A stretch of 43,940 nt of DNA from a virus: positions 1 to 43,940 of IMG/VR virus record IMGVR_UViG_3300032118_000017; one strand, given 5' to 3'. Position 1 is the first letter of the stretch; the number at the start of each line of letters is the position of its first letter. Positions 1 through 43,940 of the stretch are shown piece by piece. The translations under genes were made by a program, and so were the position numbers. The notes under the pieces were generated by a model. The model made no database searches. It worked only from the letters and a program-made list of their open reading frames with translations, and was not told the origin of the DNA.

Positions 1-519
1 AAACTCATCCTTGACTTTAATAAGATTGTCGATTTAAAGTATTTAGATAACTATAACGCTTTAGTAAGCCGTTCTGACTTTATAGAGTTGGTATTCAGCC
101 GTCAGGAGATAGTTAACATAATGAATGAGATAGCAACAGAACCCTGGCAGAAAGATGTTACTGAATATTTAATTAGCGTCTTAAGCGACATGACCGCATT
201 GAACTTAAGAACACAGGCTAACGCATTTAGGGATTATCAATTCTGCCAAGAAACCAAATACGATTGGAAAACTTACATTCTAAAAAGAGCAACAACAAAA
301 TCGCCCATATTCAACCTGCTTTATCAATACATGGGCAAAGAGCCAAAAAGAACGACTGAGTTAAAACGCTGGTTAATATCTACACAAAACATGAGCATTA
401 GACAAGCAGAGAGAAGGATAAAAGAATATGTGGAGATAGGGGAACTGATTAACATAGAACCCATGAGAGAGAGGGATTATCTGGTTTCCCTGTTTCCTAT
501 TAAGGAGGGAATGGTATGA
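1..519 (+). CDS. AAA+ ATPase, C-terminal part (partial at window edge)
   Basis: The frame is open from base 1, so the gene begins outside the window. The visible part reads like the end of a AAA+ module. LILDFNKI near the start fits a sensor-1 strand ending in Asn, and NALVSRSDFIELVF fits the segment after the arginine finger that precedes the lid. LNLRTQANAFRDYQ fits the lid helix carrying the sensor-2 arginine. The last 60 residues (from about SPIFNLLYQYMG) look like a winged-helix domain. Walker A and B are absent and must lie upstream. In tailed viruses such ATPases act in replication as a helicase, loader or initiator. It overlaps the next start by four bases. Assignment to AAA+ is an inference from these motifs. 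Confidence 0.6.
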   Translation, partial: KLILDFNKIVDLKYLDNYNALVSRSDFIELVFSRQEIVNIMNEIATEPWQKDVTEYLISVLSDMTALNLRTQANAFRDYQFCQETKYDWKTYILKRATTKSPIFNLLYQYMGKEPKRTTELKRWLISTQNMSIRQAERRIKEYVEIGELINIEPMRERDYLVSLFPIKEGMV

Positions 520-725
520 AAAAATGGTTTGGAGAAGTCAGATGGTCAGTTGATGATGTCTTAGAACAGGCTAAAGCTGATGGTATAGAATTAACAAGAA
601 AACAGGCTTTGGATTTCCTTAAAAGAAATTCAAAACATATAAGGGATGGGATGGTAGAAACAGGATGGAACATAATATCATCTGAATTGAATATAGCCAG
701 CGACTTGGATAGTTTGGGTGATTAA
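516..725 (+). CDS. Small hypothetical protein (69 aa)
   Basis: The product is 69 residues. The start overlaps the ATPase stop in an ATGA arrangement and a purine-rich GGAGGGA stretch lies just upstream, so translation is probably coupled. The segment DDVLEQAKADGIELTRKQA followed by DFLKRNSKHIRDGM is helical and resembles a small helix-turn-helix or helical bundle of the kind seen in replication-accessory proteins. No enzymatic motif is visible. The function is not recognised. Confidence 0.7.
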   Translation: MKKWFGEVRWSVDDVLEQAKADGIELTRKQALDFLKRNSKHIRDGMVETGWNIISSELNIASDLDSLGD

Positions 726-857
726 ATGAAAAAGCTAACAATAAACTATGAGAAGAACAAAATCGAGATTAAGAACTTCAAAGCCTTTAGCAATAATGAG
801 ATTCTTTTAATCGCTAAGGCTTTGATTGAAATGGTGGAGAAGAAGGTGGGAATATGA
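726..857 (+). CDS. Very small hypothetical protein (43 aa)
   Basis: A 43-residue frame begins with ATG directly after the preceding TAA and ends in TGA overlapping the next ATG, so it fills the gap between two genes exactly. The product is lysine- and isoleucine-rich, with a beta-like first half and an amphipathic second-half helix (NNEILLIAKALIEMVEKK). The packing supports a real gene. Function unknown. Confidence 0.55.
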   Translation: MKKLTINYEKNKIEIKNFKAFSNNEILLIAKALIEMVEKKVGI

Positions 858-1195
858 GTTTAAAAGAAGATGTTGAGGTTATGGAAAATAGGATAAAGGA
901 ATTGGAGGAGGAAAACAAGAATCTTAAGAAAGACAAGCCGAATTGGATGGAGCAAGTCGCATTAGACAACTGTATGGTCAAGGGATTCTGTGCAGTTAAT
1001 GATTTAAGCGGATACAAACATTCAAAAATAGACATAAAGGAATTTCTTAAGGTTCTGAAAGCCATACAAGCATTTGAGATTAGCGAGATAGTGGTAAGCG
1101 TCAATGACAACCATCCGATATTATTCAGGTCGAGTAAGAAGGATAAAATCGCTATGGTTTTAGCCCCTATTGTGGATGAGGACATGGAAGGATGA
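854..1195 (+). CDS. Coiled-coil protein with possible PCNA-like C-terminal module
   Basis: The product is 113 residues. Residues 3-28 form a charged coiled coil (VMENRIKELEEENKNLKK). Residues about 60-110 contain DIKEFLKVLKAI, then EIVVSVNDNHPILF, then KIAMVLAPIVDED. This order (helix, strand with a Pro-hydrophobic pair, strand ending in LAP) resembles the last strands of archaeal sliding clamps, which end in a YLLAPR-like motif. A whole clamp is about 245 residues, so this would be only a fragment or mimic. The similarity is a motif-level impression and may be chance. The gene overlaps both neighbours by four bases, as in a translationally coupled operon. Confidence 0.65.
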   Translation: MSLKEDVEVMENRIKELEEENKNLKKDKPNWMEQVALDNCMVKGFCAVNDLSGYKHSKIDIKEFLKVLKAIQAFEISEIVVSVNDNHPILFRSSKKDKIAMVLAPIVDEDMEG

Positions 1196-1287
1196 AATGT
1201 ATAAGCTGTGGGAAAGAAGGAGAATACGACTTTGTAAAGACGGACTCAGGTTATCTTTGTGAAGATTGTTCGTTAAAGGGATGGTAG
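1192..1287 (+). CDS. Mini zinc-ribbon protein (31 aa)
   Basis: A 31-residue product with two CxxC pairs: CISCG at residues 3-7 and CEDC at about 23-26. This is a complete four-cysteine zinc ribbon and little else. The ATG overlaps the TGA of the preceding gene and the stop lies two bases before the next ATG. Small ribbons of this kind usually bind nucleic acid or a protein partner. The specific function is unknown. Confidence 0.6.
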   Translation: MKCISCGKEGEYDFVKTDSGYLCEDCSLKGW

Positions 1288-1288
1288 A

Positions 1289-1387
1289 ATGCTCTGCGAA
1301 TGCTGTGATAGGGAAAAGGAAGGTATGTTATTTAAACTCGGAAAAGACAAAGCTATATATATCTGTTTCGAGTGCATAAAATATTAA
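1289..1387 (+). CDS. Mini zinc-finger protein (32 aa)
   Basis: A 32-residue product with CECC at residues 3-6 and CFEC at about 26-29, again a four-cysteine zinc site with a short beta hairpin between the halves (MLFKLGKDKAIYI). It follows the preceding mini ribbon with one base between stop and start. Its size and cysteine spacing resemble that gene, so the two may be diverged duplicates. Confidence 0.55.
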   Translation: MLCECCDREKEGMLFKLGKDKAIYICFECIKY

Positions 1388-1397
1388 AGGAGGAATT

Positions 1398-1577
1398 ATG
1401 AAAGCGAAGAAAGTAACAGGCTTTAAGTGTAGTTCATGTGATAATTTATACGAAAGCGAAGACGAGGCCATAGATTGCTGCATGGAGGAGAAAAGAGAGG
1501 AAACAGAAGCGTGGAAATGTAGTGAATGCGAAGAAATATATGAGGACAAAGAGTCAGCAAAAGAATGCTGTAAATAG
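1398..1577 (+). CDS. Protein with two tandem C2-CC zinc knuckles (59 aa)
   Basis: The product consists of two copies of one motif. FKCSSCDNLYESEDEAIDCC is at residues 9-28 and WKCSECEEIYEDKESAKECC at about 39-58, both of the form KCSxC, then about eleven residues, then CC. Each copy can bind one zinc. AAAGGAGG lies seven bases before the ATG, a good Shine-Dalgarno site. The internal duplication is clear in the sequence. The role is unknown; zinc knuckles of this sort usually mediate protein or nucleic-acid contacts. Confidence 0.7.
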   Translation: MKAKKVTGFKCSSCDNLYESEDEAIDCCMEEKREETEAWKCSECEEIYEDKESAKECCK

Positions 1578-1591
1578 AGAGGAGGGAGAAT

Positions 1592-1741
1592 ATGGTAAAG
1601 GAATGCAAGAACTGTAATTGCAGTTGCACATTGGGCAGGATATATAAACTGATAATCAAGAACGGGGAATACAACAAGCCACATATTTTTAACTTCTGCT
1701 CAGTTGAATGCTTGAAGGAATATGTCAACGGAATGGTTTAA
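1592..1741 (+). CDS. TRASH/MYM-like zinc-finger protein (49 aa)
   Basis: A 49-residue product with an N-terminal cysteine cluster (CKNCNCSC, residues 5-12) and a C-terminal FCSVECLKEYV. An FCSxxC pair followed by a short helix is typical of TRASH and MYM-type zinc fingers, which bind metal or mediate protein contacts in archaeal and viral proteins. GGAGGGAG precedes the ATG. It is the fourth small zinc protein in 550 bases. Confidence 0.6.
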   Translation: MVKECKNCNCSCTLGRIYKLIIKNGEYNKPHIFNFCSVECLKEYVNGMV

Positions 1742-1827
1742 TGGGCAACATAGAAAGGGTGTTTTGGGTATTGTATAGCCTATTCATCATAGAAAGCTGT
1801 TTATTTGTCGCTTGGCTGCTGGCATAG
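1741..1827 (+). CDS. Possible single-span membrane peptide (28 aa)
   Basis: The ATG shares its A with the preceding stop codon, and the product (MGNIERVFWVLYSLFIIESC...) is almost one continuous hydrophobic helix. It overlaps the 3' end of the gene on the other strand by 27 bases, which makes it less certain. The arrangement at the start supports translation; function unknown. Confidence 0.35.
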   Translation: MGNIERVFWVLYSLFIIESCLFVAWLLA

Positions 1828-1986
1828 CAATTCTAATTCTTTCTTTGCTTCTTTCATAAGATTTAAAGCCTCTTGGACTGTATCTGCCCTGGTTGTTACT
1901 TCGTAACGTAAATTTCCATTGGCTATTTGAGATATTTTAGTGCGGACTTTAGATTCAATCGGCTCTTTTATTTCTTCCATATACAT
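1801..1986 (-). CDS. Small divergently transcribed protein (61 aa), possible regulator
   Basis: This is the only minus-strand gene in the left third of the window. It shares a 71-base divergent promoter region with the gene at 2058. The product has a basic N-terminal part (KVRTKISQIANG), a strand (LRYEVTTRAD) and a long helix (TVQEALNLMKEAKKELELLC). There are two in-frame ATGs; the second, at 1980, lies about 25 bases from the centre of the TATA box and would fit a leaderless message better than the first. Position and size suggest a switch or autorepressor, but no DNA-binding motif is certain. Confidence 0.65.
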   Translation of the reverse strand: MYMEEIKEPIESKVRTKISQIANGNLRYEVTTRADTVQEALNLMKEAKKELELLCQQPSDK

Positions 1987-1998
1987 ATATTAGACGCA

Positions 1999-2010
1999 CA
2001 TATATATAAA
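1999..2010 (-). promoter_or_regulatory. Archaeal BRE/TATA promoter for the divergent gene
   Basis: Read on the minus strand this is CAAAGCTTTATATATATG, with an AAAG BRE-like stretch followed by a TTTATATATA box. The first ATGs lie about 20 and 26 bases downstream, the spacing expected for a leaderless transcript. Confidence 0.6.
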
Positions 2011-2027
2011 GCTTTGAAGGGGAAACC

Positions 2028-2035
2028 TTTATAAG
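2028..2035 (+). promoter_or_regulatory. Archaeal TATA promoter, leaderless, with repeated downstream motif
   Basis: The TTTATAAG box is centred about 27 bases before the ATG at 2058, so the message is probably leaderless. The 19 bases 2042-2060 (TATACATATATCATATATG) occur again without a mismatch at 3815-3833, also just after a CTTTATAAG box. They contain a tandem CATATAT repeat and may be an operator. Confidence 0.65.
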
Positions 2036-2057
2036 CACCCTTATACATATATCATAT

Positions 2058-2246
2058 ATGAAACAAAAGAAGGACACTAGACCAGACTTACTTAATTATA
2101 AAACGGAAACTTCGATAAAAGTTCCAAAAGCATGGTTACGGGATTGCATAAATAAGGAAATGGTTGGCATTGTGATGAGACATGAAAAAAGGATAAAGAA
2201 CATTGAACGGAGAATAATGCTTCTTGAACAGGGTGGTTATGTATGA
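2058..2246 (+). CDS. Small hypothetical protein (62 aa)
   Basis: The product starts with a charged segment. TSIKVPKAWLRDCINKEM then has a beta strand followed by a helix, and a basic helix closes the protein (RHEKRIKNIERRIMLLEQ). A strand followed by two helices is loosely like a ribbon-helix-helix regulator, but the helix pattern is not convincing enough to assign one. It heads a co-directional run and overlaps the next ATG by four bases. Confidence 0.65.
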   Translation: MKQKKDTRPDLLNYKTETSIKVPKAWLRDCINKEMVGIVMRHEKRIKNIERRIMLLEQGGYV

Positions 2247-2914
2247 AAACGGAAAAACCCTTAACTAAGGTGGATAAATTCATATTGAAAGATAGAAGAT
2301 ATTTTGAGAAAGCCCTTGCCTCATCCGAGGCGAAGATAAAGGAGCTTCAAGAAGTCTGTGAAGATAATGGAGAAATGGTAGGGGAGAAAGAAGCCGAAAT
2401 TGCCGAGAAGGAGCAGATAATCAGCAAGCTAATACATGCAATAGGCCGTATCGTTGTTATACTGGACATACAGAAGGATGGGGATACCATTACCAAGAAA
2501 GACAAGGAATTGGATTTCATCCATAATGATTATAGGCGGATAATAGCCGAGAAAGAGAAGGAAATCCAAGAACTACGCAAGGACGTACCTGACTGCGATG
2601 ACTGCCTGGTGAAGGAGGATGCGAAGAAGGAGATTGCGGAATTCCAAAAACGAGTTGAGTTTCTCCGAATTCCAAAGAAAGAATTTATCCATAAATTAGC
2701 AATAGCGGCAGATGAGATAGCCAAGCTCAAATCCGACAAGGAGTATTACATCAATCAGAACAGGCTCAACATAGAGGAGAGCAAGAGGCTCAAGTCCGAG
2801 AAAGCCGAGCTTCTTGGTTTCATAGAGCAGAGCAAAGAATACGAGATGGTTGACGGCAAATTCACAGGCAAATGGTGGGTGCATTTTGACAGTCATAATT
2901 GGAAGTGGGGATAG
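2243..2914 (+). CDS. Long coiled-coil protein (223 aa)
   Basis: Heptad-like charged segments cover most of the protein: KALASSEAKIKELQEV, then EKEAEIAEKEQIISKL, then EKEKEIQELRKDV, and a further run in the last third. A CDDC pair is at about residue 118. The C terminus ends in an aromatic motif (GKWWVHFDSHNWKWG) that could bind a partner. This is typical of viral scaffolding or DNA-organising accessory proteins, but no specific role can be assigned. Start and end overlap the neighbouring genes. Confidence 0.7.
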   Translation: MKTEKPLTKVDKFILKDRRYFEKALASSEAKIKELQEVCEDNGEMVGEKEAEIAEKEQIISKLIHAIGRIVVILDIQKDGDTITKKDKELDFIHNDYRRIIAEKEKEIQELRKDVPDCDDCLVKEDAKKEIAEFQKRVEFLRIPKKEFIHKLAIAADEIAKLKSDKEYYINQNRLNIEESKRLKSEKAELLGFIEQSKEYEMVDGKFTGKWWVHFDSHNWKWG

Positions 2915-3093
2915 GAGAACGTAAGGGGGTTATCCCATTTTGCGACACCCCCTTTGGTTCAAAACTGACAAAGTCGGTCACGGAACAAAGGTCTTTGTAT
3001 GCTGATTTGAAAATACAAGGAAAGCAATATTATCAAGGATGGAATGCCGCAATAGAGAGGTTTCTGGAACTGATTAAGGGTGATGGGAAATGA
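2899..3093 (+). CDS. Small hypothetical protein (64 aa), TTG start
   Basis: The frame begins at a TTG inside the end of the coiled-coil gene and ends four bases into the next ATG. The C-terminal half (QYYQGWNAAIERFLELIKG) is a clean amphipathic helix like those at the end of many small phage proteins. There is no in-frame ATG, so the start is uncertain. Confidence 0.5.
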   Translation: MEVGIGERKGVIPFCDTPFGSKLTKSVTEQRSLYADLKIQGKQYYQGWNAAIERFLELIKGDGK

Positions 3094-3272
3094 AAATGAA
3101 ATGTCTTAAATGCGGCTATGAAGGAGAGATGCATCAGGTAGGGAGGATGCTTGAAACAATAAAGATAGCGGTCATTCAATGTCCAACCTGTTGTTTTCTA
3201 CACGATTTATACCTTTCCGAGCCGATGGAGAACACAAAGTTTCTTCTCAACCTAAAAGAGGTGAAAGGATGA
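3090..3272 (+). CDS. Zinc-ribbon protein (60 aa)
   Basis: CLKCGYEG at residues 5-12 and CPTCC at about 31-35 form a four-cysteine ribbon with a beta hairpin between. It overlaps both neighbours in ATGA arrangements. Likely a nucleic-acid or protein-binding ribbon; the specific function is not visible. Confidence 0.65.
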   Translation: MKMKCLKCGYEGEMHQVGRMLETIKIAVIQCPTCCFLHDLYLSEPMENTKFLLNLKEVKG

Positions 3273-3565
3273 AAATGAGAATCCTGTATAGAAGAAGTCA
3301 ATTCACAGTGGATTGGAATAAGCCCAAGAACTGCCAAGCCTGTGGAAATGATGGTGGAAAGCATGGATGCAACTGTCACCATTATAAATACGAATTCAAG
3401 ACCACAGAAGTCAGGAAGAACCCAGAACTTCTTAAGAAGAACACGATTTGGCTATGCTTCCCCTGCCATAGAGTCGCTGATGCCATGAGAATCGTTGATG
3501 AAAGCCATGATAAAGCTATAGAAATTAGAAGGTTGTTGGATGAGAGAACTTTTCAAGGAAAATAG
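3269..3565 (+). CDS. HNH-like nuclease-fold protein (98 aa)
   Basis: I chose the ATG at 3269, which overlaps the preceding stop and is followed by a clean product. CQACGN is followed by CNCHHYKYEF and then WLCFPCHRVADAM. The order CxxC, HH, CxxCH is that of a small HNH (His-Me finger) nuclease with a structural zinc. The HH dipeptide would supply the catalytic histidine. The second CxxC is followed by H, as in active family members. The extra cysteines before HH are unusual. It overlaps the next HNH gene by 26 bases, so two HNH-type genes stand in tandem. Confidence 0.65.
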   Translation: MKMRILYRRSQFTVDWNKPKNCQACGNDGGKHGCNCHHYKYEFKTTEVRKNPELLKKNTIWLCFPCHRVADAMRIVDESHDKAIEIRRLLDERTFQGK

Positions 3566-3803
3566 GATTAAGTGCCTAAAAAGGGACGGTTTCAAATGCA
3601 GAAAATGTGGGGCAGACCAGATTGCCAAGGATTTGGACGTTCATCATATCAATCCTTTTAAGCGGTCCAAAGATGATTCTCTCAATAACCTTATAACATT
3701 ATGTTCAAGTTGCCACAGGACCCAAGAGAACCAGTTTAATCGAGTGGGAGTAACAAACTACCTTAGAAGATGGATAGATGAGAATAAGAGCAAAGCTTTA
3801 TAA
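3540..3803 (+). CDS. HNH endonuclease (87 aa)
   Basis: A compact HNH domain fills the whole protein: KRDGFKCRKCG, then LDVHHINPFKRSKDDSLNNL, then LCSSCHRTQENQF. The two CxxC pairs bind zinc. VHH carries the general-base histidine, the N of NNL is the middle residue, and the final CH completes the motif. Related free-standing phage proteins act as homing nucleases or as packaging-linked HNH nucleases. It lies far from the terminase here, so a packaging role is less obvious. Confidence 0.85.
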   Translation: MRELFKENRIKCLKRDGFKCRKCGADQIAKDLDVHHINPFKRSKDDSLNNLITLCSSCHRTQENQFNRVGVTNYLRRWIDENKSKAL

Positions 3804-3804
3804 G
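3797..3804 (+). promoter_or_regulatory. Archaeal TATA promoter with short leader and SD
   Basis: AAAGCTTTATAAG overlaps the end of the HNH gene. Transcription would start near 3826, giving a leader of about 15 bases that includes GGTGA seven bases before the ATG at 3842. The downstream 19-base motif at 3815-3833 is identical to the one before the gene at 2058. Confidence 0.6.
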
Positions 3805-3841
3805 TAAGCAAGTATATACATATATCATATATGGTGAATTT

Positions 3842-4063
3842 ATGGCAGGAAGACAACAATTAAAGGAAAGGACACCTACAAGAGATAGGCAATTGAAGTG
3901 GTTCCATGAAAAATGCAAAGAGGACCCGACTTGGAATGCCAGGAAACAAAGGGAATGGAGGGCAAGACGACCAGAAGCATTTAACATGACAATGGCAAAA
4001 TGCTATATAAAAAAACTGACGGATGAGCAAAAGAGAGAACTTGGCATTGGGGTGAAGTTATGA
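3842..4063 (+). CDS. Small basic protein, paralogue of the protein at 42879-43145
   Basis: A 73-residue product with many Arg and Lys. The stretch KQREWRARRPEAFNMTMAKC, continuing YIKKLTDEQ, matches KQKEYREKNKDKYNYMLARY, continuing YFRKLTPEM, in the minus-strand protein at 42879. KQxE, aromatic-R, aromatic-N, LA/MA-K/R and KLT are kept in the same order. The two are therefore related, one expressed with the early genes and one with the virion genes. A nucleic-acid-binding role is likely from the charge, but is unproven. Confidence 0.65.
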   Translation: MAGRQQLKERTPTRDRQLKWFHEKCKEDPTWNARKQREWRARRPEAFNMTMAKCYIKKLTDEQKRELGIGVKL

Positions 4064-4326
4064 GCATAATAAAGAAAAGCGAAAGGATGCTTCCTTTCGT
4101 AGTAGTGGAATTGGGGAACAGGTGTGATTTCTACGCAGTTCCGCAAGTGAAGAAAGAGAATGATGCTTACATAGTTGACACAAACAGGGATATGCATAAG
4201 GTGACATTCAACTCGACCAAGAACAATTGGACATGTACTTGTGCATATTGGAGATGGAAAGCACTGGATTGTGCTGGCATCTTGGCAGCGAAGAAATACA
4301 GGGAAATTCATGGAAAGCGAATGTGA
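4060..4326 (+). CDS. SWIM-like zinc-finger protein with a missing ligand (88 aa)
   Basis: A beta-rich N-terminal half is followed by NNWTCTCAYWRWKALDCAGI and a helix LAAKKY. SWIM zinc fingers have the form CxC, about ten residues, then CxH. Here CTC and the later C are present, but the place of the histidine is held by Gly (CAG). SWIM domains bind DNA or partners in transposase and recombination-mediator proteins. The degenerate site suggests a changed zinc site or loss of binding. It overlaps both neighbours. Confidence 0.55.
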   Translation: MSIIKKSERMLPFVVVELGNRCDFYAVPQVKKENDAYIVDTNRDMHKVTFNSTKNNWTCTCAYWRWKALDCAGILAAKKYREIHGKRM

Positions 4327-4480
4327 TATTTGCAGCAAAGAGATAGAAGGCCCTCCTGTAATAATAGAGGCGGGAAGAAGAGGGTGGTCAAAGACGGGAT
4401 ACAGGATTTGCACAAAATGTTTCAAAAATTGTTATAATTCAGCTAAGAGGAAAAGGCATGAAAATAGAAGGCAAGATTGA
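4310..4480 (+). CDS. Small zinc-finger protein (56 aa)
   Basis: Starting at the ATG at 4310, inside the end of the preceding gene, the product reads MESECDICSKEIEGPP and later YRICTKCFKNC, two CxxC pairs about 28 residues apart. The tail is strongly basic (AKRKRHENRR). A zinc ribbon followed by a basic tail suggests nucleic-acid binding. The 3' end overlaps the following gene by 23 bases. Confidence 0.6.
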   Translation: MESECDICSKEIEGPPVIIEAGRRGWSKTGYRICTKCFKNCYNSAKRKRHENRRQD

Positions 4481-4889
4481 AGAGGCAAGTTTGAAGAAAG
4501 GGCAGAAAGGGAGTTATTGGGAGTTCAAAATATCAGGCCGCATATTCAGGCTGTTCAAAGAGGATTTGTTTGACCAGGCAGCCAAATTATGCCTAGAGCA
4601 GCCTGTTGCAGTGGATTATTTCGACAATGAATGGGGAAGCAACCCAGTCACAGGCAAGCCCAATGTGAGTCATGTCATTAATTCCATAGAGGCGGTAAAC
4701 GGTTTCCAGAAAGGCGGTGAGGTAGCTTCTGCTCAGGCAGAGATTCCTATTGAGGATTTGATGAGTTTCTGTGTTGAGACCGCAATAAAGGTAACATCAA
4801 TATACTTAGAAAAGGTCAAGTTCACCTCAGATAATGTTACGTCAATCACAAATACTTTATTCATTGAATTGAATAAGAGGAGACGATAG
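4458..4889 (+). CDS. Possible OB-fold single-strand-binding-like protein (143 aa)
   Basis: The first 80 residues alternate short strands and turns (KIEGKIEEASLKKG, SYWEFKISGRIFRLF, QPVAVDYFDNEWG, VSHVINSIEAV), the pattern of a five-stranded OB fold with aromatic residues on the strands. The C-terminal half is helical (EDLMSFCVETAIKVTSIYLE). This would suit a replication or recombination single-strand-binding protein, consistent with its place in the early region. No sequence motif proves it. AGGAAAAGGC precedes the ATG. Confidence 0.5.
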   Translation: MKIEGKIEEASLKKGQKGSYWEFKISGRIFRLFKEDLFDQAAKLCLEQPVAVDYFDNEWGSNPVTGKPNVSHVINSIEAVNGFQKGGEVASAQAEIPIEDLMSFCVETAIKVTSIYLEKVKFTSDNVTSITNTLFIELNKRRR

Positions 4890-4890
4890 T

Positions 4891-5076
4891 ATGGAAATGA
4901 CAGGACAACAGTTTGATACTTTGATGCAATTGCTATCTGAAGGCAGGAAATGTCCATATCTGGAGAAAGACAGCAATCTAGACAATTATTGTTCCACTCT
5001 GCTTGATGTCAAATGCGGCTACCAAGGTGAGATTAAAATCGACCAAATTCTCAGGAAGTATTGTAGGAGGGAATGA
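4891..5076 (+). CDS. Small cysteine-containing protein (61 aa)
   Basis: The product starts with a helix (TGQQFDTLMQLLSEGRKC) and has cysteines at residues about 21, 34, 42 and 58, suggesting a single metal site or a compact fold. It sits one base after the previous stop. A further frame begins at 5073, overlapping the stop, but is too short to judge. Function unknown. Confidence 0.55.
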   Translation: MEMTGQQFDTLMQLLSEGRKCPYLEKDSNLDNYCSTLLDVKCGYQGEIKIDQILRKYCRRE

Positions 5077-5122
5077 TGCAAGAGATAGGAAAATGGAATG
5101 TGCTTGAAGGAGGGAATTATTT

Positions 5123-5248
5123 ATGCCAGAATGTAAAGGGCATTGTTATTACAAGATAGGGATGAAAGGGGATGTAATTCTTTGTGAGAGATGTGGAAGG
5201 ATAAGGGCAATTAAAAACTCAGATAATGTTTGGGAAAATCTATATTAA
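5123..5248 (+). CDS. Mini zinc-binding protein (41 aa)
   Basis: MPECKGHCYYKIGMKGDVIL is followed by CERCGRIRAI: a C-x3-C-like N-terminal pair and a CxxCG pair, with two histidine or cysteine options in the first. GAAGGAGGGAA lies about ten bases before the ATG, a strong Shine-Dalgarno site. It is one more tiny zinc protein of the early region. Confidence 0.55.
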   Translation: MPECKGHCYYKIGMKGDVILCERCGRIRAIKNSDNVWENLY

Positions 5249-5260
5249 GTTGGTTTTAAC

Positions 5261-5848
5261 ATGACTTTTCAAAAAGGAAATAAAGTGAATGTGGGCAGAA
5301 AACAAAATCCAGAATGGGTTAGAAAAAGATGTGATAAGTTAATAGGTATAAAGAGACCTTATTCCCGAATAAGAATGTTGGAAGATAATCCAATGAAACA
5401 TCCAAAGATAGAAAAAATAGTTCGTTCAAAGAGACTTAAAAAATGGAAAAGAGAAGGACATCCGTTGGAAGGCAGAGATAGACCTGAAATCTCTGGAAGT
5501 AATCATTACCGCTGGAAAGGCGGGATTTCTTTTGGGAAATATTCCTGTGAGTTCAATGACAGCCTGAAAAGAAGGATTAAGAAGCGGGATAATTATACTT
5601 GCCAAATATGTAATAAGACATCATTATTAGTGGTTCACCACAGGGATTTTGGGAAGATAAACAACTCTGATGATAATCTAATTAGTTTATGTCGGAATTG
5701 TCATCTTCATATACATAATATAAATATAATCCGCCCCAAATTCTTCCAAGAGAACATGATAGTCAAATGCAGAGATTGTCATACACAATTAGAAATACCT
5801 ATAAAGGAAGTGCTTAATTGGATTGAACCAGAAACGGTGATGAAATGA
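5261..5848 (+). CDS. NUMOD-type HNH homing endonuclease (195 aa)
   Basis: The basic N-terminal region has NUMOD3-like segments (DNPMKHPKIEKIVRSKRLKK). Then comes SGSNHYRWKGGIS, which commonly precedes the HNH domain in phage homing nucleases. The HNH core is RDNYTCQICNK, VVHHRDFGKINNSDDNLISL and CRNCHLHIHN. A further CxxC pair follows (CRDCHTQ). The gene sits at the boundary between the early region and the glycan island and overlaps the epimerase start by four bases. Its relative at 15532 shares the same layout. Such nucleases promote their own spread and exchange of flanking DNA. Confidence 0.85.
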   Translation: MTFQKGNKVNVGRKQNPEWVRKRCDKLIGIKRPYSRIRMLEDNPMKHPKIEKIVRSKRLKKWKREGHPLEGRDRPEISGSNHYRWKGGISFGKYSCEFNDSLKRRIKKRDNYTCQICNKTSLLVVHHRDFGKINNSDDNLISLCRNCHLHIHNINIIRPKFFQENMIVKCRDCHTQLEIPIKEVLNWIEPETVMK

Positions 5849-6747
5849 ATGTTATAATCACGGGGTTTAATGGCTTCATTGGAGGAAATCTGGCAGAAGA
5901 AGTAGGCAAAACTCGTCATGTGATAGGTATTGATGACTTTTCAACTAGTTCCATGAGCAAACCAATGCCAAACAACACACATTGGAGCAATATGAGTATA
6001 GGAACTATACACCAGCATAAAGATATTAAGACTATATTTCACTTAGGTATCCCATCCTCTACACCTCTCTATAGGAATGACAGACACTTAGTTGGGGAAG
6101 CCATTTCAGACTTCATAGAGGTGTTGGAGTATTGCAAAGAGCATGATACGAAACTTGTCTGGGCTTCCTCTTCCAGCGTCTATAACGGATATAATCCACC
6201 GCATTATGAGGCGTTGGTTCCTAAGAATACTGATTTCTACACAGAGGCCAGGTATTACATGGAACGGTTGGCTAAGACATACTTTGATTTCTATGGAGTG
6301 AACTCAATAGGTCTTAGGTTATTCAGTGTCTATGGCAAGAATGATTGGAGGAAGGGGCAGTATGCAAACTTAATCACTCAGGCTTTGATAGCCAAACAGA
6401 AAAACCAATTCTTTAAGATTTATGGGGATGGGACACAGACAAGGGATTTCACTTATGTCAAAGATGTGGTTAGGGCGTTCTTGATAGCAGAAAGATACCT
6501 AAAGAAGAACACTTGCGATATTTTCAATGTAGGCACAGGAAAGGAGACAGAGATAAACTATATGCTTGAATTGGTTGGATTAAAAAAGAAGGAGTATATC
6601 AAGAATCCCTTAAAGAACTATGTCGACTATACTTGTGCAGCCACTACAAAGGCTGATAAAATCATGGGTTTCAAGGCCAAGTATGACTTAAAAAGCGGCC
6701 TTAAGGACTATCTAAAAACAGAGAACTTCAAGGAGGACTCGACATGA
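5845..6747 (+). CDS. NAD-dependent sugar-nucleotide epimerase/dehydratase (extended SDR)
   Basis: A 300-residue extended short-chain dehydrogenase. The NAD-binding motif TGFNGFIG is at residues 6-13, an Asp that should bind the adenosine ribose is at 30-31 (GIDDFST), and the serine cluster ASSSSVY at 107-113. The catalytic motif expected as YxxxK reads YTEAR, with Arg at 136 where Lys is normal. LRLFSVYG and RDFTYVKDVVRAF in the second half are typical of nucleotide-sugar epimerases. The likely substrate is a UDP- or dTDP-hexose. It opens the glycan island. Lys-to-Arg could lower or alter activity. Confidence 0.85.
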   Translation: MNVIITGFNGFIGGNLAEEVGKTRHVIGIDDFSTSSMSKPMPNNTHWSNMSIGTIHQHKDIKTIFHLGIPSSTPLYRNDRHLVGEAISDFIEVLEYCKEHDTKLVWASSSSVYNGYNPPHYEALVPKNTDFYTEARYYMERLAKTYFDFYGVNSIGLRLFSVYGKNDWRKGQYANLITQALIAKQKNQFFKIYGDGTQTRDFTYVKDVVRAFLIAERYLKKNTCDIFNVGTGKETEINYMLELVGLKKKEYIKNPLKNYVDYTCAATTKADKIMGFKAKYDLKSGLKDYLKTENFKEDST

Positions 6748-6938
6748 AGAAGGGATTTGTAGGATTATTATTACTTGGAATCTGCATAATCATAGCTGCT
6801 GCCATAATCGTTGGTGCAGTAACATTCCCAGACGCTATGTCCATGATATTTGGTATCATATTTTGGATAATCATAGCAATCGTGATAATCACAGTCACTG
6901 TCATAGCTGGAATAATCGTATTAGCAGCGATAGATTAA
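6744..6938 (+). CDS. Two-span membrane protein (64 aa)
   Basis: Apart from its first three residues the protein is almost entirely hydrophobic: LLLLGICIIIAAAIIVGAV, then a short loop with FPDAM, then GIIFWIIIAIVIITVTVIAG. This gives two membrane helices with a short loop. It overlaps the epimerase stop by four bases. It may anchor or help transport the glycan products, but that is only contextual. Confidence 0.7.
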   Translation: MKKGFVGLLLLGICIIIAAAIIVGAVTFPDAMSMIFGIIFWIIIAIVIITVTVIAGIIVLAAID

Positions 6939-6948
6939 GGAGGAAAAC

Positions 6949-7164
6949 ATGAAAGTGAGCAAAGATGTTATGAGTGAGATAAAGCTTTACCAAAGCCAGG
7001 ATTATGAGATAGATAGAGAGACAGAAACATATATTATGATGAAGAAGAACACAAGCAAAGCTGGATGGCATGTCGTTCTCGCAATACTATTCTTTTGGTT
7101 GATATTCTTACCCAATTTGCTATATTACATACTTTCAACAAAGAAGCATAAGATAATGAAATAG
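6949..7164 (+). CDS. Small membrane protein with soluble N-terminal domain (71 aa)
   Basis: The first 35 residues (LYQSQDYEIDRETETYIMMK) look like a small strand-turn-strand domain. One strong membrane helix follows (WHVVLAILFFWLIFLPNLL), then a basic end (STKKHKIMK), so the C terminus should be cytoplasmic. AAGGAGG precedes the ATG. Function unknown. Confidence 0.7.
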   Translation: MKVSKDVMSEIKLYQSQDYEIDRETETYIMMKKNTSKAGWHVVLAILFFWLIFLPNLLYYILSTKKHKIMK

Positions 7165-7243
7165 CAGACGGGGAATGAAAACAAAAAAGAAGGTGGAAAT
7201 GTGCCAAAGAAGAAAATGACGAAAAAGAAAAAGAAATAAGTCA

Positions 7244-7268
7244 ATACCCCTAAAATAGGGGTATTTTT
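7244..7268 (+). terminator. Hairpin with T-run
   Basis: ATACCCC (7244-7250) and GGGGTAT (7258-7264) form a seven-base stem with a seven-base loop, followed at once by five T residues. It lies in the largest gap of the plus-strand cluster, between two membrane-protein genes. A T-rich tract alone can end transcription in archaea; the hairpin may add stability to the 3' end. The gap 7165-7243 holds only short lysine-rich frames (for example a 12-codon GTG frame at 7201). Confidence 0.6.
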
Positions 7269-7284
7269 ACAAAGGAGGGATAGA

Positions 7285-7599
7285 ATGAATAAGGTTCAAA
7301 TAGGGGGCGTTTTGCTGATGGCTTTCGCTGCATTGGTGGCTGGATTATTCATAGGAGCATACTACTCAGAACCTATTATGACAAGTATAGTCGACAGCCA
7401 GTCAATCCAGATAAGCGAACTCAACGATTTCATAAACGATTACAAGAACACAACCAAGACCCAGATGAAGGAGATAAACGGCTTGGAAATCAGAGTTGAC
7501 CAGCTTGAACTCTGCTACAAGACGTATGACGATACAGGAATCACAACCTACAAAGACGTGGATAAGTTGCTAAAGTGCATCGGCAAAGTGGAAAGATGA
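7285..7599 (+). CDS. Membrane-anchored coiled-coil protein (104 aa)
   Basis: An N-terminal membrane helix (IGGVLLMAFAALVAGLFIGA, residues 6-25) is followed by a coiled-coil segment (ISELNDFINDYKNTTKTQMK, continuing into LEIRVDQLE) and two cysteines. The topology suggests an exposed or spanin-like protein. AAGGAGGGA lies about seven bases before the ATG. The role is unknown; being first after the terminator it may head its own transcript. Confidence 0.65.
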   Translation: MNKVQIGGVLLMAFAALVAGLFIGAYYSEPIMTSIVDSQSIQISELNDFINDYKNTTKTQMKEINGLEIRVDQLELCYKTYDDTGITTYKDVDKLLKCIGKVER

Positions 7600-7733
7600 T
7601 ATATCCAAAGAAATGCCCAGTCTGCCAGTCAAGTAGGATAGTTTCCAATCCCGACTATGGTATGAAGTGCCTCAGATGTGGGTATGTTAACCTAAGAAAT
7701 GTGAGGATTAAGGAGTTTGAGAATTATGGCTAA
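7596..7733 (+). CDS. Zinc-ribbon protein (45 aa)
   Basis: MIYPKKCPVCQSSRIV followed by MKCLRCGYVNLRN gives two CxxC pairs, a classical zinc ribbon of the rubredoxin-knuckle type. The start overlaps the preceding stop (ATGA) and the end overlaps the glycosyltransferase start by eight bases. A small accessory protein of unknown target. Confidence 0.65.
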   Translation: MIYPKKCPVCQSSRIVSNPDYGMKCLRCGYVNLRNVRIKEFENYG

Positions 7734-8526
7734 GATAAGTGCTATGGTTCTAGTGGGGGAGAATGAACCCTATCTTAAATATTGCATAGCCAGTATTCAA
7801 GAGATTGTTGATGAAGTTATCTTCATTAGAAAGGGAGTTCAAGAAGAATTAGGTTATCTGACTTCTCCTTCTGTTTGGGGGAAATCTCCTCACTTGAAGA
7901 TTGTGATACAGAACACAGAAGAAACAGACTTTGCAAGTTGGAGGAACCAAGCACTTAAAGAGTGTTCAGGGGATTGGATAATTTTTATAGATGCGGATGA
8001 GATTTTAGCCAACATAGACGGAACTCCTGTAAAGAGAGAAGAATTAGAGAAGATAATAACAGACAATCCAGCGGATGCGTATAACCTTTTCACATTCCAC
8101 TTTATGTATAATTATAGGACCTTGGATGGCAGGAATGATGGATTCCATTTCTCTCAAAGCAGGATATTCAAGAATGACGGCAAATGGCATTGGGAGGGGA
8201 AGATACACGAAAGATTATTACACATGGAACAATTGGATACAGGACATGACGGATTATATACAAAGAATGAATTGCCAGCACTCCCAGCCAAAGTTAGACC
8301 GCTTTATCCCAACCCGACTATTTGGCACTATGGGCATTGTAAAGGTATTGAGGACATCAGGCAGAAATATGCCAAAACAAGAGAAATCGAGGACAACCCA
8401 TTCAGAGAGGAACATCTGAAATACAAGGACAATGATGAATATTGTAAATATCATCCTAAGATAACAACTCGTATGCCCCTCATTCCCTATTGGGGTCCCC
8501 ATCCTCAAGTGTTGAAGTTATTTTAA
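7726..8526 (+). CDS. Family 2-like glycosyltransferase (GT-A fold)
   Basis: I chose the ATG at 7726, which gives MAKISAMVLVGENEPYL at the N terminus. The first strand and helix fit the nucleotide-sugar pocket of GT-A enzymes, and the metal-binding motif FIDADEI lies at residues 88-94. SWRNQALKECSGDWI before it is the usual run-up in family 2 transferases that act on surface glycans. The second half (WHWEGKIHERL, IWHYGHCKG) is typical of a subgroup found in phage and LPS clusters. It would transfer a sugar from an activated donor to a growing chain. Confidence 0.85.
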   Translation: MAKISAMVLVGENEPYLKYCIASIQEIVDEVIFIRKGVQEELGYLTSPSVWGKSPHLKIVIQNTEETDFASWRNQALKECSGDWIIFIDADEILANIDGTPVKREELEKIITDNPADAYNLFTFHFMYNYRTLDGRNDGFHFSQSRIFKNDGKWHWEGKIHERLLHMEQLDTGHDGLYTKNELPALPAKVRPLYPNPTIWHYGHCKGIEDIRQKYAKTREIEDNPFREEHLKYKDNDEYCKYHPKITTRMPLIPYWGPHPQVLKLF

Positions 8527-9464
8527 AGGCGATACCCCTGAAAAATGAGACTTTTCCCAAAAAGAAAGAGAAGGTGATTGTGACGGGTTGTGGAGGATTT
8601 ATAGGCTCTCACATGGTTGATTATCTTATTGAAAGGGGGTATGATGTCTATGGTCTTGATAGTTTTGAGATAGGTAAATTTAAGAATCTAAACCCGAAGC
8701 TTAAGTGGTTTGGAGTCAACCTATGCGACAAGAGGAACACATTGAACATCTTCAAGAGAATTAGGCCGCACTATGTCATACATCTAGCTGCATTTGCAAG
8801 GATACAACCCAGCCTAAAAGAACCAGACCTGTGGATAATCAACAATGTCTCTTCCACAATCAACGTCCTTTGCGCCAGCAAGCAAGTAAGAGCAAGGAAG
8901 GTCATCTACTCGTCCAGCAGTTCAGTCTATGGTGACAATAAAGTTCCTTTCATTGAGACCATGAAACCTGACATCAAGACACCCTATGCACTTTCTAAGT
9001 TGATGGGAGAGCAGATGTGCGAACTGTTTACTAAAGTATATGGTTTGCCATGTGTCATAGTAAGATACTTTAACGTCTATGGAAAGAGGCAGATAGATTC
9101 AGGGAAGTTCTCCACCGTGATAGGAGTGTTCATTAAAAGGAAAAGGGAAGGCAAGAAACTAAGGATTACAAACTTAGGTCGGAACAAGAGGGACTTCACT
9201 TACATAGACGATATAGTTAGAGGCACTTACTTGGCTTTAAAATATGGTCGTAATGGTGAGGTCTATAACTTGGGTTGCGGGACTAATTACAGTTTGAACT
9301 ACTTAGCTACGCTTATACAACCAAACAAGAAGATGCACACATATGGATTGGTCCGTAAGCAAGAAGCCTGGGAAACCAAAGCTGACATACAGAAATCTAT
9401 AAGAGAATTGGGATGGAAGCCCAAAGTAAGCCTTAAAGAGGGGATAAAGAAATGTATAAGATAA
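8490..9464 (+). CDS. NAD-dependent sugar-nucleotide epimerase (GalE/WbpP-like SDR)
   Basis: From the TTG at 8490 the product is 324 residues. The Rossmann motif TGCGGFIG is at residues 32-39, the serine strand YSSSSSVYGD at 140-149, and the catalytic pair in TPYALSK is Tyr166 and Lys170, intact here. RYFNVYGKRQ and RDFTYIDDIVRGTYLA are hallmarks of extended SDR epimerases. The start is uncertain: TTG overlaps the glycosyltransferase by 37 bases, and a GTG at 8574 just before the Rossmann strand is an alternative. The likely reaction is C4 epimerisation of a UDP-sugar. Confidence 0.85.
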   Translation: MGSPSSSVEVILKAIPLKNETFPKKKEKVIVTGCGGFIGSHMVDYLIERGYDVYGLDSFEIGKFKNLNPKLKWFGVNLCDKRNTLNIFKRIRPHYVIHLAAFARIQPSLKEPDLWIINNVSSTINVLCASKQVRARKVIYSSSSSVYGDNKVPFIETMKPDIKTPYALSKLMGEQMCELFTKVYGLPCVIVRYFNVYGKRQIDSGKFSTVIGVFIKRKREGKKLRITNLGRNKRDFTYIDDIVRGTYLALKYGRNGEVYNLGCGTNYSLNYLATLIQPNKKMHTYGLVRKQEAWETKADIQKSIRELGWKPKVSLKEGIKKCIR

Positions 9465-10375
9465 AGTTCCTCAAGCCAAACATACCTAAGATAGATGTAT
9501 CGGATATACTAGAGAGTGGAGAAGTTACTAACGGCAAGTATGTGAGGGAGTTGGAGAAACTTCTCTGTAAGATGCACCATGCCAAGTATGCTGTCTGTTT
9601 CAGTAGTGCTACTGCTTGCCTTCTTCTGTTGATGAAAGGGAATTACTATAACCATTGTATGCAGTCATTCACTTGGAAGACACCTAAGATTATAGCGGAA
9701 GAGATTTTGGGTGATGTTCCTGTTTATCTTGATATAGATAAGAACACATGGACTGTCCCAAAGAAGTATCAGAAGCAGATTAAGATACCTATGATTCTAA
9801 CAGCGACTCTTGGTAGAATACCTGATATAGTCTATCCCAAAAGGACCATTGTGGATGGGGCTACCAACGCTGGTTACTTTGACATGAAAAAACATCCATG
9901 TTTGGCTTTGATAGTCGGCTTCTCTCCATCCAAAATGATAACAGGAATAGAAGGCGGGGCAGTAATAACTAATTCCAAAAAGATATATACTAATTTGAAG
10001 GAACTCCAACCAAGCATGTTCCGCATGGGAGAGATAAACGCTATGATAGCTATATACAATCTGAAACTAGCCAAGGGATATAGAAGGCAGAAGGAAATAC
10101 TCTATCACATCTATAAAGACCGTTTGCCTTTCGCCAAGTTCCAGAAGATAGACAAGAACCATTCTCTTAATGAGATAGCCGCAGTCTTCCCTTTTAATGA
10201 AAAGCAATGGAAAGAAGTCGAGAAAGGCATGGAAGTCAGGAAGAGATACGACCCCAATGGGATAGGCAAGAACGCAGTCGAAGTCTATAAAGGAGTGATG
10301 AGCCTTCCCTCATACAGCGGTTGTGATTACAAAGGTGTGATTAGATTGTTAAGAAAGGTCTATTATGGCAAGTGA
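9452..10375 (+). CDS. DegT/DnrJ/EryC1-type sugar aminotransferase (short)
   Basis: A 307-residue member of the PLP-dependent sugar aminotransferases. SSATACL (51-57) matches the phosphate-binding SGTxAL region, DGATNAG (135-141) the aspartate that contacts the pyridine nitrogen, and FSPSKMITGIEGGAV (157-171) the internal aldimine, with Lys161. Family members are usually 360-400 residues, and the C-terminal lobe here looks reduced. It would aminate a 4-keto or 3-keto sugar nucleotide, which suits the dehydratase at 11518. It overlaps the epimerase by 13 bases. Confidence 0.8.
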   Translation: MYKIKFLKPNIPKIDVSDILESGEVTNGKYVRELEKLLCKMHHAKYAVCFSSATACLLLLMKGNYYNHCMQSFTWKTPKIIAEEILGDVPVYLDIDKNTWTVPKKYQKQIKIPMILTATLGRIPDIVYPKRTIVDGATNAGYFDMKKHPCLALIVGFSPSKMITGIEGGAVITNSKKIYTNLKELQPSMFRMGEINAMIAIYNLKLAKGYRRQKEILYHIYKDRLPFAKFQKIDKNHSLNEIAAVFPFNEKQWKEVEKGMEVRKRYDPNGIGKNAVEVYKGVMSLPSYSGCDYKGVIRLLRKVYYGK

Positions 10376-10613
10376 ATGGTTCGTAATCCTTGATTATCAT
10401 GGTCAGGGAAATGAGGTTTTGTTAAAGACAAAGAAGAAGGAAGAAGCCGAAAGGTTTACCAAGCAACTAATCAGCAAATTCAAGAAGATGAGAAAATGGG
10501 ACTTTATGACTTTTAAATGCTGGGATTTGAATCCCGCCACTTTTAGAGAAATATGGGTTGAGAAACAGTTGCCAAGAGAAAGAATAAACTGCATCTATAT
10601 GGAGGAAAAATGA
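10365..10613 (+). CDS. Hypothetical protein (82 aa)
   Basis: A small protein with strand-helix-strand character: SEWFVILDYHGQGNEVLLKT, then KKEEAERFTKQLISKFKKM, then MTFKCWDLN and an acidic end. The shape is that of a small alpha-beta sandwich, for example an ACT- or ferredoxin-like regulator. It is embedded between the aminotransferase and ATP-grasp genes with overlaps at both ends, so it probably acts with them. Not recognised. Confidence 0.65.
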   Translation: MASEWFVILDYHGQGNEVLLKTKKKEEAERFTKQLISKFKKMRKWDFMTFKCWDLNPATFREIWVEKQLPRERINCIYMEEK

Positions 10614-11521
10614 TTAGGGTTCTAGTTACAGGAGTTGGAGGTGGTGTCGGTCAGAGCATACTCAAATGCTTATATAAAAAGAACTATGAAGTCCATGCTG
10701 CTGATTGCAATCCTTGTTCTGCTGGGTTTCACTTTAAGAACGTGTCTAAGTTTGTAGTTCTGCCTCACTCATCCGATGATGATTATATAGAAGAGTTGAA
10801 CAAATACGTCAAGAAGAATAAGATTAATATAATCTGCATCGGTGGGGATGGGGAACTTGAAAGGCTTTCGGAAAACAAAGAATTGGTTGGATGCAAAGCC
10901 ATTGTCTCCAACCCCGATGTTGTTGGAATATCACTTGACAAGCAGAAGACATCTGATTTTTGCATCGAGAATAATATAAATCACCCAACATCAAACCCCA
11001 GGTCCTATCCTGTGATTGCCAAACCCAGGTTTGGATATGCGTCTAATGATGTATTCCCATGTTACAACGATGCCGAATTTTCAGCAGCCAAACAGTATAT
11101 GGAATCCAAAAGGATTGATTATATAGTCCAGAAGAAGATAATGGGCAGGGAGATAACCTGTGGGGCTGTCAAGGTTAATGGAAAACTAAATGGTATAATA
11201 ATGATGGAAAGGGAGATATACAAAGGCACAAGTTATAGAGTGAAGACGATAAGCGATGAGTGTATAATGAAATTCGTCATAGATGTGTGTAAGAAGTATG
11301 ACTTTGAAGGGCCTTGTAATATCCAACTTCTTGATGATGGCAAGAACATCTATCTTATGGAGATAAATTGTAGGTTCAGCGGATGCACATTCTTCAGGAG
11401 CCTATGTGGGTTCAATGATGTTGAGCAGTTGATTGAGCATTATATACACAAGAAGAAAATCATCTTCGATAAACCAAAGCACAAGATGTTCCTTAGATAT
11501 TGGAGCGAGGTTGTAATATGA
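10610..11521 (+). CDS. ATP-grasp family ligase (carbamoyl-phosphate-synthase-like)
   Basis: The N-terminal 90 residues form a pre-ATP-grasp Rossmann-like domain (VLVTGVGGGVGQSILKCL). SNPDVVGISLDKQKTSDFCI leads into the ATP-binding part: YPVIAKPRFGYASNDV carries the Lys that contacts ATP phosphates, DYIVQKKIMGREIT the adenine-side strand, and IYLMEINCRFSGCT the metal-binding E and N. Such proteins occur in polysaccharide clusters and may join an amino acid or carboxylate to an amino sugar. The substrate is not visible. It overlaps both neighbours by four bases. Confidence 0.8.
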   Translation: MIRVLVTGVGGGVGQSILKCLYKKNYEVHAADCNPCSAGFHFKNVSKFVVLPHSSDDDYIEELNKYVKKNKINIICIGGDGELERLSENKELVGCKAIVSNPDVVGISLDKQKTSDFCIENNINHPTSNPRSYPVIAKPRFGYASNDVFPCYNDAEFSAAKQYMESKRIDYIVQKKIMGREITCGAVKVNGKLNGIIMMEREIYKGTSYRVKTISDECIMKFVIDVCKKYDFEGPCNIQLLDDGKNIYLMEINCRFSGCTFFRSLCGFNDVEQLIEHYIHKKKIIFDKPKHKMFLRYWSEVVI

Positions 11522-12369
11522 AGTATTTCATTAGTGGAGCAACAGGTTCGATTGGTTCTATGATAGTCGATTATCTTGCAGAGAAGAAGCAGGATGTCAA
11601 GGGTTTGACACACAGCGAGTTCAGGACATTTGAAGCACAACAGAAGACTAGATGCGGCTCACTGGAGAAGAGGCTTAATGTGGATTATGTCATAGGGGAT
11701 ATTAGGGACAAGGACAAATTGGAGTTCGAGATGAGAGGATATGATATAGTGATTCATTGTGCCGCACTCAAGCACGTTTACCTCTGCTATGAGAATGCCA
11801 TCGAGTCAGTCAAGACCAACATAATCGGAACGCAGAATATAATAGAAGCAGCCATAAAGACGGGGATAAAGAAGGTTATATTAATCAGCACGGACAAGGC
11901 TGTGAATCCTATTAGTGTCATGGGAGCCACCAAGTTCATAGCCGAGAGATTGATTCTATCCGCCAACAATAATGGCAAGACTAAGTTCTCCGTAGTCAGA
12001 TTGGGAAATGTCGAGGGGACCTCTGGCTCTGTCATACCCATCTTCGAGAAGCAGATTAGAGAAGGTGGTCCTGTCACAGTAACCCATCCTGAGATGACTA
12101 GGTTTATGATGCACCCCTTAGATGTTGTCCGATTGATATTCAAAGCTTTAGGTATGATGGAAGGCGGGGAGATATTCGTGCCTAAGATGGATGAGATTAA
12201 GATACTCGACATGGCTAAGAAGATGATAGAAAGAAGAGAGCAACTTATTCCGACAGAAATTAAGATAGTAATCACAGGAATGAAGCCTGGGGAGAAGATA
12301 CACGAAGAACTCTTGACTCCCTCTGAAAGATATAAGGCCAAAGAAACTAAGGATATGTGGATAATATGA
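11518..12369 (+). CDS. UDP-GlcNAc 4,6-dehydratase-like SDR (PseB/CapE/FlaA1 family)
   Basis: From the ATG at 11518 the product is 283 residues. SGATGSIGSMI (6-16) is the nucleotide-binding motif. HCAALKHVYLCYENAIESVK, LISTDKAVNPISVMGATK (122-139) and VVRLGNVEGTSGSVIP are hallmarks of this family, as is GGEIFVPKMDEIKI followed by GMKPGEKIHEELL. The catalytic triad is Ser-Met-Lys (S124, M135, K139): the usual Tyr of short family members is Met, as known for the longer WbpM/CapD type. It would make a 4-keto-6-deoxy UDP-sugar, a fit substrate for the aminotransferase at 9452. Confidence 0.85.
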   Translation: MKYFISGATGSIGSMIVDYLAEKKQDVKGLTHSEFRTFEAQQKTRCGSLEKRLNVDYVIGDIRDKDKLEFEMRGYDIVIHCAALKHVYLCYENAIESVKTNIIGTQNIIEAAIKTGIKKVILISTDKAVNPISVMGATKFIAERLILSANNNGKTKFSVVRLGNVEGTSGSVIPIFEKQIREGGPVTVTHPEMTRFMMHPLDVVRLIFKALGMMEGGEIFVPKMDEIKILDMAKKMIERREQLIPTEIKIVITGMKPGEKIHEELLTPSERYKAKETKDMWII

Positions 12370-12659
12370 ACAGGGAAGTATCCCAGACCCTCAAGACTTT
12401 GAAGGAGATAGAGACATATCTGCAAGACAAAGAATTTCAAACGGATAAATTATCCGAGAAGGATATTTGTTTTAGTAAATTGAATCTCATACAAGAAATT
12501 AGGCAAGAAGCAATCAAATGGATTAAGGAATTAGATACAGGAAGCCATTATGAATATGAGATACAATATGATGATGGGGATTATGGAGAATCTACAGCAA
12601 GTAATGTGATAAACTGGATTAAACACTTCTTCAATATAACAGATAAGGAGTTAGAATGA
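12366..12659 (+). CDS. Hypothetical helical protein (97 aa)
   Basis: The ATG at 12366 overlaps the preceding TGA. The product is largely helical (SQTLKTLKEIETYLQDKEF, NLIQEIRQEAIKWIKELD) with an acidic middle (YDDGDYGESTAS) and a final helix (NVINWIKHFFNI). No family motif. It overlaps the glycosyltransferase start by four bases. Confidence 0.6.
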   Translation: MNREVSQTLKTLKEIETYLQDKEFQTDKLSEKDICFSKLNLIQEIRQEAIKWIKELDTGSHYEYEIQYDDGDYGESTASNVINWIKHFFNITDKELE

Positions 12660-14296
12660 AAGAAGGAATTGCTGATACGGCAATAATGATAAGTTCATTT
12701 AATAGGCGTGATTTCTTAAAGAACACGCTTGACAGCCTCTATAAGACAATACCCAGAGGCACTACTGTTTTAGTCGTGGATGACTGCTCTACTGACAACC
12801 CGAGGGAGATACTGAAGGACTATCCTGACTTAATCTTCCACCAGTTTACTGAGAACAAAGGTTTAAGGGCTGTTGTATCTTGGGGAATAGACTTCTTGAC
12901 TCAATTACCTATGACTAAATATATCTGCTATATGGAGAATGATGTCCTTCTTAAAGAGGGATGGCTTGAGAAATGTAAATCTTTATGGGAACAAGGAATA
13001 GAAGAAGATGTTCCTGTGGGACTAATTACTTGCCATAATTCCCCCGAACATCCATGTCCAGAAGAAACAAAGAAGGTATTGGATTTTAAGGAGACAATCC
13101 TGAAACCCACAGAGAGAAGCACACACCTATTCGCAAGCGTTGAACGATGGAAACTTTTCGGCAAGATACCAACCGAGAGACCAGTTGAACAGGGTGGCAG
13201 CCAGATAGATTGGTGGCTCATGGGGCATCCAACTAAATACGAACAGTCTGAACACTCCTTACGGAAGGAGAATGAATGGGTGGCTGTCATACCAGGATAC
13301 TGCTACCACATGGGGAATATAAGTTCAAGTTATGGGAAAATGCCTTTGCCTGAGATGGATGAGTTCGTGAATCTAATCTTCCCTTATCAGGACACAAGAA
13401 ATGACATCTGCTTCCAGTTCAATCCTATGGAAAATAAAGAATTCTGGAATCTCCCGAATAAACGAATCGGTGCTTTGTATATGTCCTGTAACGAGGAGAT
13501 GTATATAATGCAAAGTTTACTTTCCATCCAGAAATTAGTGGATTACATAGTTATAGCTGACAACTCAAGCACTGATAGGACCCTTGAGATGATAGAGAAG
13601 TTCAAAGCCCTAAAGGATAGTCCGCCTGTCTATGTCACTAATATGCCAAGAGATGAGAGTGAGATAATAGGTTATAACAGCCTTCTTGGTAGCCATATAG
13701 GTGGCGGGATAGATGTGATGAAGGAATATTTCGGTGGGGGCAAATGCGATTGGATGATACAGATGGAACCTGATTTAGTTCTTTATGAGATGCCAAATGA
13801 TGCTTTAAGGAAGGCAGCCACTTACTTGGAACTGAGAGGATTCAACTGTCTAAACGTCTTCATGCGTGACTTTGTGTATGACTATGCTCATTTAAATGCT
13901 GTGGATTATGGTGAGGGAGCAAGCAACTTCTACAGTGAGAGAAGGTTCTTCAAGGTAACTCCAAAGACAGGATATGCAGCACATAATTATCTCTGCCCAA
14001 GGAATGAAGGCTCTAAGGTTCCGACTTACTATAGGTTTTGGAATGAGTGGGCTGGTCTAGTGGCTAAGAGTAGATATATAAAGTTTGCACATTACGGCTT
14101 CTGCCGAGGTGTTGAGAGAATCCGTATGAGAAGTTATTTCAAGGTCAGCACACCTTTTGTCTTTTGGGATGAGAACGGATTTAAAGAACCAACTTGGATG
14201 CCATATGATGACATAAACCACGACAAGCAGACTACCTATCAGATTCCGACTATAATATATAAAGGAAAGCACCCGAAGTATATGTGCATCGATTGA
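12656..14296 (+). CDS. Two-domain glycosyltransferase (tandem GT-A domains)
   Basis: The 546-residue protein holds two family 2-like units. The first starts at TAIMISSFNRRDFLKNTLDS, with VVDDCSTD at 40-47 and the metal motif MEND at about 93-96. The second starts near residue 265 with RIGALYMSCNEEMYIMQSLL, then IVIADNSSTDRTLEMIEKF and DWMIQMEPDL as its metal-binding region. Both carry the D-D-x-S/N-S-T-D signature of GT-A nucleotide pockets. Tandem transferases can add two sugars in turn. It is the longest gene of the island. Confidence 0.85.
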   Translation: MKEGIADTAIMISSFNRRDFLKNTLDSLYKTIPRGTTVLVVDDCSTDNPREILKDYPDLIFHQFTENKGLRAVVSWGIDFLTQLPMTKYICYMENDVLLKEGWLEKCKSLWEQGIEEDVPVGLITCHNSPEHPCPEETKKVLDFKETILKPTERSTHLFASVERWKLFGKIPTERPVEQGGSQIDWWLMGHPTKYEQSEHSLRKENEWVAVIPGYCYHMGNISSSYGKMPLPEMDEFVNLIFPYQDTRNDICFQFNPMENKEFWNLPNKRIGALYMSCNEEMYIMQSLLSIQKLVDYIVIADNSSTDRTLEMIEKFKALKDSPPVYVTNMPRDESEIIGYNSLLGSHIGGGIDVMKEYFGGGKCDWMIQMEPDLVLYEMPNDALRKAATYLELRGFNCLNVFMRDFVYDYAHLNAVDYGEGASNFYSERRFFKVTPKTGYAAHNYLCPRNEGSKVPTYYRFWNEWAGLVAKSRYIKFAHYGFCRGVERIRMRSYFKVSTPFVFWDENGFKEPTWMPYDDINHDKQTTYQIPTIIYKGKHPKYMCID

Positions 14297-14926
14297 ATGA
14301 TTTACGGAAATCAAGACCCTAAAGAGATTGATGTCTTCTCTAATCCCATCACTGAGACTATGTTCTATAGGTATCTTCTCGCTTTGCATTGGTGTAGGGA
14401 TAAGGATGTTCTTGATGCAGCTTGTGGCTGTGGTTTCGGTTCTCATATACTAAAAACATTTGCCAAGACGGTGACAGGAATGGATATTGATGGGGCAGCC
14501 CTTGAATCTGCCGATAAGCAGTATCCGCATATCAAGTTCCTATGGCACGATATCAGGATAGAAAAGGATATAGGCAAGTTTGATGTCGTAGTTTCAATCG
14601 AGACCTTTGAGCATATCCCGAGGCATGAGATAATTAACTATCTAAATAACCTGAAAAGCTGGTGCAAGGAAGGCGGGACTATCTTCATAACAACCCCCCA
14701 GAGGCAGAACGCCTTTTGGGAGTATAACAAGAATGAATCACACCTTTACGAATATTCAGCGGAAGAGTTTGTTGATATAATTATGAGAAACATAAAGGGG
14801 GATTTTGCATTCATCGGATTGCAGGAGATAAAGATGGGTCAAGCAGGGCAATTGATTTCAGTCCTGACTCCTCTTATAAAAGAAGGTCATATAATGGTGG
14901 CGGTGATTGAGAATGTCAGACACTAA
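14297..14926 (+). CDS. SAM-dependent methyltransferase (class I)
   Basis: Motif I VLDAACGCGFGSHIL (residues about 36-50) binds S-adenosylmethionine, GMDIDGAALESA supplies the acidic ribose-binding residue, FDVVVSIETFEHI is motif IV, and GGTIFITTPQ is the later strand. This is a Methyltransf_11/25-like enzyme of the type that methylates glycans or lipid-linked sugars. It begins directly after the transferase stop and overlaps the deacetylase-like gene by 14 bases, so the genes are likely co-translated. Confidence 0.85.
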   Translation: MIYGNQDPKEIDVFSNPITETMFYRYLLALHWCRDKDVLDAACGCGFGSHILKTFAKTVTGMDIDGAALESADKQYPHIKFLWHDIRIEKDIGKFDVVVSIETFEHIPRHEIINYLNNLKSWCKEGGTIFITTPQRQNAFWEYNKNESHLYEYSAEEFVDIIMRNIKGDFAFIGLQEIKMGQAGQLISVLTPLIKEGHIMVAVIENVRH

Positions 14927-15551
14927 GTTCTATCTTTCAGTGGACTGCGATGATGTGAATCCTGGGAATTGTAGTTCTACCTCAGAGTTGGACTATCATT
15001 TGTATCAGTTATATTATAAGGGGTTTAGACCAACCATCTTCGTTCCCGCTTATTTTGAAGGGAAATACAATCTCTCTTTCCATCGTGAATGGGTAGAACG
15101 GGCAAAGGAATACTATGACATACAGGCTCATGGGTTGTTCCATGTAGGCGGCTATGGTGCTTGTGAGTTCCTTAAGACTGAAGGGGAACTTGAAGTCATT
15201 ATGACAGTCATGCAGGAGATATACAAATCAGTGGGAGTTTATCCTACAGTCCTAAGACCACCTGGATGGCTTCACAATGAGAACTTCGATTATTCAAAAT
15301 ACTTCAAGCACCTCTCGGTCCATGATGAGAAAGAGATTCAATATATCAACATCCATGAAATAACTAACAATCCACACGATTCTGAGCCAGCAAAGGAATT
15401 CGTCATCCTTCACTCTCATGCAGGTCCACCATCTGATAATGACTTAAGCAATCCAGAACTCTTTAAAAAGCTGTTAGAATGGCTAGAACTTTATAAAGGT
15501 CGATATATATATATAACAGTAGGAGAACTTTATGACAGAGTTAGAGGATAA
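14913..15551 (+). CDS. Polysaccharide-deacetylase-like (NodB fold) protein
   Basis: From the ATG at 14913: LSVDCDDVN (8-16) carries the catalytic Asp pair of NodB motif 1, AHGLFH (72-77) gives the H-x3-H metal site of motif 2, RPPGW is motif 3, and VILHSHAG near the end supplies the last histidine. The set is that of CE4-like esterases that remove acetyl groups from amino sugars. It would act on an N-acetylated residue of the glycan. A short, single-domain version without signal peptide, so it probably acts in the cytoplasm. Confidence 0.75.
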   Translation: MSDTKFYLSVDCDDVNPGNCSSTSELDYHLYQLYYKGFRPTIFVPAYFEGKYNLSFHREWVERAKEYYDIQAHGLFHVGGYGACEFLKTEGELEVIMTVMQEIYKSVGVYPTVLRPPGWLHNENFDYSKYFKHLSVHDEKEIQYINIHEITNNPHDSEPAKEFVILHSHAGPPSDNDLSNPELFKKLLEWLELYKGRYIYITVGELYDRVRG

Positions 15552-16119
15552 CGACAACAAAATAATATTAGAAGAATACTTTTGGCATGGTCATAAATAT
15601 ACAATAAAGAAGAAAGCGTGCCCTGACTGTGGCAAACATATTCGTAATTGCTCAAAGTTCTGCGTAACTTGTTCTAAGAAAGGTAGTAGAAATCCCTTTT
15701 GGAAAGAGGAAGGGAAGTGTAAAAGCAAACTAATAAGTTTCTGTAAGACCTGTGGAAAGAAGATTGTTTACCATCCTTCTAATAAAAGTGGAATTTATTG
15801 TTCTCAGAAATGTTATGACAAACATGGAGAACACAACCCCAAGTATGGTAAGGGGGACAAGATGATGGGTGATAATAATCCTAACTGGAGAGGTGGTCAT
15901 AGAGTCAAGAGTTATCGTGGATGGAATTGGAGAACCATAAGACTTGCTGTCCTTCAAAGAGATAATTACATCTGTCAGAAATGTGGAAGAAAGGATAAGC
16001 TTGTAGTTCACCATCTAAATCCTTGGAAGATTTCTAAAGACAATTCTCTCACAAACCTTGAAACCAGATGTAGGTATTGTCATGCGGAGGAAGGGAAATG
16101 GGAATTTCAGAACGCATAA
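15532..16119 (+). CDS. Zinc-finger HNH homing endonuclease (195 aa)
   Basis: Three CxxC pairs fill the N-terminal half (CPDCGKHI, CVTCSKKG, CKTCGKKI), then FCSQKCYDKHG-like residues, GDNNPNWRGGHR, and a C-terminal HNH core: RDNYICQKCGRK, LVVHHLNPWKISKDNSLTNL, CRYCHAEE. The NPNWRGG run-in and the core match the nuclease at 5261, so they are paralogues. It interrupts the glycan island between a deacetylase-like gene and a transferase and overlaps both. A mobile homing gene that may drive exchange of the cassette. Confidence 0.85.
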   Translation: MTELEDNDNKIILEEYFWHGHKYTIKKKACPDCGKHIRNCSKFCVTCSKKGSRNPFWKEEGKCKSKLISFCKTCGKKIVYHPSNKSGIYCSQKCYDKHGEHNPKYGKGDKMMGDNNPNWRGGHRVKSYRGWNWRTIRLAVLQRDNYICQKCGRKDKLVVHHLNPWKISKDNSLTNLETRCRYCHAEEGKWEFQNA

Positions 16120-16946
16120 GTTGGCATATTATCACAAGAGACCGACCCGAATATCTTGCAGTCTTACTTACTTCAATACTGAGACAAACATATAAGGAGT
16201 GGGATTTGATACTTGTAGATAATTCAGTTAAACCAATTCAAGAACACCCATTGATTCAGGTGATTGTGAATAGGATGCTTAACGAGGGACACCGAGTGAA
16301 ATATCATAGGGTAGACCCTAATATTAGAGATATTGGACAATTAAGAAATATCTGTATTGATGAAGATAATTGGAATAAGCTTGGTCTACGATGTGACGAT
16401 GACAGTTTTTGTGAACCTGATTACCTTGAACTGTTATATAAGTTTATACAACTCAAGGATTTGCAGGGGAGCTACATAGAGCAACCCGATGGCAAGGCAA
16501 TCCCAAGGGAAGGACATCGGGTAGGGGCTGTCGGGGGACTTGTCCCCTTTATGTGGATGGAGAAAACCTTTATGCCCCCAAGGGAGAAGTGCAATATAAT
16601 CAACGAGTTCTATGATTTAGAAGGTGAGTCAGACCAGTGTTACTTTTATAATGGAGTTGACTACATGGAAGCTGACCATTTAAGAAGTTCTTTCATGTAT
16701 TGGAATGAAGTCGCCAAGAAGATTAGACACCCAGAATGTTACGGAAAGACAGGATATAGGGAAGAAACTGATTTGACCTATCGGATGCGTTTGGCTGGCT
16801 ATAAGCTGTTCGTAGTCCCTGATGCTGTATGCTGGCACTTAGTCAGTCCCTATGGTGGTGGGCGTGATGAGAACACTGATATAAGAGCAGGGAATATTTA
16901 TACGTTTAAGAAGCGTATGAGCGAGGCTAAAAATGAACAAAACTAA
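16098..16946 (+). CDS. Family 2-like glycosyltransferase (GT-A)
   Basis: Starting at the ATG at 16098, behind GGAGGAAGGGA, the product is 282 residues. WHIITRDRPEYLAVLLTSIL and LILVDNSVKP begin the GT-A fold, GLRCDDDSFCEPDYLELLY contains the DDD metal-binding motif, and YREETDLTYRMRLAGYKLFV is the acceptor-side ED/Q-RW-like region. The C-terminal DAVCWHLVSPYGG often ends such enzymes. The start overlaps the nuclease gene by 22 bases. Confidence 0.85.
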   Translation: MGISERISWHIITRDRPEYLAVLLTSILRQTYKEWDLILVDNSVKPIQEHPLIQVIVNRMLNEGHRVKYHRVDPNIRDIGQLRNICIDEDNWNKLGLRCDDDSFCEPDYLELLYKFIQLKDLQGSYIEQPDGKAIPREGHRVGAVGGLVPFMWMEKTFMPPREKCNIINEFYDLEGESDQCYFYNGVDYMEADHLRSSFMYWNEVAKKIRHPECYGKTGYREETDLTYRMRLAGYKLFVVPDAVCWHLVSPYGGGRDENTDIRAGNIYTFKKRMSEAKNEQN

Positions 16947-17592
16947 AATTGAATGGACAGATTTCACATGGAATCCAATCACAGGATGCTCTTACGGATG
17001 TTGGTATTGCTACGCCAAGAAAATGTTCACAAGATTCCACAGAAGCTTTGAACCGACATTCCATCCAGAAAGGTTATCTGAGCCTTCAAATCTAAAGAAG
17101 CCGTCAAGGATATTCTGCTGTTCCGTATCTGACATATATGCTGATTGGACTAAGCCTGAGTGGAGAGATGCCGTGATAGATGTGATAAAAAGGAATCCGC
17201 AGCACACATTCCAACTGCTCACGAAACAACCTCAAAATATAAATACTGAGCCATTGCCAAACCTTTGGGTAGGGACAACGATAACAGGCGATAATGAGAT
17301 GGAAAATATGTATTCCCTTGTGAATAACTATAAAGGATTGAAATTCCTTTCGTTTGAACCTTTCCTGAGTCCTGTCTCATTCTCACAGCTTGATGGATAT
17401 ATGGATAAAATAAATTGGATAATAATCGGAAAACTGACAGGGGCAAAGAAAGTCCCTCTTGATAAAGAGGGTGTAGGATACATAATCAGGGAAGCCAGAA
17501 GAAGGAATATACCATTATTCTTGAAGAATAACCTGAATTGGGAAGAGAAAATACAAGAGTTTCCAGGGGGTTCGGGGGAACGTCCCCAATAA
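16933..17592 (+). CDS. DUF5131 (phage Gp37/Gp68-like) radical-SAM-type protein
   Basis: The N terminus TKIEWTDFTWNPITGC is the hallmark of DUF5131. The cysteines of CSYGCWYC (19, 23 and 26) form the CxxxCxxC iron-sulphur motif of radical SAM enzymes. NLWVGTTITGDNEM, KFLSFEPFLSPV and NWIIIGKLTGA follow in the family order, and GVGYIIREARRRNIPLFLK ends the barrel. Members occur in many phages, but the reaction is not known. The family usually has a longer C terminus. Here it is embedded in the glycan island between two transferases, so a link with glycan or lipid modification is possible but unproven. Confidence 0.85.
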   Translation: MNKTKIEWTDFTWNPITGCSYGCWYCYAKKMFTRFHRSFEPTFHPERLSEPSNLKKPSRIFCCSVSDIYADWTKPEWRDAVIDVIKRNPQHTFQLLTKQPQNINTEPLPNLWVGTTITGDNEMENMYSLVNNYKGLKFLSFEPFLSPVSFSQLDGYMDKINWIIIGKLTGAKKVPLDKEGVGYIIREARRRNIPLFLKNNLNWEEKIQEFPGGSGERPQ

Positions 17593-17604
17593 GAGGATGA
17601 AAGA

Positions 17605-18597
17605 ATGTTCGTCTTTACAGAAGACTTAAAGTCTCAGACAGGTTACGGAGTAGTTGTTAGAAATCTATATAAAGCTTTAGGTAAGTATATGGAAGTTCAA
17701 TGCGGCACAGAATTTGAAGAAAGATTCATCAAAGCATTGACGAAGGATGACTTCATTTTAGTGCGTCCTTTCTTTCAGAACCCCTTTAGATTCAACACAG
17801 AAGCCCAAATCATAGGCCACTATGCTTTGGAGTCAACTAAACTCCCTGAACGCCTGGTTAGAGAGTGTAATGATGACAGAATGGTTCAAGTATGGGTTCC
17901 ATCTAATTATGTTAAGTCGATTGCCGTAAGTAATGGGATTATAGAAGATAAGTTAAAAGTCATTCCACATGGATACAATCCAGACATCTTCCATGATTAT
18001 ACTGAACATTTCAGGAAGAATGAGAATTTCCAATTCCTTTTCGTTGGTGGATATACAGGCAAAGGAGATAGAAAAGGTGCTGATTTGATAGCAGAAGCGT
18101 CTAGACTATTGTATGGACATACTACACAACCCTTTGTGGTCAAGTTTAAGATAAACACAACATATGGTGTTAACTATACAGAAATATATCAAGATTTAGC
18201 TGCACCTCATCATATACTCGACTTTGAGAACTATCCAGATGAGAAGATGGGAGATATATACAATTCAGCAGATTGCTTCATAACAGCCAGTTCAGGGGAG
18301 GCTTTTAACATGACTCTTTTAGAGGCTATGGCTTGCGGTCTTCCAGCTATCTCTCCACTTAATACAGGTGAACGAGATTTCGCTACTCAAATTGATTATC
18401 CACTTTTAGAATTCCAAGAGGTTCCAGCAAGATACACTCCTTGGGATAATGGTAATTGGTTCAGACCCGATATAGGGGAGATAAAAGACAAAATGAACGC
18501 TGTTATAAAGGCGATGCCTGTTAGACGTTCTTATAATCTAGTTGGATATACATGGGATGAAGTAGCCAAGAAGGTTGTTGAATGCTTGAATGGTTAG
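17605..18597 (+). CDS. GT4-type glycosyltransferase (GT-B fold)
   Basis: The 330-residue product has the N-terminal acceptor domain (DLKSQTGYGVVVRNLYKALG), a middle VIPHGYNPDIF, the donor-domain strand FQFLFVGGYTGKGDRKG with the basic residues that contact the phosphates, and SSGEAFNMTLLEAMACGLPA, the E-x7-E motif of family 4. It uses a UDP- or GDP-sugar donor. Its TGYGxVxRNL start is shared with the transferase at 20740 on the other strand, so these are related. GAGGATGA precedes the ATG. Confidence 0.85.
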   Translation: MFVFTEDLKSQTGYGVVVRNLYKALGKYMEVQCGTEFEERFIKALTKDDFILVRPFFQNPFRFNTEAQIIGHYALESTKLPERLVRECNDDRMVQVWVPSNYVKSIAVSNGIIEDKLKVIPHGYNPDIFHDYTEHFRKNENFQFLFVGGYTGKGDRKGADLIAEASRLLYGHTTQPFVVKFKINTTYGVNYTEIYQDLAAPHHILDFENYPDEKMGDIYNSADCFITASSGEAFNMTLLEAMACGLPAISPLNTGERDFATQIDYPLLEFQEVPARYTPWDNGNWFRPDIGEIKDKMNAVIKAMPVRRSYNLVGYTWDEVAKKVVECLNG

Positions 18598-18599
18598 AT

Positions 18600-18692
18600 A
18601 TGGAGTTCCTTGTCTTGATGTGTCTGCTGGTAGGGATTGGTATTCTATTAGGATATTTAGCCTGTTCTCAGTTTAGTTGTTGTGCGGTATAA
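18600..18692 (+). CDS. Short membrane peptide with Cys-rich end (30 aa)
   Basis: MEFLVLMCLLVGIGILLGYL forms one membrane helix followed by ACSQFSCCAV. It begins two bases after the transferase stop, so it is probably the last gene of the plus-strand operon. The cysteines at the end could carry lipid or metal. Function unknown. Confidence 0.45.
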   Translation: MEFLVLMCLLVGIGILLGYLACSQFSCCAV

Positions 18693-18839
18693 AAGGGCTT
18701 CGCCCTATACCTCTTTAACTCTGATGTTGGTTAACTCCTTGCACAACCAGCCCCAAGGAGTAGGTTATATTGGTTACTCTGAGGTTGCTTAAATAAGAGT
18801 ATGGTATAGAGGTACTATAGTACAAATGTATAATAAACT
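18693..18839. other. Convergent non-coding junction with hairpins and a palindrome
   Basis: It lies between the ends of the plus-strand glycan island and the minus-strand terminase gene. It contains AGGGC-TTC-GCCCT (18694-18706), an ACTCCTTG / CAAGGAGT stem with a 12-base loop (18734-18761), a GTTGCTTAAATAAGAG stretch (18784-18799) like the late element at 31759, and a perfect 12-base palindrome GTACTATAGTAC (18812-18823). The 15 bases GTATAGAGGTACTAT (18804-18818) recur on the opposite strand at 43747-43761. Likely a bidirectional termination and regulatory region. Confidence 0.6.
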
Positions 18840-20180
18840 TTAGAAGAATGAGTTTTCTGGTCTTCCAAATAAGATGGGTTGCGGCTTTCTGGCGGATGCA
18901 CCCCAAACCGCTAAAGCAGTAGCAGTCACGAAATCATCATGGCCCTGCCTTGGGTGATATATCTTTGTAAGTCCAGTGCCTTCCTGCCTTTCCTGCCTTA
19001 ACTCAACAAACTGCTTCTTCAGCTTCATGTTATTAGGTAATATGATTTGGTTGGATTCCATGAGCCTTAAGAGATTGAAATAAAGGTCCTGCTTGATTTT
19101 TATTGTGAATGACAAAGGTTCCACAGGCAATCCTTCATTAACCAATGGTTCAGACACGCCAGTTCCTATAGCGGTGGAATCAATGACGATTGTGTTGAAC
19201 TTCCATACCCTGTGTAAGTTTTGTATAGTATCGACTTGGACGGATAGGCTCTTTCCCCTCATCTCTATAAAGTCTGCTACAGAGAAAGGCGTGACTGTGC
19301 CTTTTAATACGCCATAGTCGGGTCTCTTCTCAAGTATTATGCCCACAGCATCGTCTTCACCAAAACGTGCAGGGTCAAATCCCAAGTAATAGCTATAGAT
19401 AGGCAATGGTTCTGTCCTCCTTGACCAATCCCTCTTCATGCAGTTCTCCACTGTCTTTAATGGGAACATCACACCGACTGTCTCCAAGAACTCCCCCATG
19501 TATTCCTGCCTGAACTCGACATCCGACAAGCTGTCTTTCTCGTTCTCAAGATAGTTCTTGTCTATCAATGGGTTTTCATAGCTGGTCACATGGTAATGGA
19601 TGAACCTTAGTTTATCATCCGAGAATGCCTTATAGAAGAAATTGTTGACTCCGTTGGGCGAACCTAAAAGCAGAAGCTTCCCGTTGGTCGTGGCAAGCAT
19701 GGGAGAGATGGTGGAGAACACCCTGTCGTCTATGTAAGCACCCTCATCTATTATGATGAAGTGTGCTGTGAACCCTCTGATATTAGAGCCATCTTCGGCT
19801 GCTGGCAATGAGTGTATCTCAGAACCGTTCTCGAACTCAATGACAGTCTGGGTCTCTCTTCTTATGAAGGTGGCTATGGGGATTCTTCTCTCTTCTGGAA
19901 GCTGTGAGTTGATGTTTACAAACCTTTTCATCCTTCTGAACAATATACCCGACTGTCTCTGGGTTGGAGATATTATAAGAGTAACAGTATTGGGGTTCAT
20001 CACAGCGAAATACAACCCCTTTATGGCAGCCATCTCTGTCTTCCCCACCTGCCTTCCACATGCCATTATGACCCTTACTGAGAGGTCATTAAGCGGTTTG
20101 ATTTGATAACCAAATGGCTTCCAACCAAACATCAACTCAGCGAACTGTGTCGGTGTCGGAACTTGTTCTGCATTGTTCAC
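18840..20180 (-). CDS. terL: Terminase large subunit
   Basis: The packaging motor, 446 residues. ATPase half: Walker A ACGRQVGKTE (40-49) and Walker B FIIIDEGAY (141-149) with Asp145 and Glu146; LLLGSPNG is the coupling motif. Nuclease half: GFDPARFGEDD with Asp269, IVIDSTAIG with Asp334, and GHDDFVTATALAVWG with Asp415 and Asp416, the RNase H-like metal site. It cuts and pumps DNA into the prohead. The start is a GTG at 20180; the nearest in-frame ATG would remove 16 residues. It is the last gene of the minus-strand run, far from the portal gene. Confidence 0.95.
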   Translation of the reverse strand: MNNAEQVPTPTQFAELMFGWKPFGYQIKPLNDLSVRVIMACGRQVGKTEMAAIKGLYFAVMNPNTVTLIISPTQRQSGILFRRMKRFVNINSQLPEERRIPIATFIRRETQTVIEFENGSEIHSLPAAEDGSNIRGFTAHFIIIDEGAYIDDRVFSTISPMLATTNGKLLLLGSPNGVNNFFYKAFSDDKLRFIHYHVTSYENPLIDKNYLENEKDSLSDVEFRQEYMGEFLETVGVMFPLKTVENCMKRDWSRRTEPLPIYSYYLGFDPARFGEDDAVGIILEKRPDYGVLKGTVTPFSVADFIEMRGKSLSVQVDTIQNLHRVWKFNTIVIDSTAIGTGVSEPLVNEGLPVEPLSFTIKIKQDLYFNLLRLMESNQIILPNNMKLKKQFVELRQERQEGTGLTKIYHPRQGHDDFVTATALAVWGASARKPQPILFGRPENSFF

Positions 20181-20274
20181 AAATAAGCTCCTTAGTAGTT
20201 TCTATCTTCCAATCAGCCAATAATGTCTTACAGCGTTGGCAATACAGCTTTTCTTTTTCGCTCTGGGGAAACAT
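20137..20274 (-). CDS. Zinc-ribbon protein between the terminase genes (45 aa)
   Basis: A frame different from both neighbours encodes MFPQSEKEKLYCQRCKTLLA, then CEQCRTSSD, a four-cysteine ribbon. It overlaps the end of the small-subunit gene by 47 bases and the start of the large-subunit gene by 44. An upstream ATG at 20319 would extend it. The clean ribbon argues for translation despite the overlaps; it might aid DNA recognition at packaging. Confidence 0.5.
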   Translation of the reverse strand: MFPQSEKEKLYCQRCKTLLADWKIETTKELICEQCRTSSDTDTVR

Positions 20275-20743
20275 TATGAATGGGCTGATTTCCGCTGGAT
20301 TCCTTTGATACATTGACAATCATCTGCCTTATATCAAGTTGCTTCTTCTGTGGAGAGGATTCTTTTGGTGTTAATTTCATCTCCTTGAATAACCTGATTA
20401 CCCTATTTATATCAAGATGCATCCCCTGTTTGAGTATGTTCTCCTGGTCGTATTCCTTCTGAAATCCATCTGGGGTTGTTATATGCACTTTCTGAGTGAG
20501 ACCTTTAAGCTTGATGTTCCTTGCAACCCTATTGGCGAATATCATGTTCATTATCAACTGTTCCGCTATAAGTCTAACCACTTCGGTCACATTGTCATAT
20601 TCCTCATCCAAAGCCGACATGAACCTTTCATAGACCTCTATCTCAAGAGGGCAATACCCTAACGATTTATCTAATTCGCATTCTTCAGACACCACACAAC
20701 CCTTGCATTGCTGGATTACATTCTCCCTAAAGTTATTGTTCAT
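20228..20743 (-). CDS. Probable terminase small subunit
   Basis: From the ATG at 20743, which overlaps the preceding stop, the product is 171 residues. It begins with a cysteine cluster (QCKGCVVSEECELDKSLGYC), then helices (EIEVYERFMSALDEEYDNVT, EVVRLIAEQLIMNMIFANRV) that resemble the helix pairs of P27-like small subunits, and a flexible, basic C-terminal tail. It is placed directly before terL. Small subunits recognise the packaging site and form rings. The assignment rests mainly on position and helix layout. The zinc-like cluster would be unusual. Confidence 0.6.
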   Translation of the reverse strand: MNNNFRENVIQQCKGCVVSEECELDKSLGYCPLEIEVYERFMSALDEEYDNVTEVVRLIAEQLIMNMIFANRVARNIKLKGLTQKVHITTPDGFQKEYDQENILKQGMHLDINRVIRLFKEMKLTPKESSPQKKQLDIRQMIVNVSKESSGNQPIHNVSPERKRKAVLPTL

Positions 20744-21909
20744 ACTTCCTTCTCGAACAGGTCTAGCCACATTTGGACTATCTTATCCCATGTGAAATCC
20801 TTGGCAAATTCAATCGAATCCCTGCTATATCTATCCCTTAATTCTTTGTCATAGTAAAGCTTATTCATAATCTCAGTCATGCCTGTGACAGATGGCAATG
20901 CTCGTCTAGTATTCAACTGCCCTATTATATATCCAGTGACAGGTATAAGTTCTCCGTGTCCCTCTAGGAGTTCCCTTGAACTTGTGTAATCCGTTGCTGC
21001 GTTGGGGATTCCTGCTGCCATAGATTCTATAATTGGCAACCCAAAGCCTTCGCCAGTGGTGGGAAGCATGTGGATGTCGAACATATTATATATCATGTTC
21101 ACTCTCGGCTCTGGAAGACCTAATGAATATCTCTGAAGCCCGAAGAACACATCCTTCTGAACGACCAACCCTTCCATGTTGCAGTAATCCAACAGGTTCC
21201 ATCCCTGTGGGTCAAGCGGGTCGCAATGGCAGAAAAGTATGGCATCCTCTTTGTCCTTTTTGAATTCCTTAAAGGCTTGGAATAGACTCGGTATCATCTT
21301 CCTGCTCTGGTTCCTTGCCACCATACCGACTATGAACTTGTTCTCGAACCCCGCTGATTTCTTTAACCCTTCCTTGTCTTTTAAAGGTCTAAACACATTT
21401 GGGTCAAACCCATGTGGGATGTAATAGGAATCCAATCCAGTATCTTTCTTTAATACGTTCTGGCCCCATTTAGCCATAGCAACCCTGATGTCAATCTGCT
21501 CCATGACCTCTTTTGCGCCAGCATAAACATGGTCGGAATCAAACGGGAAATAGAATAAGCTTTTCGTATTGGGCTTGCATAGTTCTTTCCACTTCGGCTT
21601 CCTTTCAGCTAACCACTTGAGCATGAAAGCGTCTGACAGGAAAGCCACCAAATCGGGCTTTATTTGGCTTGCCCAGAACATCGTTGAATCCTTGTTCCCA
21701 TACCATTCATCATGGTGGAGTTGATAAAAGAGATTGAAATTGTATTTCTCGCCAAACATCTCGAAATTGATAGGCATTCCCTGGTTTTGGAATGCCATGA
21801 AATTGACCCCATGCCCAGCCTTGGCGAACCTTTGGCAGAGATTCCTGCTTACCATAGCATAGCCAGTAGGAAGATATGGGCAGTCTGAATTCCAGAAAAT
21901 GTTGGTCAT
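20740..21909 (-). CDS. GT4-type glycosyltransferase in the virion operon
   Basis: A 389-residue GT-B enzyme. CPYLPTGYAMVSRNLCQRFA opens the acceptor domain, YYIPHGFDPNVFRPL lies before the linker, FIVGMVARNQSRKMI carries the donor-side basic residues, and PTTGEGFGLPIIESMAAGIP is the E-x7-E motif of family 4. It is related to the enzyme at 17605. It lies among late genes, overlapping the small terminase gene by four bases and the gene before it by four. This suggests it acts late, perhaps on the virion or on the cell surface at exit. Confidence 0.85.
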   Translation of the reverse strand: MTNIFWNSDCPYLPTGYAMVSRNLCQRFAKAGHGVNFMAFQNQGMPINFEMFGEKYNFNLFYQLHHDEWYGNKDSTMFWASQIKPDLVAFLSDAFMLKWLAERKPKWKELCKPNTKSLFYFPFDSDHVYAGAKEVMEQIDIRVAMAKWGQNVLKKDTGLDSYYIPHGFDPNVFRPLKDKEGLKKSAGFENKFIVGMVARNQSRKMIPSLFQAFKEFKKDKEDAILFCHCDPLDPQGWNLLDYCNMEGLVVQKDVFFGLQRYSLGLPEPRVNMIYNMFDIHMLPTTGEGFGLPIIESMAAGIPNAATDYTSSRELLEGHGELIPVTGYIIGQLNTRRALPSVTGMTEIMNKLYYDKELRDRYSRDSIEFAKDFTWDKIVQMWLDLFEKEV

Positions 21910-22118
21910 TTCCTAAAACCCACAACCCCGTCCTTCACGCCTTTCACAAGCATGAATTCACGGATGACCTTGACATACTCCGCAACTTCGGGAGTCACCT
22001 TATAGACATATCCCTTCTCAAATGCAAGACCGTGACCCGTCCAAGTCTCATTATCCCTTAGTTTGTTCACGCCTAGATATATAATGAATTTTGAATCAGG
22101 CGAGTAGCTTTGCTTCAT
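21906..22118 (-). CDS. Hypothetical protein (70 aa)
   Basis: I chose the ATG at 22118, behind GGGGGTG, rather than an ATG 27 bases upstream. The product (SKFIIYLGVNKLRDNETWTG, GYVYKVTPEVAEYVKVIREF) is a small beta-rich domain with a terminal helix and a short tail, like small head or tail decoration proteins that occur before terminases. Not recognised. Confidence 0.65.
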   Translation of the reverse strand: MKQSYSPDSKFIIYLGVNKLRDNETWTGHGLAFEKGYVYKVTPEVAEYVKVIREFMLVKGVKDGVVGFRK

Positions 22119-22638
22119 CAATACACCCCCACATCCTTTTAACATTATAAATCTTCTCTTCCCCTATCAGTTCCAGAAGCTGAGTGGATTTGAATCTTAT
22201 CCTCTCTTTTGTACTAGCGTCTGATAGTTTCTTCCTTAGAAGCATTTTCCCTGATTTTGAATTCTCCTTTATCGCCTCAATGCAGCCATTGTATTCGGAG
22301 AAGAAATCCTTATTCTTCAAATCACATACAATCTTAAGAGAACACATGGCTATGACTATCGGTGAACTGAAACTGAACCTTCTATAGTCATCGTATTTGA
22401 TTTCCCAGATAAGCCGCTTTGCATCAAGTTTCATCGTCTCAGGAAAATCGAACTTGTCTATCCATTCCATAGCCTGTTCAGAAAGCGTAAGGAATTCCCT
22501 CTTGGTCACTATCCATTTTATGTCTTGGGAATTGGATTCAAATATCCACTTCTGGAAAGAGAAGCACCCTTCCCTGTAGGTTTCATTCGGTTCCTGAAAA
22601 TTCTCAAAAACGGAACCGAGTGTTTCAGTCAGTCTCAT
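22096..22638 (-). CDS. Hypothetical helical protein (180 aa), possibly cyclin-like
   Basis: All-helical product. The middle (LSEQAMEWIDKFDFPETMKL, then RRFSFSSPIVIAMCSLKIVC) has the spacing of a cyclin-like repeat such as in archaeal TFB: helix, then a Ser-Pro containing turn, then a hydrophobic helix. The following KSGKMLLRKKLSDASTKERI could be its second half. No zinc ribbon or B-finger precedes it. The resemblance is weak. It overlaps the preceding gene by four bases. Confidence 0.6.
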   Translation of the reverse strand: MRLTETLGSVFENFQEPNETYREGCFSFQKWIFESNSQDIKWIVTKREFLTLSEQAMEWIDKFDFPETMKLDAKRLIWEIKYDDYRRFSFSSPIVIAMCSLKIVCDLKNKDFFSEYNGCIEAIKENSKSGKMLLRKKLSDASTKERIRFKSTQLLELIGEEKIYNVKRMWGCIDEAKLLA

Positions 22639-22826
22639 TCCCTCTTAACCTGTATGTAATTCTTTGTTAAATACGACAGGAAGCCACCGACAAGTGCTAT
22701 TATAACAGCGTAATTCTCTGGCAAAGCACCTGAGAAAGCAGCCCAACCAGCCAAAATACCAGGCCACAACACGACCAATTCGTTCTTAAAGGATTTCCAA
22801 AGTCCTAAACCAAAACTGTAATCCAT
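22635..22826 (-). CDS. Small two-span membrane protein, holin candidate (63 aa)
   Basis: Two hydrophobic stretches, LVVLWPGILAGWAAFSGAL and YAVIIALVGGFLSYLTKNY, are separated by a short polar turn (PEN), and the C terminus is charged (QVKRE). Size, charge and topology match small holins, and it lies among other late membrane proteins. AGGAGGTG is five bases before the ATG, the strongest Shine-Dalgarno site of the region. Confidence 0.6.
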   Translation of the reverse strand: MDYSFGLGLWKSFKNELVVLWPGILAGWAAFSGALPENYAVIIALVGGFLSYLTKNYIQVKRE

Positions 22827-22831
22827 CCAAA

Positions 22832-22867
22832 CACCTCCTTATATATTTATATGAACCTATATATAAA
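22832..22867 (-). promoter_or_regulatory. TATA box and strong Shine-Dalgarno before the membrane-protein gene
   Basis: On the minus strand a TTTATATATA box (22858-22867) is followed about 20 bases later by AAGGAGGTGT (22831-22840). The start site is expected near 22838, leaving a very short leader that carries the SD. A second AT-rich box lies just upstream. The gap 22868-22941 holds nothing else that I recognise. Confidence 0.55.
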
Positions 22868-22941
22868 CCTTTATATGAAAATATCTTCCTGTATAAGTAG
22901 TGACTTCATCCTCTCTCGTCAGTCATGTATATAAACTAAAT

Positions 22942-23064
22942 TTACTTCTTTATCTTATCATATCCTTTGAAAAGGAAATATAGCCCACCTAGAACAAGTG
23001 CAAACTCGATAACTGTTCCTAACGGTGAAGATATACCAAACACTTCAAGTAGTTCCGCAATCAT
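22942..23064 (-). CDS. Single-span membrane peptide (40 aa)
   Basis: MIAELLEVFGISSPLGTVIE, then a hydrophobic helix ending in a basic tail (FKGYDKIKK). GAGGGGGTGAG stands before the ATG. Together with the protein at 22635 and that at 23662 it makes a set of three small late membrane proteins, as expected for lysis functions. Confidence 0.6.
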   Translation of the reverse strand: MIAELLEVFGISSPLGTVIEFALVLGGLYFLFKGYDKIKK

Positions 23065-23104
23065 ACTCTCACCCCCTCATATAATAAACCTGCATAGAGC
23101 AGCA

Positions 23105-23215
23105 TTAATTCCAGCATAATTTCCACCAATGGCAATCATGCCCTTTAAGTTTGATACATTCATCTTTAGTGTAAATGTCCCCTTCCTTCTTTGGACACCA
23201 TGTCGCTAATCTCAT
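23105..23215 (-). CDS. Small Cys/Trp-rich protein (36 aa)
   Basis: MRLATWCPKKEGDIYTKDEC followed by a segment with CHWWKLCW gives four cysteines with a histidine. It may bind metal or form disulphides. The ATG overlaps the preceding stop (ATGA). Not recognised. Confidence 0.5.
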   Translation of the reverse strand: MRLATWCPKKEGDIYTKDECIKLKGHDCHWWKLCWN

Positions 23216-23496
23216 ACTCTGGCCTCAATGTTCTTATCGAACATATTGAATTTCATCAGTTGTTTGTAAAGCCTTTTTGACTTGTAAACATGCTCCTTCT
23301 CAGTCAACCTATGGACTGAATTCTCAAAGTCGAAAGCCATTACCTTTCCTTCTGTCCCATCATTCCATGATACATCATAAATCGTCCCGAAGAACTTCCC
23401 TAAAAGGAATTTCTTTGTCAAAGCGGGCATCATATTTAAAGGTGGCTTGATGAGTTCCGATATTATTTCCTTCGCATATTCAGTCATAGCAATCAT
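23212..23496 (-). CDS. Hypothetical protein (94 aa)
   Basis: A helical N-terminal part (YAKEIISELIKPPLNMMPAL) is followed by strands (FFGTIYDVSWNDG, KVMAFDFENSVHRL) and a helical end. There is a second ATG three codons in, and the start overlaps the preceding gene by 17 bases. No known motif. Confidence 0.65.
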   Translation of the reverse strand: MIAMTEYAKEIISELIKPPLNMMPALTKKFLLGKFFGTIYDVSWNDGTEGKVMAFDFENSVHRLTEKEHVYKSKRLYKQLMKFNMFDKNIEARV

Positions 23497-23662
23497 AAAT
23501 CATTATATTTTTATAATGCCTATATCCTCTACAGTCAAGGTCCTCTCCCTGGCAGCCAACGCATTTGTTCAGGGGATGTTCTTTGGGCCAGTTCTCATAG
23601 TTCTCGAAAGTGGAGGACTTGTTCAAGAACATCTCCTTCCATAGACAAATTTCCTCATCCAT
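23480..23662 (-). CDS. Small cysteine-containing protein (60 aa)
   Basis: MDEEICLWKEMFLNKSSTFE, a proline-rich middle, then CVGCQGEDLDCRG and a final C. The cysteine pattern suggests a metal site or a redox motif. The start codon overlaps the stop of the preceding gene in TGATG. Confidence 0.55.
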   Translation of the reverse strand: MDEEICLWKEMFLNKSSTFENYENWPKEHPLNKCVGCQGEDLDCRGYRHYKNIMIYDCYD

Positions 23663-23931
23663 CAGAACCCCAATGCATGCATCACTATTGTAATGATTAC
23701 CACAATTCCACCGATTGCGGCAAAAAGCTTGTAATCAAATTGTGCAGACCCAACCTTCTTTTCCAATTCATCGAATTTGGCATCGCAAACTTTGGTTTTG
23801 GCCTCATGTTTGTTGACAGTCCCGTTAATTATGTTTAAATGTTTCTCTATCCTATCAATCGCTTCAACTATATTATCAGTCTTTGCATCCAGGTTCCCAA
23901 GAATATTTGAAACCTCATCTAGTTTTGCCAT
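23662..23931 (-). CDS. XhlA-like coiled-coil protein with C-terminal membrane anchor (89 aa)
   Basis: An N-terminal coiled coil of about 55 residues (VEAIDRIEKHLNIINGTVNK, then AKFDELEKKVGSAQ) is followed by one membrane helix (LFAAIGGIVVIITIVMHALG). This is the layout of haemolysin XhlA-like proteins that aid lysis in bacterial phages. The role in an archaeal virus would be by analogy. Confidence 0.65.
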   Translation of the reverse strand: MAKLDEVSNILGNLDAKTDNIVEAIDRIEKHLNIINGTVNKHEAKTKVCDAKFDELEKKVGSAQFDYKLFAAIGGIVVIITIVMHALGF

Positions 23932-24002
23932 GTTTTAAGGAGTTCCTTACGTTTCTTCTCATCCTCTTCAGGAGTCGGTTTCTTAAATTTGGTTTTGTCC
24001 AT
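23919..24002 (-). CDS. Possible 27-residue charged peptide
   Basis: MDKTKFKKPTPEEDEKKRKE followed by LLKTWQN fits between two genes, overlapping the preceding one by 20 bases and the next by 13. It is strongly charged and helical. Support is only the fit, so it may not be translated. Confidence 0.3.
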   Translation of the reverse strand: MDKTKFKKPTPEEDEKKRKELLKTWQN

Positions 24003-24771
24003 AAATCCTCCCAGAATATAACCAGTTTGAACATCCCCAATCCGCTGTGTAATTGCTTCCCTTGAATAGCTTTGGTTTGTAGGAAGCGTTTATGGAAGGG
24101 AGTGTAGTCTCATAGACATACCATTTCCCATCCTTGTTCTTGGCTATAGGGTATGAATGCCCCACATTAGAACCATCGCTCATGTGCCACCACCCTGTTA
24201 CATTAAATATGCCATCTGATTTTATTCCACACAATCTGCACAAAGTCACGAAAAGGATTGTTGAATCCTCACAGTCGCCTTTCATCCTGTAATAAGTCGT
24301 TGTCGGATATTCCCAACTTTCATCCTGGTCATAGGCATAAGTAATCCTATCAGTCACATATGACCATATACGCCACAATAGGTCATCCAAATCTGTGACC
24401 AGTCTCCATCCATTATCGCTGACAATACTCTCAAGAGAGGGCGAAATGGCATAGATGTCCTTTGGCATTATGTTCACGTTGTATTGGCTGCCCCTCTCGA
24501 ACACCTTTATGCTCGGCTTATAGACATCTCCGTTCTCATCCAACCATTCTGGTTTTGGGGCATAAGTTGGTTCCTTTAATTTTTTAATCTCATCCGACAG
24601 GTTCTTTACTGTGTTTAGGGTAGCCTCCAGAAGCGAATTGATGGCAGAAAGTTCATCTTCCAGGGACTTGTTTTCATCTATATAATTCTGCATTAGTAAT
24701 TTCTGTGCCTCTATCATCTGATTAAGTTCTTTTATCTTCTTCGTCCCAAACAACCAATCAAACATTGACAT
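23983..24771 (-). CDS. Coiled-coil protein with transglutaminase-like cysteine protease domain
   Basis: Residues 11-67 form a coiled coil (IKELNQMIEAQKLLMQNYID, then further heptads). From about residue 90 there is a domain of the transglutaminase superfamily: RMKGDCEDSTILFVTLCRLC with Cys167, NVGHSYPIA with His205, and KWYVYETTLP with Glu221, the order Cys-His-acid of this fold. Archaeal-virus pseudomurein endoisopeptidases belong to the same superfamily, but their hosts have a special wall and the similarity here is only of the triad. It follows the tail genes, so it may be a tail-borne or lysis hydrolase. Confidence 0.75.
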   Translation of the reverse strand: MSMFDWLFGTKKIKELNQMIEAQKLLMQNYIDENKSLEDELSAINSLLEATLNTVKNLSDEIKKLKEPTYAPKPEWLDENGDVYKPSIKVFERGSQYNVNIMPKDIYAISPSLESIVSDNGWRLVTDLDDLLWRIWSYVTDRITYAYDQDESWEYPTTTYYRMKGDCEDSTILFVTLCRLCGIKSDGIFNVTGWWHMSDGSNVGHSYPIAKNKDGKWYVYETTLPSINASYKPKLFKGSNYTADWGCSNWLYSGRIYGQNQI

Positions 24772-24772
24772 A

Positions 24773-25237
24773 TTAATAAGGTGTCAAAAATACTGGTTTA
24801 GTTCTCATGTCAAGCAGGTTGGCATAGACGGAACCAGTCGCACCTGTGTTCCTTCCCCAAAGCTGGACCGTTCCGACCCCAAGGAGTTTTACATCTTCAT
24901 CGCAGAATTTCCAAGTATCAGCGGTTTGTGTATGTGTCAAACCGCCCCAGAAAGCCCCATTCCAATAGATACGCACTTCTGCTTGACCCCCTGTACCAGG
25001 GTTAACTAAGCTGAATGCGAAATTGGCTGCCCAACTACCCGTAGTCGGAACAGTGTTTATGACATATGATAATGATGGTAGAATGACATAAGTAGCCCCA
25101 CTTCTTACAGAATTTCCCGTATTCTGTCTCACAGTCACCCATGTGCTGAAAGCATGAAGCTTTACAGTTGTATGGTCAATTGCAGGATTTAAATCATTAG
25201 CGATTAGACTAAACCCATCACTCCAAGGGTATCCCAT
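24773..25237 (-). CDS. Beta-rich tail or receptor-binding protein (154 aa)
   Basis: The product has many Gly, Thr, Ser and aromatic residues in short strands (FAFSLVNPGTGGQAEVRIYW, TVQLWGRNTGATGSVYANLL), typical of a jelly-roll virion protein. GGTGAT lies before the ATG and a late element precedes that. It is placed after the tail hub and before the hydrolase, so it is probably a tip component. Confidence 0.6.
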   Translation of the reverse strand: MGYPWSDGFSLIANDLNPAIDHTTVKLHAFSTWVTVRQNTGNSVRSGATYVILPSLSYVINTVPTTGSWAANFAFSLVNPGTGGQAEVRIYWNGAFWGGLTHTQTADTWKFCDEDVKLLGVGTVQLWGRNTGATGSVYANLLDMRTKPVFLTPY

Positions 25238-25253
25238 ATAATCACCTTTTCCT

Positions 25254-25272
25254 ATCTATTTAATAAGCTACG
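25254..25272 (-). promoter_or_regulatory. Late-promoter-like element, degenerate copy
   Basis: On the minus strand it reads CGTAGCTTATTAAATAGAT, close to AGTAGCTTAAATAAAAGAT at three other places. It stands just after one stop codon and its AT core is about 24 bases from the next ATG at 25237, which fits archaeal promoter spacing. Confidence 0.5.
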
Positions 25273-25273
25273 T

Positions 25274-25948
25274 TTAAACAATTTTGAAAGTCACAAGATT
25301 CTGGAGTTCAATGTCTTGGGTTTTTGTGAAGTTGGGAAATGTTGTGTGCATCATCATCGAACCTGTTGGGCTTCCTGTGAACACACCTATCTCCCTGAAT
25401 ACAGCGGGTTGGGTATTCGGCTCGGTAGAAGGGACTATCATCTCCGCTTCAGCATAGAAATCCCCACTTGTGAATGAGTTCAATCCTATCCTTGTGTCCG
25501 CAAACTCTGAGCCTAATATCGTGTCAGTCACAGCAGGTGTGGTCGCAGAACTCCCCATAGCCATATAAGATGGATATGAACTTACATCCCCACCAAGCAT
25601 CTTCACCAAAACCCTTTTTCCGTCATTCGTAACTACCATAGTATCACCACTTGTCGCATAAGTCCATGCTCCGAAGGAAGCACCTAGAAATGGCTGACTT
25701 CCCGCAGCAACAGACGCAGCTAAATATCCAATCCATCCATGTGTAGGATGTCCTAATAAGAAAGTCGAACCCAATGTTCTTGAATTCAATTTGACTGAGC
25801 CTGTTGGAATCGCAAGAGACAATGCTTCCACTGTATAGATATTGAAGAATGGGACTATAGAGCCTTCTGAATACCCAACACCGAACTCAGGCTTGATAGA
25901 TTGAGTATCCTGTATCCCACCCGCAATTATATCAGCTAAGTCGCTCAT
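25274..25948 (-). CDS. Tail-tip protein (224 aa)
   Basis: A beta-rich protein. The MAMGSSATTPAVTDTILGSE segment resembles IAIGSSATAANVADTTLGGE in the protein at 36961, a motif common in phage tail fibre or tail-tip proteins. EIGVFTGSPTGSMMMHTTFP follows in the same order as in that protein. It overlaps the hub protein by four bases. Likely a tip or host-contact protein. Confidence 0.65.
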   Translation of the reverse strand: MSDLADIIAGGIQDTQSIKPEFGVGYSEGSIVPFFNIYTVEALSLAIPTGSVKLNSRTLGSTFLLGHPTHGWIGYLAASVAAGSQPFLGASFGAWTYATSGDTMVVTNDGKRVLVKMLGGDVSSYPSYMAMGSSATTPAVTDTILGSEFADTRIGLNSFTSGDFYAEAEMIVPSTEPNTQPAVFREIGVFTGSPTGSMMMHTTFPNFTKTQDIELQNLVTFKIV

Positions 25949-27048
25949 ATATTCGCCAACGCAACATCTTCATCTTCTTCAAACTTAAGTATGGTTGTCC
26001 AACCATTCTTGCTGTAACGGTGTCCTATATCAGTCATCCTAAGTTGCTTTCCTGTGGATGCCCAACTTGGGAAACTTGGAACCACCAAAGTCCAGACACC
26101 ACCCATAGTATATTTATTAGTTCCATCAATCTCTAACTCTGCTTTATATCTTGGAGACCCCAATAAATCGACAATCGCCTTTCCTCTGGTTTTAATCATT
26201 CTCCTTACACCATCACGAACCTGTGGGTTTGTGGCACTTGGATTTTGTGTCTTGTATTCCTCTGCCCACGATTTCTTTACTAAGAATTTCCATTTGCCTC
26301 CTATCCTCCCATAAGAGGCCAAGTTGACTACTGGATACATTATAGAATGACCATTCAAGTCATCTCCCCCATTTATTATGAGTGCGTTAATCACATCCCA
26401 AGTTCCTTTCTCTATCTGGACTGATTGGCAGTCTGCTTCGTTTATCGTTCCTGAATTTACAGAAGGTCTTATTCCCCACACAAACCAGTTGTTGTTGGAA
26501 AGGTAATATGCATAAGTCCCTGAACCTGTATAGTCATTTGTCGATAGTTTCTCAATCTGCTGGAAAAGAGGCGTATAATTGTCATAGTAGCTTATCACTT
26601 TCGTTGTGTTTGAGATGGAACCTGTATTCATATAGTTCCAATTGGCTGCACCCGAATTGAAATAATTCGCCCAGTTCACTATGTCAAGAATCACAGAACC
26701 AGCAGTCCAAGCTGAGTAAGCCGCAGGTCTCAAGTTAGTAAGAAGTGCTTCAAGCCTATTAAGGCAGTTAAAAGTATAGTTATGTCCCTTCTCATCTGAA
26801 CTATATTTGAATGTGTTAATCACAGCATCCATTATTTGTTCAGTTGGTTGTGCATTTCCAGAACCTAAGTAGATTTTTATGTTATCGTTTATCTCAGGTG
26901 AAAAGGACGGCATATTCCTTTTCTCAATCCTGACAGTAGCCTTGTCCGCCCTTGTTTCAATCCCAGCGTCAGTGCTGACATCAAGGCAGCCAGTCAGGTC
27001 ATAGGTTGTTGCGCCTTGTGTATCAGTTACTTTATACCTGTGGAACAT
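25945..27048 (-). CDS. Probable tail hub/baseplate protein (367 aa)
   Basis: The order of strands at the start (VSTDAGIETRADKATVRIEK, PEINDNIKIYLGSG), a middle domain (WDVINALIINGGDDLNGHSI) and the C-terminal TDIGHRYSKNGWTTILKFEE resemble tail hub proteins of the gp27/late control D type, which contain a region with lectin-like barrels. It comes after the tape-measure gene and one further protein, the usual place. Start GGTGG-ATG. Family membership is inferred. Confidence 0.6.
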   Translation of the reverse strand: MFHRYKVTDTQGATTYDLTGCLDVSTDAGIETRADKATVRIEKRNMPSFSPEINDNIKIYLGSGNAQPTEQIMDAVINTFKYSSDEKGHNYTFNCLNRLEALLTNLRPAAYSAWTAGSVILDIVNWANYFNSGAANWNYMNTGSISNTTKVISYYDNYTPLFQQIEKLSTNDYTGSGTYAYYLSNNNWFVWGIRPSVNSGTINEADCQSVQIEKGTWDVINALIINGGDDLNGHSIMYPVVNLASYGRIGGKWKFLVKKSWAEEYKTQNPSATNPQVRDGVRRMIKTRGKAIVDLLGSPRYKAELEIDGTNKYTMGGVWTLVVPSFPSWASTGKQLRMTDIGHRYSKNGWTTILKFEEDEDVALANI

Positions 27049-27507
27049 CTACCACCTACTCGTCTCGTAAAGAATCATGCTATATTTCAAGATGTCACCA
27101 AGGCCAGAAGTTGTCCCACCTGTGGAATCCCTTGTGCTTGTGAACGAGTCCAACACAACACAAATCGAACCGCCTGTGTTTATTATATGCCTGTCATCAT
27201 AGAACCAAGATGGGCTTCCCACATTGCCCATCATGGCAAAACTCGCCAATCTGGGAAGTGTCAGGACTAGGGACCCTATACTATTTACATTGTTCTGTGT
27301 AATCACTCCTTCAATCATATGTTTGGGATTTATATGCCCTGTATAATCTACTTGAGAAAGTTTATACTCATACGGAGAACCAACATTCTTTCCAGCGGTT
27401 CCCTTCTCTCCAAGGAAGTTATTCCAACTGAGAGTGAGATTCCTAGCAGCCAAGTCAATCTTCGAGCCAGCATCAATCGCTGGAGAGCAACATAACCATG
27501 TAAACAT
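27049..27507 (-). CDS. Distal-tail-like protein (152 aa)
   Basis: The product is beta-rich (LSWNNFLGEKGTAGKNVGSP, VDYTGHINPKHMIEGVITQN, SICVVLDSFTSTRDSTGG), begins MFTWLCCSPA and directly follows the tape measure. In long-tailed viruses this place is taken by the distal tail protein. The motif evidence is weak and the assignment comes from order. A GGTGG Shine-Dalgarno stands before the ATG. Confidence 0.55.
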   Translation of the reverse strand: MFTWLCCSPAIDAGSKIDLAARNLTLSWNNFLGEKGTAGKNVGSPYEYKLSQVDYTGHINPKHMIEGVITQNNVNSIGSLVLTLPRLASFAMMGNVGSPSWFYDDRHIINTGGSICVVLDSFTSTRDSTGGTTSGLGDILKYSMILYETSRW

Positions 27508-29031
27508 TTAACCACCTATTCCATAAGATTTGAGAGAGTCAGTTATCCTTGTTGAGATGTCTTTTGTCAATTTGTCAATGTCTAGTTCAGAAGCCATCTT
27601 ATCGACATTAATATCGTTTGTGATATTTATGGTCTGATTGTTTGTAGTTGTGGTTGCAGCCATCTTTTCTATTGGTGAGGTGTTCATAATCTCCAAGGGT
27701 GTCGTGGCGGCTGCCTTATATTTAGCTTCTTGTTGAACATTGAAAGCCTCTCCTGATTGAATCATACCTAAACCAACACCCTTTAAAGCAGGGCTTACGC
27801 CTTCTATCATCTTGTCCCAAGCCTGTGTTGTCTGAGCCATACCAGCGACATTTAGATTCCACACACCCTCCATAAGTGTGCTAAGTTCATCCATGCGGAC
27901 TTTCATCTTGTCTGTATCTTGCATCCATCCTGTGAGGTTAGCTTTCTGAGCATAAGCCCATTTCTCACCAAAGCCTGTCTTCTCAACAAGCATATTCTGA
28001 ACCCATATTATTCCGTTGACTATATCCACAAAACCATTATATAGGGTTTGCAATCCGCCAAGTATAGCGTTCCATATTGTTGCTGCCCCCCTATACATTG
28101 CCAACCAAGCATATTCCCATGAGTATTGCAAGGAACCCAAAACAGCAGAAATAATAGCTCCTAATGCTATCGCTCCTGCTCCTATATTCCTGAAAATGAC
28201 TTTTATCCCTCCATCCCATGCTGACTGTAATCCCATTACCATCGTTCCGAGTGTTTGTCTCATGTTAAGGAAATTGGTGTTCCACGCCCACCACAAAATA
28301 CCAAGCGTAGCTACTATCAACAAGATGGGAACAGCAAGACCAGACAGTGCTGCCGTAAGTCCTGAAATACCCCCACCACCAGCGAGAGCGTTTATCGACA
28401 TTGATATGCCTGATATTCCAAGCCCCAATTGTCCTATTAATCCTAGTGTCCCACCAAATGCTATCGCAAGAATAAGAAGCGTGGCAATTAGTTGTCCGTT
28501 CTGCTGGACAAAATCAGCGATATTATCTATCAATTCTATAATCCAAGGATTCGCTTCGATGAATGAAGCGATGGCTTCACCGACAGAGAACTTAAGGTAT
28601 TCCCAGTGTGCAGATAAGTTAGATACAGCTTGACCAGCAGAGGTCTGAGCCTCTGTGATTTTCATAAAGACATCAAGAGTGGTTTGCGCCATCTTCTGAA
28701 ATGTCCGTTGGATTATCATTCCGAAGAACATTATGGAAAGGAGATACATCTTGAATCTTTGTCGGTGGTCTTCGACTGTTCTTATGTTTTTCTCTATCTC
28801 TTTGTTAACCACTTGGAAACCAGAAGCGAACCTGCCCATTGAGTCTCTGTTCTGAACAGCGACAGATTGTATATCATAGCTTGTGGATTTCATTCCGCCC
28901 CGTATCTGCTCAATAACAGTCTTGCTTTGCTTGGCAATAGGAATCATACTTTCGGCTATCTGTTTGTTGGTTGATGCAACCTGTTCTCCACCGAATGCTC
29001 TATAAATAATGTTGATGTTCTTATCGACCAT
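27508..29031 (-). CDS. Tape-measure protein
   Basis: A 507-residue protein with long helices at the N terminus (RTVEDHRQRFKMYLLSIMFF), a central hydrophobic part (GQLIATLLILAIAFGGTLGL, SGLAVPILLIVATLGILWWA), amphipathic helices, and a C terminus (INITNDINVDKMASELDIDK) that is typical of tape-measure ends. It sets tail length and may form a channel at infection. At about 1.5 angstroms per residue the tail would be near 75 nm. It is preceded by the frameshifting chaperones, as expected. It overlaps the gene before it by 11 bases. Confidence 0.85.
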   Translation of the reverse strand: MVDKNINIIYRAFGGEQVASTNKQIAESMIPIAKQSKTVIEQIRGGMKSTSYDIQSVAVQNRDSMGRFASGFQVVNKEIEKNIRTVEDHRQRFKMYLLSIMFFGMIIQRTFQKMAQTTLDVFMKITEAQTSAGQAVSNLSAHWEYLKFSVGEAIASFIEANPWIIELIDNIADFVQQNGQLIATLLILAIAFGGTLGLIGQLGLGISGISMSINALAGGGGISGLTAALSGLAVPILLIVATLGILWWAWNTNFLNMRQTLGTMVMGLQSAWDGGIKVIFRNIGAGAIALGAIISAVLGSLQYSWEYAWLAMYRGAATIWNAILGGLQTLYNGFVDIVNGIIWVQNMLVEKTGFGEKWAYAQKANLTGWMQDTDKMKVRMDELSTLMEGVWNLNVAGMAQTTQAWDKMIEGVSPALKGVGLGMIQSGEAFNVQQEAKYKAAATTPLEIMNTSPIEKMAATTTTNNQTINITNDINVDKMASELDIDKLTKDISTRITDSLKSYGIGG

Positions 29032-29227
29032 GCTTCACCGCTTCGTTCTGCTTCTCAATCACTCTACCTAAAGCTTTCTGTGCCTCAAACCATTCATCGC
29101 TTGGCATTTCCAGAAGTTCCCTCAAGTTACCGATTCCGTTCTGAGACATTATGATGCAGGTGTCCATGAACTCGTTCTCGGTCATCTTAGTCCGAGACTT
29201 GAGTGCCATGAACTCGGCTTCCGTCAT
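29021..29227 (-). CDS. Tail assembly chaperone, T-like frameshift part
   Basis: A 68-residue frame (MTEAEFMALKSRTKMTENEF, then IGNLRELLEMPSDEWFEAQK) that can be read from its own ATG or, more likely, by a -1 frameshift from the chaperone frame at 29227-29568. Its start overlaps that stop by one base. Helical and placed right before the tape measure, where lambda-like viruses have the T part of G-T. Free expression from the ATG cannot be excluded. Confidence 0.7.
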   Translation of the reverse strand: MTEAEFMALKSRTKMTENEFMDTCIIMSQNGIGNLRELLEMPSDEWFEAQKALGRVIEKQNEAVKHGR

Positions 29228-29568
29228 CAGCCTTTCTGGTTTTTTAGCTTCTCTTCCGTTTTCTTCAGGGCTTTCTCGGCTTCCTCTTCAGTCATCCAAC
29301 CCATTATTATTGGCAACTTCGCTAGGATTTGATTGAAGTATAGCGCAACGAACCCATCCACGTCTTCATCAGACCAATCTGGATAAGACCGTTTAACTAT
29401 CTCCTTCTCAATCTCAGTCAAAGTAGTCACTTCTTTTTCTCCCCAGTCCTCTGGTTTCTTTGATTGTATGGATGTTATCTTCGCTATCGCTATTGCTGGG
29501 GGAGTCTTCAGAGTGAAGTCTTCGCCTTCTCCCTTGATTACTGTCTTTCTTTCAAACCTTGACATCAT
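29227..29568 (-). CDS. Tail assembly chaperone, G-like
   Basis: A 113-residue, mostly acidic protein (FTLKTPPAIAIAKITSIQSK, TLTEIEKEIVKRSYPDWSDE, WMTEEEAEKALKKTEEKLK). It is found between the tail tube genes and the tape measure, the usual place for chaperone G, with a -1 slippery site near its 3' end that leads to the T-like frame. Such proteins bind tape measure and tube subunits during tail assembly and are not in the virion. ATG overlaps the preceding stop. Confidence 0.75.
   Translation of the reverse strand: MMSRFERKTVIKGEGEDFTLKTPPAIAIAKITSIQSKKPEDWGEKEVTTLTEIEKEIVKRSYPDWSDEDVDGFVALYFNQILAKLPIIMGWMTEEEAEKALKKTEEKLKNQKG
29239..29245 (-). promoter_or_regulatory. -1 ribosomal frameshift slippery site A AAA AAC
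   Basis: In the minus strand, the end of the chaperone gene reads CTA AAA AAC CAG AAA GGC TGA. The heptamer A AAA AAC lies in the exact X XXY YYZ phase. A -1 shift gives Lys-Pro-Glu-Arg-Leu and then joins the following frame at its Met without a stop. The fused product would be about 182 residues. The heptamer is a classical site. Confidence 0.75.
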
Positions 29569-30059
29569 TAAACGATAGGTGTAGTGCTTCTGTTGCTTGT
29601 GTATTGTCTTCTAAAATCTTTAGGAAGGCATTTCCAACTAAATGTTTCTTCCATTGAGTCGGTAGTCGCAGCCTTTAATCCAACATTTGTGACAAGAGAA
29701 CTTAGGCAACTTATCTTCATCTGTGCCGCTGTTGTTGCTGTTGTATCTGTCCAAACACCGAATATGTTGTATCTCGTTCTAGGCCATTTATTTATTGCCG
29801 AACCTGTGGTGAGTGCATGTGAACCACCCAATAACATCGTGGAGAAGAGTGCGTCAGAACCTATGGCTGTGGCTGTAAATTCAAACATATTAGTGTTCTT
29901 GTGGTCATGCTCCTCATAGCCACCCATTGTTCTTAATAGTTCTGTATCTCTCTCCCCACCTGCTTGGGTAAAGTCTTTCACATAACCTTCAGCGTTCTGT
30001 TGTAAAGCATTACCAAGACCACTTATCACAAGGCTACCATCTTCCATTCGCCATACCAT
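29568..30059 (-). CDS. Tail tube protein, copy 2 (163 aa)
   Basis: It starts MVWRMEDGSLVISGLGNALQ and contains GYVKDFTQAGGERDTELLRT, FEFTATAIGS, MKISCLSSLVTNVGLKA and KWPRTRYNIFG. It matches the protein at 30069 in nearly every segment, by eye about half of all residues. Both are of a size expected for a tail tube subunit, and both have GGTGAT before the ATG. Two copies may form different parts of the tube or one may end it. Confidence 0.7.
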   Translation of the reverse strand: MVWRMEDGSLVISGLGNALQQNAEGYVKDFTQAGGERDTELLRTMGGYEEHDHKNTNMFEFTATAIGSDALFSTMLLGGSHALTTGSAINKWPRTRYNIFGVWTDTTATTAAQMKISCLSSLVTNVGLKAATTDSMEETFSWKCLPKDFRRQYTSNRSTTPIV

Positions 30060-30068
30060 AAAATCACC

Positions 30069-30569
30069 TTAAACTATTGGAGAGCCTGTTCTGTTCTGCG
30101 TGTATTGCTTTTTGTAATTCATAGGTAGGCATTTCCAAGTTATAGTCTCTTCTGCCGAATCAGTATTAGTCGCCTTGAATCCTGTGTTTGTAACATAAGC
30201 ACTCAAGCAACTAATTTTCATCATTGGACCAGCAGTTGATGTGGAATCTGCGAATATCAAGTGGAAATCATACATTGTCCTTGGCCACTTTTCCACAGCA
30301 GAACCCATGAACTGCCCTGTGGTTACTGAACCACCAAGCAACATCATCTCGAATGTCGCTGTGGAACCAATTGCAGTCGCATTAAATTCAAAGGCATTCG
30401 TGTTCTTTGGGTCCCAATATTGATAGTTGCCCATTGTCCTGAGTAATTCAGCATCCCTTTCACCACCTGCTCTTGTAACATCCTTTATATATCCCTCAAA
30501 GTTTCCAGCCAAGATAGTGCTTGGTATGCCAGAAATTATGAGAGAACCATCTTCCATTTTCCAAACCAT
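30069..30569 (-). CDS. Tail tube protein, copy 1 (166 aa)
   Basis: MVWKMEDGSLIISGIPSTIL and later GYIKDVTRAGGERDAELLRT, FEFNATAIGSTATFEMMLLG, VEKWPRTMYDFHLIF and MKISCLSAYVTNTGFKA. It is the paralogue of the gene that follows. The shared end (CLPMNYKKQYTQNRTGSPIV against CLPKDFRRQYTSNRSTTPIV) shows that the whole gene was duplicated. The assignment as tube rests on position between tail completion and chaperone genes. Confidence 0.7.
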   Translation of the reverse strand: MVWKMEDGSLIISGIPSTILAGNFEGYIKDVTRAGGERDAELLRTMGNYQYWDPKNTNAFEFNATAIGSTATFEMMLLGGSVTTGQFMGSAVEKWPRTMYDFHLIFADSTSTAGPMMKISCLSAYVTNTGFKATNTDSAEETITWKCLPMNYKKQYTQNRTGSPIV

Positions 30570-30573
30570 ATAA

Positions 30574-31077
30574 TCACCTTAAGATTTTATTTGCGGTCTC
30601 TTCGACCATTTTCTCCATTTTTTGAATAGTATCAAATGCAGCATCTTCCATGAAATGTTTCGCAGGAACGGTTATCGAAGCACCAGGATTCCTTACAGAA
30701 ATCCCTTCTCCAGAGTGACCACCGCCAGCAGTCCCTCCGCCTCGCATCACTGTTCCAGCAGGAACAAAACTCCGTCCAGGCCATGTCTTGCCATATTCCT
30801 GAACCATAGCATAGACGATGTGTCCGCCACCTACCCTAACTCTCCATTCCTCTGGCTTCTGTTGGTATGCCAAAATGGAAGCAGCCAACCGTCCTGTCTG
30901 AGGAGCAGTCCTCTTTGATGAGTATCTACTCTTCAGGAATCGTTTTGCTTGGTTCTGGGTATTCTTAGCAAACTTCTCATTAAGTTTATTGGATTCTATC
31001 GGCATCCTAATCGTAACCTGTTTTGTAAAGTTTATCATAGCATCCAATCCTTCAACCTTTACGTTAATTGTCGGCAT
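30574..31077 (-). CDS. HK97 gp10-like neck/tail-completion protein
   Basis: A 167-residue protein. ITFKxQ-type N terminus (VKVEGLDAMINFTKQVTIRM), then AKNTQNQAKRFLKSRYSSKR, TGRLAASILAYQQ and VYAMVQEYGKTWPGRSFVPA: in HK97 gp10-like proteins the order is a helix, T-G-x-L-x-x-S-I and then YAxxxEYGT. The C-terminal part ends AKHFMEDAAFDTIQKMEKMV, again as in that family. It would connect head and tail or stabilise the tail terminator. Confidence 0.75.
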   Translation of the reverse strand: MPTINVKVEGLDAMINFTKQVTIRMPIESNKLNEKFAKNTQNQAKRFLKSRYSSKRTAPQTGRLAASILAYQQKPEEWRVRVGGGHIVYAMVQEYGKTWPGRSFVPAGTVMRGGGTAGGGHSGEGISVRNPGASITVPAKHFMEDAAFDTIQKMEKMVEETANKILR

Positions 31078-31535
31078 TATAATTCCGCCTTAACCCTTAT
31101 AGGTATAATAGAAGTATGAATCTTGTTAAGTCGGTCAATGACATTCACATCAGTTCCTCCTGCTCCAACGAAAAGGTCTCGCAAGCCACTCGCAAGGAGG
31201 TCTCCTCTTTTCGTGATTAGGGCGTTCTGGACGGCTGAATTGACGGTATCCCTCTGATTGGCACTCTTTGTATAGGTTGTAACCGTGCTAATTAGGTCGA
31301 AGTGCCTGGTTCCGATACCCATAGTCATATTATTAGAATCTGATTGAAAGCTATCTATAGTAATGATTGGGAATCCTGGGAATTGACTTTCCTTTCCCAC
31401 CTGGATGTCAGGATAATCGGCAAATATCCACCGAGAGCCGCCTCTTGAAGAGGGGTCTAACACATTACCAGAAATAACATTATACACTACTTGCCAACAT
31501 CTATTAAAGATGTCGCTTCCGACAAACCCTGTCAT
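31077..31535 (-). CDS. Tail terminator/completion-like protein (152 aa)
   Basis: An alpha-beta protein (NRCWQVVYNVISGNVLDPSS, FPGFPIITIDSFQSD, HFDLISTVTTYTKSANQRDT, NKIHTSIIPIRVKAEL) of the shape of tail terminators, with the hallmark of a helix, then strands of a small sheet. It overlaps the gp10-like gene by one base. Its start stands at the end of a structured non-coding leader. Confidence 0.6.
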   Translation of the reverse strand: MTGFVGSDIFNRCWQVVYNVISGNVLDPSSRGGSRWIFADYPDIQVGKESQFPGFPIITIDSFQSDSNNMTMGIGTRHFDLISTVTTYTKSANQRDTVNSAVQNALITKRGDLLASGLRDLFVGAGGTDVNVIDRLNKIHTSIIPIRVKAEL

Positions 31536-31776
31536 CTTTCACCCCTCTCTTGAGGTTAAATTGTCAGACCTCTCTCGGTCAATTATGACCTTGGGTCGCT
31601 GCCTAACAACCCAAGGGAGTATATACAACACACGAAAGTGTGAGGCGTTATCTGTCCTGTTGCAACAGCATAAAGCAGGAAGTGGAGGGTCGTTCAAGAC
31701 CCTCTCAGAACTTCCTTTACCCGTTCTTAGGATTTTCCCGCTAAGATTGACTTCTTTAATCTTTTATTTAAGCTAC
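31536..31776 (-). ncRNA. Structured non-coding leader or RNA with at least six hairpins
   Basis: The segment holds no plausible gene. Stems (plus coordinates): TCTTAG/CTAAGA 31725-31746; a nested hairpin AGGAAGT + GAGGGTC with their complements 31677-31716; palindrome CTGTTGCAACAG 31657-31668; CACAC-GAAA-GTGTG 31629-31642; CCTTGGGT/ACCCAAGG with 12-base loop 31589-31616; GGTCA/TGACC 31577-31590 as an alternative to GACC/GGTC 31567-31580. The late-like element at 31759-31777 would start a transcript close to 31743, at the first hairpin. It may be a leader that controls the tail genes, or an independent RNA. Confidence 0.55.
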
Positions 31777-31777
31777 T
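31759..31777 (-). promoter_or_regulatory. Late-promoter-like element, copy 1
   Basis: ATCTTTTATTTAAGCTACT on the plus strand, identical to 41097-41115 and 42538-42556. On the minus strand it is AGTAGCTTAAATAAAAGAT with a TTAAATA core. It directly follows the head-closure stop and is at the beginning of the structured segment. Confidence 0.6.
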
Positions 31778-32112
31778 TACGACTCAATAAGGGCCAATAA
31801 ATCAGCTTCTATGTGATGGATGGTTCCAGAGATAAGAATCTGAATCACATTCCTCATCCCATACCACTGGAAGTTATATAGAATCTTGTTCCCATCCTTA
31901 ATCTTGCTGCTGTCTGTAGCTTTAAAGAAACCTATCGCATCCTTCTCTTCCAAACTACCGCTTTTCAGGTCTTGGTCGAAGTTCCTACTAGGAACTATCC
32001 AAGCCGTTATGGTTGAGTCCGAGTTGGATTCGGTTGCATCCCCGTTATCGTTATATGTTCTTGTTATCTCTCTCACGGTTACGCTAGTCCCTACATCCGC
32101 TATTATCGTCAT
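31777..32112 (-). CDS. Head-closure-like protein (111 aa)
   Basis: A small beta-barrel-like protein (SVTVREITRTYNDNGDATES, STITAWIVPSRNFDQ, GFFKATDSSKIKDGNKILYN, WYGMRNVIQILISGTIHHIE), a layout typical of head-closure/stopper proteins: paired strands, then 'IxDGD..' and a final strand. It is preceded by GGTGA. The gene is separated from the adaptor and capsid genes by the fibre block, which is not usual. Confidence 0.65.
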   Translation of the reverse strand: MTIIADVGTSVTVREITRTYNDNGDATESNSDSTITAWIVPSRNFDQDLKSGSLEEKDAIGFFKATDSSKIKDGNKILYNFQWYGMRNVIQILISGTIHHIEADLLALIES

Positions 32113-32120
32113 ATTTCACC

Positions 32121-33272
32121 TTATGCTATTACAGCCTTGATGACTGCAAATCTTAATACTATCGCTTCTGATAAGCTTCCTGCCGTGTTATTCCTAACAC
32201 TTATTTTAAACGAACCTGCTGCTGGGGTGTTAGGCATTATTGTATAACCGCCTGTTGTTCCTACAGAATCATGTTGAACATGAATCACGTCAGTAGCCGC
32301 AACTGTGCTATTCGTAACTGTGAAAGTCACTATAGTCGCAGCAGCCAAAGCCGCACCATTCATTATAACCGTCCCACAAGTCTTATTCAAAGTCACTCCA
32401 GTTGACTTGCTTGTTGCCTGTGTTATAGTTCCACCTGCGCCTGTGGTATAACCTATTCCAGCAGTCCCAGATGAAGTCAATGCCCCTGTCGCTGCTAAAC
32501 TCGTTCCTGTAGCCGCACCTATCACTGGTGTTGTTAAGGTAATCCCAGCAAGCGTCTCAGCAGCACTCGCCCTATTTAAAGCATGGGCAGTTGTCCCGAT
32601 ATACATTGTGCTGCTGTTAGCGGAGTTATCACCTGTGTTTACACCAGTTGCAAACTTATGTGTGGTGGAAGTATCATCTAAATCATCAGGAGTTAAGACT
32701 ATGTTTGTCGAAAGAGCCTTTGTATTTACTGTTGTTGTAGTGGGAACATAATTGACTGAATGTTTCGTGTTATCATGTGTCTGTGATGGCGCATTTCCAG
32801 AACTGTCAAAGTTATGAACTGAAACAGTGCTTCCAGCATGGGTTGTAATGGCTGTTTGTGTTATGAAAGTCGGGTGGTTGTAAGTCGATTCATGTGTATT
32901 TACTGGATTCGTTGGAGTCCCATGAGTATGGTCTCCCCTTGAATAGGGGGTTCCGCTTCCAGCATTTGAATTTATGCCAAATGTCGTTTCCCCAAACACT
33001 GTATCAGAGGGTGTCCCTCCTCCTTGTGGTGATGTGGGTGTCCCATGTGTATGGTCGCCTCTGCTATAGTTGCTTAAGACTCCAGCAGTAGGGGTAATAT
33101 CCCATGTTGTTTCACTTACCACGCTATTTGAGGGTATGTTACTCGAACTCCCCGTGCTTATGCTTTCCACGAAATCAGTCAATTGGTCTATTATTCCAGA
33201 TGCCTTATCCCTATAGATTTGTCTGGCATTCAATGAATTTAAGTTGGTTTTTATCTCTTCTATAGTAGTCAT
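32121..33272 (-). CDS. Tail fibre protein with DHTHG motifs (383 aa)
   Basis: The N-terminal half contains three related stretches, SNYSRGDHTHGTPTSP, GTPYSRGDHTHGTPTNP and a preceding VVSETTWDITPTAG against VFGETTFGINSNAG, as in many phage fibres, where DHTHG-like motifs may bind metal. The C-terminal half (SSGTAGIGYTTGAGGTITQA, TGVTLNKTCGTVIMNGAALA, NNTAGSLSEAIVLRFAVIKA) is a widespread tip domain of fibre proteins. It is likely to attach to the host surface. It overlaps the next fibre gene by four bases. Confidence 0.8.
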   Translation of the reverse strand: MTTIEEIKTNLNSLNARQIYRDKASGIIDQLTDFVESISTGSSSNIPSNSVVSETTWDITPTAGVLSNYSRGDHTHGTPTSPQGGGTPSDTVFGETTFGINSNAGSGTPYSRGDHTHGTPTNPVNTHESTYNHPTFITQTAITTHAGSTVSVHNFDSSGNAPSQTHDNTKHSVNYVPTTTTVNTKALSTNIVLTPDDLDDTSTTHKFATGVNTGDNSANSSTMYIGTTAHALNRASAAETLAGITLTTPVIGAATGTSLAATGALTSSGTAGIGYTTGAGGTITQATSKSTGVTLNKTCGTVIMNGAALAAATIVTFTVTNSTVAATDVIHVQHDSVGTTGGYTIMPNTPAAGSFKISVRNNTAGSLSEAIVLRFAVIKAVIA

Positions 33273-35518
33273 AATTCACTTCCAAATCTTCCGCTAATAT
33301 CATCCCCTATTATCCTGTCAACATCAAAATGGTCGCTTACATCATCGGTAACTATACTAGCAAATTCATTCACCAGCAGATTGCCGAGATTTATTATCCT
33401 CCTCCATGCATCAGCTAATTGTATCCTTTCCGAGAGTGTAAGTGTTAACGAAACAGGTCCCACCATAGATGTCGTCAATGAGTCTATCAAAGATAATGCC
33501 TCAGAGAAAACCCTTATAGTTGTGCATACCCTCCTAAAATCATCGCTAATCAGAAGCGACTCGGACTTTCCAATAGCAGCAAGTTTCCTTATGTTCTCTG
33601 AGAGTGCCAATGTATCAGCCTTGGTTATGGATATGCTTTTTGGAGCATAATCAGAAACTTGGAGGTTTTCAGCCTTTGTTGATACCATCGCTTTTATGAA
33701 TGACTCCGCAATAGATATGTTCTCTGAGAGTGCCTTTATAGTGAAGGAGACAAGTTGCCCAGCAACGCTATCAACGAAAGTCAATGCGTCTGATTTCCTT
33801 ATTGAAACAAGTTTCCCTGTGCTTTCTATTACTGTCAAAGTTTCTGACTGGATTGAGGTTATGAGTTTCCTCAAGGAATCGGCTACGGTTAATGTTTCTG
33901 AAAGGACCTTGAAAACGATATTTTGTGCCAAGACATAATCAGCGATTGCCAACGAGTCCGACACACGCTTAGTCACGGACTTTATGAGGTAGTCCCCTAT
34001 TGCCATCCCCTCAATCAAGGTTCCCAATGCCCCAGCTATGGTTAGGTACAATACGTCAGAAAGTTGTTTGGATACCCCCTTTGCTAAGGAATCAGGAATG
34101 GTTAAGGTCTCTGCCTTAAGCATAGAATATGCTTTGTATGCATTCTCTGCGAATGTCATAGTCTCGGAGAGTGCCTTCGTTAATGCCCCGCCAGCCAAGG
34201 TCGCTGTTACGTAATCCCCGATTGTGATTGAATCCACTATCCTCTTGGCTAACGAGAAAATCTTGGATTCTGAAATCGAAAGCGTCTCGGACTTGAGGAT
34301 ACTTATGGCTTTCCTTATTGAATCTGCCAATACCAATGCTTCAGATTTTGACAATCCTGAAGATAAGAACTTATAATCTCCTAGTGTCAAAGCATCCGAT
34401 TTCAACATATTTGCCAATTTACTTGTCGCTTCGCCTGTAGTGATATTTTCTGTCTTTAATGCACTGAACGCACCATATTTGGAGTCGGCTAAAGACACGG
34501 TTTCTGCACAGGTTTGTGTATATGCCGTTCCGCTTGCCACATACTCGTCAAACCCTATATCCCAAGTGCCTGAACGGGTTTCACCAGCCTTTCCCGCACC
34601 CATTGTTCCGTTGTTTATATCGTCATTAAAAGCGAATACTCCGTCAGCACTTAAGTCTGCTCCTAAGTCTATCGCTCCGACATCAGTGCTATCCAAATGC
34701 CAATCGTCTCCTGCGGCACTTACAAAGGTGAAAGTATGACTTGCGTGGTTTCCTGTCCCACCCCAATCATCTGCGGTGGCATCGGCAGATGCACAGTAAG
34801 AAACCGCTTCGGTAACTATATTATCGGAATAGAAATCCTGTGTGGTATTTCCTTGTGCCAGACAGTTTACCAGGGTAACGGTTCCCGCTGTCACACCTTG
34901 GGTCATCTGAAAACCGTATGCATTACCAATGGAAGTGCAATTATAAAGATAATGATTTCTGGTGCTTGGAGCAGCAATATTAAACCCATATGTTTTACAT
35001 TCAAAAGCAAGACAATTCGCTACTACGATTGGATCAACAGGGCCAGAAACATATATTCCTCTTCCCTGTCCAGCACCCGCATTTGTAGCCTTAATTATAC
35101 ATCCGACTACCAAAGCTCCAGCCACATTTACACCAATAGTATTACGATAAGCAGCGGAATTTTGCGTACTGATAATAATCAAATCCTGAATCTGGCAATA
35201 ACTCTCAGCCATATTTATCGTAGAAGCATCCGTAGTATTAATAATCGTAAAACCGTTATTAGGAGTTCCATCATGTCCCTGTCCCGAAGCTGAACGAATA
35301 ATCCTGAAATATGTGGCATTCGTGGTCCCACCTGAAATACTCACATAATCGTTAAAAGAAGCAGCATCATCGTAACATTCAAGAACGTAAGAAGTGGTAG
35401 CAGTCACTAAATCTACATCAGTGGCATCTTCCCATGTAGCCAAAGAAGTGTAATTCCTTCCAGCAGAACCATAAGTGCTGATTGACTCGTTTGTTGCTGC
35501 CCGTCTTGATGTTGCCAT
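33269..35518 (-). CDS. Large fibre: beta-helix domain plus 18-residue repeats (749 aa)
   Basis: Residues 1-330 look like a right-handed parallel beta-helix: asparagine and cysteine ladders in VGCIIKATNAG, VANCLAFECKTYGF and LYNCTSIGNAYGF, and the closing RSGTWDIGFDEYVAS that ends many pectate-lyase-like surface proteins. From residue 339 to about 716 there are about twenty imperfect 18-residue repeats, for example SETLTVADSLRKLITSIQ and SEALVLADSIRKAISILK. The end (about 30 residues) is aspartate-rich. It is probably a long surface fibre or spike with a glycan-binding domain. Confidence 0.75.
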   Translation of the reverse strand: MATSRRAATNESISTYGSAGRNYTSLATWEDATDVDLVTATTSYVLECYDDAASFNDYVSISGGTTNATYFRIIRSASGQGHDGTPNNGFTIINTTDASTINMAESYCQIQDLIIISTQNSAAYRNTIGVNVAGALVVGCIIKATNAGAGQGRGIYVSGPVDPIVVANCLAFECKTYGFNIAAPSTRNHYLYNCTSIGNAYGFQMTQGVTAGTVTLVNCLAQGNTTQDFYSDNIVTEAVSYCASADATADDWGGTGNHASHTFTFVSAAGDDWHLDSTDVGAIDLGADLSADGVFAFNDDINNGTMGAGKAGETRSGTWDIGFDEYVASGTAYTQTCAETVSLADSKYGAFSALKTENITTGEATSKLANMLKSDALTLGDYKFLSSGLSKSEALVLADSIRKAISILKSETLSISESKIFSLAKRIVDSITIGDYVTATLAGGALTKALSETMTFAENAYKAYSMLKAETLTIPDSLAKGVSKQLSDVLYLTIAGALGTLIEGMAIGDYLIKSVTKRVSDSLAIADYVLAQNIVFKVLSETLTVADSLRKLITSIQSETLTVIESTGKLVSIRKSDALTFVDSVAGQLVSFTIKALSENISIAESFIKAMVSTKAENLQVSDYAPKSISITKADTLALSENIRKLAAIGKSESLLISDDFRRVCTTIRVFSEALSLIDSLTTSMVGPVSLTLTLSERIQLADAWRRIINLGNLLVNEFASIVTDDVSDHFDVDRIIGDDISGRFGSEL
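33370..34504 (-). repeat. About twenty 18-residue protein repeats
   Basis: The consensus is [SA]-[ED]-[TASN]-[LI]-x-[LIV]-x-[DE]-[SYN]-x-x-K-x-x-x-x-[LIT]-K. Most units are exactly 18 residues; a few are 16-24. The DNA is not strictly repeated, so the duplications are old. Related units are in the protein at 35984. Confidence 0.7.
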
Positions 35519-35519
35519 A

Positions 35520-35987
35520 TTATTTTCCTATTGAATTAATGCCAGTCAGGTCTGTATCAGTCAGCCTTTTGGCTGCAATCTTATCCAGAATCAGATTCGT
35601 GAAAGGTATGGTCAGTTTTTCTAAGGGTTGATAATCAACAGTCTGGTCAGTCACTTTCTTCCAGTCAATCACGGCCTTTGAATCCAAGTCAGCAAAGGGG
35701 ATGTTATGCCTTCTCTTCCCGATAATTTTTGGCTGTTCTACAGAATTCCCGTTTTTATCCACACTATCGGGCCACCATAAATCCCCCGTCTCAAGTTGTG
35801 GAACTTCTAATTTTCTTGCATCCTCTATCGCTGTAATACTGTTTCCCAAATCAACTTCAACTATCAAATACCTCTTCCTTTCTTCCGTTCCCCATTCCCA
35901 TCCAGCAGGGCGGACACAGATAATATCCCCCTCCTTGGAACGGATTCCGTCTTTGTCCATAACAGCTAAAGCTATTGATACTATCAT
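35520..35987 (-). CDS. Virion-associated hypothetical protein (155 aa)
   Basis: Starting MIVSIALAVMDKDGIRSKEG and DIICVRPAGWEWGTEERKRY with strand-rich segments, then a Trp/Pro-rich middle (GDLWWPDSVDKNGNS) and a more helical end. The first 55 residues resemble a small beta-barrel found in virion proteins of several tailed phages; the function is unknown. It overlaps the preceding fibre gene by four bases. Confidence 0.65.
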   Translation of the reverse strand: MIVSIALAVMDKDGIRSKEGDIICVRPAGWEWGTEERKRYLIVEVDLGNSITAIEDARKLEVPQLETGDLWWPDSVDKNGNSVEQPKIIGKRRHNIPFADLDSKAVIDWKKVTDQTVDYQPLEKLTIPFTNLILDKIAAKRLTDTDLTGINSIGK

Positions 35988-36883
35988 CTTGTCTCCACAA
36001 ATGTCTTGAATGGTGTCTTTCTTTGGCTATCAGTTACGCTTAAGGTCTCAGGTTGTGTCCTTATGTAGCTCGCTATCCTTGTGAAATAATCCCCGAATGT
36101 AACTGTTTCTGCTTTTGTTGCAATATCAGCTTTCCTTATTGAATCTGCGAGAGCAAGCGTTTCGGATTTGAATTGACCTGGATTCTTCCTTATATAGTCA
36201 AGAATCTGTGCCGTGTCTGCCTTTAGGATTGAATCAGCCTTCTTTGAGGAATCCCCCAATGTGAATGTTTCTGAAAGGACTTGAGACCAAGCGGTTGGAC
36301 CGCCACCTAATGTATATGTTATTTCCAACTGCACTCCACTTGAGGGGTTTTTGTCGTATGAAAAAATGTCCCAATACGGCAAAAAACCAGAAGTTTCTCC
36401 GCCTTCCTTTAACTTAATGCCGATATAATTATCTTTTGTGTAACCAGTTGTCGTCATCCACAATGAGAAAGGTGAATATATATTTCCCGAAATCCATATG
36501 TCATTACCTTGTGGGGGCTTATACATCACACTTCCAGTTAGAACAGGATAATTATATAGACTCGAAGCAGCCCCATAATCCGAAAGAGTGAATGCAGAGG
36601 CATTACTTATATTCATAATTTGTATAGAAGCCGACCCTGCGGGAATAACATCGTATGGGTTATATTCTTGCTTCACTTTTAACCAAACAGAAGCAAGAAT
36701 ATCCGTAGGATTGAGAGGTATAGAAAATCTTAAAAATCCTCTAGATGTTTGATAAGATATATCAGTACTACTTCCTACATAGATGTTTGTATGTGTGTTG
36801 TAAATGCTAAAAGCACTTGCTGTACTCCATAAGACATGAGCATCATCCGTTGAAGCTGTTATAGAACCAATCCAAACTGTCAT
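35984..36883 (-). CDS. Fibre-associated protein with jelly-roll and 18-residue repeats (299 aa)
   Basis: Residues 1-195 form a beta-sandwich (RGFLRFSIPLNPTDILASVW, NDIWISGNIYSPFSLWMTTT, GVQLEITYTLGGG), the layout of DNRLRE/carbohydrate-binding-like domains. Residues 200-299 hold five repeats of the same family as the large fibre (ADTAQILDYIRKNPGQFK, SETLALADSIRKADIATK, AETVTFGDYFTRIASYIR). It is thus a relative of the large fibre with another head domain. Confidence 0.7.
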   Translation of the reverse strand: MTVWIGSITASTDDAHVLWSTASAFSIYNTHTNIYVGSSTDISYQTSRGFLRFSIPLNPTDILASVWLKVKQEYNPYDVIPAGSASIQIMNISNASAFTLSDYGAASSLYNYPVLTGSVMYKPPQGNDIWISGNIYSPFSLWMTTTGYTKDNYIGIKLKEGGETSGFLPYWDIFSYDKNPSSGVQLEITYTLGGGPTAWSQVLSETFTLGDSSKKADSILKADTAQILDYIRKNPGQFKSETLALADSIRKADIATKAETVTFGDYFTRIASYIRTQPETLSVTDSQRKTPFKTFVETR

Positions 36884-36891
36884 AGCGATTC

Positions 36892-36960
36892 CTATGAATA
36901 ATAAATGGGGATTTTAGAGATTCCCCAAACTCGTAGCCCATTGGATGAGCCACCGCCTAC
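36892..36960 (-). other. In-frame open extension behind the stop codon of the virion protein gene
   Basis: After the TAA at 36961-36963 the same frame stays open for 22 codons, VGGGSSNGLRVWGISKIPIY then YS, ending in TAG at 36892-36894. The glycine-serine linker and the regular strand after it look like protein sequence rather than noise. The following gene starts at 36883. Possible readthrough, or a remnant of a longer C terminus. Confidence 0.4.
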
Positions 36961-37410
36961 TTATGAAAGGCTGAATGCCCAAGTTATCTGAAGCGAGTCA
37001 GAAGCACCCTTGTTAATAACACCGAATGTCTGTCTGCAAAACAGCATCCCAGTAGCCCCTGAATTAAGCACTCCTGCTTCCTGAACCGAACCAGTCCCTG
37101 CACCAGCAGCGAATGTGACTGTGCTTGAGTTGTTATGCTGACCGTCTGTGTGTGCGTAAGTCGCTGTCATCCTTGACAGTTCCCCGCCAAGCGTTGTGTC
37201 TGCCACGTTAGCAGCAGTAGCACTTGAACCGATTGCTATGAATGTAGCTGCTGGAGAACCTGCAAGCGTGTCGAACAGTCTTTGGCTTGCCAAGTCGAAT
37301 CCCTTGTTTGTGACAAGGTTCTGACCATTCCTATAGTCCTTCAGGTTGCCATTTTCATCATAGAGGTGGGCATTGAAATATCCCTTTATACCAATTCTTT
37401 CTTCATTCAT
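36961..37410 (-). CDS. Virion/tail protein with IAIGSSATA motif (149 aa)
   Basis: YFNAHLYDENGNLKDYRNGQ and NLVTNKGFDLASQRLF, then FIAIGSSATAANVADTTLGG and EAGVLNSGATGMLFCRQTF: the motif order is seen in many phage tail or head fibre proteins. It resembles the tip protein at 25274. GGTGAT lies before the ATG. The end is followed by an in-frame open stretch. Confidence 0.65.
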   Translation of the reverse strand: MNEERIGIKGYFNAHLYDENGNLKDYRNGQNLVTNKGFDLASQRLFDTLAGSPAATFIAIGSSATAANVADTTLGGELSRMTATYAHTDGQHNNSSTVTFAAGAGTGSVQEAGVLNSGATGMLFCRQTFGVINKGASDSLQITWAFSLS

Positions 37411-37419
37411 TTTATCACC

Positions 37420-37803
37420 TTAAGTTGTAGGTTCTGTCTTCCCAGCTTGAATCCTCGCACCGCCAAGCATCTGTATCGAGTTGTTAGCCAGTTGCATGAA
37501 GTATTCAAGCTGTTGGTTAATCCCTGCTGCTTCGGTATTCTTGTTGATGCTCATCCTTCCAGCAGAATAGGAAACTCCGACATTGCTCATATAGCCGAGT
37601 ATGTAGACAGCAGCCAGATTGGATATTGCTGGAACAAAACCGCTGCCAATATCGGTAAATGAGCTAATCGTCTCTCCTGTAATCGTCTGGACATCTTGAG
37701 CCGCATCCTCCGCATACTGGTAAATGACAGCACTACCAACCTCTGTGGGAATATCCTTGACTCTATTCTGAACCCTAGATACTACTTCCCACAGGGTTGT
37801 CAT
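37420..37803 (-). CDS. Head-tail adaptor-like protein (127 aa)
   Basis: A helical protein: TTLWEVVSRVQNRVKDIPTE, then AVIYQYAEDAAQDVQTITGE, then AISNLAAVYILGYMSNVGVS. A helix bundle with a 'dA..dV...TG' stretch is the pattern of gp6/gp15-like adaptor proteins that bind the portal. It lies after the capsid genes. The assignment is moderate. Confidence 0.6.
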   Translation of the reverse strand: MTTLWEVVSRVQNRVKDIPTEVGSAVIYQYAEDAAQDVQTITGETISSFTDIGSGFVPAISNLAAVYILGYMSNVGVSYSAGRMSINKNTEAAGINQQLEYFMQLANNSIQMLGGARIQAGKTEPTT

Positions 37804-37807
37804 GCTA

Positions 37808-37966
37808 TCACTTATAGTAGAAAGCTACCAAACTTCCTAAAGCAACGCCTTGTATTGTGTATATCTGTGCTGGGCCTATGCTGTTCTGAACGAAATAGCT
37901 TCCTATCTCTGCGGCTGTGCCTGATAAGTTAACCAACTGCAATGTGGAACCTACTGATATTGCCAT
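37808..37966 (-). CDS. Small virion protein (52 aa)
   Basis: MAISVGSTLQLVNLSGTAAE, then GSYFVQNSIGPAQIYTIQGV and ALGSLVAFYYK. TAGGTGA lies before the ATG. Its glycine, serine and threonine content and short strands fit a small structural protein. Not recognised. Confidence 0.6.
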   Translation of the reverse strand: MAISVGSTLQLVNLSGTAAEIGSYFVQNSIGPAQIYTIQGVALGSLVAFYYK

Positions 37967-37973
37967 AGTTCAC

Positions 37974-38333
37974 CTAAAGCCCAACCGCCAACCACTGTGC
38001 AGCGACACTCGCAGTCCCCGAAGCCATGAAGCTTCCCGCTACTACCATGCTTGTCGTTATGAACCCCTTGTACGGAGTTATATAAACATTGGGTATGTTT
38101 GAGAACTTTGCTGGGAAATTAACCCAGTCCGAGCCACCTGCTGTTCCTGTCCAACTTCCGACTTCTATCTTCATTGAATAAGAAGGTGGGGAGCCAAGCC
38201 CTATGAGGCTGTTGTATGTCGGGACTATGCTTGTTGCTGTTATTAGGGGAGCAGTCATGGACGTTACTATTGAAAGTGCATCGCCTATGACGGATGTTGC
38301 CCACACCTGCACGTCTTTCATTCCTTGAACCAT
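37974..38333 (-). CDS. Virion protein (119 aa)
   Basis: A beta-rich protein: KDVQVWATSVIGDALSIVTS, then YSMKIEVGSWTGTAGGSDWV and FSNIPNVYITPYKGFITTSM. The last part (NIPNVYITP) resembles the H-type lectin or knob-like ends of phage fibre proteins, in which a 'F...P.V.vt' strand precedes the tip. Possibly a head fibre or decoration. AAAAAGGTGAT before the ATG. Confidence 0.6.
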   Translation of the reverse strand: MVQGMKDVQVWATSVIGDALSIVTSMTAPLITATSIVPTYNSLIGLGSPPSYSMKIEVGSWTGTAGGSDWVNFPAKFSNIPNVYITPYKGFITTSMVVAGSFMASGTASVAAQWLAVGL

Positions 38334-38354
38334 ATTATCACCTTTTTAGGGTTA

Positions 38355-38369
38355 AGGGGTTATGCCCCT
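38355..38369 (-). other. Hairpin between capsid gene and the next gene
   Basis: AGGGG-TTATG-CCCCT, with a further AAGGGG/CCCCTT alternative (38354-38377). It begins just after the stop of the major capsid gene. Such hairpins often raise the level of the upstream message by blocking decay, which would fit a capsid gene. Confidence 0.45.
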
Positions 38370-38376
38370 ATCCCCT

Positions 38377-39213
38377 TTAAGTTGTAGTTATCACGCAACA
38401 GGCGTTTGCCCGAAGGTATCTTGATACCCATCTCGCAGTCAGAACGACCCCGCTTAAATCCCTTGTGACATCGTTGTATTTCTCTACCGTAATCGGTCTC
38501 TTCTCAGCAAGCACAACAGCATGGTCCTTGTCTATGACGTATGCGTAGTTCGCAGTCGCCATGTTTGTCTGCCATACTCTCATGCCGTAGATGACACCAA
38601 TCAAGGATTGGCTTGGGTTGGTTACCCCTGACTTGTCAGCCTCAACGAATGTGTTTATCTGCCTTATGTCCTGTGCCACAGCAGAGGAAACGATTAGGTC
38701 GCTTGCATGGTATCCGTCATATTCGAGGTTGTATATGGCTGTGACTATATTTGCAAGAGTTATTGCAGTCCCACCTGTAACTGTATGTGAAGCAGCACTA
38801 TCGCCAGCCTCTATCTGCGCCATTATCAGGCTATCTAGTTTTCGTGCCATTGCATAACCAGATTCCGTAAGGTTCCTCTGAACTATGTCCCATTTGTTGT
38901 CCTCAATCATTTCCTTGGTTATAAGCGGTCTAAGACCGTATTTGACAGGCTTCAGGTTGAAAGTTGAAACCGCCTCAAGGCTTATCGGGACTTCATGTCC
39001 TTCAGCAAGCGTAGAGACTGTCATTGAGTTAACATCCTGAGTCACAACATCAACGCTTGAGCCAGGTATGCCGTCTGAACCTATCCTAAGTGCCAAGAGA
39101 TTAGTCCCAACCAGCTTATCTTTCACAGCCTCTATGACTGTGCTATAAATCTGACTTGGAATCATCTCAGGCTCGGTTGTCGTAGTCATTAATTCCTGTA
39201 ATCTTTGTGCCAT
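38377..39213 (-). CDS. Major capsid protein (HK97-fold)
   Basis: From ATG 39213, with AAAGGTGAT nine bases before it, the product is 278 residues. An N-terminal helix (AQRLQELMTTTTEPEM) and the extended loop (DVVTQDVNSMTVSTLAEGHE) are followed by FNLKPVKYGLRPLITKEMIE, the spine helix (NLTESGYAMARKLDSLIMAQ), ASDLIVSSAVAQDIRQI and SLIGVIYGMRVWQTNMA. This order of E-loop, spine helix, and P-domain strands is that of phage HK97-like capsid proteins. A GTG at 39222 is an alternative start. It lies after protease and cement genes, as usual. Confidence 0.85.
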   Translation of the reverse strand: MAQRLQELMTTTTEPEMIPSQIYSTVIEAVKDKLVGTNLLALRIGSDGIPGSSVDVVTQDVNSMTVSTLAEGHEVPISLEAVSTFNLKPVKYGLRPLITKEMIEDNKWDIVQRNLTESGYAMARKLDSLIMAQIEAGDSAASHTVTGGTAITLANIVTAIYNLEYDGYHASDLIVSSAVAQDIRQINTFVEADKSGVTNPSQSLIGVIYGMRVWQTNMATANYAYVIDKDHAVVLAEKRPITVEKYNDVTRDLSGVVLTARWVSRYLRANACCVITTT

Positions 39214-39224
39214 ATCAATCACCT

Positions 39225-39647
39225 TTAAAAGCCCCCAGCCGTGTTAAACACTATTCTTGTCAATGCGCCAGATGCCGCTGATGTCAATGCCCTACCAAGC
39301 ACCTGTGAACCCTGAACAGGCCACAATGATGTCGTTATGGGTATAACAGCATCAGCAGTCGCTATTCCGTCAGCTATCCCGACAAGTACACCTGCTGTGA
39401 CAGCACTGTAACAATAGAAGTCACCAACGCCTCTCATCATAAACCCAACTACATTGCCTGATGTGGCATTGTTTGTTGCAACTCCTACACATGTCAAATG
39501 GTCAGTCGCAGCGTCAACAAGTGCAAGATTGGGTAGTGTTGCTGCCGCAGCCGCAGATGTAGCCTTGACGAACTGTCCGCCTGAGATAGTCTCTTGTGCT
39601 ATTCCGCCATAAGACCAACCCTGGTCTTCTCTTATTGTTCCTACCAT
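39225..39647 (-). CDS. Capsid cement/decoration protein (140 aa)
   Basis: An alanine-, glycine- and threonine-rich protein (QETISGGQFVKATSAAAAAT, CVGVATNNATSGNVVGFMMR, SQVLGRALTSAASGALTRIV). This is the pattern of DUF2190-like capsid cement proteins, small barrels placed just before the major capsid gene. It starts behind TAAGGTGAT. It would stabilise the shell. Confidence 0.7.
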   Translation of the reverse strand: MVGTIREDQGWSYGGIAQETISGGQFVKATSAAAAATLPNLALVDAATDHLTCVGVATNNATSGNVVGFMMRGVGDFYCYSAVTAGVLVGIADGIATADAVIPITTSLWPVQGSQVLGRALTSAASGALTRIVFNTAGGF

Positions 39648-39656
39648 AATATCACC

Positions 39657-40793
39657 TTAGTAAAGGAAATCTGGAGAGTAGAACTCTTTCAGACCGTCTT
39701 TCATTGTTTCCATCTTCAATCTGATTTGAGGCTTCCTCTCGTCAGTCACTATCCCCTTGGATTTGCTCTCCTTCAGGGAACATATCTCCTTCTTCAACGC
39801 CTCAATCTCGACTGTCTGATTCTTGGTTATGGTTTCTGCAAGAGTTTTTATGCTCTCAACAATCTCTTTTGAATCAAGCGTCACGACTGTAGGTGCTGGA
39901 GGAGTTGATTCTTTAATCTCTTCCATTGAATCACCTAGATTCTCTTTATTTTTCAATTCGGGATATTTCCTATAAACAGCCGCCATTACCTTCGCCTTCT
40001 CTTCTGGTGTGCCATTTGCGGAAACCCGTGCAAGAGCATTCCTAGCATGTGCCAAATCGTGTATAGGGTATTTCCTCTCAGCAGGATACACGAATGCACT
40101 ATCAGGAAGTTCCTGCCTTTGAGCATAAGTAAGTTTGCTCTCGTCATCTTCAAACGCTTCAGCGATAGCGAATGTGGCCTCTGGTATTCCAGGGGTCTTG
40201 ACAAGTCCGAGGCCAGTTATGTCCAAGTCCTTCGCAACCATCTGGTCCCCTTCCTTTACCAATTCCCCTGCTATCGCCTCTATGCTTGTGAATTTAATCA
40301 GCCCCTTGTCAATCATATCGGTCACATAAGGGTGCTTTCCAGTATTATAAATCTTGGCCTCGAAATCAATGCCATCGTTTGTTATATGTGGGATGAATGT
40401 CCCCACATTGTCAGTCACGTCTTCTGTATGGTTCAAACTGAGTGTGTCTGACGTAAACCTGGCCTTCTCTATGTTTTCCATCGTGTAAGTCCTTCCGTTC
40501 CTGCTTGTCGTGGCTTTCAGCATGACTCCTTTGATTTTCCTGCAACCCGCTTCTTGTATCGGAATTGTTTCTCCTTCCTTTACCTCAATGGACTCGACAA
40601 CGAAAGGAACTGTGAACCTGATTTTCTCCATCGCTCTTATTTCCACTCCCTCTTTCTTCCCTGGGAATGGTTTGGTGTCATCATATCCATGTTGGTTCAC
40701 CCATGCATAGAATACGGTCTTCCCTTTCTTTGCACCATACTGTGCAACCATCTTGTCATATATTTTCTGAAAATCTGGATGTAATGGCATCAT
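39657..40793 (-). CDS. Prohead protease with DUF6582-like segment and scaffold tail
   Basis: 378 residues in three parts. Residues 50-215 are a protease-like domain with LSLNHTEDVTDNVGTF (candidate His122) and GLIKFTSIEAIAG (candidate Ser170), the order of S78-like prohead proteases. Residues 228-280 read ELPDSAFVYPAERKYPIHDL and RNALARVSANGTPEEKAKVM, a module known as DUF6582. The last part has a coiled coil (SIKTLAETITKNQTVEIEAL) like a scaffold. A fused protease-scaffold would form the prohead core and then digest it. Confidence 0.75.
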   Translation of the reverse strand: MMPLHPDFQKIYDKMVAQYGAKKGKTVFYAWVNQHGYDDTKPFPGKKEGVEIRAMEKIRFTVPFVVESIEVKEGETIPIQEAGCRKIKGVMLKATTSRNGRTYTMENIEKARFTSDTLSLNHTEDVTDNVGTFIPHITNDGIDFEAKIYNTGKHPYVTDMIDKGLIKFTSIEAIAGELVKEGDQMVAKDLDITGLGLVKTPGIPEATFAIAEAFEDDESKLTYAQRQELPDSAFVYPAERKYPIHDLAHARNALARVSANGTPEEKAKVMAAVYRKYPELKNKENLGDSMEEIKESTPPAPTVVTLDSKEIVESIKTLAETITKNQTVEIEALKKEICSLKESKSKGIVTDERKPQIRLKMETMKDGLKEFYSPDFLY

Positions 40794-41095
40794 ACCACCT
40801 GTTTCTTATTATTATTACTTTCAGGCGAATGCGGGGTTGCTGGAAATGTAACATCCCTCGCCTGTGTCTTAAGGATGTAATCCCTCTGCCAATTCGCCAT
40901 CCTGTCAGTGAGTTTGGAAGCATCAAGTTCTGTGACCTTCCTCTTGCACTGGCAGGTATAATCAATGATATAACCAGGAACCCTATATGATGTCCCGCAT
41001 TGAGAACACTTGATTATCTTCTCTTCGGAACTAGAGTGCTGGGTTAAACCAGCCTTCTGGTCTATATTGCTTAACAAACTATTAAGGCTTTTCAT
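40790..41095 (-). CDS. Zinc-ribbon protein between portal and protease genes (101 aa)
   Basis: KIIKCSQCGTSYRVPGYIID followed by YTCQCKRK gives two cysteine pairs, a zinc ribbon, then a helical KLTDRMANWQRDYILKTQAR and a disordered end. It follows the portal gene and overlaps the protease by four bases. Perhaps an accessory of head assembly, or for DNA. Confidence 0.65.
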   Translation of the reverse strand: MKSLNSLLSNIDQKAGLTQHSSSEEKIIKCSQCGTSYRVPGYIIDYTCQCKRKVTELDASKLTDRMANWQRDYILKTQARDVTFPATPHSPESNNNKKQVV

Positions 41096-41096
41096 A

Positions 41097-41115
41097 ATCT
41101 TTTATTTAAGCTACT
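41097..41115 (-). promoter_or_regulatory. Late-promoter-like element, copy 2
   Basis: Identical in 19 bases to the copies at 31759 and 42538. It includes the last codons and the TAA of the portal gene. Its TTAAATA core is only about ten bases before the ATG at 41095, so a transcript from here would begin inside that gene and serve the protease. Confidence 0.5.
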
Positions 41116-42521
41116 CCTTTCCATTTCTTCCACTCGCTAAACCACTCCTCCTGTGTGGCGTAATCCTCTTCCTTCGGTTCAAAGGACTGTTTGATTGGTT
41201 CAGGCTGCTTCTTATTCACAGGCAATGTGGGAACCTGTGTGTCGGGCTTGGGATTTTGACTCGGAGGCTGTGTGGATAAGGAGGAATCCTTCATAGCCTC
41301 CTCAACATCATTAATCCAGCTTCCCCAGCCGCACATATCTAATGCAACCTTGATGGGAACTCCCGCTTGAACAAGCCACATGAACTCCTCCGCTTTCGTG
41401 TGTTCGCTCTCAACGCTGAGTTCGTTCCAACTTAATGTGACATCGGAAGTCGGTGCAATCTTCTTGAAGATAGAATCCTCCACCATTGTGCCTACCGCTT
41501 GCCTTATGGCTTTCACCTTCCTGTCAAACGCCTGGAGCATGACATCGGCAGTCGCCTTGTTGGAACTCTCCCCTCCTCTTATGAAAAACTCAGGAACCCT
41601 CAATCCAGCGATAAGCTGGTTCTCCAATAGCTTAATCATCCCGTCTGGCTGGACCATCCTCAGATTGTTGACAATCGGGTTGGCTTTGACATTGGAAGAA
41701 GTCACCATGTCTTGTCCCACATCCCTATCGTTTAGCAAGGCTATGAATTCTGAAATCTCAGCCGCAGTCGCTGGTGTCTCTTCTGTTCCAAGCAGCCAAT
41801 GGATTATAGGGGCAGCATAACGGTGTATTATCTCCCCAATATCCTCTTGGAAGTTAAGGAAGCTTGTAAGCGTTCCACAGACTGCTTTCAGGTCGGAAAC
41901 GCCATAGAACATGCTAGTTGCCGTGTTCCATTTGAAATGGACGACCTCATCTGTGGTGAACTCAATCGGCTTGTTGCCCATAAGAGGTATCTGCCTGAAC
42001 CCTTTTATCTGTCCGTCACGGCCTTCGCCTTTGTAAACAACAACCCTCATCTGCTCTGGGGGCAGAATCTTAAGACTCCACTTGTCCTCATCAAAAACAG
42101 TCTCCCTACTTATCTCCATGAAGCAGTTTCCGTATATTTGCATCTGTTTGAGTATATTATGCAGAATTAGGTCAAAATTCACTGTTTTCTTGAATTTTTC
42201 GATTTTCTTGCGACCAGATTCGGGTCCCTCAAGTTCATAACTGCTCTGGAGTGCGAAATCAGCAGTATTGTCTATGCAATTCTTGATTATCCCAACCTTT
42301 TCATATATATCCTTGTAAAGCTTCCAATTCTTGTCAGGGGGTTCCATCGTGATTTCATCTTTGCCGTCACGCCAGTTGGTAGAAATATAGTCGGTGTACT
42401 TCCCTTTGGATTCCTTCAATAGGTTGTTAAGAAGCACAGAATTCTCTTTGGGCTTGGCAATCTCGAACAAAGTTTTCGGTTTGAAAACAGTTCTTCTAGT
42501 AGATTCCTCCAATACTGCCAT
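41106..42521 (-). CDS. Portal protein
   Basis: A 471-residue protein. KDIYEKVGIIKNCIDNTADF, ILHNILKQMQIYGNCFMEIS, LKILPPEQMRVVVYKGEGRD, EVVHFKWNTATSMFYGVSDL, IHRYAAPIIHWLLGTEETPA, and IKLLENQLIAGLRVPEFFIR then GGESSNKATADVMLQAFDRK: all are landmarks of phage portal proteins (wing, stem and clip order). The C-terminal part is proline-rich. The dodecameric ring is the DNA channel. The gene has a promoter-like element about 26 bases before the ATG. Confidence 0.9.
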   Translation of the reverse strand: MAVLEESTRRTVFKPKTLFEIAKPKENSVLLNNLLKESKGKYTDYISTNWRDGKDEITMEPPDKNWKLYKDIYEKVGIIKNCIDNTADFALQSSYELEGPESGRKKIEKFKKTVNFDLILHNILKQMQIYGNCFMEISRETVFDEDKWSLKILPPEQMRVVVYKGEGRDGQIKGFRQIPLMGNKPIEFTTDEVVHFKWNTATSMFYGVSDLKAVCGTLTSFLNFQEDIGEIIHRYAAPIIHWLLGTEETPATAAEISEFIALLNDRDVGQDMVTSSNVKANPIVNNLRMVQPDGMIKLLENQLIAGLRVPEFFIRGGESSNKATADVMLQAFDRKVKAIRQAVGTMVEDSIFKKIAPTSDVTLSWNELSVESEHTKAEEFMWLVQAGVPIKVALDMCGWGSWINDVEEAMKDSSLSTQPPSQNPKPDTQVPTLPVNKKQPEPIKQSFEPKEEDYATQEEWFSEWKKWKGVA

Positions 42522-42537
42522 ATAGATATAGTTTCAT

Positions 42538-42556
42538 ATCTTTTATTTAAGCTACT
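42538..42556 (-). promoter_or_regulatory. Late-promoter-like element, copy 3 (portal promoter)
   Basis: Minus strand AGTAGCTTAAATAAAAGAT, of which the TAG is the stop of the preceding basic protein. The CTTAAATA core (42544-42551) is centred about 26 bases before the portal ATG, which suits a leaderless message. This is the best-placed copy. Confidence 0.65.
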
Positions 42557-42731
42557 TGATTATTATCCAGAATTTCCTTTTTCTCAGGGACTTCTCAGGG
42601 TGCTGTTCCTGAGTCTCTAGGTAGTTCTTTAATTTAGCTTTCTCGGCATATTTCTTGCCATAGCCTTTGTGACGTTTATTGAACTTCCGTTGTCTCTCTC
42701 GGTTTCTTCTTTTTTTCTTTATCCAATACAT
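42552..42731 (-). CDS. Small basic protein (59 aa)
   Basis: From the ATG at 42731, behind AGGAG, the product is MYWIKKKRRNRERQRKFNKR, then HKGYGKKYAEKAKLKNYLET. It is strongly basic and helical, like a DNA- or RNA-binding peptide, and distantly like the protein at 42879. An upstream ATG at 42803 would add 24 residues and overlap the zinc-ribbon gene more deeply. Confidence 0.55.
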   Translation of the reverse strand: MYWIKKKRRNRERQRKFNKRHKGYGKKYAEKAKLKNYLETQEQHPEKSLRKRKFWIIIK

Positions 42732-42892
42732 CTCCTGCCAGGTAAGCTTTCGCCTTTCAGGTCCCACCTGTTCAGCATCCATTCCATCCTGCAATTCGGG
42801 CATCTTACACTCTTCTTCTTGTCTTTCCTTCTAGGCAGGTTGATGTAGTTGACAGATATAACGAATCCGCATCTGCATTCAAACGGTCTCAT
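42719..42892 (-). CDS. Zinc-ribbon protein (57 aa)
   Basis: MRPFECRCGFVISVNYINLP, a basic loop (RRKDKKKSV), then CPNCRMEWMLNRW. The first pair is CRC and the second CPNC, so it is a zinc ribbon with a basic insertion. It overlaps the gene before it by 14 bases and the next by 13. Easily missed, since it lies in another frame than a longer basic frame. Confidence 0.6.
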   Translation of the reverse strand: MRPFECRCGFVISVNYINLPRRKDKKKSVRCPNCRMEWMLNRWDLKGESLPGRRCIG

Positions 42893-43145
42893 TCAGAAGA
42901 CGGGTTCTCATTTCAGGGGTCAATTTCCTAAAGTAGTATCTGGCAAGCATATAGTTATACTTATCTTTGTTCTTTTCCCTATACTCCTTTTGCTTCTTAT
43001 TGAAGTGGTCCTTATCCTCAATGAGTTTAGCGGTTCTGTATTTCTGTGCATTCGCCCTGGCTTTCTGCCTCTTGTTCGCTTCCTTGTCATAAGGAACAGG
43101 AACTTCAATAGGCTCCTTCTCAAAGAAATTCTCAACTTCGCTCAT
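42879..43145 (-). CDS. Basic protein, paralogue of the protein at 3842 (88 aa)
   Basis: An acidic start (MSEVENFFEKEPIEVPVPYD), then a long basic helix (NKRQKARANAQKYRTAKLIE) and a C-terminal segment KQKEYREKNKDKYNYMLARY with FRKLTPEM, shared with the early protein at 3842. Likely to bind nucleic acid. ATG overlaps the preceding stop. Confidence 0.65.
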   Translation of the reverse strand: MSEVENFFEKEPIEVPVPYDKEANKRQKARANAQKYRTAKLIEDKDHFNKKQKEYREKNKDKYNYMLARYYFRKLTPEMRTRLLNETV

Positions 43146-43321
43146 ATAACGCCTTCCTTAACAATCTCCAACACGCCTTTCTTTAAGACTAAAGGTATGT
43201 ATGTGTTTCTTATTATCTTAGTCAAGACAGCAGACATGACTTCGCTCCTAGAAACCATACCATCTATCTGGTTTAAATGCTTGACTATCTCATCCGTGTA
43301 CTCATCCGCTTTGGTCTTCAT
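43142..43321 (-). CDS. Small helical protein (59 aa)
   Basis: MKTKADEYTDEIVKHLNQID, then GMVSRSEVMSAVLTKIIRNT and YIPLVLKKGVLEIVKEGVI. A helix pair with an S-R-S turn that could be a small winged-helix or ribbon. Overlaps both neighbours by four bases. Not recognised. Confidence 0.6.
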   Translation of the reverse strand: MKTKADEYTDEIVKHLNQIDGMVSRSEVMSAVLTKIIRNTYIPLVLKKGVLEIVKEGVI

Positions 43322-43413
43322 TCAAACACATCCAACACATCCGTTGAACTCTCCAAATCAGTTGCTTCGAGTATATCAGAATCCTCAAGGAATATTCTAA
43401 ACACTGTTTTCAT
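43318..43413 (-). CDS. First peptide of the minus-strand operon (31 aa)
   Basis: MKTVFRIFLEDSDILEATDL followed by ESSTDVLDVFE, acidic, starting at the ATG about 24 bases from a TATA box and therefore probably leaderless. It overlaps the next start by four bases. It may serve as a leader for coupling or be a small regulator. Confidence 0.5.
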   Translation of the reverse strand: MKTVFRIFLEDSDILEATDLESSTDVLDVFE

Positions 43414-43431
43414 AGTTTATATATGTCATCA

Positions 43432-43443
43432 CTTATATATAAA
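43432..43443 (-). promoter_or_regulatory. Archaeal promoter of the minus-strand operon
   Basis: On the minus strand AACCTTTATATATAAG: the TTTATATATAAG box is centred about 24 bases before the ATG at 43413. It is likely to drive the first part of the virion operon. Upstream, GGGGT-AA-ACCCC (43455-43468 region) may form a small hairpin. Confidence 0.65.
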
Positions 43444-43743
43444 GGTTAGGGTTTGGGGTTTACCCCTATTACTTTTACCATAGGAATTTTTAATTGTTTT
43501 TACTCCTTTAATCTAATATAAATTTTTGACTGTACCAACCACCTTTCGTCTAGGCATACGGGGGTATAGGAAAGTATCTAAGTATGTAAGTATATGATAT
43601 ATCTACATATATAAATACTTTACTAAGCGACACTAACGACACTAACGCCAGAGGTATAGTATGAGTAAGGAAGTATAGAAACCTTGGTTTCTGTATATAG
43701 TTATTGTTATGATAAGTAATAGATACATAGATTACCTTATACG

Positions 43744-43767
43744 ATAATAGTACCTCTATACTATTAT
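43744..43767. repeat. Nine-base inverted repeat sharing its core with 18804-18818
   Basis: ATAATAGTA and TACTATTAT flank CCTCTA, with T4 after the right arm. The 15 bases ATAGTACCTCTATAC at 43747-43761 are the reverse complement of GTATAGAGGTACTAT in the other intergenic region. The shared core may bind the same protein. Confidence 0.6.
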
Positions 43768-43909
43768 TTTTATGCTATACTAACTATACAAGATAGATGT
43801 AACGATATATAACTAATAAACTATATGATAGAGATTACGTTCTACTGAGGATGTGTGGGCTTCGCCCTGACCCAACAAATACGTCAATCAAAGAAGCAGA
43901 TACGAAAGC

Positions 43910-43919
43910 TTTATATATG
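43910..43919 (+). promoter_or_regulatory. Rightward archaeal promoter at the window edge
   Basis: GAAAGCTTTATATATG is a strong BRE/TATA match, like AAAGCTTTATA at 3793 and on the minus strand at 2001. Transcription would begin close to the last base, so the gene it serves lies outside the window. Confidence 0.55.
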
Positions 43920-43940
43920 TCATATGAGAACAGTAGTGTA

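Follow-up and report, generated by a model that had tools for sequence, protein, structure and literature searches.

Hexaloop hairpins with compensated stems at the start of a predicted tail-terminator gene in most likely archaeal tailed viruses

What is held in a strongly folding gap between two tail genes of a tailed virus: a leader of the gene that follows, or a separate RNA? The question is raised by positions 31536-31776 of the window, by which we mean the whole 43,940-nt stretch of DNA that was analysed. In this 43.9-kb virus record one gene block lies on the plus strand and the virion block on the minus strand, and genes for a portal, an HK97-type major capsid protein (MCP), a head-protease-like protein and a terminase were recognised. 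The plus strand also carries a large sugar cassette (5845-18597) with epimerases, a DegT-type aminotransferase, an ATP-grasp protein, a Polysacc_synt_2 dehydratase, a methyltransferase and several glycosyltransferases, as well as two free-standing HNH endonuclease genes (5261-5848 and 15532-16119). A 59-nt imperfect palindrome (78%) is situated at 43567-43625, near the right end of the record.

The gap is flanked by the minus-strand genes 31777-32112 and 31077-31535. The AlphaFold2 model of the 152-aa product of 31077-31535 (pLDDT 74) matched T5 p142, lambda gpU and the HFTV1 tail among PDB structures in Foldseek. Together with weak PHROG tail-terminator matches and the position of the gene, this model identifies the product as a predicted tail terminator of the SPP1 gp17/lambda gpU type. 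Judged by position, gene 31777-32112 probably encodes an HK97 gp10-like tail completion protein, placed like HFTV1 gp27, as the HFTV1 order of connector, gp10-like and gp17-like genes is also the order in the window. Orthologues of this gene are present in the related viral records L017, L019, L021 and L022. On the same strand, the adjacent related genes 29568-30059 and 30069-30569 (within 29553-30582; about 66% DNA identity) perhaps encode duplicated tail-tube proteins.

Both strands of the gap were folded, and each is significantly more stable than its dinucleotide shuffles, with minimum free energies of -72.8 (plus) and -76.5 kcal/mol (minus) and z-scores of -3.60 and -3.58; none of 200 shuffles folded as well on either strand. 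The multi-hairpin segment reported by the first-pass annotation is thus real, and its stems lie where they had been placed. Its fold strength is unusual but not unique in the genome, since a 220-nt interval starting at 31561 ranks fourth on the minus and eighth on the plus strand among about 1,090 GC-corrected intervals per strand. The largely coding segment 37601-37860 (minus), which comprises the start of gene 37420-37803 and the preceding sequence and has its long stems within the coding region, folds better than the gap (z -4.69).

On the minus strand we distinguish five stems, P1 (31725-31746), P2 (31678-31715), P3 (31657-31668), P4 (31629-31642) and P5 (31589-31616). P2 corresponds to the nested stem of 14 pairs described before, in the form of 7+7 pairs if 31677/31716 are counted, and P3 is the expected 12-base palindrome, CTGTTGCAACAG. 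The GAAA tetraloop that had been pointed out does exist in P4 when the plus strand is read, but it is irrelevant to a sense strand that is the minus strand, where the loop is UUUC. The minus strand carries the operon as well as the promoter and the part of the gap that is conserved. P5 has 12 pairs including G-U, and the 41-nt piece around it (31577-31617) reaches a fold z-score of -4.45, compared with -2.89 for the P1-P4 region (31615-31745). Between P4 and P5, TATATA at 31620-31625 (minus) is a possible second TATA box (T2), judged from its letters alone.

The first-pass annotation knew of no named RNA family for the segment, and Rfam 15 agrees, with no match at the gathering threshold in the whole window. 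At E-values of up to 5 only a chance match to BaMV_CRE outside the gap appeared; the L021 locus gave no Rfam match either. ARAGORN found no tRNA or tmRNA genes in the window. Two open reading frames cross the gap, one of 96 aa on the plus strand (31510-31800) and one of 52 aa on the minus strand (31539-31697), neither of which matches Pfam.

The window DNA shows no direct homology to phages. Used as single-protein queries, the tail terminator and the MCP found no relative and the portal found one; useful relatives came from a portal alignment and then an MCP alignment, the latter yielding 32 viral loci. Genome contigs gave nothing. Fourteen related records hold the tail-terminator gene. A scan with gene 32121-33272 (minus) was discarded as a route to relatives, because it matched only a mobile C-terminal domain. 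Over its C-terminal ~90-120 residues this protein shares 58-79% identity with cyanophage proteins and with proteins from unrelated viral contigs, though the rest of the virus looks archaeal; this domain is mobile and perhaps host-binding.

The best match of the TerL is HGTV-1 (Halogranum tailed virus 1), the portal matches HRTV-27 (Halorubrum tailed virus 27) and the MCP of a relative matches only haloarchaeal tailed viruses. Furthermore, words such as TATATAT and TTATATA are over-represented in the intergenic gaps of the family, while sigma-70 sites occur at shuffle level without excess. Based on these matches and on the TATA-rich gaps, the virus is most likely an archaeal tailed virus. MCM is absent from the relatives and PCNA gave only a sub-threshold match in one of them, so that hallmark genes leave the host unsettled.

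At the upstream end of the gap, a 21-nt TATA-like sequence, AGTAGCTTAAATAAAAGATTA, lies at 31757-31777 (minus), recurs exactly at 41095-41115 and with 20 of 21 nt at 42538-42557. The copy at 42538-42557 is likely the portal promoter, as it is situated some 25 nt upstream of the portal start and the relatives have TATA boxes at a similar distance; sequence and spacing at this copy and in the relatives fit an archaeal TATA box, which is expected about 26 nt upstream of where transcription begins. By analogy, 31757-31777 is a plausible archaeal promoter with a predicted transcript start at about 31741. The late-promoter-like element of the first-pass annotation thus gains indirect support from the repeat and its portal copy, although it reads as an archaeal TATA box with a predicted start about 25 nt further downstream. 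Among viral contigs the exact string hit three unrelated ones, which is about chance level. Many operons and an internal promoter have been documented for the archaeal tailed virus HFTV1 (PMC12542753).

The same gap measures only 58-62 nt in L017, L019 and L022 and consists of promoter and hairpin only, while in L021 it is 215 nt long and holds a 38-aa ORF. In the window, about 180 nt of stems P1-P5 stand at this place. P1-P5 make up a window-specific insert, and no homologue of them was found in any sequence searched, including 61 loci (1.17 Mb). The leader seems to tolerate insertions. The free-standing 38-aa ORF of L021 (16935-17048) has its own hairpin of the kind described below abutting its ATG, and its product matches only the last 37 positions of NrdD, the anaerobic ribonucleotide reductase (PF13597, 45.6 bits).

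What the relatives do share lies at the 3' end of the gap. Hairpin B, ACCUC[AAGAGA]GGGGU (31541-31556, minus; loops are bracketed), overlaps the Shine-Dalgarno sequence GGUGA with its 3' arm and stops 5 nt short of the AUG at 31535, and hairpin A, GACC[GAGAGA]GGUC (31567-31580, minus), is a tandem copy upstream of it. Among 14 viruses, 8 have hairpins with a RARMGA hexaloop upstream of the orthologous gene, a count in which the window is included and the near-identical L039 is left out; hairpin B therefore has counterparts in loop class and position in seven other viruses. The carriers, all within 60 nt before the tail-terminator gene, are L017, L019, L021, L022, L034, L037, L038/L039 and the window. 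By comparison, 3,000 sets of dinucleotide shuffles, maximised over all loop centres, reached at most 5 of 14 leaders, and one of 500 draws of 14 leaders from other genes reached 6.

The loops read AAGAGA, GAGAGA, AAGCGA or AAACGA, and the stem varies from virus to virus. The first-pass annotation had tied its case to compensatory changes in relatives, and for hairpins A and B these are present: across 18 hairpins, all five stem pairs show them. The covariation score is 0.876 compared with 0.219 after shuffling and at most 0.214 when slid, on a set (A7) that was picked by looking for stems and hence favours pairing. Most of this selection bias is avoided by counting RARMGA hexamers closed by at least three Watson-Crick pairs, which make up 11 of 18 in leaders but, outside them, 29 of 803 on the same strand of these contigs, with a loop consensus still learned from the same leaders. 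Since the loop is only modestly enriched genome-wide (AAGCGA hairpin plus ATG, p = 1.5e-3), the case rests on position and covariation; the count of tandem loops over all contigs is not outstanding.

With regard to position, each of the 14 start-proximal copies ends 0-11 nt before the AUG, and 11 of them overlap or adjoin a Shine-Dalgarno match. Tandem copies occur in the window, L017, L034, L037 and L040 (twice). The hairpin also stands before other genes, at 4589 and 7415 in L036, at 3895 and 6939 in L040, and at 12149 in L039, the orthologue of window gene 29227. L021 has one copy before the tail terminator and another before the preceding, internal 38-aa ORF; as two consecutive start codons each have a copy and one of them is internal, the hairpin follows translation starts and not promoters.

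The RARMGA loop is absent from 6 of the 14 orthologous leaders (L036, L040, L024, L031, L041 and L042). In L036 and L040 the tail-terminator gene abuts or overlaps the upstream ORF. The other four carry small hairpins with other loops at the same start site, namely GAUC[AGAC]GAUC in L024, ACC[AUGCU]GGU in L031, UUGAC[AUUAUU]GUCAA in L041 (as L059) and CUCC[GGCU]GGAG in L042 (as L058), which are perhaps divergent versions. The RARMGA hairpin was not found in the haloarchaeal HFTV1 and HRTV-4, no clear Shine-Dalgarno lies within the hairpin in L017 and L021, and three-pair stems are weak on their own. From thermodynamics alone, the probability that hairpin B forms is about 0.7 in the long leader, compared with about 0.4-0.65 where the leader is shorter; these values make a stabilising partner plausible. 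In the long leader the alternative pairing GGUCA-UAAU-UGACC competes with hairpin A (probability 0.2-0.4 compared with about 0.6) and may be considered a candidate switch, read from one sequence only.

The earlier proposal of a structured leader of the tail genes is consequently supported for the 3' part, since seven other viruses have hairpins of this loop class, with compensated stems, ahead of the same gene; P1-P5 were found in no relative. The finding is real and in part better than first thought; it concerns a smaller part of the segment, on the strand opposite to the noted tetraloop. The hairpin overlaps or abuts the ribosome-binding site and joins a constant loop to a compensated stem, as translational operators do. 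We therefore give a probability of roughly one half to the reading that the gap is the structured leader of a late mRNA, whose start-proximal hairpins would serve as translational operator for a candidate RNA-binding protein. RNA would be started near 31741 by the TATA-type promoter at 31757-31777, run into the tail-terminator gene at 31535 and present two RARMGA hexaloop hairpins at the ribosome-binding site. A constant loop on a freely changing stem may reflect selection by a sequence-specific RNA-binding protein as the presumed ligand. The last GA of the loop and the 3' arm usually make the Shine-Dalgarno GAGG(U), which would be masked, and translation reduced, once the hairpin is bound or stabilised; we infer that control is by repression and not by activation. 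A virion part needed in few copies might have its amount tuned in this way, and the 180-nt insert P1-P5, which lengthens the leader, may modulate it.

The rival that survives best is a passive leader element, which we consider unlikely. Here a 5'-proximal stem-loop, like that in the T7 gene 10 leader, would protect the late mRNA or present the Shine-Dalgarno favourably, with no trans-acting regulator. It is in line with the common Shine-Dalgarno overlap and with L019 and L022, where a TATA box 28-29 nt before the hairpin would put it at the extreme 5' end of the mRNA. However, such an element needs no fixed loop, and the loop is the most constant part even in upstream tandem copies off the Shine-Dalgarno; moreover, the L021 copy is internal to the transcript.

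The constant loop, variable stem, several tandem copies and location at gene borders might also mark a cleavage or processing site at which a viral or host endonuclease separates late mRNAs, yet the tight spacing of 0-11 nt to the AUG is not expected of a border mark. We know of no nuclease with a RARMGA loop as its site and regard this reading as improbable. Equally improbable is an independent small RNA gene formed by the whole segment or by P1-P5: although it would account for the TATA-like element, the dense structure and the lack of an ORF of known family, a U-rich terminator is missing from the minus strand ahead of the tail gene, and P1-P5 have no homologue in any relative, the relatives keeping promoter and hairpin only. 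Tandem hairpins with a conserved loop near a promoter would suit an antitermination site of the kind seen in lambda nut boxB or HK022 put, but the hairpins keep a set distance from the AUG rather than from the promoter; together with the internal L021 copy this makes such a site very improbable. Least probable of all is a plus-strand feature, either an antisense RNA or the 96-aa ORF 31510-31800: the open frame exists and plus-strand folding is strong, but Pfam has no match and the start-codon link, the Shine-Dalgarno and the conserved loop are on the minus strand only.

Returning to the translational operator, the hairpins exist, keep their position and covary in their stems, and the constancy of the loop across distant relatives, with matched stem changes, points to a switch, not listed before, that would act on the translation of virion genes. 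A wider version, more doubtful in our opinion, would be a regulon in uncultivated archaeal tailed viruses in which one protein binds tandem RARMGA hairpins at selected virion-gene starts, the window virus having added a folded sensor domain of 180 nt. In a limited literature search, no cis-acting element that controls translation was found described for archaeal tailed viruses. The hairpin, with its 16 nt, can serve as bait to fish out a presumed binding protein, and the single and double mutations that should have an effect can be predicted from its loop and stem.

Several known systems invite comparison. Lambda boxB (nut) is a hairpin with a GNRA-like pentaloop near a promoter that works with boxA and an N-type protein. 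The RARMGA hairpins share with boxB and HK022 put the conserved small loop, the variable stem and the tandem, promoter-proximal arrangement, but differ in loop length and sequence and in a position tied to the start codon, which sets the hexaloop outside the boxB/nut class. In the thrS-type operators of E. coli, tandem hairpins exert translational control by tRNA mimicry. Two similar loops in series, the second beside the Shine-Dalgarno, are found here as well, whereas no tRNA mimicry was recognised in the gap hairpins and the genes are virion genes. The phage-associated GOLLD and ROOL are likewise structured RNAs in a virus-linked context, but they are far larger (PMC12286853), and the gap is without an Rfam match. 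A levivirus coat operator proper, which an RNA phage encodes and its coat protein binds, is ruled out by the HK97-type capsid, portal and TerL of a dsDNA tailed virus. That operator is a small start-codon hairpin with conserved loop bases and a replaceable stem, which covers the ribosome-binding site. Phage M is a levivirus named with a coat-protein operator hairpin of the MS2/PP7 type (PMC3561173). The RARMGA hairpin resembles the levivirus operator in its place at the start codon, its conserved loop, its replaceable stem and its cover of the ribosome-binding site; unlike it, it is found in dsDNA tailed, probably archaeal viruses, often in tandem and before several genes.
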